A DNA stretch of 64,000 nt from Clytia hemisphaerica. Lineage: Eukaryota; Cnidaria; Hydrozoa; Leptothecata; Clytiidae. Shown here one piece after another: positions 1 through 64,000 of this stretch; within the stretch, counting starts at the first letter, position 1; every line of letters starts with the position of its first letter. The DNA lies in assembly GCA_902728285.1 (NCBI GenBank), contig CACVBU010000731.1:248001-312000 (forward strand). Direction: 5' to 3'. The notes under the pieces were generated by a model. It was not told the origin of the DNA. It made no database searches and saw only the letters and a list, made by a program, of their open reading frames with translations. The translations under genes were made by a program, and so were the position numbers.

Positions 1-122
1 TCCGGGGTAAATTTATGGCGCAAAAATTGGAGCCCACGTCCGGGGAAAAAGTTATTTTTTTCAGACCCCAGACATTTGCCCCGGACTGTCCGGGGCATAG
101 GCAGGGTCGTCATAAATCTCAC

Positions 123-726
123 CATTCTCTTTAGATTTGTGTTTCTTTGCCTTCTTCTTTGTCTTCTCTTCCTCGGTTACAGCTGCAGGAGGAGCAGTCT
201 TTGTTTTGGATTCGACCTTTGGCTTGATTTCTTCAACAACAACTGGGGGAGCAGCTTCAACCTTTGCTTCCTCTTGAACAGAGACAACTTCTTCAATAAC
301 CATTTTTTGATGCTTTGACTTTTCTTTCTTTTCCTTTTGTTTTTTTGCTTTCTCAGGTTTTTTCTCTTCCTTTGTAGCTTCTTTAGGGACTGATTCTGGC
401 TTTGGGGATTCTTTGACTGGTGCAATAGGCTCAGAGACAGAGATTGGCTCCTCATCTTCAACAACACCAGAATCATCAGCTTCTCCTGCTTGCTCTTTTT
501 TGGCGGCTTTCTTATTCTTCAGTTTGCTCCATTTCTTGTTATTTTTTCCAGATTTTCCAGATCCTTGAAGAGAATTCAGAAGAGCTTCCTCCTCTTTCTT
601 TCGGGCAGCACAGGCATCCTCAAATTTTTCCTCTTTGTTGACGAAAAGTACAAGTCCAGCAAGACTTGAAACAGCCAAGATAATCACTCCCACAACAACA
701 GTGGTACCTCCGATAATTTCCAGCAT
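123..726 (-). CDS. First coding exon of a ribosome-binding protein 1 (p180)/kinectin-like ER membrane protein
   Basis: The exon encodes about 201 residues. A single hydrophobic segment lies at residues 5-29, with almost nothing before it. A short motif FEDACAARKKEEEAL follows, then a long Lys/Glu/Ala/Pro-rich tail. This order (N-terminal anchor, then an F/Y-E-E/D-A-x-A-x-R-K-like motif, then a basic low-complexity cytoplasmic region) is the N-terminus of RRBP1/p180 and kinectin, which hold ribosomes or microtubule motors at the ER. A donor GTGAGA follows AATG at the 3' end; the frame past it (to position 61) is intron read-through. The rest of the gene lies beyond the left edge. An AG after a T-rich tract about 20 bases upstream of the ATG could be a 5'UTR acceptor. 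Other Lys/Glu-rich anchored proteins such as triadin or junctin are possible. Confidence 0.55.
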
Positions 727-1242
727 TATTATTTGGCTTGTTTGTCCCTAATTCAACAAAAATGGTAAAACATAAACAATTTACCTAACAATTCTGAACA
801 ATCACCAACCAAAAATGTCACCCATTAACTTTAGACCCTATAAAATCTATCATATTTTGGCTACGTAATGCTCCAGGGCCAAGGTCGGTCATATCCGGCT
901 ACACGGTTGTTATATTAACCAACTTGGAGTTACGGTCTCTCGTTGGTGGTCAGAAATTCAAGCTTGAGCGATATAAAGAGACTGGTAACGAAATTGTGTC
1001 TATTATGCACGTGGCACTGTGGCCTCTGCTGGATACCGCTGAATTGGCTCGATTATCTCTTAAGCCCGGATTACTTCAAATTTTGTCTCAGTTATCTTGG
1101 AGGACACACCAATCATTTCCTTTTGTCATGTTTTTTTCCGAGAATCGTACATCGCAACCAGACCCCCGCCCCTAGATGGGGGTGTGGTTCTGGCATGGCG
1201 AGGACCCTCCTCTTTTTGCCACAGCAGTAGAACAATTAAGTA
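727..1242. other. Intergenic, no gene seen
   Basis: This upstream flank of the RRBP1-like exon has short open frames only, none with coding character. It may hold the promoter of that gene, but I see no clear TATA box. Confidence 0.4.
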
Positions 1243-2577
1243 GCGTAGTTTTTTTTATATGAACAAACTGTATAAGAACATTCGAGGGCCAAAATGCTAA
1301 GAACATTTTAAGGCTTTATGGACTCAAAAAACACCCGATTTCTTAGGAAAATGGGTAAAAATGGTCAATAATTTGTTAAATTAAGAACATGTTGATAACA
1401 TTTCTAAGGTGGAAACCTAAAAAGTTAAGAACATCCAAAGGTTTTAAATTTTTTTGTTGTTCTTATAAAAAAATATGGAACTCGCGCAACAGACCAAATT
1501 TCTTACTTGACGATTTTTACTATATAAAAATTTGCGTGTTCGAAAAACTTTACATTCTCTTAAAATCATTTTCATTTTTAGATCAAATAGTTAGAGTTTT
1601 TAGGGTCATTTCTCTAAAAAAAAAACCGACACCGAAACAGGAAAATGAAACAGCCACGTATGAACATCAAAACGTGAAATTTACACACCCTGGAATAGTT
1701 TCAAATTTCTCACACACAACACTAGGTATTACATAAGAAAAAGAAAACCAACTTATTCTAGATAGAGAAAGATATCAACGTGACTGTGTCTGGCTTAAAA
1801 CAATGACAGAGAAAATAAGGATCATATCATTGAAAAAAATCAACATGTAAAAGATTACTATCTTGACCTGGTGAGTAACATAATGATGGACAACTCGAAT
1901 CTTGGTTTAAAATTAAGGACCTCTTGAAAGTTGGTGTGTTCTCGATTCTTGACAAAAGCTATACATTGAAAGATTTTCTAACAAGAAAATCAGAAGACCG
2001 AGACTTCTATACAATAGCTAAATCCTGAAAAAAACGCGACTCCGAAACTGGAGCTAAGCTATAAAATTTATCATGTATCGCTGTTCGATTCTTACTCCTA
2101 GCAAGTAAATCACTGCTCCTTTATATGAACTAAAATCAATGTAACATAAAACAAGGCTTGTTATCAAAAATATCCCTACTCAAGTAATAAGAGTAAGAGT
2201 AATACCAGCGAAGTTTCGTTGTTTTTTAAAAAGCTCACCTGAAGATTACTGGCAATGGTATCGTTTTCGAATAACAAAGAACTGATCTTAAAAGAATTAT
2301 TAGTTTGAACATACTCTCTTGCTAAAAATGATTATGTATATTATGAGCTATATAAAAGAAAATATATAATTTCTAAAATATACAATAACATACAAAATGT
2401 TTTTTCTATCCCCCAAAACCCGTTTCAAACCTGGCCATAACTTACTTCATCTGTGTAAAAAGCAATTTGTAATACACGATTTTAATAAGAACATCCAAAA
2501 TTTTTAAAGCCTTTGGATGTTTTTAACTTTTTGAGATTTGTGTTCTTATATAGTTTGTTCTTATAAAAGAAAACGTG
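1243..2577. mobile_element. TA-flanked DNA transposon with TATAAGAAC-type inverted ends
   Basis: The left end reads inward through TTTTTTATATGAACAAACT and the right end reads outward as its imperfect reverse complement (AGTTTGTTCTTATAAAA then ACGTG). Each end is bounded by TA, as in Tc1/mariner-type insertions. No transposase frame is visible; the 115-residue open frame inside has no recognisable coding features. Shorter relatives with the same ends lie at 24.74-24.96 and 30.08-30.33 kb. Confidence 0.6.
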
Positions 2578-3337
2578 TACTCAAATGCATAGACAATGTT
2601 ATCAGCAGCCATGTGTGACCTGGATGAAAGGATTATTCATATTCTTATAAAAATATATTACATAAGAAAATATACGTTAGGAAAAGGCGTCTAGTTATCA
2701 AGACATTTCACGAAAATGCATCATTCAAGAAAAATTAATTTCAAGAAATAAATACACCTGAGCAAATGCCAATTTTCTTCTCAAATTTTCTTTCAGTCAT
2801 TTTCAAAAAATACTTTGTCTCAAATTTCTCAAGCAGAGATGATGGAAACCAAAAGCTAAATACATACGAGAGTAATTGTAATTTTACCGCTATGATCCAA
2901 ACAAACTAATGTTTCTGGTCTGTATGTCCAGTGAAATAGCATAAGCACTTTTCAGGTGATTCAGTTTGAAACATTTTTTACTCATTTACACTTGGAACTA
3001 AATATCTATCTAAGAGGAATGATATACCCAAAGTAGAATTCTCGAAAATGTCACTTTCGCAACGGGATAGTCAATTAAAGATAATCATTATTGTTAATTG
3101 ACGTCCACATCTAATTAGAGAGGTTCCTAACAGCATCCTTTTTGTTTTGATAACACAAGGAAGCCATAAAATTAAAATAACTCTGATCCTAAAAATGATA
3201 AAATTATCTGCCAGCATTTTGTCAGATAACAACTTTAAGAAATTCAATTCTTGAAACAAATACTAACGCAATGAAAGTAAGTAATGAGTAAACAATTTCC
3301 TAAATCAAAAGATAAATTCAAAGGAAGTCAGACAATA
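2578..3337. other. Intergenic AT-rich DNA
   Basis: No gene, RNA or clear repeat is visible here. It may include the 3' flank of the SPPL2-like gene. Confidence 0.35.
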
Positions 3338-3515
3338 CCTTATTACACGAATATTACTAGTCATTTTATTATTGAAAAATTTCGTGTTAATAAAAACCCC
3401 CTTGATTAAAACCAGCCATTGTCTCCTTGAAAAATCGGAAAAATTTGTGTTAATTTCAGATCGTGTAAATTTCAAGGCCGTTGAATACTTGCCTAGTAAT
3501 ATTCGTGTAATAAGG
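3338..3515. mobile_element. MITE with 24-bp inverted ends and TA target duplication
   Basis: The inverted ends begin CCTTATTACACGAATATTAC and are flanked by TA on both sides. The element is 178 bp with no coding capacity. It lies about 120 bp downstream of the SPPL2 stop codon, so it probably sits in that gene's 3'UTR or flank. Confidence 0.8.
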
Positions 3516-3633
3516 TACCTAAAATGGCCATGGCAAACAAGTCCATAAGTAAGACGTGGAAAAATATTAAGTTGACACGCGTTAGAACAACTCTTGTACC
3601 CCTGGTAAAACATAAATATCACAAAAATCCATT

Positions 3634-3756
3634 TCAATTGCTATAGTTTTGCTGTGCGTTATCAGACGACAGTAAGTTTTGTTGTTCGTTGTTTGGAGCA
3701 GATGATTCTCCCGCAGGAATATTCCCTTCTTCATTATCCTCTGCATATGGGATATC
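3634..3756 (-). CDS. SPPL2: SPPL2 last coding exon (cytoplasmic tail)
   Basis: The acceptor is TTTTAG. The exon encodes 40 acidic, Asn/Gln/Ser-rich residues starting DIPYAEDNEEGN and ends at TGA. It enters in phase 0, matching the phase-0 donor at the end of the PAL exon. No lysosomal or ER retention motif is obvious to me. Confidence 0.8.
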   Translation of the reverse strand, partial: DIPYAEDNEEGNIPAGESSAPNNEQQNLLSSDNAQQNYSN

Positions 3757-6700
3757 CTAAAACAAAGGGAATGGTAAAATCATATATTGATTTGTCAAAC
3801 TCCATCATATTACATTTGGGAACATTTTTTGTAGGAATAAGTAATTGTGATAATTTTATTCATTTTCAGGTATCAATTCAACCTGCCAAGACAAAGACTT
3901 ATGTAGTTTTACGTAGACCTCACTGTTAACGACTAAAACTGCACTTTGAGTTAAAGGAAAAGGAAGTTTAGAACAAGACTTTGTAATATTTCGATATTTA
4001 GAGCACCATTTTGTTTTTCTTACAAAAAAAACAACAACATAATAACTTGTTTACAAGTTACATTTAACTTGTTTACAAGTTACATTAATTGGCAAACGAG
4101 AAAGTAAATCCCGAATTAACAAAACACAAAGCATGCCTCTAATCAAACGTATTTCGCATACGTAATTATGAAAATTATTCGCCTTCAAAAAATATAATTA
4201 ATTTTCAATTCAATCTTCCGGAGAACTAACCATTTCACTTCATTGTTGCAACTATTAAATCGCGCGTAAATGAGGTTTAGAGTCGATGCGACTGAATCAA
4301 ATCAAATAAATTGTATTGACATTATAGTTAATGGTAATTTCCCTTTTTCGACTTTTGTTCACTAGAACCCAACCCCGTTGCAAAGTAAGGGTGGGTACAT
4401 TTGACACTCTCGAATTCGAATCTTTTTTTTTTAGATAAGTCCCAACATTAAATTCCGTTAATAAACTGTTAAATTTTTCTACCGAAGCTCGATAATTCGA
4501 TATTTTTGTTTTGTTTATCGGATAAGAGAAACTTCTTACTAGTAGTTAAGCTTTCTTGTAGATAAAACCAAAAATCCTTTCAATCAAATTAGAGAGCGTC
4601 AAGTGCATGTCCAAAATCAAGGTCAAGGAATTATGAGACAGAAGAATAACTTACTACTCTTCCTCTCCACAAATTTTTGAGTTCGCCTCGAATGTAACCG
4701 ACGAACGTGCACGCAATGAGAACACTAGGTGCTAGGTACAACAAGGCTGGTTGTCCTTCCTTCATCAAAATGAGTGCTACGAATGTAATACCAAGTCCTA
4801 TTCCATAACCTGAAAAAAAAGCATAAGCCATAGGCCATTTCACAGTCGAAATGGATCATGGGTAATCAGGACTGATTGCGCCCCGATAACGGTTTCTCCT
4901 TGGTTAGACGCAAAAATCTTCAAAAATTTTCAAAACATTGGATCAATCAGTAAGTCGTTATTAATATTAGCGCGCAATGGTCCCGATTATCCATTACGCT
5001 TTGCGACTGTGAAATGGCCTATTTGCATTGTGTTAGATAGCGTTTCTAGAAGATGGCTCAGAGCAATGTCATTTGAATATCTTTATATATAAAACATAAC
5101 ACATTTTTCTTTAACTATATTTCGACCTCTTACGTGTCTTTTTCATGTTCAGTCGGGAGAAATTTTGAAAAAGACACGTAAGAGGTCGAAATATCGTTAA
5201 AGAAAGTTTTATTTTGATTTGGTTACACATCGCGAGGCTTTTTATGTTTCACTTCTTATTTATTCTATTGATCATGCTCAGAGCGAGTAAATAAACATGG
5301 AAGACCTCTGATGACCCGAATATTCACTAAACAAATATTTGTAGACAACTCCCCGTACGCAATTAAATCGTATTTAATTTAGTTTGACATTTCGATGTTA
5401 AAAATATAGAGAGGAATCTTCTCTCACCAGGCAGCAGCGTGACAGGGTTTGTAAGAAAGCACATTTACTGGATCCAGGAGTAAGTTTGAGTAAAAAAAGT
5501 CACGTTCAAAAATAACTATTGAAACAATTTGCACTCACCTATGCTAGTAGCCAGGAAGTAGACTTTGTATTTGGTCTTTGCAAGAACATCGAAATTATGA
5601 TTGAACGCCACAAATAGGCCTGAATAGAAAGAAGAATCAAAAGTTACAGTAATCCTTTCCCAGGTACCATGAATGATACTTTATACGCATCAGTGCTCAG
5701 AAATAAACCTTTTCGACCGTAGTTGCGCGGTCAGACGCGTGCCTCTCAATTATTTAATCATCCGCCTAAACTCAATCCAATCCTTTTTGACACCTTTTTC
5801 TATTGTTTATAGGTGTGAAAAAAACTTGGACGGTTTTACGGTTGTAAAACGAACAAAAAAATACCCGCGCGGCAATTGGCGGCTACGGTCGACAAGGTGT
5901 AGTAAAAAGAAAGGTTAAGAGCAACTGGAGAAATCCAGGGAGTAAAGTATCGCCTCTCTCTCTAGGCTTGGGTACCGAAAGAGGAGCCTTCGATCCGATA
6001 ACGCAAGCAAAGAATTTTTCTTAATACAGATGTAAATTGAACATTTACTCATAGTCACAGAAACTGGGAATCGAGCCTCTGTCGTTTGTTCAAAAACCAA
6101 CGTCAATGACCACTATATCACAACGCTATATAGGAAGAAATATATAAAACATTGGACAAACCTGGCAATAGAATATCTCCAAAACCAAGCAATGAATAAG
6201 GACGTTCACATATCGAGAGAGCAGTTTTGACGATCTTTGGTATCCTAATGACCATTGGTAATTGTTCTTTACTACCATTCCCTGTAAAAAGTAAAATAAA
6301 TGAGTGAAGTTTGTTTGGAATTTAGACATTAGAAACTGAAAACTGAACCTACAAAAAGACTTCGGAAAATTTGAAAGAGCCAATAAGTAAATTCATAAAA
6401 TTCAGTCACTGCGCTATACATATACATATACCTCTCCGACTTTCATAGTTGACCTCCCCAAATCCCGGACTATTTTGCTCATGGCTCGAACTAAGGAATT
6501 GAAGTAGGTCGGACAAGGAGCAATTTAGGTCGGACAATGCCCGATGTCCGATACTAAACTCGTGAGGGTTAATACTATTTGGAAAATATTCAGAAAGTAT
6601 TAAAAATGAGGAGGAGATTAGAGTCCAATCAACTATAAAGATAAATGACGAATCGAAAATTGTTTACAAACTGGTTGTCATATTTCTTAATTTAAATTCT

Positions 6701-9700
6701 TAGTGGTATAGAATAAGGAATATGACGAGTCCTTACCTGTAGCAACTTCGACCATTACACTTTTACCGCGCGCTGAGAAGAATGGAGTGATGAAGACGAA
6801 GAAGATATCGTACAACAAGAGCGCTATCAGTAAGATAGCGCTTATCTTCAGGTTAGGTAGGCGGATTGTTTTGATGAGTGAGATACAGAAGCAAACGCCC
6901 AGGAAGTCTTGCAATATCCAAGCATAACTGAAAGAAAAATCAGAAATACAGTCAGAGATTTTAATTGATCCTGTTCTCCTGTACTCCTCCTCTATTTATA
7001 CATCGTGGAGTTTTACGAGAAAAAATAAGCCATTACTTTCTCAATTAGTTTCTCGAATTATATTCTGAATAATTTGAAAAATTCCAGTCACATTCCAGTC
7101 AATTGCCAGTCTCTTAAAAGACTGTTCTTATAAAAAAGTCTTACAAAAAAAAGGTATCAAAGATGTTATGATGAGGGTAAGTAGTCTCTATAAGTATGTG
7201 TTACACCCATAGTGGGCTCTTAGGCAAAATTGGGTACGGAGACATACCGCTGGTCAAGGTCCCTTTTTAGAATCCCAAGATATCTAAAAAAAATTCGATT
7301 TTTCTTTCTGACAGGGTCCCAAATTACCAAATATTTATATCTGACAGGGTCCATTTTTCAAGCTCTAACGACACGTCCTCGTCGGCCTTGACGAAATTTT
7401 TCAGGAACAAAAAGCTAAAATTTCACCAAAAGCTAAGAAAAACTTCAGAACAATCTTTCTAAGTAATCTTTGGAGGGGTTTGAATATCCAAAGTTAGAAA
7501 AACCACTCATTTAGCGTAATTTTCAGCTTAGAATATTTCCGCGATGTTTGTTTTACAATTAAGGTATGCATGACTTGAGTGGTTAGTTCCAAGGGGAATG
7601 CTTTCTGACTTCGAATAACCGAAAGTTTTGAATATGTGGATGTTCGCAAAACCAAAAAAAGGATATCAAAATTCCATCATCAACAGGACTTTGATGAAAT
7701 TCTTCTGGTCTAAGGCAAGGCCACACCTTGTTTCACATCGAGATTTGATAAGGGGTAAGGCCAATGAGAAAGTAGCCAGGTGAAAAATTGTGAAATTAAG
7801 AAAATGTATTTAAATAGTTGAAAGCAATGAAAAAACTATGTAATAGTTTTGAGACTTTGTTTTGTCTTTGAAGAATCTAATCAAAACCGTCAAATAAGAA
7901 TAATAAATTGGGTAGTACCGTAGGGAGCTCTTACTAATTCAATCGGATCTTACTTTAAAAAATTCAAAGCAAATATGCCAGCCCGTGTCCGAATACCCCT
8001 TACCAATAAATAAATGCAATGAAAATTTCCAGGTTTAGCAATAATAACTCGTGCTAAGCGAACCTCAAAATATTATTGAAAAATGATTATATTTTTTCAC
8101 AATTTCTCCCCAAATGGTATCCCCATGAAAAATCCAAGAAAAAGTGATTTGATTATCACAATAGACAGCATGCCGGCTGCGAACCGAAAAACCTGTTCAA
8201 TATATTTTATTGATACGTAGATACAGAAGCTCAGTAACTCTACAAGTCCCTGGAATGTTTTCAAAAAATGAAGGCTTCACTCTTCACCTGTTGTGAGCAG
8301 TATAAAAAGACCAAAAATCAGAATCAAATCATTCGAATTCGACTCAACATTTCAATAGGAAGGCAAAAACGTCAGACACAGGAAAAAACAATATTAAAAG
8401 ATGAATCGGTTTATCGTTCTCGCTGCTTTGGCTACTATTTTTATTGTTTCTTTGGAAGCAGCTTGTCCCGGAGGTAAGTCGGTCAAACTCACTTGAATGA
8501 CATTTGACTTAAAAAAAAGAATTTATCGGTGAAATTGAACACAAAGTTAGTGTATGAATAAGCATAATATAGCACAATTTAAAGTGTAAAAGACGAAGGA
8601 ACTACTGAAGTGAGACTTCTAACATTTCGCAAAACGTATCAAATTTTAAGAAAAGCTTAAGGCATTGGTAATGAAAACAATACTCATATTCATATTCATA
8701 CAACATCATCAACTTAACATTCTCTAACATTTCAGGAATGCAACCAGGAGAACAGAAAGTTCGCGGCGATGGAAGAATAGTCAGATGTACTGGTGCCAAC
8801 CGCTGGGAAACCTTAAGTGTGTTCGGCAAACGTGAACTCTCCGACGATGACTTTGCTGATAGCGTTATGGTTGAAGATTATGCTATCCCACAAAAACGAT
8901 CAATCCTTAGACGACGAAAGTACACCATGGTCTAGAGGCAGGACATGACCGAAACGCACAACATAAAAATACTTTTGACAGGAATATCACATTTAATGCA
9001 CTTGATGAAGAAGTCTTTGTAAATTATAAGTTTTATAGTGTATCTTTGGAATTTGGTCCATGTTCAAAACAAAAATAAAAAATCAGATAAAAGTAGGTGT
9101 TCTACATTTTACTATTTTTATTGATTAAACACAATAAGTTTTAGAACAATGCAAAAACGTCTGATTTGTTTTCTTTTATCATTGTGTAACTTGGTTGTCT
9201 TTTTTTGAAAATTTTATGACGAAAAAAAATTTCCGAGAAAAATTACTTCAGCCACATTTTAAGGTACCTTGCACTCTATCTTTCTGACAAAAATCAGGAA
9301 AAACTAATGAAGCAATTTTGCACCAAGTCCAAAAAACATTATTTTTAGGTAGTTTTTGGCCCAAATTTACCCCAAATTTTTTTTCAAAATCGGGCTCCGT
9401 CACTTTTTAGGCATTCCTATTTTGTATCATTGTGCAAAAAATGAAAAAGAAATAATGAGCCGATCCCGAGAAAAGCTGCTAACAGGAAAATGGTAAAACA
9501 GAATTTCCCCCAAAAAAGAAAATTCGTATTTTACGACGAAAAAAAATTTTCCGAGAAAAATTACTTCAGCCACATTTTAGGGTGCCTTGCACTTCCATTT
9601 TCTTTCTGGCCAAAAATCAGGAAAAACTAATGAAGCAATTTTGCACCAAGTCCAAAAAACCTTATTTTTAGGTAGTTTTTGGCCCAAATTTGCGAAAATC

Positions 9701-12700
9701 CGTATTTGACGACGAAAAAAAATTTTCCGAGAAAAATTACTTCAGCCACATTTTAGGGTACCTTGCACTCTATCTTTCTGCCAAAAATCAGGAAAAACTA
9801 ATGAAGCAATTTTGCACCAAGTCCAAAAAACCTTATTTTTAGGTAGTTTTTGGCCCAAATTTGCCCCCCAAAATTTTTTTTTAAAAATCGGGCTCCGTCA
9901 CTTTTCAGGCATTGCCATTTTGTATCATTGTGCAAAAAATTAAAAAAAACTAATGAGCCAATCCCGAGAAAAGCTTGTAACAGACGAACGGACAACGGTC
10001 AAATTAAAGGACCTCCCGGTAGGTCCAACAATCAAGCATACTTTTTATTTCATTTTATTTGACTGAACGATTTCTTTTTCCATTGAAGCGTCGAGCTTTT
10101 TTCATTGATCCTTAGGTAGCAGTTTCTCAAGAAATTCGAACATTTTTAGTAGGTCTTTTTGATTTTGACAAGCTTTTCTTTCATTTTCTCTAGGGTTTGA
10201 AACCTTATTAAATTCATAAAATCTGGATTAGAAAAGAAGATCTTTAGCGGCCACAAATCCTCATAATTAAGGTCTTAATTGAAAAAAAGAGTATAATTAC
10301 CATGTGGTTGAAAAGGTGTTCAAAATAAAAAGACCTTAGATATGAGTTAAACTCGGTAAATAACTTTGGAACGTGCTAACCGCACTGGCTCAACTTCAGT
10401 ATTTTTTAAATTACTCGTAGGCCCGATTGTAAACATCAATATAAAAGTTTTGATATAAGATAACGATATCTAAGTAGACTGGTCCCCAGGCCCCGACAAT
10501 CAAAATTTACAAAAAATGAATAAAAACAACAGCAGATATTCACCCAAGGAACAAGTGTGTAAAGTTTTAGCCAAACCCGACCATTTTTGAGGTCTCCAGG
10601 CTGCCCCAAAGCTTTAACCTCGTTTTAGGGACAAAACTCGTGACCACGCCCCTAAAGATTAAAATTTTCAAGAAATGAAAAATATATCTCCAGATATTTA
10701 GCTAAGGAGCAAGTGTGCAAAATTTCAATCAAATCGGACCATTTTTTAAGTACCCAGCCTGCCCCAAAGTTTTGAGGTGGCATACAGACATAGATACATT
10801 CTCAGATTCTAGCTCTCACCTTTCATTGCGAATAACCACCCAAAATGCTGAAAGACCAACACAAAATAGCAGAAGAATGATTTCACGAATTTCGAATCGT
10901 TCGTTGAAAAGTGGAAGGTTGTTCTCTGGGATGCGGCAACGCCCTAAAAATAAAATAAAAGTCAATAAAACGCAATGAAAATGTCTAGTGTGACATTGAA
11001 AAAATTTGCACTGCAAAGTCTATTGGTTCTCAAAGGACTTTATCATATTTTTGAACAAGTTGTCTTTGTTGCTCGCACACTCAGAATAAATTTTAAGACA
11101 AAAAGTCACAGGAGAATTTTGGAGGAAAGAATCAAGCAATAGAGTTCACTTTGAAGAAAACATCGACAAATCTTGTCATTTGATAAAAGTTTTCCAAGTT
11201 TACAGGTCTTTTTTAGTCCAAAAAGTTCTAACACTGAATTAAGCCAATAGGATTTCACCAATGAACAAAAGAGCTCATTAAAAATGCACGATATATGAGA
11301 TTATGATCATGCAAACCTGGTAACTTTTTTTATCGTAGGACGAGTCGAGCTTGGTTATAATAACACACATCCCCTGTTTTTCTTTATACCTCCATGGTTC
11401 AAGTAAACTGGAGTAGATTCTATTAAAAAGTGCTTCTGAAAATTTCACGTAGCAGGGTCAAGGATGGCTACACATTCTTACCACAATTGATGAGGGACAT
11501 GAGAGCAGACAAGCAAGTGAACGTTCCAGTAACTGACGCAATGGCGAACAACCCAATGACCACATAAATGAGATATTTGTAAAAGAAATACAACAGAAGA
11601 AGTGTGGTGCAAATCAAAACGATGAAGACCACAATCATGATGGTGGTGATTGGGAATTCTCCCATCTCGTTATCTTCGTTGGGAATTCCCCCATTCTTTT
11701 CCAATTTTTCTGCTTCAATTTCGCTGAAAAGAAAGAGCCAGGAAAATCACATTTGATGGAACCATTGCATTACACCCAATAATTGTATTTTTAATAAAAT
11801 AAATTGTTAAGATATTTATGTTTTAAAGGTAAAATTAAAAAGTTTTAATATTTATGCATATTATGTAAGAATCAATTTAAGTATTATCATATGCCAGCCT
11901 TCGTTTGTGTGTTGGTGTTCTATTACAGTTTTACAATTGCCTAGTAAGGTTTTTTAATTCAAATTTATTTTAAATAGGTTACTTTGCTCCATCAATAAAT
12001 AAATACCTGTCGTTTCTACGATAGTCTGCATATGATTGTTCCAATTCATAAAAACTATGGTCGATTGCATTATTGTTGTTCCGTGAGCTTCAAGAATTAT
12101 AAAACTCATATTACTCACTGGTCAATTTATCATATTCAGATTTTTAAGGGTTATAGATATATGATTTACGATTTTTAAGGGTTTACATTATCTATTTTAT
12201 ATTATTGAACAGTGGCCAAAGCAAAGTGGACTTTAAACAACAAATAGGGCAAGATTCTTCGAAATTTTGCAGAGCTTTGTTGAATTTCGAGATGGAAAAG
12301 CCTCTATTTGTACTTCGCTGACACGGAAATCCGTCTGAGAAGGAAGAACTTTTTACACTGATTGAAGGAAAGCATACTTAATGTTTAATAGGCTGAACTA
12401 CTCGAGAATTCTTTGTATGTTGGCAAGAAAATCTATACCAATATCAAAACTGGCCCAAAGCAGTGAATTTTAGAATCATCATTTTTTACCTGCGTTCAAA
12501 GACTAATCCACACCAGTAAGCACCCACAACCACAGTGAAAGTTGCAATCACCCAAATGACCACCAAGTTTGGATCAAATACTGGATCATGTGGATGATAT
12601 AATTGAGCTTGCAGTGGTGCCCCTATGACCTGGAATAAACAAATCAAAACGGTGTTAGTACAAAACGAGCATCTAAGGTAACAGCTACTAGAATTTTACT

Positions 12701-13868
12701 CCACTCAAAATCAGACGAATTCATTTTTGCCATTGCTGACACAGTCTATGTCCTTATTTGTTTCATTTTTCGTCTGAGGATTAAACGAAATGAACGAACA
12801 AACACATGAAGAATCTACAAAATGAAGATATTAACCTGTCAAACCGTATGAATCATTGTGATCATTGTGATTGAAAAGTAAAAATATACGCGATAAGGCA
12901 CTTGAATCCTGATCTGAAACATAAATACATCATTATACCTTTTCGATAGCACTTAAAGTGGAGTTTCGAATCAAACCAACTGACAGATGAATTTGTTTGT
13001 GTTCTTGAGCAGTCCCTTTTGGTAAATCCTAAAACATTAAGATATCATGTTTAACAACTACAAATTTTTAAAACCATTGATTGTTAACTTATCATGACGA
13101 ATAGTTGGCTGTCAAGACTAAATTAAAAATTCTTTTCAATGGTTGGTCAGCTAAAACTGAAATTTAACCCAAAGATTCTTTCGTAATGACCATGGTCCAT
13201 TAACTATCAAAAAAGAACTTAATTTGATTTGTAAATGTGAAGAACATATATATCAACTTACGTCTGTATTCCCAGTCTTGCTGAGTAGTATGACTTGTTT
13301 GGCATGCGCACTGTAGGCTTTCTGAAGTTTTTGGAAGTGTGAACAATTCCCTTCCGTGGAAATGAATGAGGAAACTTCCATTGCATTCTCAGTATAATCT
13401 GAACAACCAGTTTCATCTTTTGGAAACAAAACTGTCAGCTTTTCCTGAAAAGAAAAATCGATAAAATTCATTTAATCCAGGATATTTGCAGCCTTTGAAA
13501 GTTATGATAAAATACATCCAAAGAATATCCATGCAATACCATATAATATTTCACATTATAGTAAAAGACTTTCAGACATTGGAAACTATTTGTAGCTCTT
13601 TGAAAACTTTATTAAAAACTGACTTTAAAGTAGTCAATTTATTGGAAATAAATAATTTATTTAAAGAACCAATTTATTAGGGTATTTTCCTCTGCCAAAA
13701 CCTATGATACAAAGTACTAAAATTTTGCATTTTATTACTTACAGTCTTTTCAACTGTTGTGGGAATAGCTGCGTAATAAGGATTGTAAACAGCACATATA
13801 TCAGCTGATCCAGATTCACCTTGTAAATGTAAAATTGCAAGTTGAACACTTCCAAGTGAGTATTGAAT
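3634..13868 (-). CDS. SPPL2: Signal peptide peptidase-like protein, SPPL2 type (intramembrane aspartyl protease)
   Basis: GxGD-type aspartyl protease that cuts type II membrane proteins within the bilayer of endosomal, lysosomal or Golgi membranes (known of the family). Eleven exons join in phase with GT-AG borders: 13743-13868, 13262-13444, 12939-13028, 12490-12629, 11482-11723, 10820-10943, 6737-6927, 6162-6281, 5539-5619, 4655-4809, 3634-3756. With the proposed first exon the protein is 537 residues, close to vertebrate SPPL2. A lumenal protease-associated domain (residues about 14-146) is followed by nine predicted membrane segments. Catalytic motifs are Y354-D355 (YD), G411-F-G-D414 (GxGD) and P466-A-L468 (PAL); none is missing. 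The C-terminal tail is acidic and Asn/Gln-rich. Choice of SPPL2 over SPP or SPPL3 rests on the protease-associated domain and on similarity around RCRIPENNLP and KTIRLP. An unrelated small gene lies on the other strand in the 6927-10820 intron. Confidence 0.93.
4655..4809 (-). CDS. SPPL2: SPPL2 exon with the PAL motif
   Basis: Encodes the eighth and ninth membrane segments, with KEGQPALLYLAP carrying the conserved PAL motif that shapes the active site, and the following RGELKNLWRGR juxtamembrane stretch. The acceptor tract is a T8 run ending CAG. Transposon sequence begins only 21 bases beyond the acceptor AG. Confidence 0.93.
4833..5019. mobile_element. 187-bp MITE, TA-flanked, beside a splice acceptor
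   Basis: The inverted ends are GGCCATTTCACAGTCG and its complement CGACTGTGAAATGGCC, each bounded by TA. It lies in the SPPL2 intron and ends 21 bases before the acceptor AG of the PAL exon. It therefore occupies the normal branch-point zone. Confidence 0.85.
5107..5205. repeat. Long inverted repeat (hairpin)
   Basis: Two arms of about 38 bases around CGACCTCTTACGTGTCTTTT and its complement are separated by roughly 20 bases, with one or two mismatches. It lies in an SPPL2 intron. It could be a small fold-back MITE; the target duplication is unclear. Confidence 0.75.
5539..5619 (-). CDS. SPPL2: SPPL2 exon between GxGD and PAL exons
   Basis: Encodes GLFVAFNHNFDVLAKTKYK and a short hydrophobic stretch. 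It matches the loop and membrane segment that follow GxGD in SPPL2 proteins. Both borders are phase 1. Confidence 0.9.
   Translation of the reverse strand, partial: AYLWRSIIISMFLQRPNTKSTSWLLA
6162..6281 (-). CDS. SPPL2: SPPL2 exon with catalytic GxGD motif
   Basis: Encodes KLP-like EQLPMVIRIPKIV, then ERPYSLLGFGDILLPG. The Asp of GFGD (residue 414) is the second catalytic aspartate. Borders are phase 1 on both sides. Confidence 0.95.
6737..6927 (-). CDS. SPPL2: SPPL2 exon with catalytic YD motif
   Basis: Encodes WILQDFLGVCFCISLIKTIR and then the membrane segment with LLLYDIFFVFITPF. The Asp of YD (residue 355) is the first catalytic aspartate. The exon ends with SVMVEVATG, also typical of SPPL2. 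Confidence 0.95.
7200..7400. repeat. Diverged relative of the poly-G/C-ended hAT-type element
   Basis: Contains degraded versions of phrases found in the four young copies (GGCAAAATTGGGTACGG, CCGCTGGTCA, GACAGGGTCC). The ends are no longer clear. It lies in the SPPL2 intron, and a similar degraded copy lies at 25.72-26.15 kb. Confidence 0.4.
8301..8310 (+). promoter_or_regulatory. TATA box of the nested peptide gene
   Basis: TATAAAAAGA lies 100 bases before the start codon of the nested peptide gene. This spacing would place transcription start near 8330 with a 5'UTR of about 70 bases. Confidence 0.55.
8401..8935 (+). CDS. Nested gene for a small secreted peptide precursor
   Basis: Two exons (8401-8473 and 8736-8935) joined by a GTAAGT-TTTCAG intron encode 90 residues. 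Residues 1-20 are a classic signal peptide (MNRFIVLAALATIFIVSLEA). The mature part has two cysteines (22 and 42) that could form one disulfide ring. It then has SVFGKR at residues 52-57, a Gly-Lys-Arg signal that would release a C-terminal Phe-amide, and further basic sites (QKR at 77-79, RRRK at 83-86). The acidic stretch between looks like a spacer. I do not recognise the family; candidate neuropeptide/hormone or other secreted regulator. It lies wholly within an SPPL2 intron on the opposite strand, with its own TATA box and polyadenylation signal. Confidence 0.75.
9074..9079 (+). terminator. AATAAA polyadenylation signal of the nested peptide gene
   Basis: The hexamer lies about 140 bases after the stop codon. 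It is followed within 30 bases by a GT-rich stretch. Confidence 0.55.
9219..9990. repeat. Tandem repeat, three unequal copies
   Basis: A unit starting GACGAAAAAAAATTT and running through CTTCAGCCACATTTTA and GCAATTTTGCACCAAGTCC recurs at about 9219, 9534 and 9713. The middle copy lacks the distal part (GGGCTCCGTCACTTTT) found in the outer two. No coding potential. Confidence 0.75.
10820..10943 (-). CDS. SPPL2: SPPL2 exon with the CRIPENNLP motif
   Basis: Encodes RCRIPENNLPLFNERFEI and a membrane segment ending VVIRNE. This is a well-conserved SPPL2 stretch just before the YD region. The acceptor is TTTTTAG. Confidence 0.92.
11482..11723 (-). CDS. SPPL2: SPPL2 exon, second and third membrane segments
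   Basis: Encodes an acidic cytoplasmic loop (SEIEAEKLEKNGG...EDNEMGE) followed by two hydrophobic segments with LLLLYFFYKYLIYVVIGLF, a pattern typical of SPPL2 proteins. The donor is GTAAGA. Confidence 0.9.
12490..12629 (-). CDS. SPPL2: SPPL2 exon, first membrane segment after the lumenal domain
   Basis: Encodes YHPHDPVFDPNLVVIWVIAT and the rest of a membrane helix ending in GAYWCGL. It corresponds to the first transmembrane helix of SPPL2. Phase 0 in, phase 2 out. Confidence 0.88.
12939..13868 (-). CDS. SPPL2: SPPL2 exons for the lumenal protease-associated domain
   Basis: Three phase-0 exons (13743-13868, 13262-13444, 12939-13028) encode about 133 residues. They include ICAVYNPYYAAIP, the Cys pair around GNCSHFQKLQKAYSAHAKQV, and IHLSVGLI. 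The arrangement (CxxYNP, GNCxFxxK-like core, then an IPVxLI-like strand) fits the protease-associated fold of SPPL2 ectodomains. Confidence 0.85.
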
Positions 13869-14006
13869 CTGAAAGACAAATATGCATATTTTCTACATAA
13901 ACCGAAAAATTTTATTCATTGTAGTCAGGTTCCATCAACAACAGTCTTCTTTCAAATCAAAATATGACTGTCAATAAATATGGAAATTGGTAGCTTGTTT
14001 AAAATA

Positions 14007-14308
14007 CCTTATTGGAACTAATTTTTCGCAGGAATTTATTTAAGCGTTTTTTGAGGTTTGTCGTCAAAATTGCGAAAATTTGAACCCGCGAAAAATTTCG
14101 AGAGTTAACAACAGCGAAAATTAATCCCCACGAAGTACAATTTTTCCAATTTTATCAAAAAATTTGAATAATTCCTAGGAAAATGAAAGAAATTTATCCA
14201 TAAAAGGGCAAAACGGCAAAAGACAAAAACCCGTGAAATACAATTTTTTGGATATTTTTTTTCAACAGAGTTATTAGTTCCCGAGAAAATTAGTTCCAAT
14301 AAGTAAGG
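14007..14308. mobile_element. MITE, CCTTATTGGAACTAA ends, TA-flanked
   Basis: Ends of about 22 bp, CCTTA-TTGGAACTAATTTT and its complement, are bounded by TA. The interior is rich in TTTCGCGAA-like words. It lies in proposed SPPL2 intron 1. A diverged relative lies at 36.69-36.89 kb. Confidence 0.75.
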
Positions 14309-15866
14309 TATACAGCTTTGATAAAATTTACAGTTTATCTTTGCAGAAGTTTTTCCAACAAGTTAGCAATGCCAGGAGATTCTCTCATTGCATGTAGAAA
14401 ATAACTAATGAGTTTTCATGAGGATCAAATATTTAAAAAGTCATCTTTTCGAATCGATCTTACATTTCAATTCACTAACGTGCTATTAATGACTTGCCTG
14501 CAGCCTACATTATTTTAAGGCACTTGTCATAAAAGGTCGTAAATATAGAAAATCTCATCATTCTTTCCTGTCAAAAAGGAGTGGTTACAAAATGGTCAAT
14601 AAGACTCCTTTAGAATAAGGGAGGAGTATTCCAGCAAATTTTTATCACAGCAAATTAACATTACACTTAGAACTTAGAGTATGAAAACAAAATTATGATA
14701 TGTAAATATTAGACCAGCTGTTTCGCAACACGTAGTAAAAACAAGTGTTCTGCCACTAAAAATCAGGTCCAAAAGTTTGAAATATGACATTGTTTTCTTG
14801 TGCAATTCTAAGGGGAATAATTTTTTGTCAGCTGAATTAGGGTTATACTATACTGGAATTTGGTCTGATATGGTGACAACTCCCTCGTTATCTCAACATC
14901 CTTCCTTAGGGATTTGAGAAATATTGAAAAAGAAAAGAATTGCAGAAAAACTGATTGAAAAATTTTTTTCTTCTCTGACTGCTAAGTAAAGAAACAATTG
15001 TGATGCTGACCTTCTTTATTGTTGTTGTCTAAAGACGGTTGACAGAATTAGAAGGGGATATATTGTCGCATCAAAATAAAAAAGCTTTTTAAGTCCAAAA
15101 TTGGAAAATTGAGTTATGACCATATCGATGCTTTACGCCCCATTTTTTATAAATTTGTTGGCTTAAATCAAACAAAAACCAACCTAAACAGACCTAATTT
15201 CAACCCTTTGGATCCGCGCTGACCCGTCAAAAACAAACTACCATAAAATCTGATTAGGTTGCTAGATTTTTATGAAATTTTCACCAAAGATGGTCTCAAG
15301 AAAATATACCCTTCTGAAAACAATGTGTTTTGAGTAGTTTGAAAGAGCAAAAGTATTGAATTTTTCTGTCTCTATCACAGGTTAAAATAGGCGTACTAAT
15401 TTTCTAAGGAAAAATTATCCATTTTTAGCACTTTTGACTTCCAGCTTCTTACAATATCTTGGAAAGTAGACAAGCTTCTTCAAATATTTTTTCTGCATTT
15501 GGTCAGTACTAAATTTGGTCTTATTTGTGTGGATATTTGGAGTCTAAACTCAACTAATCAACTCTTCAGATGACTCCAAAGTTGAAAATTGACAAAAAGA
15601 AAATATTTTTCAGAAAATTTGGTTGCTAGGCAACCTAGGCTGGTTGTTAGGAGCAAAATATCATTAACTTTCGAATATGTATTCAGACTCAATATATAAA
15701 TTTATAGTTTTACAGGTGTATATAAAACTATAAAAAAGTCATTCTTCATCGCATTCGCCTAGGTGTCAAGGAACCTACCAAAATAATGTGCGGATCGAAA
15801 GGGTTAAGCTTTTAGAAAAATAAAAATTTTACTTTTCACTTTATTTTCAGGGTAAAAAAGGCTTAA
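14309..15866. other. Intron 1 of SPPL2: no gene seen
   Basis: AT-rich DNA with short open frames only. No RNA gene recognised. Confidence 0.35.
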
Positions 15867-16477
15867 AGGGGGTCTGGAAATCATCACTAAACTGATAATG
15901 AAATATGAAAGAGCTCATTAAGACGATTCTAAAAATATATGGTTTATAGGGGCTTACTCTTTTCTATACCGAATAACAGCTGTTTGAAAATTCTTTGTAG
16001 TTTCTATGGTTATAAAAAACGTATGACGTAGTGAATACGAGTAGGTTTCTTATTACATAAAGTAAAAAAGACAAATAAACAGCACAGTGTTTTAGTTTTT
16101 TATCTGTCACGTTGAGAAGAAAGAAGAAGTTTGTAAAAAATGTCTACAACTAGTAGTTTATCCGCATCACTAGATAGCAGCTCAGACGAGTCCTTTGACG
16201 ATTGTTGTCTCTAGTGAAACTCAGAAAAATCAGAAAAACTCAGAAAAATAATATAATAATTTAATACTTTCCCCTTCGCTTTCATTACGTCACGAAATAG
16301 AGGGGTCGGAGTGTCTTGCTCTCCTTTGTAGAGCCGAAAATGAGCAAACTTTTAAGCTTCATAATTAGATAAATAAAACAGATTTTTGAATCGTTCTTTT
16401 TTTGTTTGATTGCATTTTTTCTGCTCTATGATTTAGGCAAAAAAGTGCAGGGGCTAAATGCAAACCTCAATTCCCCT
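15867..16477. mobile_element. TTAA-flanked piggyBac-like deletion derivative
   Basis: The element begins AGGGG and ends CCCCT, with TTAA directly outside each end, the piggyBac target signature. The matched inverted ends are very short, so the call is moderate. Inside are a TATA box (16011), a 24-codon open frame rich in Ser and Asp (16140) and an AATAAA signal (near 16373). This is what an internal deletion keeping the start of a transposase transcription unit would leave. Confidence 0.45.
16140..16214 (+). pseudogene. Mini-ORF, possible truncated piggyBac transposase start
   Basis: Encodes MSTTSSLSASLDSSSDESFD plus DCCL, 24 residues. It is preceded by AAAAA at the start codon and a TATAAAAAAC box 129 bases upstream. 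PiggyBac transposases commonly begin with a Ser/Asp/Glu-rich acidic stretch, so a remnant N-terminus is plausible. The peptide itself is too short to prove it. Confidence 0.3.
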
Positions 16478-17887
16478 TTAAATCACATCATCAAATCACA
16501 TCATCGCCTTTTCCAAAAACAACTTTGGTCTTAAGGTTTATTTATTAACACAAAAATATTGCAAATGTTAATGATTTTTAAGGAACAATTATTTAAAGTC
16601 AATTTTCTCAAAAGAACAAAAATGGACTTGAAGCAGCTTGAAGCTTTTTTTATTTTGATGCGACGAATGGCCAACTGTACTGTACTGTACTTTTGTACCA
16701 TCACTGGTGATCTCAAGCTTGAGTTAATGTCTAATGTCCAATGGCATGATATAATGATAATATTATAGCAAGGTTCTCCTCCGAATAAATGGTTGATATT
16801 ACTTTGTGAATATGGAAAGTGTTTTAAGTTTTTCAGATGGTAAAATAAGATTTATAAAAGTTCTTAGTTAGTTATAAACAGTCAATGAATGGTGTATAAT
16901 TTACAGTGTAGTGGATGTCTGGATGGCAAGTATTTCGTTTGGTTAAAAGAAAAGTTATAAATTTTCACTTTATTAGGTATTTTTAATTACTTTTATTTTC
17001 AATATCATGATAATGTATAAGAAATAAAAGTAAGAATAAGAATAAGAAATTAAATCTTTATAAATTAAAAAAAAAAGTTACTAAACTAAAAAGATAAAAA
17101 GGATTTATATAAGGTTGGTTTGTCTGGATTGATTCTAGAGAGATATTGAGTGTGGTTAATTGGACGATGAGGTGTTACTAAATTTTTGGTGGCTTTTGGC
17201 TAAGTTTTATAGTCTATCTGTCATTGATGGAATTTTTGCTTCTTCAAGCATATCCGTGATTCTTGTCTATCTAGGCTTGTTCAAGATAATTCTTAGAGCT
17301 TGGTTTTGAATCTTTTCTGATCTGTAAAATTACCAATACCCTGTGTTTATTTCCAGAAAATTGGATATATGAATTTTGTTCTGACTGGTCATTTCTTTCT
17401 TACATATTTTGAATATTATTTAACAGAAGAAATGCAGTCGCCGTTTCAATTTGCCTTTTGCCATTTTTAATTTAAGGTTAAATTAGCCTGCTATGCCTAA
17501 GACATCATATCCTATTTACACTGGGTCTGGAAAACCCATTACAAATGCACGTAGCCTGTGCAATAGAACTTTTGCTATACACAATACCATGTTGAATAAA
17601 TTAAAAACTCCAGCCCACTCTGGCAGTATCAAAATAACAAGGTATGTCGGCATTACACACAAGTCACAGTTTACACCAGTACACTAAAACCTTGTTGTTT
17701 CTAATGCCAAAAATCTTTAATGTTAACACCAATTGAAATACTGTCTTTGAATGACTAATTACCAGCATACATTTTGTTAATGATAATTGAATATATGATT
17801 TGTCTTTTACATTACAAGTGTTGCCTAGGGAAAGTAATGAAAGTAATGCTGAAGTAATTTGTAATTCAATAGACCTTTTTGTATTAA
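16478..17887. other. Intron 1 of SPPL2: no gene seen
   Basis: AT-rich sequence with no convincing coding exon or repeat structure. Confidence 0.35.
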
Positions 17888-18106
17888 AGGGACATTAAAG
17901 TTGTAAAATGTAAACATTGCGCGAACCACGTGTGATTAAAGAGAACAATTAAAATCACGTGTCCAAAACAAACTTGTAAAACAATTTAACAATCAAAATT
18001 AGCCATATTTGGTTTGATTTTTTATTTTGACATGTGACATTTGTTTTGATTTTGTATCTGCTGCATACAGTTTGTTTACAAATTTCGCAAGTACTGTTAT
18101 GTCCCT
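17888..18106. mobile_element. piggyBac-type MITE, TTAA-flanked, copy 1
   Basis: 219 bp with AGGGACAT...ATGTCCCT ends, each bounded by TTAA. A second copy lies at 61519-61745, alike over most of its length (shared words include AACATTGCGCGAACCACGTG). No coding capacity. Confidence 0.85.
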
Positions 18107-18743
18107 TTAAATTCCCCAATTCCCACCAAATAAAATTTTTTGAAAATATAATCTCTTTTTGAAGGTGTTTATGCATTTTTTTTGCTGTTTTTACATTTTT
18201 TTTGCTGTTTTTACATTATTTTTGTTGTTTTTACGCCATTTTAAGGATAAATTTTTCAGCAAACGTCAAATTAAACTCCCATTAAATTTAGTTTTTTTTG
18301 TCCATCCGCCAAATTAAATTTCCCCTAAAAAACTTTTTTGGCCATTCGCCCAAATTTCTTCTTTTGTCTTCATAGAATCTTTAAATGGATTTAAATCAGA
18401 ATATGTTGTGTACTGTATTATATGTTTTTCTTTTTATAAGCATATATCTCCCTCTACATCATCAGGCTTGCATTATGCTTAGCATTCTATTGTTTTCAAA
18501 CAATAGAGCCAATGTTTAGATACCAAAAACTGAGCCTGCATGACTTTTAAAAGTATTTTGAATATTTGAAGTTGCAAGACATACACTGAGGATGGGGACG
18601 TACAGTACTGTGAGAGGTCCCAAATCCGACACCACTGCCTAAATCCGATGGGGTCTTTCAAAGATACAAACTAAAATAAAAACAAACCTTTCGCTGTGAT
18701 GCAACGAAGATACCAAAGTGTCAGCTAAACTGAGAGATTTGAT

Positions 18744-19415
18744 ACACTGACAGTATAGACCTAGCTCTTCACACAAAAATTACGGGAAACGCATGTTTGG
18801 ACTTTGTACCCTATGCTGCACTCAAGCACTTAAGCCAAAGTCCCGCAAAGGCAGGACAAAAATCAGTTTTTTGAAGTTTGCAAAAAAACGCCACATAGAA
18901 GATCTTTCAACTTCAGTATGTGAATAGAGCAGTAAAAAATACAACTTTTTATTTTTCCTTTTTTTTGCAAAAGTTCTAAGAATGAAAATAAAGGGATAAT
19001 GACCTTATGGCTATAAAGGGATAATGACAATTGAATACTATCCATTGATGACCCGCGGCACTATCGTAAAGCTAGAATTGCTTCGCGTACTCTTCACTTG
19101 AGAAAATGATTGACAGTTTTTCACCCCGTGCAGGAGTTCCCGGAGCGTTCTCGGCTCAATCCCCGGACCGCGCTAAAAATGGTAGACTGAGCTGTGATAG
19201 ATCATTTCGATGGATGTTGTTGGAATGTTTACCAGGCTCTTGACAGAAAATCGTTTGTTTTATTGTCAATGATGACAGTGCAGTTATTAATTTTGTTAGA
19301 TCTGACAAATTGATGTTTGTAAGTGCACTTTATAGTTTTGATTCCAATTGAAGAATCATATTCTGGTTTTCATGTTATTAGATGCTGTTTTAGAGCTTTA
19401 GGTCTACACTGACTG
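18744..19415. repeat. Dispersed 0.65-kb repeat with inverted ends, copy 1
   Basis: Nearly collinear with 54552-55185 in the same orientation. Shared stretches include CTATGCTGCACTCAAGCACT and GAGTTC..GGAGCGTTCTCGGC. The outer ends are inverted (TAGACCTA at left, TAGGTCTACA at right), so it is probably a non-autonomous DNA transposon. I could not establish the target duplication. Confidence 0.7.
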
Positions 19416-20311
19416 AACCAATTGAACCAAATAACTATAATTGCTTCTTATAACAAAACATATTTTTTTATTGCAATGTGCACAACGTCATAAATGATAA
19501 CAGTAGCAACAGCATCATAAAAAGTAATGAGATGTTTTGATTTTCAAAAGCACACAAAATTATAAAAGAGGTCTGTGTACGAGCGTGCTCATTTTGAAAC
19601 GTTACGTAATCAAGCCTGGTTTTTATTACTTTACACTGGCACTTGGCTTGATTGCGGGCCTTCCGTAAATAAACATCTGGACTTATGGAAAGGGCGTTGA
19701 TAGTTGCCGCCTCATTGATTCGATGTTTATTATTCAAATTCTAAGTGCTACCGCATCCACCCTTTTTTCAGATTCGCGCCATTTTTGCAATTTAGTCTGT
19801 TTGTTTCTTGATGGAAACCAGCCCAAGTTGTTTCGTATTTTTCCCACACAAGTCACTTTTATTACAAAACTGTTATCGTTTTAAACATGAGCAACTGATT
19901 CAGAATAAAAGGTAATTATTTTTACAACTCACACTTTTTAATTACATTAATTGACATCTTGTCATTACAGCTATCTTGTTGAGATGTTTTGTCTCGAGAG
20001 TTCTAGCAATAGTTTATCGTTCAACTTGGAGAGGGAATGTTTATAAACATAGAAGTAGGATAGAAGTATCACAAAGTATATCGACAAAGAACCACTTGCG
20101 GCTCCACTGATAAGAGAAAGAAAGAAAGGGTCAAGATCGTTTGTTGCCAAAACATTTTATGTGTGACCTGGTCAAGTTCTCTAAACATTATGAAAATATT
20201 ATTCTTGTGGAAAAGACAAATTTCAAAGACAAGAAATACAAGCCAGGCTAAAAACAAAAATGTGTGTACCAGGTAAAAACTAAATAAAAAGGTTAAAATG
20301 TAAAAAGCAGA

Positions 20312-20610
20312 CCCGGGGGGGGTACTACCCTTGTCGACCGACGGGGGTGCTCCGCTGAGGTTCGAAAAATGGACCCTACGTGGGACTCGAAATTTGCGAA
20401 AAAAGTGACCCTGAATGGGACTGAAATTCCAAAATTTTCTCAAATTTTCTACTTTTTCCCCAAATTTTCCAAAAATAGGCACCCTACGAGGGACTGATTT
20501 TTCTATTTTGGTGTTTTTGCGACCCTACCTGGGACTCGTGGAGGTTAAAAAAGGTACCCTGACCAGCGGAGCATCCCCGTAACCCATTTTGCCCTAGTAC
20601 CCCCCCCGGG
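20312..20610. mobile_element. hAT-type MITE with poly-G/poly-C ends, copy 1
   Basis: Begins CCCGGGGGGGGTACTA and ends in the complement TAGTACCCCCCCCGGG. It is flanked by the perfect 8-bp duplication AAAGCAGA. The interior has CCGCTGAGGTTCGAAAAATG and repeated TGGGACT words. It lies about 100 bp from the proposed first SPPL2 exon. Confidence 0.93.
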
Positions 20611-20707
20611 AAAGCAGATTTCTACTAGATTTTTTAAACATAAGAAAAAGTAAAAAATAAACTTCAAAAAGGAGGGTCACAATGCTAATAAAAAGAAATT
20701 TAACTAC

Positions 20708-20746
20708 CTGAAATGCAAGCCATATCAACGAGGCTATTCGATTCAT
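20708..20746 (-). CDS. SPPL2: Proposed first coding exon of SPPL2 (signal peptide start)
   Basis: ATG in a good context (AAAAGATG) opens MNRIASLIWLAFQ, followed at once by a GTAGTT donor in phase 0. The next exon at 13868 enters in phase 0 with IQYSLGSVQLAIL, so together they form a hydrophobic N-terminus as expected for the SPPL2 signal peptide. Support is splice phase, hydrophobicity and position only; the 6.8-kb intron is long and other first exons are possible. Confidence 0.45.
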
Positions 20747-22849
20747 CTTTTAAACTGAAGAATTGCTGGTTTCTTCTCCTTTGTGAGATGGTTCAGTTTT
20801 TTATTTTTTCAACAGCTGACCAGCAGCCATTTTGGAAAGTTTGTTTACTTCGCTTGAATGCGCTTTTTTCAAGGAACCGGTGTAAAATATTGCGGAAAGA
20901 CCCGTGACCGGGTGAAATAATGAAAAACAAGAGCCGCAAAGATACTAGCCTATTAGACACGAAGAAAACCGCTTTTTTTATCGCGATTTAACGCTTAAAA
21001 CATAAAAAATTTGGTTTGTGGTGGGAAGGTATACTGGCTACAAAGATGCGAGATCAGTCGCGAGCTTAGCGTGTCTTTCAATTCCTTTCCTCCCTTCTAA
21101 TGAAGATGTATAAAAATCAGTTTTTTAACGTTTGCGTGGAGTCAATTTAGCTTTACAGACCCAGTCTTTAAAATAAAGACTGAAGCAGGGAACTGATTCT
21201 TTGTGGGCGATATGACATATGATATGATGCCCAGTAGACAATCTTCCTTTGAAGAACAAGTCAGAATTTAGAACCAAGTTGAGAACTTCCTTTTCTTTCA
21301 GTCATACCATATTTTCACAAAGCCTTCTTCTGGAAAAGATAACACTCAGTCTGATGTTTGCATTTTACATTATAGCTCCTTAACGAAAATAATTTCAAAG
21401 GGGGTTTGCAATTTCCGAAATACTGCGAATAATTTTTCTGAAATTTCCAAAATTCCGTAAAAAAAATTCTTGCAATTCCGATACCGATTTTTTTGGGTAT
21501 AATTTGATTTTTTTTGTATGAATTCCGAAAAAGGTGGTAAAAACTTTATAATACCGAAATTCCGAAGCAGAAATTCATAGATTTTCGATACCGAAACAAT
21601 TTCAGCATTCCAAAATACCGTACGCCCCACTTCAAAAGGCTATATCGAGATTTTTCTAAAACGACCAAATCGGTAGGCTTGTGCTTACTTAAAACCATGC
21701 AACTTTTGTTTACCATGCAGGGGGCGGTCGAGACGCAGTAGCTGCTAACCGTTCGGTACTTTCGAGTATAAAATTCCTGTTGTTTGTAGTTGATTTTCAT
21801 TCGTTGTTTACTTAGTCTTTTTTTCAGAGGTTCTGGGGTAGTATAGGTTTGACAATGTGTCAGCATCAGCATTTTTTTGCCGGTATCTCGCTTTTGAACG
21901 TGACCGGAATCAATTCTTTATCTATTCGGCGCGCAATCAGTGCAGAGAAAAGTAACCATGACGACAATCCAAGATCTTTAAGTTCAAAGTTGATATTTTT
22001 TTCGTGTCGTTGAAAGCACAAATCAGAAATATCATCAACGCTTTTTAAAAAGAGTCAGTGATAGAGATTCATAACATAAAGATTTGTCTATTAATTCGAT
22101 TCTATTGAAGTAACATTGCCATAATTAATAGTTTAGTAATTACTGTTATACATTTGATGGGAATCATGTAGAAAATTTCTTTCGAAAGAAACTCATTTCT
22201 TCTTGTACAATTACACGTGGAGGTTTCTGGGGAATTCATCAATAGTAAACATGTATATTGATACAGTCTGCTAGAAATTAAAATGATAATATTTTCTTTT
22301 CATCTTTGATTCTTTCTACAATGATTAGATTGACCCATGCGCAATAAAGTTTCTTTACTTGGTCCTCAGAGGTTGATATGTTCTTTGAAAGCAACCTCTG
22401 GTACTCAGGCTACTCGTACGCCACGCAGCCTGAAATGATTTTTTTCTTCTGAAAAACAATTTGCATCTCTACAATCAAATCTTAATGAGAAGGAAAATGG
22501 TCTTTTGTAGTTCAATTACTTTGAGATAATTAAGACCCCTTGTGAGTAAGCAATTAAGAAATAAAATGAAATTACTGTCACATTAGTCTGCATAATGAAC
22601 TTGGGTTGACCACATAAAATGGTTTTATAATAAGTATCATTTTGATATTATTAAAGATTGCCAAATGTTGGAGACAGACCACTTTTTGAAATACTGGTTG
22701 CTGTTGTTGTAGTTGCTGAAAAAGTTTGAACACTTATGACGATACAAAGAAACATATAGGGCAAAGTGGTTATTGAGTGAAAGGTCGTAGATTTGGTTGT
22801 ATAATAGAATAAAACAAATTCAATACAAATTTCAATACGTGCAACCACA
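20747..22849. other. Intergenic; A/T-rich repeats at 21.37-21.64 kb
   Basis: Holds an element-like stretch with many CCGAAAT/ATTCCGAA words near 21.37-21.64 kb. A block at about 21.9-22.43 kb reappears inverted near 37.1-37.29 kb (shared CAGAGGTTGATATGTTCTTT). No gene is recognised. Confidence 0.4.
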
Positions 22850-23695
22850 ATGAAGTATTGTATCGTCCTCTTTTTAAATCTACTGGCACTACAATTAACA
22901 TGGCATTCAGTTGTCGGCAAAACTATTTTTAAAGAAGAAGTAAATGGAGAAGATTTTGACAAATCCGACGATGGAAAAAGGACAAAGCAAGTATCTATGT
23001 TGGGTGATCATGAGATGAAACGCTACAATGTGTACTTGGCAATCATTACAGTAAAATTTCACCAGAGACGCTGGAAACGTATGAATGTGTTGAAGCGATT
23101 CTTACACAAGTATTTGATGAGTGGTAAAGGAGTTAACAAAGTAGATAACAGAGCTGATTCTCACGTTATTAAAAATAGTTACGACATTGCTACAATAGAG
23201 CCTTTTCTACTACAATTATTGGGCCAGAATCAAAGAAAGTTTGTTGAAAACATTGTAAGAGGGTCAGCTGGTTACCCAAATACGAAGATACTTGATCACC
23301 TAACAATTTACACTGATGACGGAAGCAAACCAATACAACGAATAAAAAGTTACCCAAAAGCTTTACGTGACAGTGATGCTAAGCACTCGCTTCAGGACAA
23401 TTCAAAGACAATCACCGACAATGAAATAACTGTTACGAAGAAGCACCATCGAGCAAAACGAGACGCTCTACCGTTCCCTTATCCAAAACCAAAAGGTGGT
23501 GGAAATAATAAAAAACCGTCTGCTGATTACGAAGATGGTCATCTCTCACTTAGAGTAAGAAAAGGATTGAAGGTCAATACTGCAACTATTATTTGTACAA
23601 TTATCGGTGGTGTCATAATGTTAGCTTTGATTTTATTTGTCCTGTACTTTTATTGGAATGACAGTCAAAGATCACTGAAAAGCTTTTTTTGTTGA
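22850..23695 (+). CDS. Orphan single-pass membrane protein, intronless
   Basis: One uninterrupted frame of 281 residues. A signal peptide covers residues 1-23 (MKYCIVLFLNLLALQLTWHS...). A strong transmembrane helix lies near residues 244-269 (IICTIIGGVIMLALILFVLY), leaving a short cytoplasmic tail. The ectodomain is basic, has no cysteine in the mature part, and holds a furin-like site RAKR before a Pro-rich segment (PFPYPKPKGG). Several Lys/Arg pairs and the furin site suggest shedding or a propeptide. I recognise no domain. A TATAATAG box lies about 50 bases upstream; no AATAAA is close downstream. Length, signal and anchor argue for a real gene. Confidence 0.7.
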   Translation: MKYCIVLFLNLLALQLTWHSVVGKTIFKEEVNGEDFDKSDDGKRTKQVSMLGDHEMKRYNVYLAIITVKFHQRRWKRMNVLKRFLHKYLMSGKGVNKVDNRADSHVIKNSYDIATIEPFLLQLLGQNQRKFVENIVRGSAGYPNTKILDHLTIYTDDGSKPIQRIKSYPKALRDSDAKHSLQDNSKTITDNEITVTKKHHRAKRDALPFPYPKPKGGGNNKKPSADYEDGHLSLRVRKGLKVNTATIICTIIGGVIMLALILFVLYFYWNDSQRSLKSFFC

Positions 23696-23769
23696 TATAG
23701 AAACTTAATATGATATAGATTCAAGTCAGTCAAACATAAAGCTACCTGAAAGACTTTAAAGAATATGAT

Positions 23770-24050
23770 ACCCTCTTCTCACAGACCCATGGAAAAACTG
23801 GCTGAAGTATCGTCCCCGGTGGAAAAGTATCCTCTGACCCTTGCCCCCACTGAAAATAATCAGATAAACCTCACTGCAAAACGTTGTGATATTTTTCCCA
23901 TCCACTGAATTTTTCGACTTAAAAACAAAAGAATTGAAATCTCCAGCCATAAAAAATATGGGAAATATCAATCCCCACCGAGTTTCAGTCCAGAATTTTT
24001 ATATCCCCACTGGCTAAAAAAAATGCAACCGGGTCTGTGAGAAAGGGGGT
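23770..24050. mobile_element. MITE-like element with CTCACAGACCC ends
   Basis: Left CTTCTCACAGACCC is inverted at right as GGGTCTGTGAGAAAG. The interior alternates TCCCC and CCACTG words. Similar but poorer sequence lies at about 41.1-41.4 and 60.3-60.6 kb. Confidence 0.6.
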
Positions 24051-24159
24051 GTGACATGGTATTCCCTTTTTGTGGATTTAATCCTAAGTAAGTACATCGT
24101 AAGTGATAATTAATCAAATAATTTCTCCTCTAAAGATTCACTGGGCGAAATCTTGTCTT

Positions 24160-24710
24160 TCCATTTTCGAAAGATGTTGAGAAGATCAACTTTCGACAAA
24201 TTTCCAAAATTTTCGAAAGATGAAGTTTCAAATGTGTTGAAAGATGTTGGAAGCTCATCTTTCGATGTCTTTCGACTTTTAGGAAGATGAACTTCTCTAT
24301 TTTTCCAAGATTTGGAAAGACGAACTTACAAGTTTGTTGAATTTTGTTGAAAATTCATCTTCCAACAACTTTCTATTTTTCGAAAGACGAACTTCTCTGT
24401 ATTTCAAAAGTTTTGAAATATGAACTTTCAATTTTTCAAAAAGATGTCGAAAAGTCGTTTATCGACGTCTTTCAACTTTTCGAAAGATGAACTTCTCTTT
24501 ATTTCAAAAGTTTTGAAATATGAACTTTCAATTTTCAAAAAGATGTCGAAAAGTCGTTTATCGACGTCTTTCAACTTTTCGAAAGATGAACTTCCCTGTA
24601 TTTCAAAAGTTTCGAAATTTGAACTTTCAATTTTTTAAAAAGATGTCGAAAACTCGTATATCGACGTCTTCCAACTTTTCGAAAGGCGAACTTTTACACT
24701 TTTACGTTTA
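24160..24710. repeat. Left subterminal repeats of the CACTA-like element
   Basis: Tandem and inverted words TTTCGAAAGATGAACTT and CATCTTTCGACAACTTTC recur. Two near-identical 120-bp units lie near 24.41-24.65 kb. Subterminal repeats of this kind bind transposase in known CACTA elements. Confidence 0.75.
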
Positions 24711-24737
24711 ATGTTTAATGTTTAATATTTTTTAAAT

Positions 24738-24957
24738 ACACGCTTTTTTATAGGAACAATTTTAAAAGAACACGAGTTTGCTGATTTTAATGGGTTTTAA
24801 TAGATTTTAAGCCATTTTAATTTCTTAAGGAAAAAAACTAATCGTAAGAACATTTAACCCTAAAAAGCTCGAAAAATTAAGAACAGTCCAGACAGCCCAG
24901 CCTCAGCCAAAATTTTCTGGTTCTTCTTATAAAAAAAGCAAAAATTTTGACACTCGT
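24738..24957. mobile_element. Short TATAAGAAC-type MITE
   Basis: The ends resemble those of the 1.24-2.58 kb element (CACGCTTTTTTATAGGAAC at left, GTTCTTCTTATAAAAAAAGC at right). It is inserted in the CACTA-like element. Confidence 0.5.
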
Positions 24958-25488
24958 ATTTCGACGTCTTTCAACTTCTCGAAAGATGAACTTCTCTTGG
25001 TTTTTCCATGTTGCTGAAAGAAGGACGCGCCAAAACGTTTACGAACCAAAGTCCGCACTGATGATTACCGGGGATCAAAAAGACTATTTGAAGCATAATT
25101 TCTGACGTTTAAAACACAAGAAGATACTAAAATATCTAAATTTCTTGTAAAATGAAATAGTTCTAAGTGTATTACATACACAGTTTATGGTTAAATACTG
25201 TAAATATAATATCCACATCATTGGAAGTACTTTTGCAAACCCCCGGAAAAAAACTTAGAATATTTTCGAATGTTATGATTTATGATTGCCGGCAAAATTT
25301 CTTTTTGTAATTTTGAAACTGGATGGAAGCTGTAGAGTGGAAGGCAGTGTGTGTGTGTGTGTGATGAGGAAGACAGCAAACCAAAGCAAAGCCAAAATGC
25401 AGTGCAAATGGAAACTTTATTCTAAAGATATGAAATGGGAATCAAAAGATGCTAAGGTGAGCTCCTTTTTATATATTTCTAATTATCA

Positions 25489-25568
25489 ACCACACTTCAA
25501 TCATACTTTTTGTGTCCAGTCTGCCAGTGCCGCCAGTCTGGACACAAAAAGTATGATTGAAGTGTGGT
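25489..25568. ncRNA. Perfect 31-bp-arm hairpin, possible small-RNA precursor
   Basis: The arms ACCACACTTCAATCATACTT...GTCCAG and their exact complement are separated by an 18-base loop. An 80-nt fully paired stem-loop is the shape and size of a cnidarian pre-miRNA, which tend to be strongly paired. A second perfect hairpin follows at once. It could equally be a recent transposon fold-back; expression is unknown. Confidence 0.35.
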
Positions 25569-25598
25569 ATGTGTCTGTATGACTATACAGACACATAC
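25567..25598. repeat. Perfect 14-bp-arm palindrome beside the long hairpin
   Basis: Arms GTATGTGTCTGTAT and its complement are separated by GACT. Confidence 0.7.
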
Positions 25599-26176
25599 AC
25601 ATGGCTACACCACAGCTTTTCAAAGCTATGGGTAGTTCAAGTTATAGTCTGTTAACCCCCAGTGGACGATGTGGATTTTCCACAACAATTTACTTTTGAA
25701 AAACTTCAGCCCAGGCGCCAGGGGGAGGCACTTAGAGGCAAAGTTGGGTATGTTTCGCTGCTGGTGACAGGGTCCCATTTTTAGGCTCTATGGTAGATTT
25801 TAGGCTCCACTCTACCATTTTTGTTTTGATTTAATGTTGTATTTTAATGACCAACCAGCCAGGTCAATCATTCGAGAGCTATGCATGTTAGCCTCCACTG
25901 ATGCAAGTTGCCCAATCTCACGGTATATGACAGGTTCCCAAAAATTTAGATTTTTGATTATTTTGGACAATCTTCAGGGTGGAAATCAGAAAATCTTTTA
26001 ATTTTTCATCTACTTTTATTAATTTTTGCCACTTTTCAGGGTGAAAATGGGAAAAATTTTTCATTCTGACTGAGTCTCAATTTTGCCGAAAATTCATATC
26101 TGACAGGGTTCACTTTTCAAACTCCAATGGCACATCCCTGTCGGCTGTCTAGATCAGTAGCCCACCCCCTAGGTGA

Positions 26177-26477
26177 CCCGGGGGGGTACTACCCTTGTCG
26201 ATCGACGGGGGTGCTCCGCTGAGGTTCGAAAAATGGACCCTACGTGGGACTCGAAATTTGCAAAAAAAGTGACCCTGAATGGGACTGAAATTCCTAAATT
26301 TTCTCAAATTTTCTACTTTTTCCCCAAATTTTCCAAAAATAGGCACCCTACGAGGGACTGATTTTTCTATTTTGGTGTTTTTGCGACCCTACCTGGGACT
26401 CGTGGAGGTTAAAAAAGGTACCCTGACCAGCGGAGCATCCCCGTAACCCATCTTGCCCTAGTACCCCCCCCCCCGGG
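26177..26477. mobile_element. hAT-type MITE with poly-G/poly-C ends, copy 2
   Basis: Same ends, orientation and interior as the 20.3-kb copy. Flanked by the perfect 8-bp duplication CTAGGTGA. It is nested in the CACTA-like element, so it is younger. Confidence 0.93.
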
Positions 26478-26628
26478 CTAGGTGAAAGCCTCCTTTTCAA
26501 AAGTTTTCCACCAAGGACGTTTTAATACCAATTTTTTATTTATTATAATGTGTAATGTATATACAGGAATTCTTCTTGATAATCAACCAAGTAGGGGGTC
26601 AATCAGCTAGTACAAGACATGTCATCTA

Positions 26629-26921
26629 AGGGGTCTTCGACAAAAAACTTTCCAATTTTTTATCGGCATTGGGCCGATAAGCTTCAGACCCCCTCCCCCC
26701 CTTGCTATTATCAGCCAAAATTTTTCAAATCCAACTTTCACATCTTCGCAAGTGAAATCATATACTTTCAGTGGAGTTTGTGCACGAAATCAGAAAGAAA
26801 TTGGCTGAAAGGATTTTCGTCTCAATACTTGTTTTTTTATCGGTATGTTGTTGGACCCCCCCTCACCCCCTTATCAGCCCAATGCCGATAAAAAATTCGA
26901 AAGTTTTTTGTTGAAGATCCC
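26629..26921. mobile_element. MITE with about 50-bp inverted ends, TA-flanked
   Basis: The outer ends AGGGGTCTTCGACAAAAAAC and GTTTTTTGTTGAAGATCCC pair. Pairing continues through TTTTTTATCGGCATTGGGC. TA lies on both sides. Inner poly-C tracts flank a unique core. Confidence 0.75.
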
Positions 26922-26970
26922 TAAATGCCTTTTCGTAAGAAGCTGGTAACATCATCACCACACATACCAC

Positions 26971-27130
26971 GAGTGGTCCTAAATCCGACGTGGTCTTTCA
27001 AAGATACAAACTAAAATGAAAACAATATAGATATTCTGCGCGGATGCATCTGAAGCAAACATATAATTTTTTTCATACCCGTTATTTGGGGGATTGGAAT
27101 TAAGCAAGGCTGTCAAATTTAGGACCACTC
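26971..27130. mobile_element. MITE with GAGTGGTCCTAAAT ends
   Basis: GAGTGGTCCTAAAT at left is inverted as ATTTAGGACCACTC at right. The left third is shared with 18.6-18.7 kb (GGTCTTTCAAAGATACAAAC). Confidence 0.6.
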
Positions 27131-28291
27131 ACACTTAGTACTTTCCTTGAAAATAGGTTTTCGACCGTTACAGTGACAGATAAAAAGAATATAATCAGAT
27201 AAAATAATATTTGGTCCCTTTAGAACCTTTGAATTTTTTCATCTTTCAATAGGAGATTACAACATTTTAGAAAATTTTTTAGATAATAAATTTCTCTGAC
27301 AACCCGCAAACCGATTTTAAGATTTTTGTAAGGAAATCAAATTCACATAACACACCACCAAGTACCAACTGGTATGATGTCTTGTACTAACTGCTTGACC
27401 CCCCTGGACCAAAGCTGGTCACTTTTGTTTTAACTAGTTGTCTTTCCATTTTCAGGAGATAAAATAAAAGTTGGTTGGTTGGAATGCAAGCTGTCAGATC
27501 ATTTTATTTTGAAAAATTCTTATTCTGACTTCCCTGTTAGAATTGATGAGGATTTTGTCATAACATGGTTGAAGTAAAAAATGATGTTAAATTAAACTCA
27601 ACGTGGAATATCAAATGATAACATAGCTGAAGGTAGGCCTTTTAGACATATATAGTTTTTTAGTCTAAAAACAAAGAAATGTTGACGTTTTTGTTTTCGC
27701 TATGGAACTGAAAAAGATGACATGATTAAATGCACATTTTTTAATAAGCAACTCCAATTTTCTGGTCAGGCCTAGGGTTACTTAGCATTCTGGTCCATTT
27801 TCTGAAAAAATTGCTTTGAATACCCTTAATATTATACCATATTTATGTGTATTGGGTCAAAGGGCTATACAGTAGTTGGCCATGGTTAGATCATCTAAAA
27901 CAGCTGTCACTTTTCGAGATAGTGGAAAATAATTGACAAATTTGAGGCCTCAAGCCTTAGCAGCCTGATTGCTTATAAAAAATGTGTAGAACAGAGAAAT
28001 TACTTTTTAAACTCTGAGGTGGCAAGCTTTACAGTGTGTCAAATTTTCATAAAACTTTCATGTTTATAGGATACATTGAATGTGTGTCGACATTGAGCCA
28101 TTGAAGTTTTGGGGATTTCATTGAAAATAGATTCATTTTATCCATTGAACAAGGAACAAAATACAACATGGTAAGTATTTTTTGTAATATAATCCAGTAA
28201 TACAAGACTATTGATGATACTATTCCATTGTACATCAAAGGAAGCTAAAATTTTGTTACAGTACACAAAGTCTTGACCTAAGCAGACCTAA

Positions 28292-28793
28292 CATAGTGGG
28301 AACCCCCCCTAACTTTAGGGGGGGTTGGAGGTTTTCAGAAAAATTTAAGCAGGTGGGGGTTAGCCTGCTCACAAATCTTAGGTGGGGGTTACCCTATACA
28401 GGTGGGGGTGACTTTTTTCAGGTGGGGGTTGGAGAGTTTATTTACTAGTTTTCTTATTTTGACTCAAAAACTTTCTTTCAACCCTGCTCATCATAAACAT
28501 ATACATTGACAGTAAAAATCTATTTCTTCCCAAGTCTAATAATTATAACAAAAGATGTATGAAGTATAAAAAGCATAGAAATTATTTTCAAGTGATTAAC
28601 CTTGCTTACCCTCAAAATTTTTAAAACAGTCAAAAACCTTTTTCAGGTGGGGGTTGGAAACTTTTCAGAATTTAGGTGGGGGTGGTCCAAGAAGGTGGGG
28701 GTTGGGTCGGTAGCATTTTTCAGGTGGGGGTTACCCTATGCAGGTGGGGGTGACTTTATTCAGGTGGGGGTTGGAGGGGTGCTGCCCACTATG
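28292..28793. mobile_element. G-rich element with CATAGTGGG ends and AGGTGGGGGTT minisatellite
   Basis: The ends CATAGTGGG and CCCACTATG are inverted and flanked by a CCTAA duplication. Two blocks of the word CAGGTGGGGGTTA/TGACT recur about a dozen times on the plus strand, with an AT-rich stretch between them. Confidence 0.6.
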
Positions 28794-30075
28794 CCTAAGT
28801 TCAAAATATTTTTGAAAATAGGTTTTTAGAAATAGAAACAATCTGAATAATTTGTCTTACTAAAGGGTCTTTCTACTATAGTCTACTGAAAGCTGTAAAT
28901 AACTTATCAACAATTTTACAAACCTCTTTTAGTTATACACCATTTTGTATGCCTGGATTTCAATACTGATTCAATTTCTATTTGTTTTATTAGGGTCATG
29001 ACGTAAGGACAGTTACTGGCTGATTTTGAAATGCACTTGAAAAACGATGCTGCAAAACGAAAATGTATGTTGCTGCCATGTAATCAAGATATTTATATGC
29101 TTCATGTGGTAGTTCGTTTCAACTTCGAAAATAATAACTTGGTAATATTTTCATTGCAATAATCGGTTGCTGAATGATAGAAGCTATTCTTGTACTCTTT
29201 AATGCTTAATTGTAAGATTCAATCTGTACCATCTTCAAGGGATTGACAATACTGTACCATCACGTGCGTGTTGTATAGCACAATAACCTCAGTCTAATAA
29301 GTGAACAACTAAACTGAGGACTGGAGTGAGATTGTGGGTCATAATTTTGGAAAATATCACCGTAATATAATTTTATGATTTTTTTCTGAAAAGGGCTTAA
29401 AAACCTTCATTTTCGACTACTCTAGGTCCCAAGTATATTATAAATTATGATAAAATATTGCAAAATCTAATAAAAGTGGGGGTCTGAATAACAAGGTGGA
29501 GTTTAAAAGTTTTCGGTCTGGTTCAGATTTATGCTTCTTTTACTGTGTAGATTTTTCGTTGGATAATGTGTTTAAGGTTTGAAAATATTCTTCAAAAGCA
29601 TTCAAAAATATCCCAGAATATGTTAAATTGAGAAAATGGAGAGACTTTTGGTTTACCCCTGAAATTAATTTTGTCAAAATGTCGGAGTCCACAATTTTTT
29701 AAAAAAAAATACAAAGTAGGTGGGACGTTTATTCAGACTAGGGCATTTTGGGAAAATCATCTTAATATCAGTTTTTAATAATGACTTGTACTTTATGGTT
29801 TTTCTACCCTCCCCTATAATTGTGCACAAAAGAATTTATTTGGGATAGCTTCCATTATTCATAGTGTCATCTTTTTAGAGTGATTTGCATAATTTTTTAA
29901 TTTATTTAACAGTATTTTTATATTTTTCATATTCTTATAGAAATTTCAATGTATCCTTTAATGTCCTTTGAAGCCCTATGGCCAATCTATTCCTTGATAT
30001 GGACTAAGTTTCTAAAAACTTATAATTTAGATTAGTTATTATATTATTGAAAATGAAATTAGATCATAGAAATTA
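28794..30075. other. CACTA-like element interior, nothing recognised
   Basis: AT-rich with no long open frame in any direction. If transposase exons were once here they are no longer visible to me. Confidence 0.35.
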
Positions 30076-30332
30076 CACGTATTTTTTATAAGAACCAGTA
30101 AATTTCTTGCTCAGGCCGGGCTGTTCTTAATTTTTGCAATTTTTCAGGCTTAAATGTTCTTATGATGTTCTTAGCCGCTTAGTTTCTTTACTTAAAAATC
30201 AGTTAAAATCTGTTGAAATTAGTGTTTTAATAATTTCTGAAAGCTGAGGCTCAGATTGTTCTTAATTGTTTTTAAGTTTTGGCCAAATTTCAGCCTCGTG
30301 TTCTAATAAAATTGTTCTTATACAAAACGTGT
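30076..30332. mobile_element. TATAAGAAC-type MITE, TA-flanked
   Basis: CACGTATTTTTTATAAGAAC at left and GTTCTTATACAAAACGTG at right are inverted, with TA outside each. Confidence 0.7.
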
Positions 30333-30559
30333 AATTTGTCATTCAGAATTATTTTATTTAGACTACTTAATTTTTTAGCAAAAAGTCATCACTACCGTAC
30401 TATTTTGTTTCATATTTTCTGTTTTCTATGCTTTGTAAATATATGAATTGTTCGTTTTAATGTCACAGAAAAAATTTATCCGCACATAAACACAAATTAT
30501 TTAAAAGATCTCTCATTTACTTTTGAAGACTTGTTAATGAAAGATTTCGAAAAAAGCAA

Positions 30560-31005
30560 AATCATCTTCCAAAGTATTTAGAAAGTTTCGGAATATGAAA
30601 TTTCAACATATTAGGAAGTTAGGAATTTAATTTTTCAAGCCTGTTTGAAAGTTTGAGAATGTGGTCTTTCAACTTTTTGGAAAGTTTGAGAAGACGATCT
30701 GGTCGAAAGATGTTGGAAGGTAAGGTGCACAACTTCCCAATCCTTGTTGAAAGACCAACTTTAAAACCTGTCGAAAGATGTCAGAATATGAAATTTCAAC
30801 ATATTAGGAAGTTGGGAATTTCATTTTCCCAGCCTGTTTGAAAGTTTGAGAAGGTCGTCTTTCAACTTTTTTGGAAAGATGGGAAGATGATCTGGTCGAA
30901 AGATGTTGAAAGGTAAGGTGCACATCTTTCCAATTTTTGTTGAAAGACCAACTTTCAACTCTGTCGAAAGGTGTGGAAATGTGACCTTCCTACATCTTTC
31001 CGACG
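30560..31005. repeat. Right subterminal repeats of the CACTA-like element
   Basis: Two copies of a unit of about 200 bp share TTCAACATATTAGGAAGTT, GATCTGGTCGAAAGATGTTG and AAGGTAAGGTGCACA. They end just inside the right inverted repeat. Confidence 0.75.
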
Positions 31006-31032
31006 ATTTGAAAGACATTATTTCGCCCAGTG

Positions 31033-33360
31033 ATTGTAATTATTATTGAACGACTCTAGCACAAGTTTGTTTTGTGTTTTAAATTTCTGTTTTTGATTTG
31101 TAAATAATACTTTTTCCGAATTTTGTATTTCATTTTTACGATTTATCAGTGTTTCTTGAAACGTATTTGGACTCTCTGTCCCCATCGCTATTATAGGGCT
31201 AATACACTAACTTGTGATATTTGACTGAAGGTAGAGAGGCGGGTTCTTAGTTTTGCGGTGTGATGGGATTGACCTTTTTTTAGTACGGTATTACGGGATT
31301 TGACAAAAAAAAAAGAAAAAGAGACTTGGAAACAGTATTTTAAAATCAGATGATGACGGTATTTAGCCTTACCTTTAGTCAATATTCCGGTATTTTAACT
31401 TCTATAAACCGGTGTGACGGTCTTATTATTTTTTTCAATTTTCGGGATTCCGGGATTCAGTAAGAATTTAGTCTGAATCGCAGACCTCTATAGATATACC
31501 TCCTATAAGAAACTTTATTTGCTAGAGGATGAGCAGAAGCCTAGCAAGAACTTTGACGGGAAAACGGTATTCCGAACCCCTACAAGAGGCTAGACAGTCT
31601 ATCATCATATTTCTCTAACACCCTGCCAATAACAATCCAGTTGATAACCGATAAGTATCGACTGACTTCAAATGAGCTTAGCAAAGCTCAAATTGCGGAT
31701 GTAGAAGAATAAACTCGGTTTACACTAACTTGCGACTCGTTTTGAGGTGCATTTAATCCTTTGACTGGCGTTTTGAAAGTTGAAATATGAAAACCGTAAT
31801 ACAAATTTACAATGAAACCTGACGACGCATTACTTAGTTATTTGCTGTAAAGATAACGTCAGGTCGGTAAGAAATTGGATTATATTTTGTTTCTTTTGTT
31901 GTTATGGCAACATTTAGCATCATTACACAAATGAGCCACTTTCTTCTTCAACCAATCATTATTGGAAATGACTATAATTTTTTACTATGGTTACTGCCAA
32001 GAAGCTAGTCTACCTTATTTTGCATTTATTCAGGGAGTTATTCTTCATACATCAATTTCGAGATTAGGTGCTTTGTATGAGTGCACGGTAAGGACCTTTA
32101 TTGTACTTTTCCAAGTTTACTATACAAGACTACAAAAAGTCAAAAAAAAATCTCTGAAGGTCGGGATTTCCCTATTTTCGTTCTTTTTAAGAGTATGAAA
32201 ACCATGAACAGTAAAGAAATTTCCTCCAAGGGTCAGTTTTTAGGAACCTTGCACATACTCTATATTCCCTGGGCTCAAATCTAAGTACAGTGAGAAGTGA
32301 AAAAAATTTTCTTCGAAGAAATTAATCTTTCATAAAAAATTGACAATCATCTTCGATGATATCCGAGACCGCTTACCTCATAATATTTTTGTATTTCATT
32401 TATCAATGTAGCCTTTTTTCATTCCAAAGCGTTTTTAATCCCCATCCGCCATCTTTGCTTTAGTTTAAAATAATAACATCTGAAATTCTGTTGTTCTATC
32501 TCTGTCGTATTTGATGACTATTTTTTGATCAACAGATCAGTAATGTAGCATCTTTAATGGTAAATTTTATTGGTTTGTCGTTAATACTTACTTCTCAGTG
32601 TGTTTTAGACATTAATGATATACCCTTGATAATACATTTGCATTATAAAATTATTGTAAAGGAAAAATCAACAATAAGAAATTTAAACAAGCACAAAATG
32701 GCTGGGCTGAAAGAACTTAAAAATAAACAAAGTGCCTCGAATGCCTTCGCAATATTTCAGTGAAATCTTTTTAGAAATCAATGAAAAAGTACATCTAGAT
32801 AATACTGTGAAAGTTTCAAGCCAGCACCTTCAAAATTTATCGTTCAAACTGACAAGAAAGTTGTCATCATGAATATAGTTCTTATAATTTCGATTTTGGC
32901 GAAAAACTATTTTTTCCACAAAATACCCCTAAAATATGTCCAAATTAGTTCAAGTATTCTATTGGGTACAGATTCAAAGATATCTAGCAGTAAAAAAACT
33001 TTTTGTGAAGGAAAACAAGAGAAGGATTTCAAAAACTATTTACCATTAATAAACTGAGCATCTTGATGTTCTTATAAAGCTCGGAGACAGAGATAGAACA
33101 GCAATTAACTGAGAAGACAATGTGGTACATATTCCAGCCGCGGCTTTCTTATACTATGATATATTTCTATTGCTTTATTGGAAACAATTTTTACTATAGT
33201 CAATCTAGAAGGTGAACAATACACCTCTTCGACACTCCTTGGTCAATTTTGATTTTTCTAAGTACCTACACTCATAGTCTTCAACTGGATGTTTGATCTG
33301 TAAACAATAGAATTTGCAATTTCCCACTCACCAAGAACAAGAAATCTCCCATTCCAAATG
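31033..33360. other. Intergenic; no gene seen
   Basis: A stretch near 31.2-31.46 kb has GGTATTACGGGATTTG-like words resembling the 50.85-kb element. GTCTGAATCGCAGACCTCTA near 31.46 kb recurs near 58.66 kb. Otherwise featureless. Confidence 0.35.
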
Positions 33361-33409
33361 GTATCTATTTATTTATTGTAGATAAATGAGGGCACCCGTA
33401 CAGGACCGC

Positions 33410-33646
33410 CTAGGTGCCCCCGTTGTGGTTGAGCTCAATGAGATTTTTCTCCCACTCATCAACCACTTGGTGGTGATGTACACCTTTAGCAAAGGCTAAA
33501 ATTCGCTCTGAGTCATTAAGACACGGGTGTGATAAATAATGCAAGTGTTCGTTAGATAGTAAGTAGTGGAAATCTTGAACGAATGGATTAACAGAAAAGC
33601 GTTCATACAATTCCATACAAAGTTTGCGAGGAAACTTTTTAAGCAA
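33410..33646 (-). pseudogene. Coding-like fragment, unknown (possible retroelement remnant)
   Basis: A 78-residue frame ends ...EWEKNLIELNHNGGT and has balanced composition (LSNEHLHYLSHPCLNDSERI), unlike the surrounding noise. No start, splice sites or domain stand out. It may be the tail of a decayed mobile-element protein. Confidence 0.25.
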
Positions 33647-34469
33647 GTCATTTTAGAGTTTATAAACAAGCTCTTTTTAAAGTTATAAATTCTCAGCATG
33701 AAACTTCGAAGGTTCATCAATTCCTATAATAGTCTTTTTATTTTGTATAAAACTTGAGGATTTTAAACTAACGAGATGACTGCAAAAGAGTTGGTGAAGC
33801 TCATTTTCTTTTTTTAATAGAAATTTGTTAAAACTATATGAAATAGATCAAAATAAAAAAAAAGTTACAAATTACATCCTTTCCTATCCTATGCTGCGAG
33901 AAATTCCTTGAATATTTGACAATACTATTCTGAAATTTTGAGAGGTGAATACTTCTTGGCGTGACAAGTAATAGCATATTGCTGACAAGAGTGCCACGAA
34001 TAGGAGCAACAAAACGAAGTAAGCTGACTTAAACAAAATTGGGGAAAGTCGATTGACGACGTGCTAAATCGAAAATTTTGCTTAAAGATTCAATTTAACG
34101 TTTTTATCTTCATAGCGTGTTTTCTCTAATTTATGAAATTTAAGTATTGTCATGTATTTTACTGCAGCGTATCATAGATAGGTGTTATGATTTTACCCTC
34201 CTTTGGGTCAGGTAGAATTCGTTCCATTCAACAGGGCCTATATGGTTTGGTCAAACCTGATTAAACATTTGCGGGAAATTATAAACCCTGTCTCAGTGTC
34301 TGGTGGAACTTTCTAAGTTTGGAATATGAAAACTTCTATCAAAATTTCAATTGAATGGAAAAGCTATTGTTTATAACTCTATTTGGATGGTTTTAAAGAT
34401 GATAGGACACTTTCCAAGTGGGGTCAACATTCCAGGTTTTTTTTATCGGGACAATTTTTGGTTATTTTT

Positions 34470-34800
34470 TCCGGTGAGCGGAAGTCCATCGCATTGAGTT
34501 TCAAGCCCGAAGGGTTAGAGGTCAATCTCTTTGGTAGGATTTGAAGCCAACAAATCCTACCAAAGTTGCGCGGCCTTGAGCGACCCGCCTGGTTTTTACA
34601 CAAATGACAGATTGAAACTAAAATTTACCGCTTAATTTTGAAAAATATATCACTCGAAAACAAAGGAATTGCTAGATTCAATCCGTCATAAAAAATACGG
34701 CGCATATTTTAAGGCTTCAATTTTTCTTGCCTGAGAAAGGTTAGAGATTGACCTCTAGCCCTTCGGGCTTGAAACTCAATGGTCCACCGGGCCTGTGACG
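34470..34800. mobile_element. Fold-back element with AAGCCCGAAGGGTTAGA arms
   Basis: Arms of about 40 bases, GAGTTTCAAGCCCGAAGGGT...GGTCAATCTCT and complement, lie at 34492-34535 and 34738-34782. The 17-base core also appears in the 56.18-kb element. Confidence 0.75.
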
Positions 34801-36356
34801 GGGTGTAACCGGGTGTAAGTAGAGCCCTGTCTCGATTACGCTGGTATAAAACATTTAAAATTAGACTATTTAAATCTAGACAGACAGTCCACAAACTGAT
34901 TTGTTCTCAGAAATATTGAAGAATGAAGAAATATTTTCACTTTTGTATTCCTTTTTAATATACTATTAGCCGAAATTGAAATGCGCCTATCTTTACTTTA
35001 AGCGAAGTCTATCTGGGAAGAACTTTTTTCATTTGAGATGATAATTGCCTAGAATTAACAGCATTTAAAATACACCTTAAAAATACGATTGCATTCGAAT
35101 ATGAATATTAATTGTTATCGCTTTAATCTCTACATATAGGAAACGCCCATTAAATAAGGTAAAACTTTCTTAAATTGATGTTCGAAATAAAATTGAACTT
35201 CAATCTGATTGGTGAGAAGTTATTTGGAATTTTTGAGAACATTTTTTTGAAATCGAGACATTGAGGCATATTATGAAAATGAGGGGCTGAGAACTAATTT
35301 CACGCAAAAAATTTCCTATTATTATTTGAAAAGACGTTCAAATAAAACTTCAAAAGCCAAAAAATGAAAAAATTACAAGAAAGGATGTGAAAAATCATAA
35401 TTAAAAAAGGCATGAAAATGATAATGTGACCTTTTAAAAAAATGGGTCGGGAAAACGAAAATTCCAATTGTTTGCATATGAGGAAATAGAGATTCATCAG
35501 ATATCAAAGTCTAAATTATTGTCCCAAAATTTCTTTTTCCGGGCCCGAAGGAATTATATCTCATAAGCCTGCTGACGATTTGAAGAAAGAATATTAAAGG
35601 TATTGTTTGAGAAAAAGTATCATTTAATTCTTGAAAACAAAAACCGTGATATTTTTCATTTGTAAAAGAAACACAGACCGGAGTTGAAAGATGAGTAATA
35701 TTTTCCCCTGGTTGATCTTTTTTGCAGGCATAGTCGACAATCTTTTAAAATTAGTCTTCCTTTTTGATTTAGCTTTTTTTTTGAAAGGAAATATCAAAGT
35801 AAGTTGATTAACTTGAATTGATTCCCTAAACAAAAATACTAAAGAAGTAAAAATCGAACCGCGTATAATAGGAATTATTTTCGATAAAAAAGAAAATATC
35901 GCCCCTACTTATTTTCATACCCTATTGTGACGTTTGGTTGAAATCGCGAAAAAAAAGAAGAATAGCCCCAACTAATTAATTCGATCAAAAGGCATCAATT
36001 AACTTAGTGAAATGTTTTTCGCTTTATTTTTACAAAACATCAAAACAAAAATTAATAGAAATACTAAATTAAGAAATATTATAGAAAAATATGTAGAATA
36101 GAAAATGAAGAAAAAAAAGAGACTTCCAATTTTCCAAAAGAAAGTAGCAAAAAAGTCCAGCAACAATGAAAAGTTCAAAAAGTCGAAAAAAAAATTAATC
36201 AAAGAAGATTTCACCTCCCTATGAAATAATTCCTCCCCTGACAAAAAATTATTCCTTTTCTTCTTTCCTTTCCCCTCTAAGGCCTTCTTTTGTAGCATTG
36301 TTTCCGTTACACAAAGTCGGGTACTGTTTATATAATAACATTTGGTCCTACCCTAG
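34801..36356. other. AT-rich intergenic DNA
   Basis: No gene recognised. Long A- and T-runs give a few chance open frames (Phe/Lys-rich) that I do not believe. Confidence 0.4.
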
Positions 36357-37041
36357 TACATCAATAGAGAGGACGATTCAACGCAACGACACTGAACCCA
36401 GCCCAAGAAAGATTGACCAAGGCTACCCAAACGAAACAAGGGTGAATTACAGAAAAGTGGTTACAAGAAAGGTGCAGGCACCTATCATTGATAAAACAGG
36501 TAATTTCTTTACTCCTTTTGATAAATATACCTTATTTCACAATGCTGGTCAAATAATTACCGGAAAATAAATTTGATTCAAATACACACTACTGCTTGAT
36601 TTATAAACGTAGTTTACTAAAAAATTCTTGGTATAGTTGTAATAAAGTACTGCTCCGCTTAAATACGTTTCGCTTTGCGGTAAACTTACTTCAAATGAAC
36701 AAATTTTCGCGAGAACCAATTTTTGTGGGAACCAATTTTTCGGAACTAATTTTCGCAGTTGTCACCCCCTTTTTGCCGAATTTCTTTCATATTCCTGGGT
36801 TTTTTTGAGGATTTTTAGTAGGAATCGTATTTCGCGGAACTAACTTTCGCGGAAGACACCCAAAACAGCGAAAATTAGTTCCCCTTCAGGTAATCAATGA
36901 TAAGTTTGACCAAGACAGGTTATTATTCGAAAACAGTCTGTAAATTAGTATACGCTAGTAAATCAACAAGAAAGCATTTCGGAAATAGATCATCGGCAGC
37001 ATGTGGTTCAGGAGGAATTTTGAAGCATCTGAAAAGTTTAG
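36357..37041 (+). CDS. Two candidate internal exons of an unknown gene
   Basis: Exon 36357-36499 lies between a CCCTAG acceptor and a GTAATT donor. It encodes a polar, basic stretch (TSIERTIQRNDTEPSPRKID then NYRKVVTRKVQAPI). Exon 36949-37041 lies between ATTAG and GTAATA. It encodes STRKHFGNRSSAACGSGGIL plus KHLKSL. Their phases match (1 to 1) and neither has a stop. No domain recognised, and flanking exons were not found. A MITE at 36689-36890 sits in the intron. Could be chance. Confidence 0.3.
36689..36890. mobile_element. Diverged MITE related to the 14.0-kb element
   Basis: Imperfect inverted ends (CTTCAAATGAACAAATTTTCGC against GCGAAAATTAGTTCCCCTTC) and TA on both sides. Interior with TTTCGCGGAACTAA words. 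Confidence 0.5.
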
Positions 37042-38760
37042 GTAATATGAAATCTTCTGTGACTTACTTGTTCTGTATTTTCAGCCTTTATTTCATACCC
37101 TGAGTATCAGAGGTTGAGTTTTCAAAGAACATATCAACCTCTGAAGACCAATGTCAACTTTGAACTTAATCCAAGATCTTGGATTGTTGTCATGGTTATT
37201 TTTCTCTGCGTTGATTGCGCGCTAAATAGAATCTCGATTGGTCGGCACATGTCGATATTTGATTTTGGCATGTACTTTTCACGCTAGATAACGCATGCTC
37301 TCAATTTAAAATTTACTGTGGTATAAGTTTAAGTTTGGTGGAATATTTGGCTATTTGACAAAAATGAGTTGGTTTTATAGAACAAGAAGGGAATTACCAA
37401 GACTATTCTTTGCACACATGTCCCATCAAAATAATTTCTCAACGGAATTTAGGGACTGCTTAGCTCGTCAAGTTTGCGATTTTCCTATGGGAAAAAATTC
37501 GGTTGAAGGTTTATGAGAAGAAAATTCGAAAATTGGATTGATAAAAAAGTTTTTTATAGAAATGATGCAACGAAAAGGTTGGACCTTAAGGATATTTTCA
37601 AAATTCAAAATTTTTTTTAATTCCGGGGGTAAAGAAGGATCAGGGGTAAAATGGGATACGAAAAAAGGGGCTGAAAATTGTAATTTGCTGCAGGTGTAGA
37701 AAAAGTCAAAAATTGAAAAACATTGATTGACTTTCCTATTTCTTATTCAACTAGGGGAAACTTTTTTAAGCAATTAATGAAATTAGCTTAAATCAAAGAA
37801 AAAGAAACAAAAAGGCTTTAGAAAAATCTTCTTCCAGGATTATCTAGTTTCTCTTTAAAAATATTCTTTGGAAATTGCCTTCCATTGAAAACAATAGAAA
37901 TTTCGGCTAATTAATTATGTATGAAATTAATTTTTAGTAATATTTCTTTACAATCTTTTGTTGTTATTATTTTGCTACTTTATTTATTGTGTGGTTCATT
38001 TTCATCACACCCATAACGGAAAGAGGGATTCAAATACCCCCAGTATGACTGCGAACTTCATCAAATATATCAAGGCACGTATTTAAAAAAAATTCTTTAA
38101 AGCCAAAAGGGTATAAAATATCTGAAAACAGATCTAAAGCAAGAAGTATTATCAACTTATTTGGGCTACCAACGTAAGCAAGTCTTGATCTGTGGTTAAA
38201 GTTTTAGTTGCACATAAGTTGTGGCGTGAACATGGAGAGTTCCATTTCTAGCACTGTAAGTTTTAAAGAAAGAAAATATCGCAACATGAGTACTACTTAA
38301 AGTTTATATTACTTGAATTAGTCTTCTAATATTTGAACTGATTTTAGATTTTTATAAGAAGGAAGTAAATTGGTAACATAAGTTTTAGACGAAGAATATT
38401 TATCGTCAGAATGATAGACAAGACAAAAAATAGTTACGCACAAGTGTGAAATGTATGACAAATTTTAAAGATGGAGGAAAGAGAGGGAAGAAAGTCATTA
38501 GTATAAGGTACTACATTATTTTGTAAAACTTCTAAATGGTCTTAAAAAATTTGTGCCTCAATGTAAGATCAAGTTTCTAAAAGGCCGAGTAAAATAATAT
38601 TTTGGTGATTATTAAACATTTCTAAATTTTTCATTTTGCGTCTGTTTATTCTAGAATTTTCGAGAGTGTAACAAACTATTGAAAAGGACGAAAGTTTCTA
38701 ATATATGTGTCCGTTTTTGTTTGTTTTCAAAGTTGTGTGAAAACCAAAGGGCAACTTAAA
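37042..38760. other. Intergenic; inverted copy of the 22-kb block at its left
   Basis: 37.1-37.29 kb is the inverted relative of 21.9-22.43 kb (CAGAGGTTGA, CCAAGATCTTGGATTG, GATTGCGCGC). The remainder shows nothing. Confidence 0.4.
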
Positions 38761-38765
38761 GAAAG

Positions 38766-38772
38766 TATAAAA
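38766..38772 (+). promoter_or_regulatory. TATA box, likely RFamide gene promoter
   Basis: TATAAAA lies 298 bases before the start codon. A strong pyrimidine tract ending CTATAG lies 38 bases before the ATG. This suggests a short 5'UTR exon and intron, or a trans-splice acceptor as used in some hydrozoans. Confidence 0.45.
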
Positions 38773-39063
38773 ACGCCGCAATATTCATCAAAATTTAACC
38801 GTTGTCTAGTTCTAGAAAGTTTTGATGCTTTTAGATTTACGAGGCAATTTGATCTTTCAAAGATCGTTTTTCAGTCGCATTCATTTAGTACAGACTTCTA
38901 GTTGATTGCAATTCGTTTCATATATTGGCGCCTGAAAATCATTTCATCAAGTACCTGATAAGTGAAGCCAATCAACCCATCAATCACAAGAACCAAAAAT
39001 CAAAACTCTCCTTTCCTTTTCTATAGGTAAAACCATCAAATCAAGAAAGAACACAACATAAAA

Positions 39064-40514
39064 ATGGAATTGAAATATTTTCTGGCATCCTCCATATTTG
39101 TCATCATTGCCATCCAGCTGGCATCATGCTCATCCAAAGCTGAAGAATACAAACAGATGAAAAAGGAAGTGGACGGACTTCTTAAAGAAATCGTCAGTCA
39201 AGAAAACGCCAAACAACACACATCAGGTTTGTTCATTTTTCAAGCTCGAACCATTTCTCTTTGTTCGCTTTTAGATAATTCAGGTAACACTCAAGAAAAA
39301 TTTTACCATGTCCATCAGTAAATCGAAATAAGTGCAAGTGGCTCTGGATATAAGATTGTCTTTTGTCAATCCCTATCGAAAATTATTTTCAACATATATG
39401 AATAATGAGACATGAGTTTCTGCCCGCATAATAGTTTTGATCGATTGTTGGGGAAATATCAAAACTCTTTCTTGAATGATACGTCACCGAGAGCTTCCAA
39501 TATTTTTTATCTAATAACCCCACTTCCATACGACATTGTTTCAATTCCTATCAAAAGTTATTTAGGTGTTTGTTGCCTTTACGTTTTGCAGCAGTTCGGA
39601 AAGAACAGTATCGAGAGTGGTAGCTGAAAAATTTAGCTGAAGATATAGTTCAGGACCCTGAATTTGAAATATAAGAAACTCTCTTTTCTATTTCAGAAAA
39701 GAAATCCAGTCAATGGCTGAATGGAAGATTTGGAAAGAGACAACTGGTATCAGGTAGATTTGGCCGTGAGTTGAAACAATGGTTGAACGGTCGTTTCGGG
39801 CGTGAAGCAACGGAACAGTGGTTGAACGGTAGATTCGGTAAACGTGAAGCTGATCAATGGTTGAATGGAAGATTCGGTCGTGAAGTTGAGCAATGGCTGA
39901 ACGGACGATTTGGCCGCGATGCTGCAGAACAATGGCTTAACGGACGCTTTGGTAAGAGATCTGCCAATCAATGGTTAAATGGCCGTTTCGGTAAAAGGTC
40001 TGCTGACCAGTGGCTTAACGGTCGTTTCGGAAAACGTTCTGCCGACCAATGGCTAAATGGTCGCTTCGGTCGAGAAGCTTCAGCTGATCAATGGTTAAAT
40101 GGTCGTTTTGGACGTGAAGCAGCTGACCAATGGCTTAATGGCAGATTCGGACGAGAGGCAGAAGAACAATGGTTGAACGGCCGTTTCGGACGCGAAGTTG
40201 AACAATGGTTAAACGGCCGTTTTGGACGTGAGGCTGGACAATGGTTGAATGGTCGATTTGGACGTGAAATGGGACAATGGCTCAATGGTAGATTCGGTCG
40301 TGAGGCTGACCAATGGTTGAATGGACGTTTTGGCAGAGAAGCAGATCAATGGTTAAATGGTCGATTCGGACGTGATGCTGCACCACTTGCTGCTAGATAT
40401 GGAGACGAACCTGCCCATGTAGAAAGCCAAACAATCGCTTCTCCTGAAGAAGCTAAACCAAAAGTTGTTGCAGCTGTTAAGGTTGTAAAGAAGCCAGTTG
40501 CAGTGTCCGAGTAG
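39064..40514 (+). CDS. RFamide neuropeptide precursor with 17 QWLNGRFG copies
   Basis: Two exons, 39064-39226 and 39697-40514, encode 326 residues. Residues 1-22 are a signal peptide. A short acidic spacer follows, then 17 copies of QWLNGRFG and one variant QLVSGRFG. Each is followed by R or KR and preceded by D, E, N, G, S or K. Known cnidarian processing would cut at the basic residues, convert Gly to C-terminal amide and form pyroglutamate, giving pQWLNGRFamide. N-terminal trimming at acidic residues is the cnidarian habit. The last 50 residues are an Ala/Lys/Val-rich tail. Synonymous codons vary between copies while the peptide stays identical, showing selection on the peptide. RFamides act as neurotransmitters and neurohormones on ion channels and receptors. 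Confidence 0.96.
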
Positions 40515-40691
40515 ACACCTCCATGATCAAACTACCAAACTGTCATGAACGATACCCTAAAAATATTTTGAACTTAAAACAGTAGAATCATACTGTAGAA
40601 GTCAAATACTGTGGGTAGGATTATGTCCTAAATCTGATGATTGGTTGTACCCAATGAAAAAAAGACTATTATCAAGAAAAATGAGATCACC

Positions 40692-40697
40692 AATAAA
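40692..40697 (+). terminator. AATAAA polyadenylation signal of the RFamide gene
   Basis: Lies 178 bases after the stop codon and is followed by GT-containing sequence. Confidence 0.55.
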
Positions 40698-40699
40698 AC

Positions 40700-41506
40700 A
40701 TGTAGCATTTGTTAATTTTCTAACTTCCTAAAAATGAAGAGTCTTATCGTCTTTGGTACCAGTCTAGTTGATTTTTAAGGGCCTTTTAATAACACCCAGA
40801 TTAGTTTTTAGATTACTTGCAATTAGGGGTGATTATCTGCTAACTTGAGGCTACGAACGAAAAATATTAAATCCTAAGCTATTATTTAATATGGAGTAAG
40901 TTTATTTATGAAAATTTATGAAATGAAAGAAATATAATATACTGAAAGTGTACATTTTTCTCATAAAGTTATGAATAATAAATAATTAGTATAGTTTTAA
41001 TGAAAAGAGAATAATAAAAATGATTTAAATATTATCATTGATTAAGTGCTCTTTATCAAATCTTCAAGTCTAGTCGTCCTGGTATTGCAAATTCTTTATT
41101 TTAAGCAAAAAAACACATCCCTGTCTCACAGCCTCCGTGGAACTTCTTCCTATTGCATGAATGAAAATTTTATCGAAATCCAAACGGGGATAGGTGAGAA
41201 TGTAGTACTTAGATAAAAAAATCCAATCGGATGGGTTTGGAGTACAATTTTTTTCATTGGACTTCAAATGGGGATAAAAACAAAGTCAATCTAAAGTGGG
41301 ACTGAGATTGGTGGATATTTTTCCCATCAGGGACAATATTTTAGCCAAATATACCAGTGGGTTGGAAATCCAAACCCAATGGGTCTGTGAACAAATGAAA
41401 TTGAGCTTCAAAATTTTTCATATTCTCCAACAATTCCCCAGGAACAATGATGGTGAAACATTCAATATTACATTCTACTAATCTACCATGCATTTATCAT
41501 CTTTTT
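40700..41506. other. Region between convergent RFamide and lectin genes
   Basis: Contains an eroded MITE-like stretch (about 41.12-41.39 kb, CTGTCTCACAGCC to GGGTCTGTGAAC) related to 23.77 kb. No gene seen. Confidence 0.4.
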
Positions 41507-41822
41507 CTAATCTCTACAACGGTGACAATCTTTTTTAACTTTAGTTAGCGTTCTTTTTATCGTATCCACAGATTTCTTTAAATCTACGCCGGGTAGTTGA
41601 CAAACAAAGTCATGTATTTCGTCACAATCAATACTTTTGAAGCAACCTCTGTCTTCAGTCCCTGATGGATTAATTTGGAATCCAATACAAAGTCCATTTT
41701 CAAGATTGGGTTGGTTTGAGCACCAGTCCCGATACACTGAAGTACTACCATCAATCCAACGAAATTTTGATAATGAACTCCTGTAATTCAAGCCAATCAT
41801 GACGGTTGAGGATTCTAAAAGT
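41507..41822 (-). CDS. Lectin exon 2 of the giant protein (C-terminal half of the C-type lectin domain)
   Basis: Encodes MIGLNYRSSLSKFRWIDGST, then DWCSNQPNLENGLC and DCDEIHDFVCQLP. The position of the sugar-specifying EPN/QPD triplet reads QPN. The downstream WND calcium motif is replaced by SID, so calcium-dependent sugar binding is uncertain. A Lys-rich tail with CHRC ends the protein. Confidence 0.9.
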
Positions 41823-44800
41823 CTGTGAAAAAAAAGACTGGAGTCGTTAATAATTCGTGTAATACAATATTATGATTGTTATATGATATAAATGTAACGA
41901 GATGATATTTTGTTTGTCCCTCCAAATATTTCTTGCTTATCTTTTACTATGTCTGAATAAGTCATCTAGAATTGACTAGTAAAAAAATTTATCGAAATCA
42001 AATTTCTTAGTAAATAAAGAAATTTTTTCTTTCAAAATTTAACTTTTGAGATTTTGCTAGATGTCAGCCGGAAAGTTTGCCCTAATTGCAGTATCGGTGA
42101 TAAGTTGGTGTTTGTATTAGTAAAATTTTGTAATAAATTGACAAAGGAATAATTACATCTTTTACAAAAAGGTAATGTACTTTAGGCGTACAAACTTTCG
42201 CGAACAGAAACTTTCGCGAACAGAAACTTTCGCGATTTTCGCGAATTTAAGCCCTTTTCGCGAAAGTAAATGTATTTAAAAATTCTAGGAAGGGCCATTC
42301 GCGAAAGTTAATGCTCGCGAAAAACCCTTGACAAAATAGAAAATCTGTAAAACTTCAAATTTTGATAAAAATGTAACTTTATGGCACTTTTTAGCCTGCT
42401 AAATGACTAATAAGTCAAAGGACAAATGTTTGAAAGTCAATCCAAGAAGTATTTCTCCCTCTAAGCTATTTTTTCAATTTTCTCAATTTTACGTCTTGAT
42501 TCGCGAAAGTTTATGCTCGCGAAAAATATTTTTCCGTTAAATTCGCCAAAGTAAATGTCGTGAATTTCGCAATTTTTCGTCCTCGCGAAAGTTTCTGCTC
42601 GCGAAAGTTTGTACGCCTAAAGTATGCAATGGAAAAAGAGAATTTAAATTTAAATCAACTTACGCCGGTAAATGAACCAAGAGAAACGAGTTCAAATCTC
42701 GGTTACGGTGAAGGCTCTCTACGCTAACAAGTTCTCTACCATTGCGTCTGCAAAACTGATATGCCATTTCAAAATTCAATTTCTCCCCCATTGTGCATGA
42801 ACTAGATCCTAACATAAATCGTGTGTCTGAAATCAAACTGTTACATGACGACAAACCTTCAGCTACCACTGGAAGTGGTGCTGGTGCGACACTGTCATCT
42901 ACATCTAGACTTCCGTCTTCTGGTTCGGTTGATTGATTTGGAGGTGAAGACGGATTTGCTTCTGGATTGTTTCCTTGATTTGGAGGTGAAGATGGATTTG
43001 CGTCTGGATCGGTTCCTTGATTTGGAGGTGAAGATGGATTTGTATCTGGTTTGTTTCCTTGATTTGGAGGTGAAGATGGATTTGTGTCTGGTTTATTTCC
43101 TTGATTTGCTGGTGAAGATGGATTTGTATCTGGTTTGTTTCCTTGATTTGGAGGTGAAGATGGATTTGTATCTGGTTTGTTTCCTTGATTTGGAGGTGAA
43201 GATGGATTTGTATCTGGTTTGTTTCCTTGATTTGGAGGTGAAGATGGATTTGTATCTGGTTTGTTTCCTTGATTTGGAGGTGAAGATGGATTTGCATCTG
43301 GTTTGTTTCCTTGATTTGGAGGTGAAGATGGATTTGTATCTGGTTTGTTTCCTTGATTTGGAGGTGAAGATGGATTTGTATCTGGTTTGTTTCCTTGATT
43401 TGGAGGTGAAGATGGATTTGTATCTGGTTTGTTTCCTTGATTTGGAGGTGAAGATGGATTTGTATCTGGTTTGTTTCCTTGATTTGGAGGTGAAGATGGA
43501 TTTGAGTCTGGTTTGTTTCCTTGATTTGGAGGTGAAGATGGATTTGTATCTGGTTTGTTTCCTTGATTTGGAGGTGAAGATGGATTTGTATCTGGTTTGT
43601 TTCCTTGATTTGGAGGTGAAGATGGATTTAAGTCTGGTTTGTTTCCTTGATTTGGAGGTGAAGATGGATTTGTATCTGGTTTGTTTCCTTGATTTGGAAG
43701 TGAAGATGGATTTGTATCTGGTTTGTTTCCTTGATTTGGAGGTGAAGATGGATTTGTATCTGGTTGTTTCCTTGATTTGGAGGTGAAGATGGATTTGTGT
43801 CTGGTTTGTTTCCTTGATTTGGAGGTGAAGATGGATTTGCATCTGGTTTGTTTCCTTGATTTGGAGGTGAAGATGGATTTGTATCTGGTTTGTTTCCTTG
43901 ATTTGGAGGTGAAGATGGATTTGTATCTGGTTTGTTTCCTTGATTTGGAGGTGAAGATGGATTTGTATCTGGTTTGTTTCCTTGATTTGGAGGTGAAGAT
44001 GGATTTGTATCTGGTTTGTTTCCTTGATTTGGAGGTGAAGATGGATTTGTATCTGGTTTGTTTCCTTGATTTTGAGGTGAAGATGGATTTGTATCTGGTT
44101 TGTTTCCTTGATTTGGAGGTGAAGATGGATTTGTATCTGGTTTGTTTCCTTGATTTGGAGGTGAAGATGGATTTGTATCTGGTTTGTTTCCTTGATTTGG
44201 AGGTGAAGATGGATTTGTATCTGGTTTGTTTCCTTGATTTGGAGGTGAAGATGGATTTGTATCTGGTTTGTTTCCTTGATTTGGAGGTGAAGATGGATTT
44301 GTATCTGGTTTGTTTCCTTGATTTGGAGGTGAAGATGGATTTGTATCTGGTTTGTTTCCTTGATTTGGAGGTGAAGATGGATTTGTATCTGGTTTGTTTC
44401 CTTGATTTGGAGGTGAAGATGGATTTGTATCTGGTTTGTTTCCTTGATTTGGAGGTGAAGATGGATTTGTATCTGGTTTGTTTCCTTGATTTGGAGGTGA
44501 AGATGGATTTGTATCTGGTTTGTTTCCTTGATTAGGAGGTGAAGATGGATTTGAGTCTGGTTTGTTTCCTTGATTTGGAGGTGAAGATGGATTTGTATCT
44601 GGTTTGTTTCCTTGATTTGGAGGTGAAGATGGATTTGTATCTGGTTTGTTTCCTTGATTTGGAGGTGAAGATGGATTTGTATCTGGTTTGTTTCCTTGGT
44701 TTGGAGGTGAAGATGGATTTGTATCTGGTTTGTTTCCTTGATTTGGAGGTGAAGATGGATTTGTATCTGGTTTGTTTCCTTGATTTGGAGGTGAAGATGG

Positions 44801-47800
44801 ATTTGAGTCTGGTTTGTTTCCTTGATTTGGAGGTGAAGATGGATTTGTATCTGGTTTGTTTCCTTGATTTGGAGGTGAAGATGGATTTGTATCTGGTTTG
44901 TTTCCTTGATTTGGAGGTGAAGATGGATTTAAGTCTGGTTTGTTTCCTTGATTTGGAGGTGAAGATGGATTTGTATCTGGTTTGTTTCCTTGATTTGGAG
45001 GTGAAGATGGATTTGTATCTGGTTTGTTTCCTTGATTTGGAGGTGAAGATGGATTTGTATCTGGTTTGTTTCCTTGATTTGGAGGTGAAGATGGATTTGT
45101 ATCTGGTTTGTTTCCTTGATTTGGAGGTGAAGATGGATTTGTATCTGGTTTGTTTCCTTGATTTGGAGGTGAAGATGGATTTGAGTCTGGTTTGTTTCCT
45201 TGATTTGGAGGTGAAGATGGATTTGTATCTGGTTTGTTTCCTTGATTTGGAGGTGAAGATGGATTTGTATCTGGTTTGTTTCCTTGATTTGGAGGTGAAG
45301 ATGGATTTAAGTCTGGTTTGTTTCCTTGATTTGGAGGTGAAGATGGATTTGTATCTGGTTTGTTTCCTTGATTTGGAGGTGAAGATGGATTTGTATCTGG
45401 TTTGTTTCCTTGATTTGGAGGTGAAGATGGATTTGTATCTGGTTTGTTTCCTTGATTTGGAGGTGAAGATGGATTTGTTTCTGGTTTGTTTCCTTGATTT
45501 GGAGGTGAAGATGGATTTGTATCTGGTTTGTTTCCTTGATTTGGAGGTGAAGATGGATTTGTATCTGGTTTGTTTCCTTGATTTGGAGGTGAAGATGGAT
45601 TTGTGTCTGGTTTGTTTCCTTGATTAGGAGGTGAAGATGGATTTGAGTCTGGTTTGTTTCCTTGATTTGGAGGTGAAGATGGATTTGTATCTGGTTTGTT
45701 TCCTTGATTTGGAGGTGAAGATGGATTTGTATCTGGTTTGTTTCCTTGATTTGGAGGTGAAGATGGATTTGTATCTGGTTTGTTTCCTTGATTTGGAGGT
45801 GAAGATGGATTTGTATCTGGTTTGTTTCCTTGATTTGGAGGTGAAGATGGATTTGTATCTGGTTTGTTTCCTTGATTTGGAGGTGAAGATGGATTTGTAT
45901 CTGGTTTGTTTCCTTGATTTGGAGGTGAAGATGGATTTGTATCTGGTTTGTTTCCTTGATTTGGAGGTGAAGATGGATTTGTATCTGGTTTGTTTCCTTG
46001 ATTTGGAGGTGAAGATGGATTTGTATCTGGTTTGTTTCCTTGATTTGGAGGTGAAGATGGATTTGTATCTGGTTTGTTTCCTTGATTTGGAGGTGAAGAT
46101 GGATTTGTATCTGGTTTGTTTCCTTGATTTGGAGGTGAAGATGGATTTGTATCTGGTTTGTTTCCTTGATTTGGAGGTGAAGATGGATTTGTATCTGGTT
46201 TGTTTCCTTGATTTGGAGGTGAAGATGGATTTGTATCTGGTTTGTTTCCTTGATTTGGAGGTGAAGATGGATTTGTATCTGGTTTGTTTCCTTGATTTGG
46301 AGGTGAAGATGGATTTGTATCTGGTTTGTTTCCTTGATTTGGAGGTGAAGATGGATTTGTATCTGGTTTGTTTCCTTGATTTGGAGGTGAAGATGGATTT
46401 GTATCTGGTTTGTTTCCTTGATTTGGAGGTGAAGATGGATTTGTATCTGGTTTGTTTCCTTGATTTGGAGGTGAAGATGGATTTGTATCTGGTTTGTTTC
46501 CTTGATTTGGAGGTGAAGATGGATTTGTATCTGGTTTGTTTCCTTGATTTGGAGGTGAAGATGGATTTGTATCTGGTTTGTTTCCTTGATTTGGAGGTGA
46601 AGATGGATTTGTATCTGGTTTGTTTCCTTGATTTGGAGGTGAAGATGGATTTGTATCTGGTTTGTTTCCTTGATTTGGAGGTGAAGATGGATTTGTATCT
46701 GGTTTGTTTCCTTGATTTGGAGGTGAAGATGGATTTGTATCTGGTTTGTTTCCTTGATTTGGAGGTGAAGATGGATTTGTATCTGGTTTGTTTCCTTGAT
46801 TTGGAGGTGAAGATGGATTTGTATCTGGTTTGTTTCCTTGATTTGGAGGTGAAGATGGATTTGTATCTGGTTTGTTTCCTTGATTTGGAGGTGAAGATGG
46901 ATTTGTATCTGGTTTGTTTCCTTGATTTGGAGGTGAAGATGGATTTGTATCTGGTTTGTTTCCTTGATTTGGAGGTGAAGATGGATTTGTATCTGGTTTG
47001 TTTCCTTGATTTGGAGGTGAAGATGGATTTGTATCTGGTTTGTTTCCTTGATTTGGAGGTGAAGATGGATTTGTATCTGGTTTGTTTCCTTGATTTGGAG
47101 GTGAAGATGGATTTGTATCTGGTTTGTTTCCTTGATTTGGAGGTGAAGATGGATTTGTATCTGGTTTGTTTCCTTGATTTGGAGGTGAAGATGGATTTGT
47201 ATCTGGTTTGTTTCCTTGATTTGGAGGTGAAGATGGATTTGTATCTGGTTTGTTTCCTTGATTTGGAGGTGAAGATGGATTTGTATCTGGTTTGTTTCCT
47301 TGATTTGGAGGTGAAGATGGATTTGTATCTGGTTTGTTTCCTTGATTTGGAGGTGAAGATGGATTTGTATCTGGTTTGTTTCCTTGATTTGGAGGTGAAG
47401 ATGGATTTGTATCTGGTTTGTTTCCTTGATTTGGAGGTGAAGATGGATTTGTATCTGGTTTGTTTCCTTGATTTGGAGGTGAAGATGGATTTGTATCTGG
47501 TTTGTTTCCTTGATTTGGAGGTGAAGATGGATTTGTATCTGGTTTGTTTCCTTGATTTGGAGGTGAAGATGGATTTGTATCTGGTTTGTTTCCTTGATTT
47601 GGAGGTGAAGATGGATTTGTATCTGGTTTGTTTCCTTGATTTGGAGGTGAAGATGGATTTGTATCTGGTTTGTTTCCTTGATTTGGAGGTGAAGATGGAT
47701 TTGTATCTGGTTTGTTTCCTTGATTTGGAGGTGAAGATGGATTTGTATCTGGTTTGTTTCCTTGATTTGGAGGTGAAGATGGATTTGTATCTGGTTTGTT

Positions 47801-50800
47801 TCCTTGATTTGGAGGTGAAGATGGATTTGTATCTGGTTTGTTTCCTTGATTTGGAGGTGAAGATGGATTTGTATCTGGTTTGTTTCCTTGATTTGGAGGT
47901 GAAGATGGATTTGTATCTGGTTTGTTTCCTTGATTTGGAGGTGAAGATGGATTTGTATCTGGTTTGTTTCCTTGATTTGGAGGTGAAGATGGATTTGTAT
48001 CTGGTTTGTTTCCTTGATTTGGAGGTGAAGATGGATTTGTATCTGGTTTGTTTCCTTGATTGGAGGTGAAGATGGATTTGAGTCTGGTTTGTTTCCTTGA
48101 TTTGGAGGTGAAGATGGATTTGTATCTGGTTTGTTTCCTTGATTTGGAGGTGAAGATGGATTTGTATCTGGTTTGTTTCCTTGATTTGGAGGTGAAGATG
48201 GATTTGTATCTGGTTTGTTTCCTTGATTTGGAGGTGAAGATGGATTTGTATCTGGTTTGTTTCCTTGATTTGGAGGTGAAGATGGATTTGTATCTGGTTT
48301 GTTTCCTTGATTTGGAGGTGAAGATGGATTTGTATCTGGTTTGTTTCCTTGATTGGAGGTGAAGATGGATTTGTATCTGGTTTGTTTCCTTGATTTGGAG
48401 GTGAAGATGGATTTGTATCTGGTTTGTTTCCTTGATTTGGAGGTGAAGATGGATTTGTATCTGGTTTGTTTCCTTGATTTGGAGGTGAAGATGGATTTGT
48501 ATCTGGTTTGTTTCCTTGATTTGGAGGTGAAGATGGATTTGAGTCTGGTTTGTTTCCTTGATTTGGAGGTGAAGATGGATTTGTATCTGGTTTGTTTCCT
48601 TGATTTGGAGGTGAAGATGGATTTGTATCTGGTTTGTTTCCTTGATTTGGAGGTGAAGATGGATTTGTATCTGGTTTGTTTCCTTGATTTGGAGGTGAAG
48701 ATGGATTTGTATCTGGTTTGTTTCCTTGATTTGGAGGTGAAGATGGATTTGTATCTGGTTTGTTTCCTTGATTTGGAGGTGAAGATGGATTTGTATCTGG
48801 TTTGTTTCCTTGATTTGGAGGTGAAGATGGATTTGTATCTGGTTTGTTTCCTTGATTTGGAGGTGAAGATGGATTTGTATCTGGTTTGTTTCCTTGATTT
48901 GGAGGTGAAGATGGATTTGTATCTGGTTTGTTTCCTTGATTTGGAGGTGAAGATGGATTTGTATCTGGTTTGTTTCCTTGATTTGGAGGTGAAGATGGAT
49001 TTGTATCTGGTTTGTTTCCTTGATTTGGAGGTGAAGATGGATTTGTATCTGGTTTGTTTCCTTGATTAGGAGGTGAAGATGGATTTGATCTGGTTTGTTT
49101 CCTTGATTTGGAGGTGAAGATGGATTTGTATCTGGTTTGTTTCCTTGATTTGGAGGTGAAGATGGATTTGTATCTGGTTTGTTTCCTTGATTTGGAGGTG
49201 AAGATGGATTTGTATCTGGTTTGTTTCCTTGATTTGGAGGTGAAGATGGATTTAAGTCTGGTTTGTTTCCTTGATTTGGAGGTGAAGATGGATTTGTATC
49301 TGGTTTGTTTCCTTGATTTGGAGGTGAAGATGGATTTGTATCTGGTTTGTTTCCTTGATTTGGAGGTGAAGATGGATTTGTATCTGGTTTGTTTCCTTGA
49401 TTTGGAGGTGAGATGGATTTGTATCTGTTTGTTTCCTTGATTTGGAGGTGAAGATGGATTTGTGTCTGGTTTGTTCCTTGATTTGGAGGTGAAGATGGAT
49501 TTGTATCTGGTTTGTTTCCTTGATTGGAGGTGAAGATGGATTGTGTCTGGTTTGTTTCCTTGATTAGGAGGTGAGATGGATTTGAGTCTGGTTGTTTCCT
49601 TGATTTGGAGGTGAAGATGGATTTGTATCTGGTTTGTTTCCTTGATTTGGAGGTGAAGATGGATTTGTATCTGGTTTGTTTCCTTGATTTGGAGGTGAAG
49701 ATGGATTTGTATCTGGTTTGTTTCCTTGATTTGGAGGTGAAGATGGATTTGTATCTGGTTTGTTTCCTTGATTTGGAGGTGAAGATGGATTTGTATCTGG
49801 TTTGTTTCCTTGATTTGGAGGTGAAGATGGATTTGTATCTGGTTTGTTTCCTTGATTTGGAGGTGAAGATGGATTTGTATCTGGTTTGTTTCTTGATTTG
49901 GAGGTGAAGATGGATTTGTATCTGGTTTGTTTCCTGATTTGGAGGTGAAGATGGATTTGTATCTGGTTTGTTTCCTTGATCTGGAGGTGAAGATGGATTT
50001 GTATCTGGTTTGTTTCCTTGATTTGGAGGTGAAGATGGATTTGTATCTGGTTTGTTTCCTTGATTTGGAGGTGAAGATGGATTTGTATCTGGTTTGTTTC
50101 CTTGATTTGGAGGCGAAGATGGATTTGTATCTGGTTTGTTTCTTTGATTTGGAGGTGAAGATGGATTTGAGTCTGGTTTGTTTCCTTGATTAGAAGGTGA
50201 ATCCGGACAAACTTGACAAAGGACATAGTTTTTCCTATTCTCATCCACATCTTTGTTGTCGTTGTCATTATAGTATTCGATTATTCTTTGAAGTCCTTTC
50301 CTAAAAATTAATTAATCAAAAGGAAATCTATTTAATTACAATCCATAAGGGCCTAGTATACTAATAACATGCTACCTTACAGTCGTTGTACTAGCCATAA
50401 CTTTCATTAAAGTGCCACCGTAGCAAAACGAACACATAGACTTGAATTTGCTTTCAAAAGGAATGGTATTAGCCCTTACACGTTACAGTAATTTTTGACT
50501 TCTTGTCTGATCTGAGACAAAATTCAGTTTTCAAATGCTCTGGACATGCTCTGAATATTCCACTTCCATCTCATGAAGATTTCCTCACAAGTGATTACAA
50601 TTATATGTCAATTATGAAAATAGAAAATTACATACTTTTTAAGAAAATCATCAAGAGTATTTTTTAATGAGGAGTCAAGTTGCTTTCTTGGAATCCCAAT
50701 CTTTGTATTAGGAATCTCAATAGATTGGTCAGAACACATGGATTTTGCTATCTTGAGTGAAACCTTTGACGTTAATCTGAATGCACAATCATTCCCTTGG

Positions 50801-52252
50801 TTGACGGATGTTTCATCTAAATAGAAAAGAAACTTTTGAGAAAGGGGGGGGGGGTTTCATGGTTGGCGGAGGAGCGGAATCGGCCCTTTTTTCAGACGGA
50901 GTGGCGGTATTTGGCGGAATTTGGCAAAAATTTAGACGGAATTACGGAAATTGGGTTCTCTGACGGAGACGGAAAATTAGACAATTTTAGTACGGAAAAA
51001 CGGAATTTAGCAAAAAAATTTGCGGAATTTCGGAATTAGTAAAAGATATTCAAAATTTGTGGAGTTTTAGACAAAAATATTGAATTTCAAAGGAATTTTC
51101 GGTGACGGAATTTTGGTTCAAATTAAGACGGTTTGACGGAAATTGGAGAACAATTTGGCGGAATTGCGGAATTGGGTACCCCCTGAAACCCCCTCCCGAG
51201 AAAGGTAATCGTGGTAAAAACAAGTAGAAAACGCACTTACTAAGACACCCCTGTATCAGTGACCCAGTTAATGGGTTAATTTTAAGCTTTGGAAATCAAT
51301 CAAAGTTATCGTATTAGTATATTAACTACTACTGTAAACGAATCCTTCTATTAAACGCCCCCCTCGAATAAATGGCACCTTTAGGAGGCAAAAGCTTTAA
51401 CCACTATAGGGTAAGATAGAGAACCTAGATAAGAATTGGGGAGAGTGATGTCAGTGATCCCATAGTTTAGGTTATTTAATTGGTTGCTTTTTGAAAATAT
51501 ATTTAAATTTCCGATTTAGCCACAGATTTGATTATATGCTTATGAAAAAGAAGAATTTTACCTTTATTGCACCCAGCTTTGCCGACATTAGTTAAAAAGT
51601 TAGAATTTGAAAGTTCACTAAACTTCTTTGCAGTAAATACATTCTTTTGATCTCCAGCAATGTCGATCAATTCTTTCTTGTCCACACCATTTCCCATACC
51701 GATCGATATGATTCTGATACCTTCAGCTCTTAATTCTCTGGCTACATCTCCAGGATCTTCACCTCCTCCAGTCTGGGTTCCATCTGTTAGCACAAACAAT
51801 ATTTTCTCCACGCCATCCCTGGCACCATTCTCAGCTGTGAATAATTGATTTTGTGCTAAGCGTAACGCTCTATCGATTCTTGTGTTTTCATTCATAAGTG
51901 CAATTTTATCAACTGCGCCAGTAAATGATTCGATTGTCGTATATTCGTTTAGTTTAATACTTAACTCGGCTTTTGCACTGAACGTAACAACGCCTGCCCT
52001 GGCTCCATTTTCAATATCAAATGAAGCAACCAAGGCACTGACAAATCTTTTTTCTTTGGCATAGTCACTTCTTATGCTTCCAGAAGAATCAAGAAGGAAA
52101 CCAATATCCACTCTTGAATTACATACAAAATTGTCTGCATGTGCTGGAGCTAAGAGAAAAAAAGATTTGATGAAAAATAATTCATAATTGAAAACAGTCT
52201 TTACTGGAAAATTGATGCTTGACATTATCAACAAAGCTAAAACACCTTCCAT
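41507..52252 (-). CDS. Giant secreted vWA / 14-residue repeat / C-type lectin protein
   Basis: Four exons, 51562-52252, 50636-50816, 42664-50300 and 41507-41822, join in phase. In order: hydrophobic N-terminus ending APAHA-D (likely signal peptide); von Willebrand A domain with a full metal site (D55-S57-S59, T123, D156); an unknown linker of about 90 residues with paired cysteines (CQVC); about 173 repeats of NPSSPPNQGNKPDT; then one C-type lectin domain. The assembled exon has 13 single-base deletions. With those counted back the protein is about 2,945 residues and the phase fits exactly. The Pro/Asn/Ser repeat is probably an extended stalk between an adhesion domain and a lectin. I know no named family with this layout. 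Possible roles are extracellular matrix, nematocyst or mucus adhesion, or immune recognition; none is shown. Confidence 0.85.
42180..42622. mobile_element. MITE with CTTTAGGCGTACAAACTTTC ends, TA-flanked
   Basis: Inverted ends of over 30 bp, TA on each side. The interior is full of TTTCGCGAA words. It lies in the last intron of the giant lectin gene. Confidence 0.88.
42664..50300 (-). CDS. Giant repeat exon with N-terminal half of the lectin domain
   Basis: The exon enters after TTTTTAG with GLQRIIEYYNDNDNKDVDEN and CQVCPDSPSNQG. It runs through the whole repeat array, then leaves it in the same frame via EPEDGSLDVDDSVAPAPLPV into SSCTMGEKLNFEMAYQFCRR, the start of the lectin domain. The canonical frame is present at both ends. 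Its length of 7,637 misses the required phase, but 7,637 plus 13 fits. Confidence 0.85.
42930..50195 (-). repeat. 42-bp coding minisatellite, about 173 units
   Basis: The unit encodes NPSSPPNQGNKPDT. Most units are identical at DNA level, especially from about 45.7 to 48.04 kb where some 56 units are the same. Variant units change the Thr codon to Ser, Leu, Glu or Ala. The unit has no stop codon in any of the three minus frames, and in one plus frame. Confidence 0.97.
50636..50816 (-). CDS. Linker exon of the giant protein
   Basis: Acceptor ATTTAG, donor GTATGT. Encodes about 60 residues (DETSVNQGNDCAFRLTSKVS then KSMCSDQSIEIPNTKIGI) with two cysteines. No family recognised. Phase 1 in and phase 2 out match its neighbours. 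Confidence 0.75.
50846..51197. mobile_element. hAT-type element with poly-G/TTTCA ends
   Basis: G-run then GGGTTTCA at left; TGAAACCCCCTCCC at right. Perfect 8-bp duplication GAGAAAGG. The interior has GCGGAATTTGG/GACGGAAT words. It lies in an intron of the giant lectin gene. Confidence 0.8.
51562..52252 (-). CDS. First exon of the giant protein: signal region and vWA domain
   Basis: Encodes 230 residues. VDIGFLLDSSGSIRSDYAKE opens the domain and FVLTDGTQTGGGEDPGD carries the last metal-site Asp. The region ahead of APAHA has two hydrophobic pieces. An intron-like GTAAAG...CTCTTAG (55 bases) lies within, but removing it breaks the frame, so I keep it coding. The donor is GTAAAA after GCAATAAAG. 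Confidence 0.88.
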
Positions 52253-52695
52253 TTTAAATTAAATATTATTAGCAAGTAGCTTTCGCTATGATACTCCCGA
52301 TGACAGGCATTTGACAGTGATTGATTGAAATTCAGAAAAGACGAAATGCCGTGTTTATTTTTGTCAGAAACACAAGTAATATTGCAAAGTATTCAATTTT
52401 TCTCAGCCATAGCTTGCACTAAACATGCCCCCTTTAATAGATACCTTATAAAGCTTGAATTACAAAGATTTTCATGTTTTATAGGCAGGGTCTTGGAATA
52501 GTCTTCAGGAAATATTTAGAATGACTTTCTTCTCAAAAGCATTTTCTTTGAAACAACAACAACAAAAATAAAAATAACAAACATATCAAAACATGAATTT
52601 ATAATTCCCAAGACTATATTTTGACAATGATATAATTTTCAGCTACGTTGTTGTCTATATCGTAATGTATTATTGTTTGGTAAAGAAAACAGTGG
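52253..52695 (-). promoter_or_regulatory. Upstream region of the giant lectin gene
   Basis: TTTATAAG on the minus strand (about 52447) is a possible TATA box some 190 bases before the ATG. A hAT-type MITE ends this region 443 bases upstream. Confidence 0.3.
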
Positions 52696-52984
52696 CCCGG
52701 GGGGGGTACTAGGGCAAAATGGGTTACGGGGATGCTCCGCTGGTCAGGGTACCTTTTTTAACCTCCACGAGTCCCAGGTAGGGTCGCAAAAACACCAAAA
52801 TAGAAAAATCAGTCCCTCGTAGGGTGCCTATTTTTGGAAAATTTGGGGAAAAAGTAGAAAATTTAGCAATTTCAGTCCCATTCAGGGTCACTTTTTTCGC
52901 AAATTTCGAGTCCCACGTAGGGTCCATTTTTCGAACCTCAGCGGAGCACCCCCGTCGGTCGACAAGGGTAGTACCCCCCCCGGG
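52696..52984. mobile_element. hAT-type MITE with poly-G/poly-C ends, copy 3 (reversed)
   Basis: Same element as at 20.3 and 26.2 kb, in the opposite orientation, flanked by the perfect 8-bp duplication AACAGTGG. It lies upstream of the giant lectin gene. Confidence 0.93.
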
Positions 52985-54118
52985 AACAGTGGGTACAGAA
53001 GCATTCCAAAACCAAAATGATTCAAAATACAACCAGACAACAGGAACATAACATGAAATGTCCTTCAGGAATTTCTCCAACAAAAGGAGTGTTAATGTCA
53101 AGTTTGTGTACCGTCAACTGGGATTACTTGAGATAAAATGGGACATACTGCTTTCTGGTCAGCTTTTTCTCTCTATCGTCACATCCTCTTCAACAACAAA
53201 CAGATTTCCATGATTCTTGGACAGTACAAAAAAGATGATTCTGTGGAGGTTCGGTTAAAATGGTTGCTGTTTTGGTGTCCCATTGCACAAACATTGCTCA
53301 GCTCCATTAAAAACGCAGACAATTCATTCCAATTCTTGTTCAACATTTTGAAGTCAAAACTCTTGTGTCATTAAAATGTATATTAAAATAAAGTTTGATG
53401 ATTGGTTGAACAGCTGCTATCTTTGTGTGCAAACTCAGCGTTTTTGAAGCAGCGATTCAGACCTCGTAAAAACATATAATGTCAATCTGGCTTTAAAGCA
53501 GTTGACGGTACATCCAACGTGTAAAACTACTTTAATGGTTAATATGGTATTTGTCATGGTGAATGAACGCAGGCTGGAAGGCAAAACCATAAAGCTGAAA
53601 TAGAAATAGAGAAGAAGAAACTGTCATTAGATAATTTGTAATAAATATCCAGGTGATGTCAAACTGTTTGATTACCGTGAAACAGGGTAATCACTGGAGG
53701 GAAACTGGTATCGCCTCCAAATAGTAGAGCTTTCTGGTAATAAAATTGTAAAAATTCAAAAGTCAAAAACATTTAATTTATATTTTAGCTTAGACAAAGT
53801 CCAGACCAAGAAAGGTCTGCAGTTTGGAGGCAATGTAAAGTTTCCCTCAAATTATGCAAATTACCCTTTTTCACTTCATGGGTACCAATCTAATCTAACA
53901 CTATCAAACGATAGGTGTTAAAGTACAAATTACCGCAACCAGACTTGACTTTTCGAAACTAAAAGATTCTGGTAAAGTTGAATTACTGTTCGAACGACCC
54001 TGCCGATTCCCCGGACTCCAGAGATTTTCTTGTTGCGTGTCCAAGGATTTTAACATTACTTTTTGAGACTTACCCCGGACTGAACTCGTGGTCTGCAAGA
54101 CGTACTTAAACAATATTC
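52985..54118. other. Intergenic; no gene seen
   Basis: Short open frames only, none with coding features. Confidence 0.35.
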
Positions 54119-54452
54119 CTTTAGGCGATCGCGACGGACTATTGAATAAGTGTTTCCACCAGCAATAATTATTAGCATACCTAATTCCACCAGCTTAAAT
54201 TATGATACCTCCATACTTCAGTAGATGCAAGTGAAACCAGCTGGAAATTGGATATTACCTACAGATAAGATTGTTCAAATTGGCACGCTAACAACTCTCT
54301 CGAAGTAGCACACGGTAATGTTGCAAATTTTCCATTTATACAACTAATTTTCTGTAATACAGAACAAATGATTTCCGGCCCACACATCTTGGGGTAAGTA
54401 ATTTATGCTGGTGGAGTTACTTATTCAATAGACCGTCGCAATCGCCTAAAGG
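54119..54452. mobile_element. MITE with CCTTTAGGCGAT ends
   Basis: Inverted ends of about 40 bp: CCTTTAGGCGATCGCGACGG, then ATTGAATAAGT and CCACC, with the complement at right. Few mismatches. Confidence 0.75.
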
Positions 54453-54551
54453 ACTAGGTATCAGATGATCAATTTCACCATCCCTATTCTGCACGGTTTC
54501 ATGCAAACTTAGTCGACAGTGCGTTAACTCGTGACAACACGTTCACTTATC

Positions 54552-55185
54552 CAGCCGTCAGTGTAGACCTAACTCGTCACACAAAAATTACGAGAAAAGG
54601 AATGTTTGGACTTTGTACCCTATGCTGCACTCAAGCACTTAAGCCAAAGTCCTGCAAAAGCGGGACAAAAATCAGTCTTTTGAAGTTTGCAAAAAAACGC
54701 CACATAGAAGATCTTTCAAATTCAGTATGTGAATAGAGCAGTAAAAAATACAACTTTTCTATTTTTCCTTTTTTTTGCAAAAGTTCTAGGAATGAAAATA
54801 AAGGGATAATGATAATTGAATACTATCCATTGATGACCTGCGGCAATATCGTAAAGCTAGAATCGCTTCGCGTGCTCTTCGCTTGAGAAAATGATTGACA
54901 GATTGAAGTTTTTCACCCACGCAGGAGTTCGCGGAGCGTTCTCGGCTCAATCCTCGGACCGCGCTAAAAATGGTAGACTGAGCTGTGATAGATCATTTCG
55001 ATGGAAGTTAGTTGGAATGTTTACAAGGCTCTTGACAGAAAATCGTTTGTTTTATTGTCAATGATGACAGTGCGGTTATTAACTTTGTTATATCTGACAA
55101 ATTGATGTTTATAGTTTTGATTCCCATTGAAGAATCATATTCTGGTTTTCATGTTATTAGATGCTGTTTTAGAGCTTTAGGTCTA
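54552..55185. repeat. Dispersed 0.65-kb repeat with inverted ends, copy 2
   Basis: Second copy of the 18.74-kb repeat, with a few small deletions. The left end AGTGTAGACCTAA is inverted at right (TTTAGGTCTACA). Confidence 0.75.
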
Positions 55186-55444
55186 CATGGCCGTGTGGTT
55201 CACTTATCTGGCAGCGCAATTTGTTTGTACGTCTGGGGATAGAAATATTTCTTTCGTTCGACAGGGTCGTCTTTGATCAGGTTCAGTAACCAAACACCTA
55301 TAGTTTGATTCTGTTTGATAGTTCAATTACGAAAATTTGGATCAATTGAATTCAATTGACATCGTCTGGAGATAAACAGAAGGTTGTTAATGGTGGTATG
55401 CAAAGTTTTTTCCAATTTCTGTAAAGTACCTAACTGACAGTAAA

Positions 55445-55884
55445 CCAGACGTCCGCGCTCGATAGGATCAATCATTGGAATGGCTCGATGACGGATCGAT
55501 ATGTGATCGATGGATTACTTAACGATCCGGATAGGAGATTGATGACGATGGAGGATCGATACTCAAAATTTCTTATGATTAGTTATCGATTATTTATCGA
55601 TCTATCATCGATCTTTTATCGATCTTATCTACCCTATCCACTCATACTTGATTTACGATTGATAACAAATTGATTAACGATCGATGACGAATCGATTAAC
55701 AGATGACGAATCGATTTATAACGATCGATGACGAATCGATATACTCGATTGAAATACTAGCTTGATAATGGATCAACGAAGGATCGATACTTAAGACTTT
55801 TTAATGGCAGATAATCCATCGATCACATATCGATCCGTCATCGAGCCGTCCCGATGATCGATCCTATCGAGCGCGGACGTCTGG
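55445..55884. mobile_element. Fold-back element with about 65-bp inverted ends and ATCGAT-rich core
   Basis: Begins CCAGACGTCCGCGCTCGATA and ends with its complement. Pairing continues through GGCTCGATGACGGATCGATA. Flanked by AGTAAA on both sides. The core is an unusual run of ATCGAT/GATCGATGACGAATCG words. Confidence 0.85.
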
Positions 55885-56177
55885 AGTAAAGTAACTGACA
55901 GACTACTGATGCCTGATTATACAACAAGGATACAAAGCAAAAAGAAATTCTTTAAAATAATTTTCAATCATACATCCTATCTGAAACCTTACTTTTGATA
56001 AAATAGTATTATACTTACTATCAAAGTTGCAGAGAACAGTATAGTATATGGGATTATACCTTCTACTTTCTGAAACCAACTCGTCCCAAGTTGCTTCGTT
56101 GCTTTTTGTTGTTGTATTCCAAGCTATGACTTTGGAGCGCTAAAGACGCTAAATTTCTGTTCACGCGGTGTTGTTGT

Positions 56178-56479
56178 CACAGATATCTAAGCCCGAAGGG
56201 CTAGATTTGCAACTTTAAGCTTTCTCCAGCAAAAAAAAGTGAAGCAAAAATTTGACTTTTTAAATTTCGTGCCGATGGATAGGATCTAGCATTTTAATTG
56301 TTTTCGGAGCGCGAGATCAAAAAACGTAGGCGACAAACGCTATTTCACATCTCTCAAACCGGTGAAATTGCATATTTTAGTCACGTGACTCTGGTAGGAA
56401 ATCCTTCCAAACCAAAGATGAGCTTCACTTTTTGATAAAAGCCGCAAATCTAGCCCTTCGAGCTTTACAGATATCTGTG
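56178..56479. mobile_element. MITE with CACAGATATCT ends and AAGCCCGAAGGGCTAGA arms
   Basis: Left CACAGATATCTAAGCCCGAA and on through GGGCTAGATTTGC is inverted at right. Flanked by directly repeated 45-bp stretches (CCAAGC.ATGACTTTGG.GCGC) at 56105 and 56480. Confidence 0.75.
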
Positions 56480-56526
56480 GTTGTTGTTTTCCAAGCTTTG
56501 ACTTTGGGGCGCCAAAAACGCAAAAT

Positions 56527-58494
56527 ATCATCGGAAAATCTATAGTTAGTATTCTCAAAGAGGACATTAAACAATCGATTGGATCCCTCCAGGTCTGCGC
56601 CGGGCAAGACGCAGGATGCGAAGCAGCCGTTCACGCTATGCGTACACTATTTGAGGAAGATGAATCCGAAGCAGTTCTATTAATTGATGCTGCGAACGCC
56701 TTCAATGCCGTGAACCGAAACGTCTTTCTTCACAACGTAATAATCATCTGTCCACCTCTTTCGACATTCGTACAAAACTGCTACCAATCACCAGCCCGTC
56801 TTTTTGTTTTCGGGGGAAAGGAACTAAAATCTACTGAAGGAACTACACAGGGAGACCCAATTGCAATGTTTGTATATGCTATAGCAACTATTCCCCTAAT
56901 CGTGCGTTATGTTCTCCGTGAGGAACCGTCTGATGAGAAAGCAAGAACAGCCGGATATGCTGATGATTTATTCGGTGCCGGGACAATTTGGGAACTAAAA
57001 CAGCTTTGGCTGTACATTCGAGATGAAGGCCCTAAATTCGGCTATTACCAGCAAGAGGAAAAAACTGGCTAATAGTCAAACCAGAATTTTTATCTGAGGC
57101 GATAGAGATTTTAGCGATACACAAGTAAAAATTACAACAGATGGCCGAAAACACTTGGGAGCAGCAGTCGGCAGCCTAGAATACAGGGACGAATTTATCA
57201 ACGAAAAAATTGACGATTGGGTGAGTGAACTGAGTACGCTCGCAAAGATTGCCAAATTTGCCCCACAAGAGGCGTATACATGCTTTACGGCAGGCTATAA
57301 ACATAAGTTCAATTATTGTATGCGGACGATCCCTGATGTTTCAGCGTACTTTAATAGGATCGACAACGTCATTTCAACTGAGCTTATACCCGCTATCACC
57401 GGTGGAATTGTACCCTCAGAAATTGAGCGCAAACTTTTCTCTCTCCCGCCAAGCAAAGGAGGACTTGGAATCCCAATATCAGTGAACAAGCAAATTTTGA
57501 GTTCGCCAATTCGTGCTTAGTTACCGAGGCACTTCAAAACGATATTACAAATCAAAACACTGCGGCCAGCGACGAGAACGAAGCACAAATCAAAACGGCA
57601 AAGTCTATCATTCGAGAACGTAAAAAGAGCAGAATAAATGAACTTTTGAACACAATAAAATCATCAGACGAAATGTCAAAGGCGAAACTTAGGTTGCTCA
57701 ATCTGACAGTGAATGTGGCGCGTCATTATGGCTTACCACCCTTCCCATCAAGGACGAGGGGTATCAACTGGACAAACAATCATTCTGGGATCTCCTCAAG
57801 ATACGTTACGGGTATCAACTCTCACGTCTTCCCGAAAGATGTCCATGCGGGTCCCCCTTCAACATCCAGCATGCCTTATCATGCAAAAAAGGTGGATTTG
57901 TAACCCAACGTCACAATACTCTCCGCGATGTCACTGCTAAGTTGATGACTGAAGTGTGCAACGACGTAAAAGTTGAACCACCATTAAGTGAACTGACTGG
58001 AACGATTTCGTGAGACGACCGCTAATGTCACACCCGAAGCTCGTCTGGACGTCTCCCGCTCGCAATTTCTGGGTCACTCACCAAAGGGCTTTTTTGACAT
58101 AAGGGTTTTTTAACCCAACAGCCCGGAGGTATGCTGACTTGGAAATCAAAAGTGTTACGAGATCAACGAACGTGAAAAGAAAAGGCAGTATAATGAACGA
58201 GTATTGAGAGTGGAGCATGGGTCGTTTAGTCCCATGGTATTCAGTGCTTTTGGTGGGATGGCAAGAGAATGCAGCATGGTCATAAAAAGACTTGTTGAAC
58301 TTCTCGCTGACAAAAGAAAAACTAATGTCAGCCTTGTTTCGTCGTGGGTTAAGAGAAAGATCAACCTCTCGCTCATGAAATCGCTGGTATACTGTGTCCG
58401 AGGAACCAGACACCCATGGTATCGAGACGATTATATTGTCTCTTCATGCTCAAATGACACTGATGCTTCGGAAGTGAGCTCAGCCTTCAATTAG
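56527..58494 (+). pseudogene. Degenerate retroelement with reverse transcriptase
   Basis: Reverse-transcriptase blocks are readable in order: QVCAGQDAGCEAAVHAM, LLIDAANAFNAVNR (first catalytic Asp), EGTTQGDPIAMFVYAIATIP, and AGYADDLFGAGT (YADD catalytic pair). The thumb region follows, then a CPCGSPFNIQHALSC finger-like motif, then FFDIRVFNP and a C-terminal block ending near 58494. The finger followed by an FFD-type segment recalls retroelements with restriction-like endonucleases (inference). About seven or eight frame breaks occur, mostly one-base losses in homopolymers. They may be decay or assembly error. No ends or target duplication found. Confidence 0.8.
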
Positions 58495-58875
58495 AATATA
58501 ATATATATATTTCGCCTATGATAGGATTATTTGTTTGTTAAAAAAAATATCATTTTTTTTTGCTAGCTCGTGTTAGCCAGTCAACCGTGGTCCTGGCAAA
58601 TATATATACTTTCTCTTAAATATCTGTTCGCGCGGTTGAGCTAGCTTAAAAGCTCACGACACGGTAGTCTGAATCGCAGACCTCTACAAAACCACAGGTA
58701 GTATATATCTATAAGGAGCACGAATCCGTTAGTGGATGCCAGCAGCCTAACGACACGGCAATCTTTTAGAAGCGGTCACTTTAGGTTACATCGTCCCGTT
58801 TTTTTTTTCTTGAACAATTTTTCGCCAGCTCGATCCCCCCAGCACGGCCTCGTGAAGCAACTAGCCAGTACCCAG

Positions 58876-59208
58876 CCCGGGGGGGGGGGTACTAGGGTTG
58901 CATGCGAGCTGACGGGGGGGTGCCACCTGACTTTCGAACTTTGGACCCTTACTACCGGGACTAAAAAGGAGAAAACAAAGGAAAATTTTGGGAATTTTAC
59001 GACCCTTAGCAGGACTAATTTGACCAATTTTGAACAAATTTTGATTTTTCAGGGGGTAAAAAGTTGAAATTTTCCTATTTTTCCAACCCTTACTGGGACT
59101 GAAATTTGATTTTTCCGACCCTTAGCGGGACTTTGGAAGTCCAAAAAAGGTACCCTTAAGGGCGGCACATACCGTACCCTCCATTTGCCTAAGTACCCCC
59201 CCCCCGGG
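58876..59208. mobile_element. hAT-type MITE with poly-G/poly-C ends, diverged copy
   Basis: CCCGGGGGGGGGGGTACTA to AGTACCCCCCCCCCCGGG. The 8-bp duplication is GTACCCAG or TACCCAGC (one base ambiguous). The interior is clearly different from copies 1-3 (CGGGACTAAAAAGGAG), so it is a related subfamily. Confidence 0.85.
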
Positions 59209-59468
59209 TACCCAGCATAAAGTCCTTTTAGATGTTGAAGGTGGCTTAAAAGCACGATGAAATTAAAGAGAAGCAAAAATCTCTAAAGTGTCACTCTAGC
59301 CCTTTCAGGTGACGTATCTTTTAACCATATTTAGATTGTGTCCCCGTGACGTATTCTTTTGTTAAGGTCAAAGATTAACAGGAAAGAGCATTGTTATTAA
59401 AATTATACCGTACCAGTGTCGTCCGAAACGACCCTGCAAGTAGATATTCTTCTCGCTTCACTTGCGTC

Positions 59469-59581
59469 AAAGGTTTTGTTTTTAAATAAAAGTGATATCG
59501 TGTCAATCCAATGTGAAAAAACGTGCGAATTAAAATTGACGAGTAAGCAAACGATATTACTCTTATTTAAAACAAAACCTT
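59469..59581. repeat. Hairpin with about 32-bp arms
   Basis: AAAGGTTTTGTTTTTAAATA...GATATCGT and the complement ACGATAT..TTTAAAACAAAACCTTT, with a loop near 50 bases and few mismatches. Confidence 0.65.
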
Positions 59582-60616
59582 TAATTATACCGTATAATTT
59601 GTCATGGTAGAGGAGTGAAATGGAGAAATGACGATTCTTCAGGAAAAAGCGTGAAAGCCACGACGAAATTTTGTTTTGTTTTGAAAAGAATTCGAATGCC
59701 ATTAATAAATACGGTCGTCAATTACATTCGAAAAAAATGTAAAACAAACGAAAAGAGAAAAACAAAGGGGCGGGCAAGCCAAGGCAGAATATATAATTGC
59801 TAAATGAAGACAGGGCTTTAATTTCAAAACAAAGGCTGAATGAAGTATGAACCAGGCTCTCTCCAATCTATCAATCGAAACAATAACTTATAGAGAACAA
59901 AAACATTGCGTGCCAAAACGAAAATAGAACACACAGAAAACAAACAAAGTGGCATACAGACTACGGCTAATAATATAGATATTATTTTATAGGAGAAAGT
60001 AAATAGTTTTTGCAAGAAGTAAGAGGCATCGTTACAATTTACAATTCTCTCTCGGGGTTACGAAAACTTTTTCACATTCATTCAATTGATTCGTACTTTT
60101 ACTTAAACCATGTTCAGACGTGTTATGGTTTCAAGTCGCTCCGGTAAGGCTTTTTGTTACGGATGATAGGAAATGTTCATACTGATTTCGGAACGTTTCG
60201 GAGCAACAAAACGGGGCCGTTCTGTTCCAATGAAAATGTTGGAGCAAAACTTTAATAAAACACACAGTCTTTGGTGATATTCTATTGTTCTCAGGTCAAA
60301 AAATCCAGAGATGGTTTGGATGGCATTTTTTCCATTGAATTTCAAATTGGGATGAAAACAACGTCAATATTCTAATTGGGGTATTCTTCTCACTGGGGAC
60401 GAAATTTCCACCAAATTTTCCATGGGATGGTGGGGGTCCAAGTGGCGCACTGGCGGATTTAAGACAATACTTACGTCAGTAACATGCGAAGGAGTGCAAC
60501 GCTCGTTAAAAGACAATAAAATTACAATTACAAATCTCTTCTTCTGATAAGTTGTGGTCTAAAACCGCTTATGCAGCTGGGTCTGCGACACAGGGATTTT
60601 ATAAAATAGGACTCAC
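59582..60616. other. Intergenic; no gene seen
   Basis: 60.3-60.6 kb has eroded similarity to the 23.77-kb MITE (GGGGACGAAATTTCC, GGGTCTGCGACAC). Otherwise empty. Confidence 0.35.
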
Positions 60617-60766
60617 CACAAAACCAATCTTTGTTTTGCTTTAAATTGTTTTGTTTAGCATAATCTTCAAAAAATTTGCAGTCATCTTGTTTTTCATGTC
60701 CGTCAGAAATCGACAAACATATCCCATAAATTATAATAAAACTATTGCCTCATTTGCCAATTTCAT
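60617..60766 (-). CDS. Candidate first exon of a small secreted Cys protein
   Basis: A donor TGTG|GTGAGT follows a frame with SISDGHEKQDDCKFFEDYAK and KDWFCG. Upstream in the same frame is a hydrophobic run SFIIIIYGICLS, and an ATG (MKLAN) lies one frame off. One missing base would give a normal signal peptide and the right donor phase. The candidate depends on that assumption and on an unseen second exon. Confidence 0.25.
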
Positions 60767-60867
60767 TCTTTTCTTCATTTTTTCTCCATTCGAATTCTAG
60801 CTTCATTTGCTAGCTCTGAAATAGGATTTTTGTACTAAACTTCATCTTTGTGTGAAGAAAAGAAAAA

Positions 60868-61880
60868 CAATGGCACTTCTTCTTTTTCATTTCATAATCT
60901 ATTGTAACGCTTTTAGAATTGTCGGTGCAGTGTGTCAAAAATTGTCATTTCCCTCTTCACGGCTTTCAAATTCTATAGTTTACAGATATAAGACTTAGTG
61001 CTCACAATAGCAATCTTCCTTATGAAATCCCAAAAAAAATTAATTGAAAGAGCATTTACAAGGAAACAGTGACGGTGCTTGAAACAATTAGCTTCCGGCT
61101 AACGTGTAGCTATGACCTATCATAATAATAGATGAAAAGCAATGTATCGGTCATGACCTAAAATGTCGTTTAAATCTTTTGTAAATCCATAGAGAGCGGT
61201 GATCTTTGATGTACTTAAATGTTGATTAGCCATTAAATAACCATCAAGAAGACAACAATTATTTCATTATCTCTTAACGTCAACTTTAGGTTGGGAAAAG
61301 AAGAACAATAGCACTTCTTCTTCTATTGTAACGCTGTCAAAACATGTATTTCCCTCTATTACACCATAAAACGTTGCGATAAATTTTGCACTCTCTTTCA
61401 CCATCATTGTAAGTTTTTTTGCTTTCATTACCATTTCTTCAGAAAACATTATAAAATGAGCAATGAGGTTCAGAAGTGGAGGTTCACGGCTTTTATATCT
61501 ATAGCTTTACAGATTTAAAGGGACATAAGAGTAGTAAAATGTAAACATTGCGCGAACCACGTGTTATTAAAGAGAACAATTAAAATCACGTGTCCAAAAC
61601 AAACTTGTAAAACAATTGAAACAATCAAAATCAGCCATATTTGGTTTGATTTTTTATTTTGACATGTGACATTTGTTTTGATTTTGTATCCCGCTGCATA
61701 CTGCGTACGGTTTGTTTACAAATTTCGTCAGTTCTGTTATTTCCCTTAAAGAGTTAGTGCTCACAATAGCAAACTTCCTTATGAAATCCCAGAAAAAAAT
61801 TAATTGAAAGTGCATTCACAAGGAAATGCGGTGACGGTGCTTGAAACAATTAGCTTCCGGCTAACGTGTAGCCATCATAA
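60868..61880. repeat. Tandem segmental duplication interrupted by a MITE
   Basis: 60868-61135 and 61308-61880 share GCACTTCTTCTT, CACGGCTTT...CTATAG, GTGCTCACAATAGCAA and GAAACAATTAGCTTCCGGCT in the same order. The second copy carries the piggyBac-type MITE. Confidence 0.75.
61519..61745. mobile_element. piggyBac-type MITE, TTAA-flanked, copy 2
   Basis: Starts AGGGACAT after TTAA and ends TTTCCC before TTAA; the right end has lost a base relative to copy 1. The other duplicate arm shows the near-empty site (ACAGATATAAGACTTAG). Confidence 0.85.
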
Positions 61881-62727
61881 TAATAGATGGGTGCTTTTTC
61901 CTTACGCTAGATAGATAAGTGGTTCTCATCAACGGTCCTTTTCATAAAATTCTAAGGGTTGTAAAAAATATAGAATGAAGATTCGTGCTTAACATCAGAT
62001 TTTGATCGCTTCATATCAGCATTCCAGATTTAATGTCGAAAATTGTCCATTAAACCGCCTTTTGTTCTCCAAGAGAGGGGTTGAGCTCTCTTGGCTTAAT
62101 GACCAATTAAGGGCTCTGACCATACTCCAAAAGTTGATTTTGGTATTTGAACATAAAAGTTATATTTCAGGCTCCTTAACACTTTTAACAAAGAATTGCC
62201 TTTATAAATTTATTTTTAATCGAATCCCTTAAGAGTAATTAAGAATTTAATTGCAAAAATGACATTATGAACTTTAAAAAGATGTTAATAATATGATGCA
62301 TCACCCTCTTTTACAAAAAGTGCGTAGTTTTAATGGGTAATTAACTTTTTTGTTTCAAATTTTCTTTACACTGTCCGCAAAGAATTGAACTATTTTAAAT
62401 TTTGCGGAAAATTTTTCTAAAAAGATGTGTCAAAAGTTATGACTGTTTTTTTAAGCAAAATCCAGATGAAAAATTGATGAAAAACCACTATTTTGAAGAT
62501 TTCGAGACAAAGAAGCATTTACAAAAATTTTCCGCAAAAATTTTTATTGTTCGGTAAAAGATACACCATGTAATGCGAAAAATTTTTCAAAATGTTTTTT
62601 CTTCGCCGAAACTAAGCTCTTCAAAGTTGAAACACTCTTCCTCGCAAAAGTCTTCATTTTCTTCTTCATCAGATTTTTTCAATGCAATTTTTTCAGATTC
62701 ATGAATAGTTTTTCTAACAGAAAATGT
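61881..62727. other. Intergenic; no gene seen
   Basis: AT-rich with a weak inverted pair around TTTTGCGGAAAATTTTT. Nothing else recognised. Confidence 0.35.
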
Positions 62728-62749
62728 CATTCATTCATTCATTCATTTA
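62728..62749. repeat. (TGAA)n microsatellite at the LINE 3' end
   Basis: CATTCATTCATTCATTCATT on the plus strand reads TGAA repeats on the minus strand. Such tails end L2/CR1-like LINEs. Confidence 0.75.
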
Positions 62750-64000
62750 TTAATATTTAAAGAGGAGCATACATCAGTTAAATAAATAAAAATTTACAAC
62801 TGCTATCAACGTCACTCCTCTCACCCAAATCGTACACTCGCTTCACATCACACCTCAAGACACACACTCAAGATAAAAATTAGATAAAATGACATAAATA
62901 CTAAAAATAAATACTATTATAAATTGATAAAATTGATAAATCTAAAATCTAATGTTTTCGAAAGATTGAGTATAGTCTTATGTTTCAAAGGATGGGCATC
63001 GTGGTCAAAGTGGCCAGAAAGGCTGAGAGACTAGAGGTGTGAGACTAAGACTGAGATGTGTAGTAAGAAGATGCATAGTGGAGAAGTTAAAAACTAGAGT
63101 AGGATAGATAATTTGAAGAGCTCTTAAAGAAAAGCAATACAAAGATATTGCTTAAACTTTCAGGTGCGTCTTCATGGCGTCAGAAAAATCCTTAGAAGAA
63201 ATTGTTTTCCTAACTTTAATTGGTAAATCATTAAAAAGTTTAGCTCCACTATATTTGAAGCTTTGTTTTCCAAGTTCGAGTTTCATTTTTGAGGTCTCAA
63301 TCAGATACCCATTGTTCCTTGTTTTAGTATGTTTTCTCAGCTTAAAATAACCGTTTAGGTTTGAACAAGTTTCATTATCAATCGAGCTTTTAATCAGGTT
63401 TAGTGCTTCTGCGTGGATCAAGTTGAGTATGGATGGAATACGTTTCCCCGTCATTCGATGAGCTCTAGATTCAAGAGATTTAAACTGCTTCTTCTGAGTT
63501 TCGGTGTATGTCAGCTTGATCGGGCCTCTGTACGTCAGAATTGGAACAGTCATCATGGTGAAAATAGAATAGGCTGCATCTTTAGTGAGGTAAGAACAGA
63601 GTTTTTGGAGAAGTCTCAGTCGACCGGATGCTGTTTTGTAGGAGGTATCGAAGGTTTTGTTAAAGTTCAGATTTGGATCAACTTTGTTTCCGAGATATTT
63701 GTATTCCTGTACGTAATTAATTTGTTGGCATCTGTAGAAAACATTAAGGATTTTGTCGATCATTGAGAGACGTTTAGCTGTTCCAAAGAGCATAGTTTCC
63801 GTCTTTCCCTTTTTCAAGTTAGCGATCAATTCGTTGTTGTCGAAGTATTCAGAAACTTTATTCAAGTCGTGATTCAGATCACTTTCGATTTGCGTTTTCA
63901 ACTTTCCGTTGCAGTATATTACGGTGTCGTCTGCGTACATGATGTATAACATGCCATAACATGCCATAGTTTTGTTGGTTATATCAGTCAGAAAACACAT
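62728..64000 (-). mobile_element. LINE 3' part with reverse transcriptase C-terminus
   Basis: The open frame (63152-64000, continuing past the right edge) encodes the end of a non-LTR reverse transcriptase. LYIMYADDTVIYCNG holds the catalytic YADD, NELIANLKKGKTETMLFGTA is the next conserved block, and EYKYLGNKVDPNLNF follows. The C-terminal domain ends KDFSDAMKTHLKV. A 3'UTR of about 400 bases and a (TGAA)n tail follow. The frame is intact over 282 residues, so it is fairly young. The block order fits the jockey/CR1/L2 group; the tail favours L2/CR1. Confidence 0.88.

Follow-up and report, generated by a model that had tools for sequence, protein, structure and literature searches.

vWA and C-type lectin (CTLD) domains are already known to occur together in one protein. 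In nematodes, CTLD class V consists of proteins with one CTLD and one or two VWA domains, and the published table lists 14 members for C. elegans and 9 for A. suum but none for its other five species (PMC5297725). The section on this class describes no giant repeat spacer, and the likeness of class V to the locus studied here is one of layout. Proteins containing von Willebrand factor and CTLD domains have also been counted in C. hemisphaerica (PMC8260672). They have the same kinds of domain pair, although the relevant part of that survey counts the pairs and does not describe the spacers, and the present gene is not necessarily among them. These two reports rule out novelty of the vWA-CTLD pair as such, and the "new architecture" claimed in the first-pass annotation has to be given up in that form. 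Hydra NOWA and the collectins likewise combine a CTLD with a structural partner, but use minicollagen Cys-rich domains or collagen instead of the vWA domain and NPSSPP repeat found here. At the level of titles and abstract openings, no description of the vWA-array-CTLD protein was found in the literature.

The locus lies in a window of 64,000 nucleotides of Clytia hemisphaerica genomic DNA. All of its exons are on the minus strand between 52252, the A of an ATG, and 41507, the final base of a stop codon, and these limits are consistent with the span. The features are as follows.

51562..52252, minus strand: exon 1, possible signal peptide, then the vWA domain (all MIDAS residues present); splice donor GT from 51561; 5' end uncertain
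50636..50816, minus strand: exon 2, inferred, first part of the four-Cys linker, with AG and GT at its borders
42664..50300, minus strand: exon 3, linker end (CQVCPD), 42-bp array, acidic Pro-containing hinge and first CTLD half
42919..50201, minus strand: array, 42-bp unit encoding NPSSPPNQGNKPDT, repeated 173.7 times and carrying 13 single-base deletions
49411..49935, minus strand: deletion-dense stretch, with 9 of the 13 single-base deletions
41507..41822, minus strand: exon 4, second CTLD half, C-terminal tail with CxxC, and stop codon

The domain order and coordinates agree with the first-pass annotation, which however overlooked the exon between the vWA domain and the repeats (50816-50636). 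With its 181 nt, exon 2 brings the vWA exon in frame with exon 3. It was placed by splice signals and phase, and an alternative acceptor within exon 3 could join the two without it. The linker part encoded by exon 2 matched no Pfam family (best E 0.15) and found no further match better than E 0.127 in its own genome. At the 5' end, a GT...AG pair in the first part of exon 1 breaks the phase as judged by eye, and the gene start is tentative. A scan of 52150-62000 showed no upstream signal exon under the filter applied, the repeats of the upstream flank added nothing, and the Rfam scan gave no match.

The vWA domain is well supported. It matches PF00092 with an E value of 2.5e-37 (129.2 bits versus a curated cut-off of 23.8) over positions 1-170 of 174. 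The MIDAS motif has the form DxSxS...T...D, and all of its elements are present (DSSGS 55-59, T124 and D157), as the first-pass annotation had claimed for the metal site. Over its full length the domain is 55-60% identical to the units of a vWA cluster arranged in tandem at another place in the genome (C508). That cluster contains many vWA copies, whereas here a single vWA is probably joined to the array and the CTLD. It is also followed downstream, on the same strand, by two Fasciclin domains, which need not belong to the same gene as the vWA units. Two vWA clusters, C508 included, were read for 9.9 kb downstream, and neither stretch showed a CTLD of the present subfamily. Outside cnidarians, the domain is similar to the mussel byssus proximal thread matrix protein 1 (PTMP1), with an E value of 4.3e-44 over two vWA domains. 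PTMP1 has been reported as a collagen binder (PMC4754843). It has two vWA domains, in place of the single one here. We know of no CTLD in PTMP1, nor of a spacer in it comparable to the NPSSPP array.

The CTLD, with its two exons joined, matches PF00059 with an E value of 2.1e-10 (41.7 bits versus a curated cut-off of 22.6) over positions 2-106 of 107. Sugar-binding C-type lectins carry EPN/QPD-type and WND calcium motifs. In the joined sequence QPN is present and WND is absent, as had been noted before, so that the domain is not a classical sugar-binding C-type lectin. Searching the genome with this CTLD gave 30 matches, 2 of which are the gene's own exons, and the 15 best of the remaining 28 were aligned. 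In all 14 readable rows, several of them near-duplicates (the fifteenth was out of frame), GCF replaces WND and a C-terminal CxxC is present. Members of this subfamily (C312, C49, C647, C577 and others) also have the YR.WC motif in common with this gene, and in one of them (L028) the CTLD halves lie in separate ORFs, like the split CTLD here. Several relatives have a collagen-like or short Pro-rich stretch before the CTLD, and at three loci (L030, L031 and L032) this is a Gly-X-Y stretch. The spacers of the subfamily are thus collagen-like, short PAPAPPPP or none recognised, while the present gene has the NPSSPP array. No Gly-X-Y precedes its CTLD, where the spacer is NPSSPPNQGNKPDT, and a collectin-like spacer is excluded.

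The array has a period of 42, 173.7 copies and 98% matches (score 14013), which bears out the earlier estimate of about 173 repeats. Perfect units make up 127 of the 175 aligned (partial end units counted), and the longest perfect run is 56 copies. Each unit encodes 14 residues with 4 Pro, 2 Ser and 1 Thr and without an N-glycosylation sequon. Mucin-like domains consist of tandem repeats rich in Ser, Thr and Pro to which O-glycans are attached, and the array is at most a candidate for this kind. The coding strand of the array contains one GT versus 88.3 expected from composition, suggesting that splicing inside the array is unlikely. With a two-unit query against the genome, all matches listed (n=90) fall in this array. 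Substitution variants are common to several copies, as exchange would produce, and at 3 of the 4 L copies the L variant is followed by the S variant 126 nt later. The repeat DNA appears to be a spacer that grew recently by unequal exchange. Among the distinct substitutions, 8 of 28 are synonymous versus 24% expected; counted by occurrence, which is not independent, 31 of 73 are synonymous. Purifying selection within the array is not demonstrable from these 28 distinct changes or 73 occurrences. When the changes were counted singly, 1 stop appeared in the repeat frame, compared with 4 and 8 in the alternative frames, numbers too few to prove the frame. The sole stop in the repeat frame is not real, because its codon has two changes and reads TCA.

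In this assembly the frame of the array is shifted by 13 single-base deletions and no insertion; a fourteenth gap, at the very last unit, was discounted as an edge effect. With these deletions the assembled array cannot be read as one uninterrupted frame, and the spacer of about 2,400 residues, previously taken as one open stretch with the breaks not noticed, is interrupted. Reading through from the vWA exon, the repeat frame is lost in the seventh copy and a stop is met at about 43630 after 2514 residues, so that the CTLD is not reached. This read-through would be expected if the deletions were real and a formerly intact gene were now a frame-broken allele. Its product would then consist of the vWA domain, the linker and a handful of repeats, followed by a tail in a shifted frame. 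However, all 13 events are single-base deletions, 12 of them in homopolymer runs (contexts judged by eye; chance 0.018), and 9 are inside 525 nt, a clustering reached by none of 100000 random placements. In addition, the 56-copy perfect run is free of deletions, and no stop interrupts the vWA exon or either half of the CTLD. A truly broken allele is improbable on these grounds, and we infer that errors of the assembly account for all 13 frame breaks.

The vWA domain, the array and the CTLD likely belong to one gene, as judged from the sequence. The splice phases of the four exons, at sites picked by eye, are compatible, and the NPSSPP phase continues into both flanks of the array, which together make one gene likely. 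Alternatively, the vWA domain and the CTLD could come from two different genes. The vWA gene would then end close to the array or within it, and the array would be a minisatellite that lies between the two by chance. Consistent with two genes, none of the 15 stretches around the CTLD relatives contains this vWA or linker, and the next nearest vWA-CTLD distance on shared contigs is 155 kb (59 positions of 150 vWA matches, with every contig represented). Against this, besides the matching phases and the repeat frame running on into both flanks, the 3' end of the array and the first CTLD half share one open frame, and no real repeat-frame stop occurs among the 73 substitutions. Two separate genes are therefore a poor prospect, and the one-gene reading is followed below.

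The predicted product of this one gene has about 2,940 residues, in the order vWA, four-Cys linker, about 173 copies of NPSSPPNQGNKPDT, and CTLD with CxxC tail. It would be made from one transcript and secreted. The vWA end may dock through its metal site onto a matrix protein such as collagen, and the repeat would act as a disordered, net-neutral and possibly O-glycosylated spacer. The CTLD would bind a putative ligand without the classical sugar site, and the CxxC tail may link chains. The stalk of several hundred nanometres proposed earlier holds for the stretched length, but a relaxed disordered chain is expected to measure about 50 nm from end to end by the general scaling law.

Where such a tether works was considered from its domains. 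As with other lectin proteins of cnidarians, it could be packed in the capsule or tubule of the nematocyst. In Hydra, the C-type lectin NOWA, which carries minicollagen Cys-rich domains, has been placed in the nematocyst tube (PMC10014300), and C-type lectins are among the proteins of myxozoan nematocyst extracts (PMC8773148). But the translated pieces, inspected by eye, show no CC pair and no minicollagen-type Cys pattern, which speaks against a NOWA-like protein, and matrix or mucus fits equally; a structural role in the nematocyst is rather unlikely. Clytia CTLD proteins have also been counted as candidates for pattern recognition (PMC8260672), in line with a microbe-capturing protein in mucus. 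This role is less probable still, because the classical sugar site lacks WND here and in every readable paralogue row.

Taken together, the best reading, which we hold with somewhat better than even confidence, is one C. hemisphaerica gene for a secreted extracellular tether of matrix or mucus, made by domain and spacer exchange and with a recently expanded spacer. Each end of the gene is akin to a separate gene group of the same genome. Counting against this reading are the frame as assembled, the lack of clear purifying selection in the array, the upstream scan that showed no signal exon, and the surroundings of the CTLD relatives and vWA clusters that were read, where the two domains do not occur together. 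The gene would have originated when a domain and a spacer joined to a Clytia CTLD were exchanged.

More tentatively, the locus may point to a system of hydrozoan adhesins built on a single CxxC-tailed lectin module with exchangeable spacers (collagen-like, short PAPAPPPP or an NPSSPP array able to grow by unequal exchange). Spacer length would then be fast-evolving and allele-variable, and the secreted tether would reach several hundred nm when stretched. Should assembly errors indeed explain the frame breaks, other genes carrying arrays of this sort may likewise look broken in genome assemblies. Clytia is a laboratory jellyfish in which expression and gene removal are open to study. If the locus is one gene, a coding minisatellite would set the reach of an extracellular tether, and the lectin subfamily would have members with differing spacers, useful for learning how extracellular proteins gain length.

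The gene was modelled on the minus strand with four exons, which encode a vWA domain, a four-Cys linker, an array of 42-bp repeats and a C-type lectin-like domain (CTLD).

52252 (ATG) to just before the GT at 51561, minus strand: exon 1, vWA domain (PF00092, E = 2.5e-37)
50816-50636, minus strand: putative exon 2, 181 nt, bounded by AG and GT
50300-42664, minus strand: exon 3, end of the four-Cys linker, the 42-bp array and the first CTLD half
41822-41507, minus strand: exon 4, completing the CTLD and ending with the stop codon

When the two exon halves were joined, the CTLD was detected by profile search (PF00059, E = 2.1e-10). With GT/AG sites picked by eye, the frame is kept at all three exon joins. 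The domains and their order agree with the first-pass annotation, but exon 2 had been missed. Its 181 nt put the vWA exon in frame with exon 3, and it probably belongs to the gene; an alternative acceptor within exon 3 could keep the frame without it. Arithmetic from the splice phases gives exon 3 the same phase at its start and end, so in-frame skipping is possible, at the cost of half the CTLD. The ATG at 52252 was used as the putative start, and a signal peptide may follow it.

TRF found 173.7 copies of 42 bp at 42919-50201 with 98% matches, in line with the roughly 173 repeats of the first-pass annotation. Of the 175 units aligned, which include the partial ones at the ends, 127 are perfect, and the longest run of identical units is 56. 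The repeat phase connects to both flanks, to CQVCPD upstream and to the CTLD side downstream. The coding strand of the array contains a single GT, near its 3' end, where base composition would predict 88.3, which makes internal splicing unlikely. Several copies share substitution variants: an L variant is followed 126 nt on by an S variant in three of four L copies, and two of the three L+S sets are 378 nt apart. Such sharing is as unequal exchange would produce. Relative to the unit there are 73 substitutions, 31 of them synonymous in the repeat frame; counted by distinct change the share is 8/28, near the 24% expected at random, which does not demonstrate selection on the array.

The first-pass annotation gave a spacer of some 2,400 residues. 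In this assembly the spacer is not a single open frame: 13 single-base deletions and no insertions shift the frame along the array (a 14th gap, at the final unit, was left out as an edge effect). The frame in which the array is entered from upstream covers 4955 nt of it, and the other two frames cover 1702 and 625 nt. In the assembled sequence, reading through the joined exons gives 2514 residues; the repeat frame is lost in the seventh copy, and a stop at about 43630 means that the CTLD is not reached. Nine of the 13 deletions fall within 525 nt, which none of 100000 random placements reproduced, and 12 of the 13, with contexts read by eye, lie in homopolymer runs, which account for 26 bases of the 42-bp unit (chance 0.018). 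We infer that the deletions arose as errors of the assembly consensus across a long array of almost identical units.

The genome searched comprises 417.4 Mb in 951 contigs, and the window corresponds to positions 248001-312000 of contig C507. In a search that skipped common words, all 90 matches listed for an 84-nt two-unit query lie within the array, and the linker had no other genome match better than E 0.127. The CTLD query gave 30 genome matches at E ≤0.01, two of which were the gene's own exons; the nearest others, on contig C312, have 42-43% identity. Stretches of 9.9 kb, some overlapping, were taken around the best 15 of the 28 other matches (L028/L029, L034/L035/L041 and L038/L039 are apparent near-duplicates). 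Neither the vWA nor the linker was found in any of the 15 by tblastn (E 0.01). Collagen-like Gly-X-Y stretches stand immediately before CTLD halves, as in collectins, in L030 (7501-7731, plus), L031 (8214-8537, plus) and L032 (2425-2658, minus), L030 and L032 resembling copies of each other. L034 and L035 (one place, read twice) and L042 have a PAPAPPPP stretch; under the filter used, the remaining stretches hold no clear Pro-rich spacer. The reported lack of WND, the calcium-site motif of classical sugar-binding C-type lectins, was borne out: GCF stands at its place, and GCF together with CxxC near the C terminus is present in this protein and in all 14 aligned relatives (15 rows, one dropped as out of frame).

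The vWA domain is 55-60% identical over full length (51-62% with partial pieces) to units of a tandem vWA cluster on contig C508, and 28-34% identical to units on C8 and C899. No CTLD of this subfamily was found in the 9.9 kb downstream of the C508 cluster or of a second cluster on C276; the former stretch holds two Fasciclin domains, the latter a Thr-Pro-rich stretch and a Fasciclin match below cut-off. The genome has at least 150 PF00092 matches (150 of 243 candidates scored). On contigs common to both match lists, the next nearest vWA-CTLD distance is 155 kb, based on 59 positions from the 150 vWA matches with every contig represented. These results demonstrate, at the level of sequence, the anatomy of the gene and the kinship of its two end domains. 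Two vWA loci of this genome (G000) stood out. On C577 (214610-227125), the search placed ten vWA matches within a single open frame 6,677 residues long, a giant multi-vWA reading frame. On C508 (662127-667348), four units (L003-L006) with identical scores and a spacing of 1,571-1,572 nt look like a very recent tandem duplication.

Among solved chains, the best vWA match was collagen VI alpha 3, with E 8e-66 as the sum of several domains; mussel PTMP1 (E 4.3e-44), reported as collagen-binding (PMC4754843), had the stronger single-domain matches. The best CTLD matches were chains of an IgY receptor, LY75, the PLA2 receptor and the mannose receptor. The vWA/CTLD pairing, proposed as new, is already known: a nematode class with one CTLD and one or two VWA domains is reported (PMC5297725), C. 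elegans having 14 members and A. suum nine, and a published survey of C. hemisphaerica counts von Willebrand factor plus CTLD proteins, which implies further vWA-CTLD genes in its genome (PMC8260672). A limited search of open-licence papers found no description of a giant repeat between the two domains.

Other features of the window were also recorded. An RFamide precursor ORF (39675-40514, plus) has 17 QWLNGRFG copies and one QLVSGRFG copy, matching the seventeen pQWLNGRFamide and one pQLVSGRFamide reported for a Clytia hemisphaerica precursor (PMC8638164); a review likewise gives 17 copies (PMC9545775). On this match the source was taken to be that species, a member of Leptothecata. An ORF with a hydrophobic start (39031-39321) may be its first exon. 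Reverse-transcriptase-like fragments, scoring under the curated PF00078 cut-off, lie at 56422-57069 (plus) and 63155-64000 (minus). A CTTTCGCGA motif, possibly a dispersed repeat, recurs at 42192-42640 (minus) in the intron that separates the two halves of the CTLD, and forms a 16-bp tandem at 42192-42235. Two related 34-bp tandem pairs (20363-20428 and 52868-52933) are probably a dispersed repeat as well, because L031 and L035 contain similar translated stretches.

The 14-residue repeat unit has four Pro, three Asn and two Ser, while Gln, Gly, Lys, Asp and Thr occur once each; with one Lys and one Asp it has about no net charge, and it has no N-glycosylation sequon. For the 2427-residue spacer, a contour length of about 750-870 nm and a relaxed end-to-end distance of about 50 nm were calculated. 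The suggested stalk of several hundred nanometres thus holds for the contour but not for the relaxed chain, which would be stiffer if O-glycosylated. Both ends are adhesion-type domains whose relatives stand apart in the C. hemisphaerica genome. We favour a tether of matrix, mucus or glycocalyx, for which we infer secretion and location. The vWA metal site would dock on a matrix protein, the CTLD would bind a second ligand, probably in a non-classical way, and the CxxC tail may perhaps join chains.
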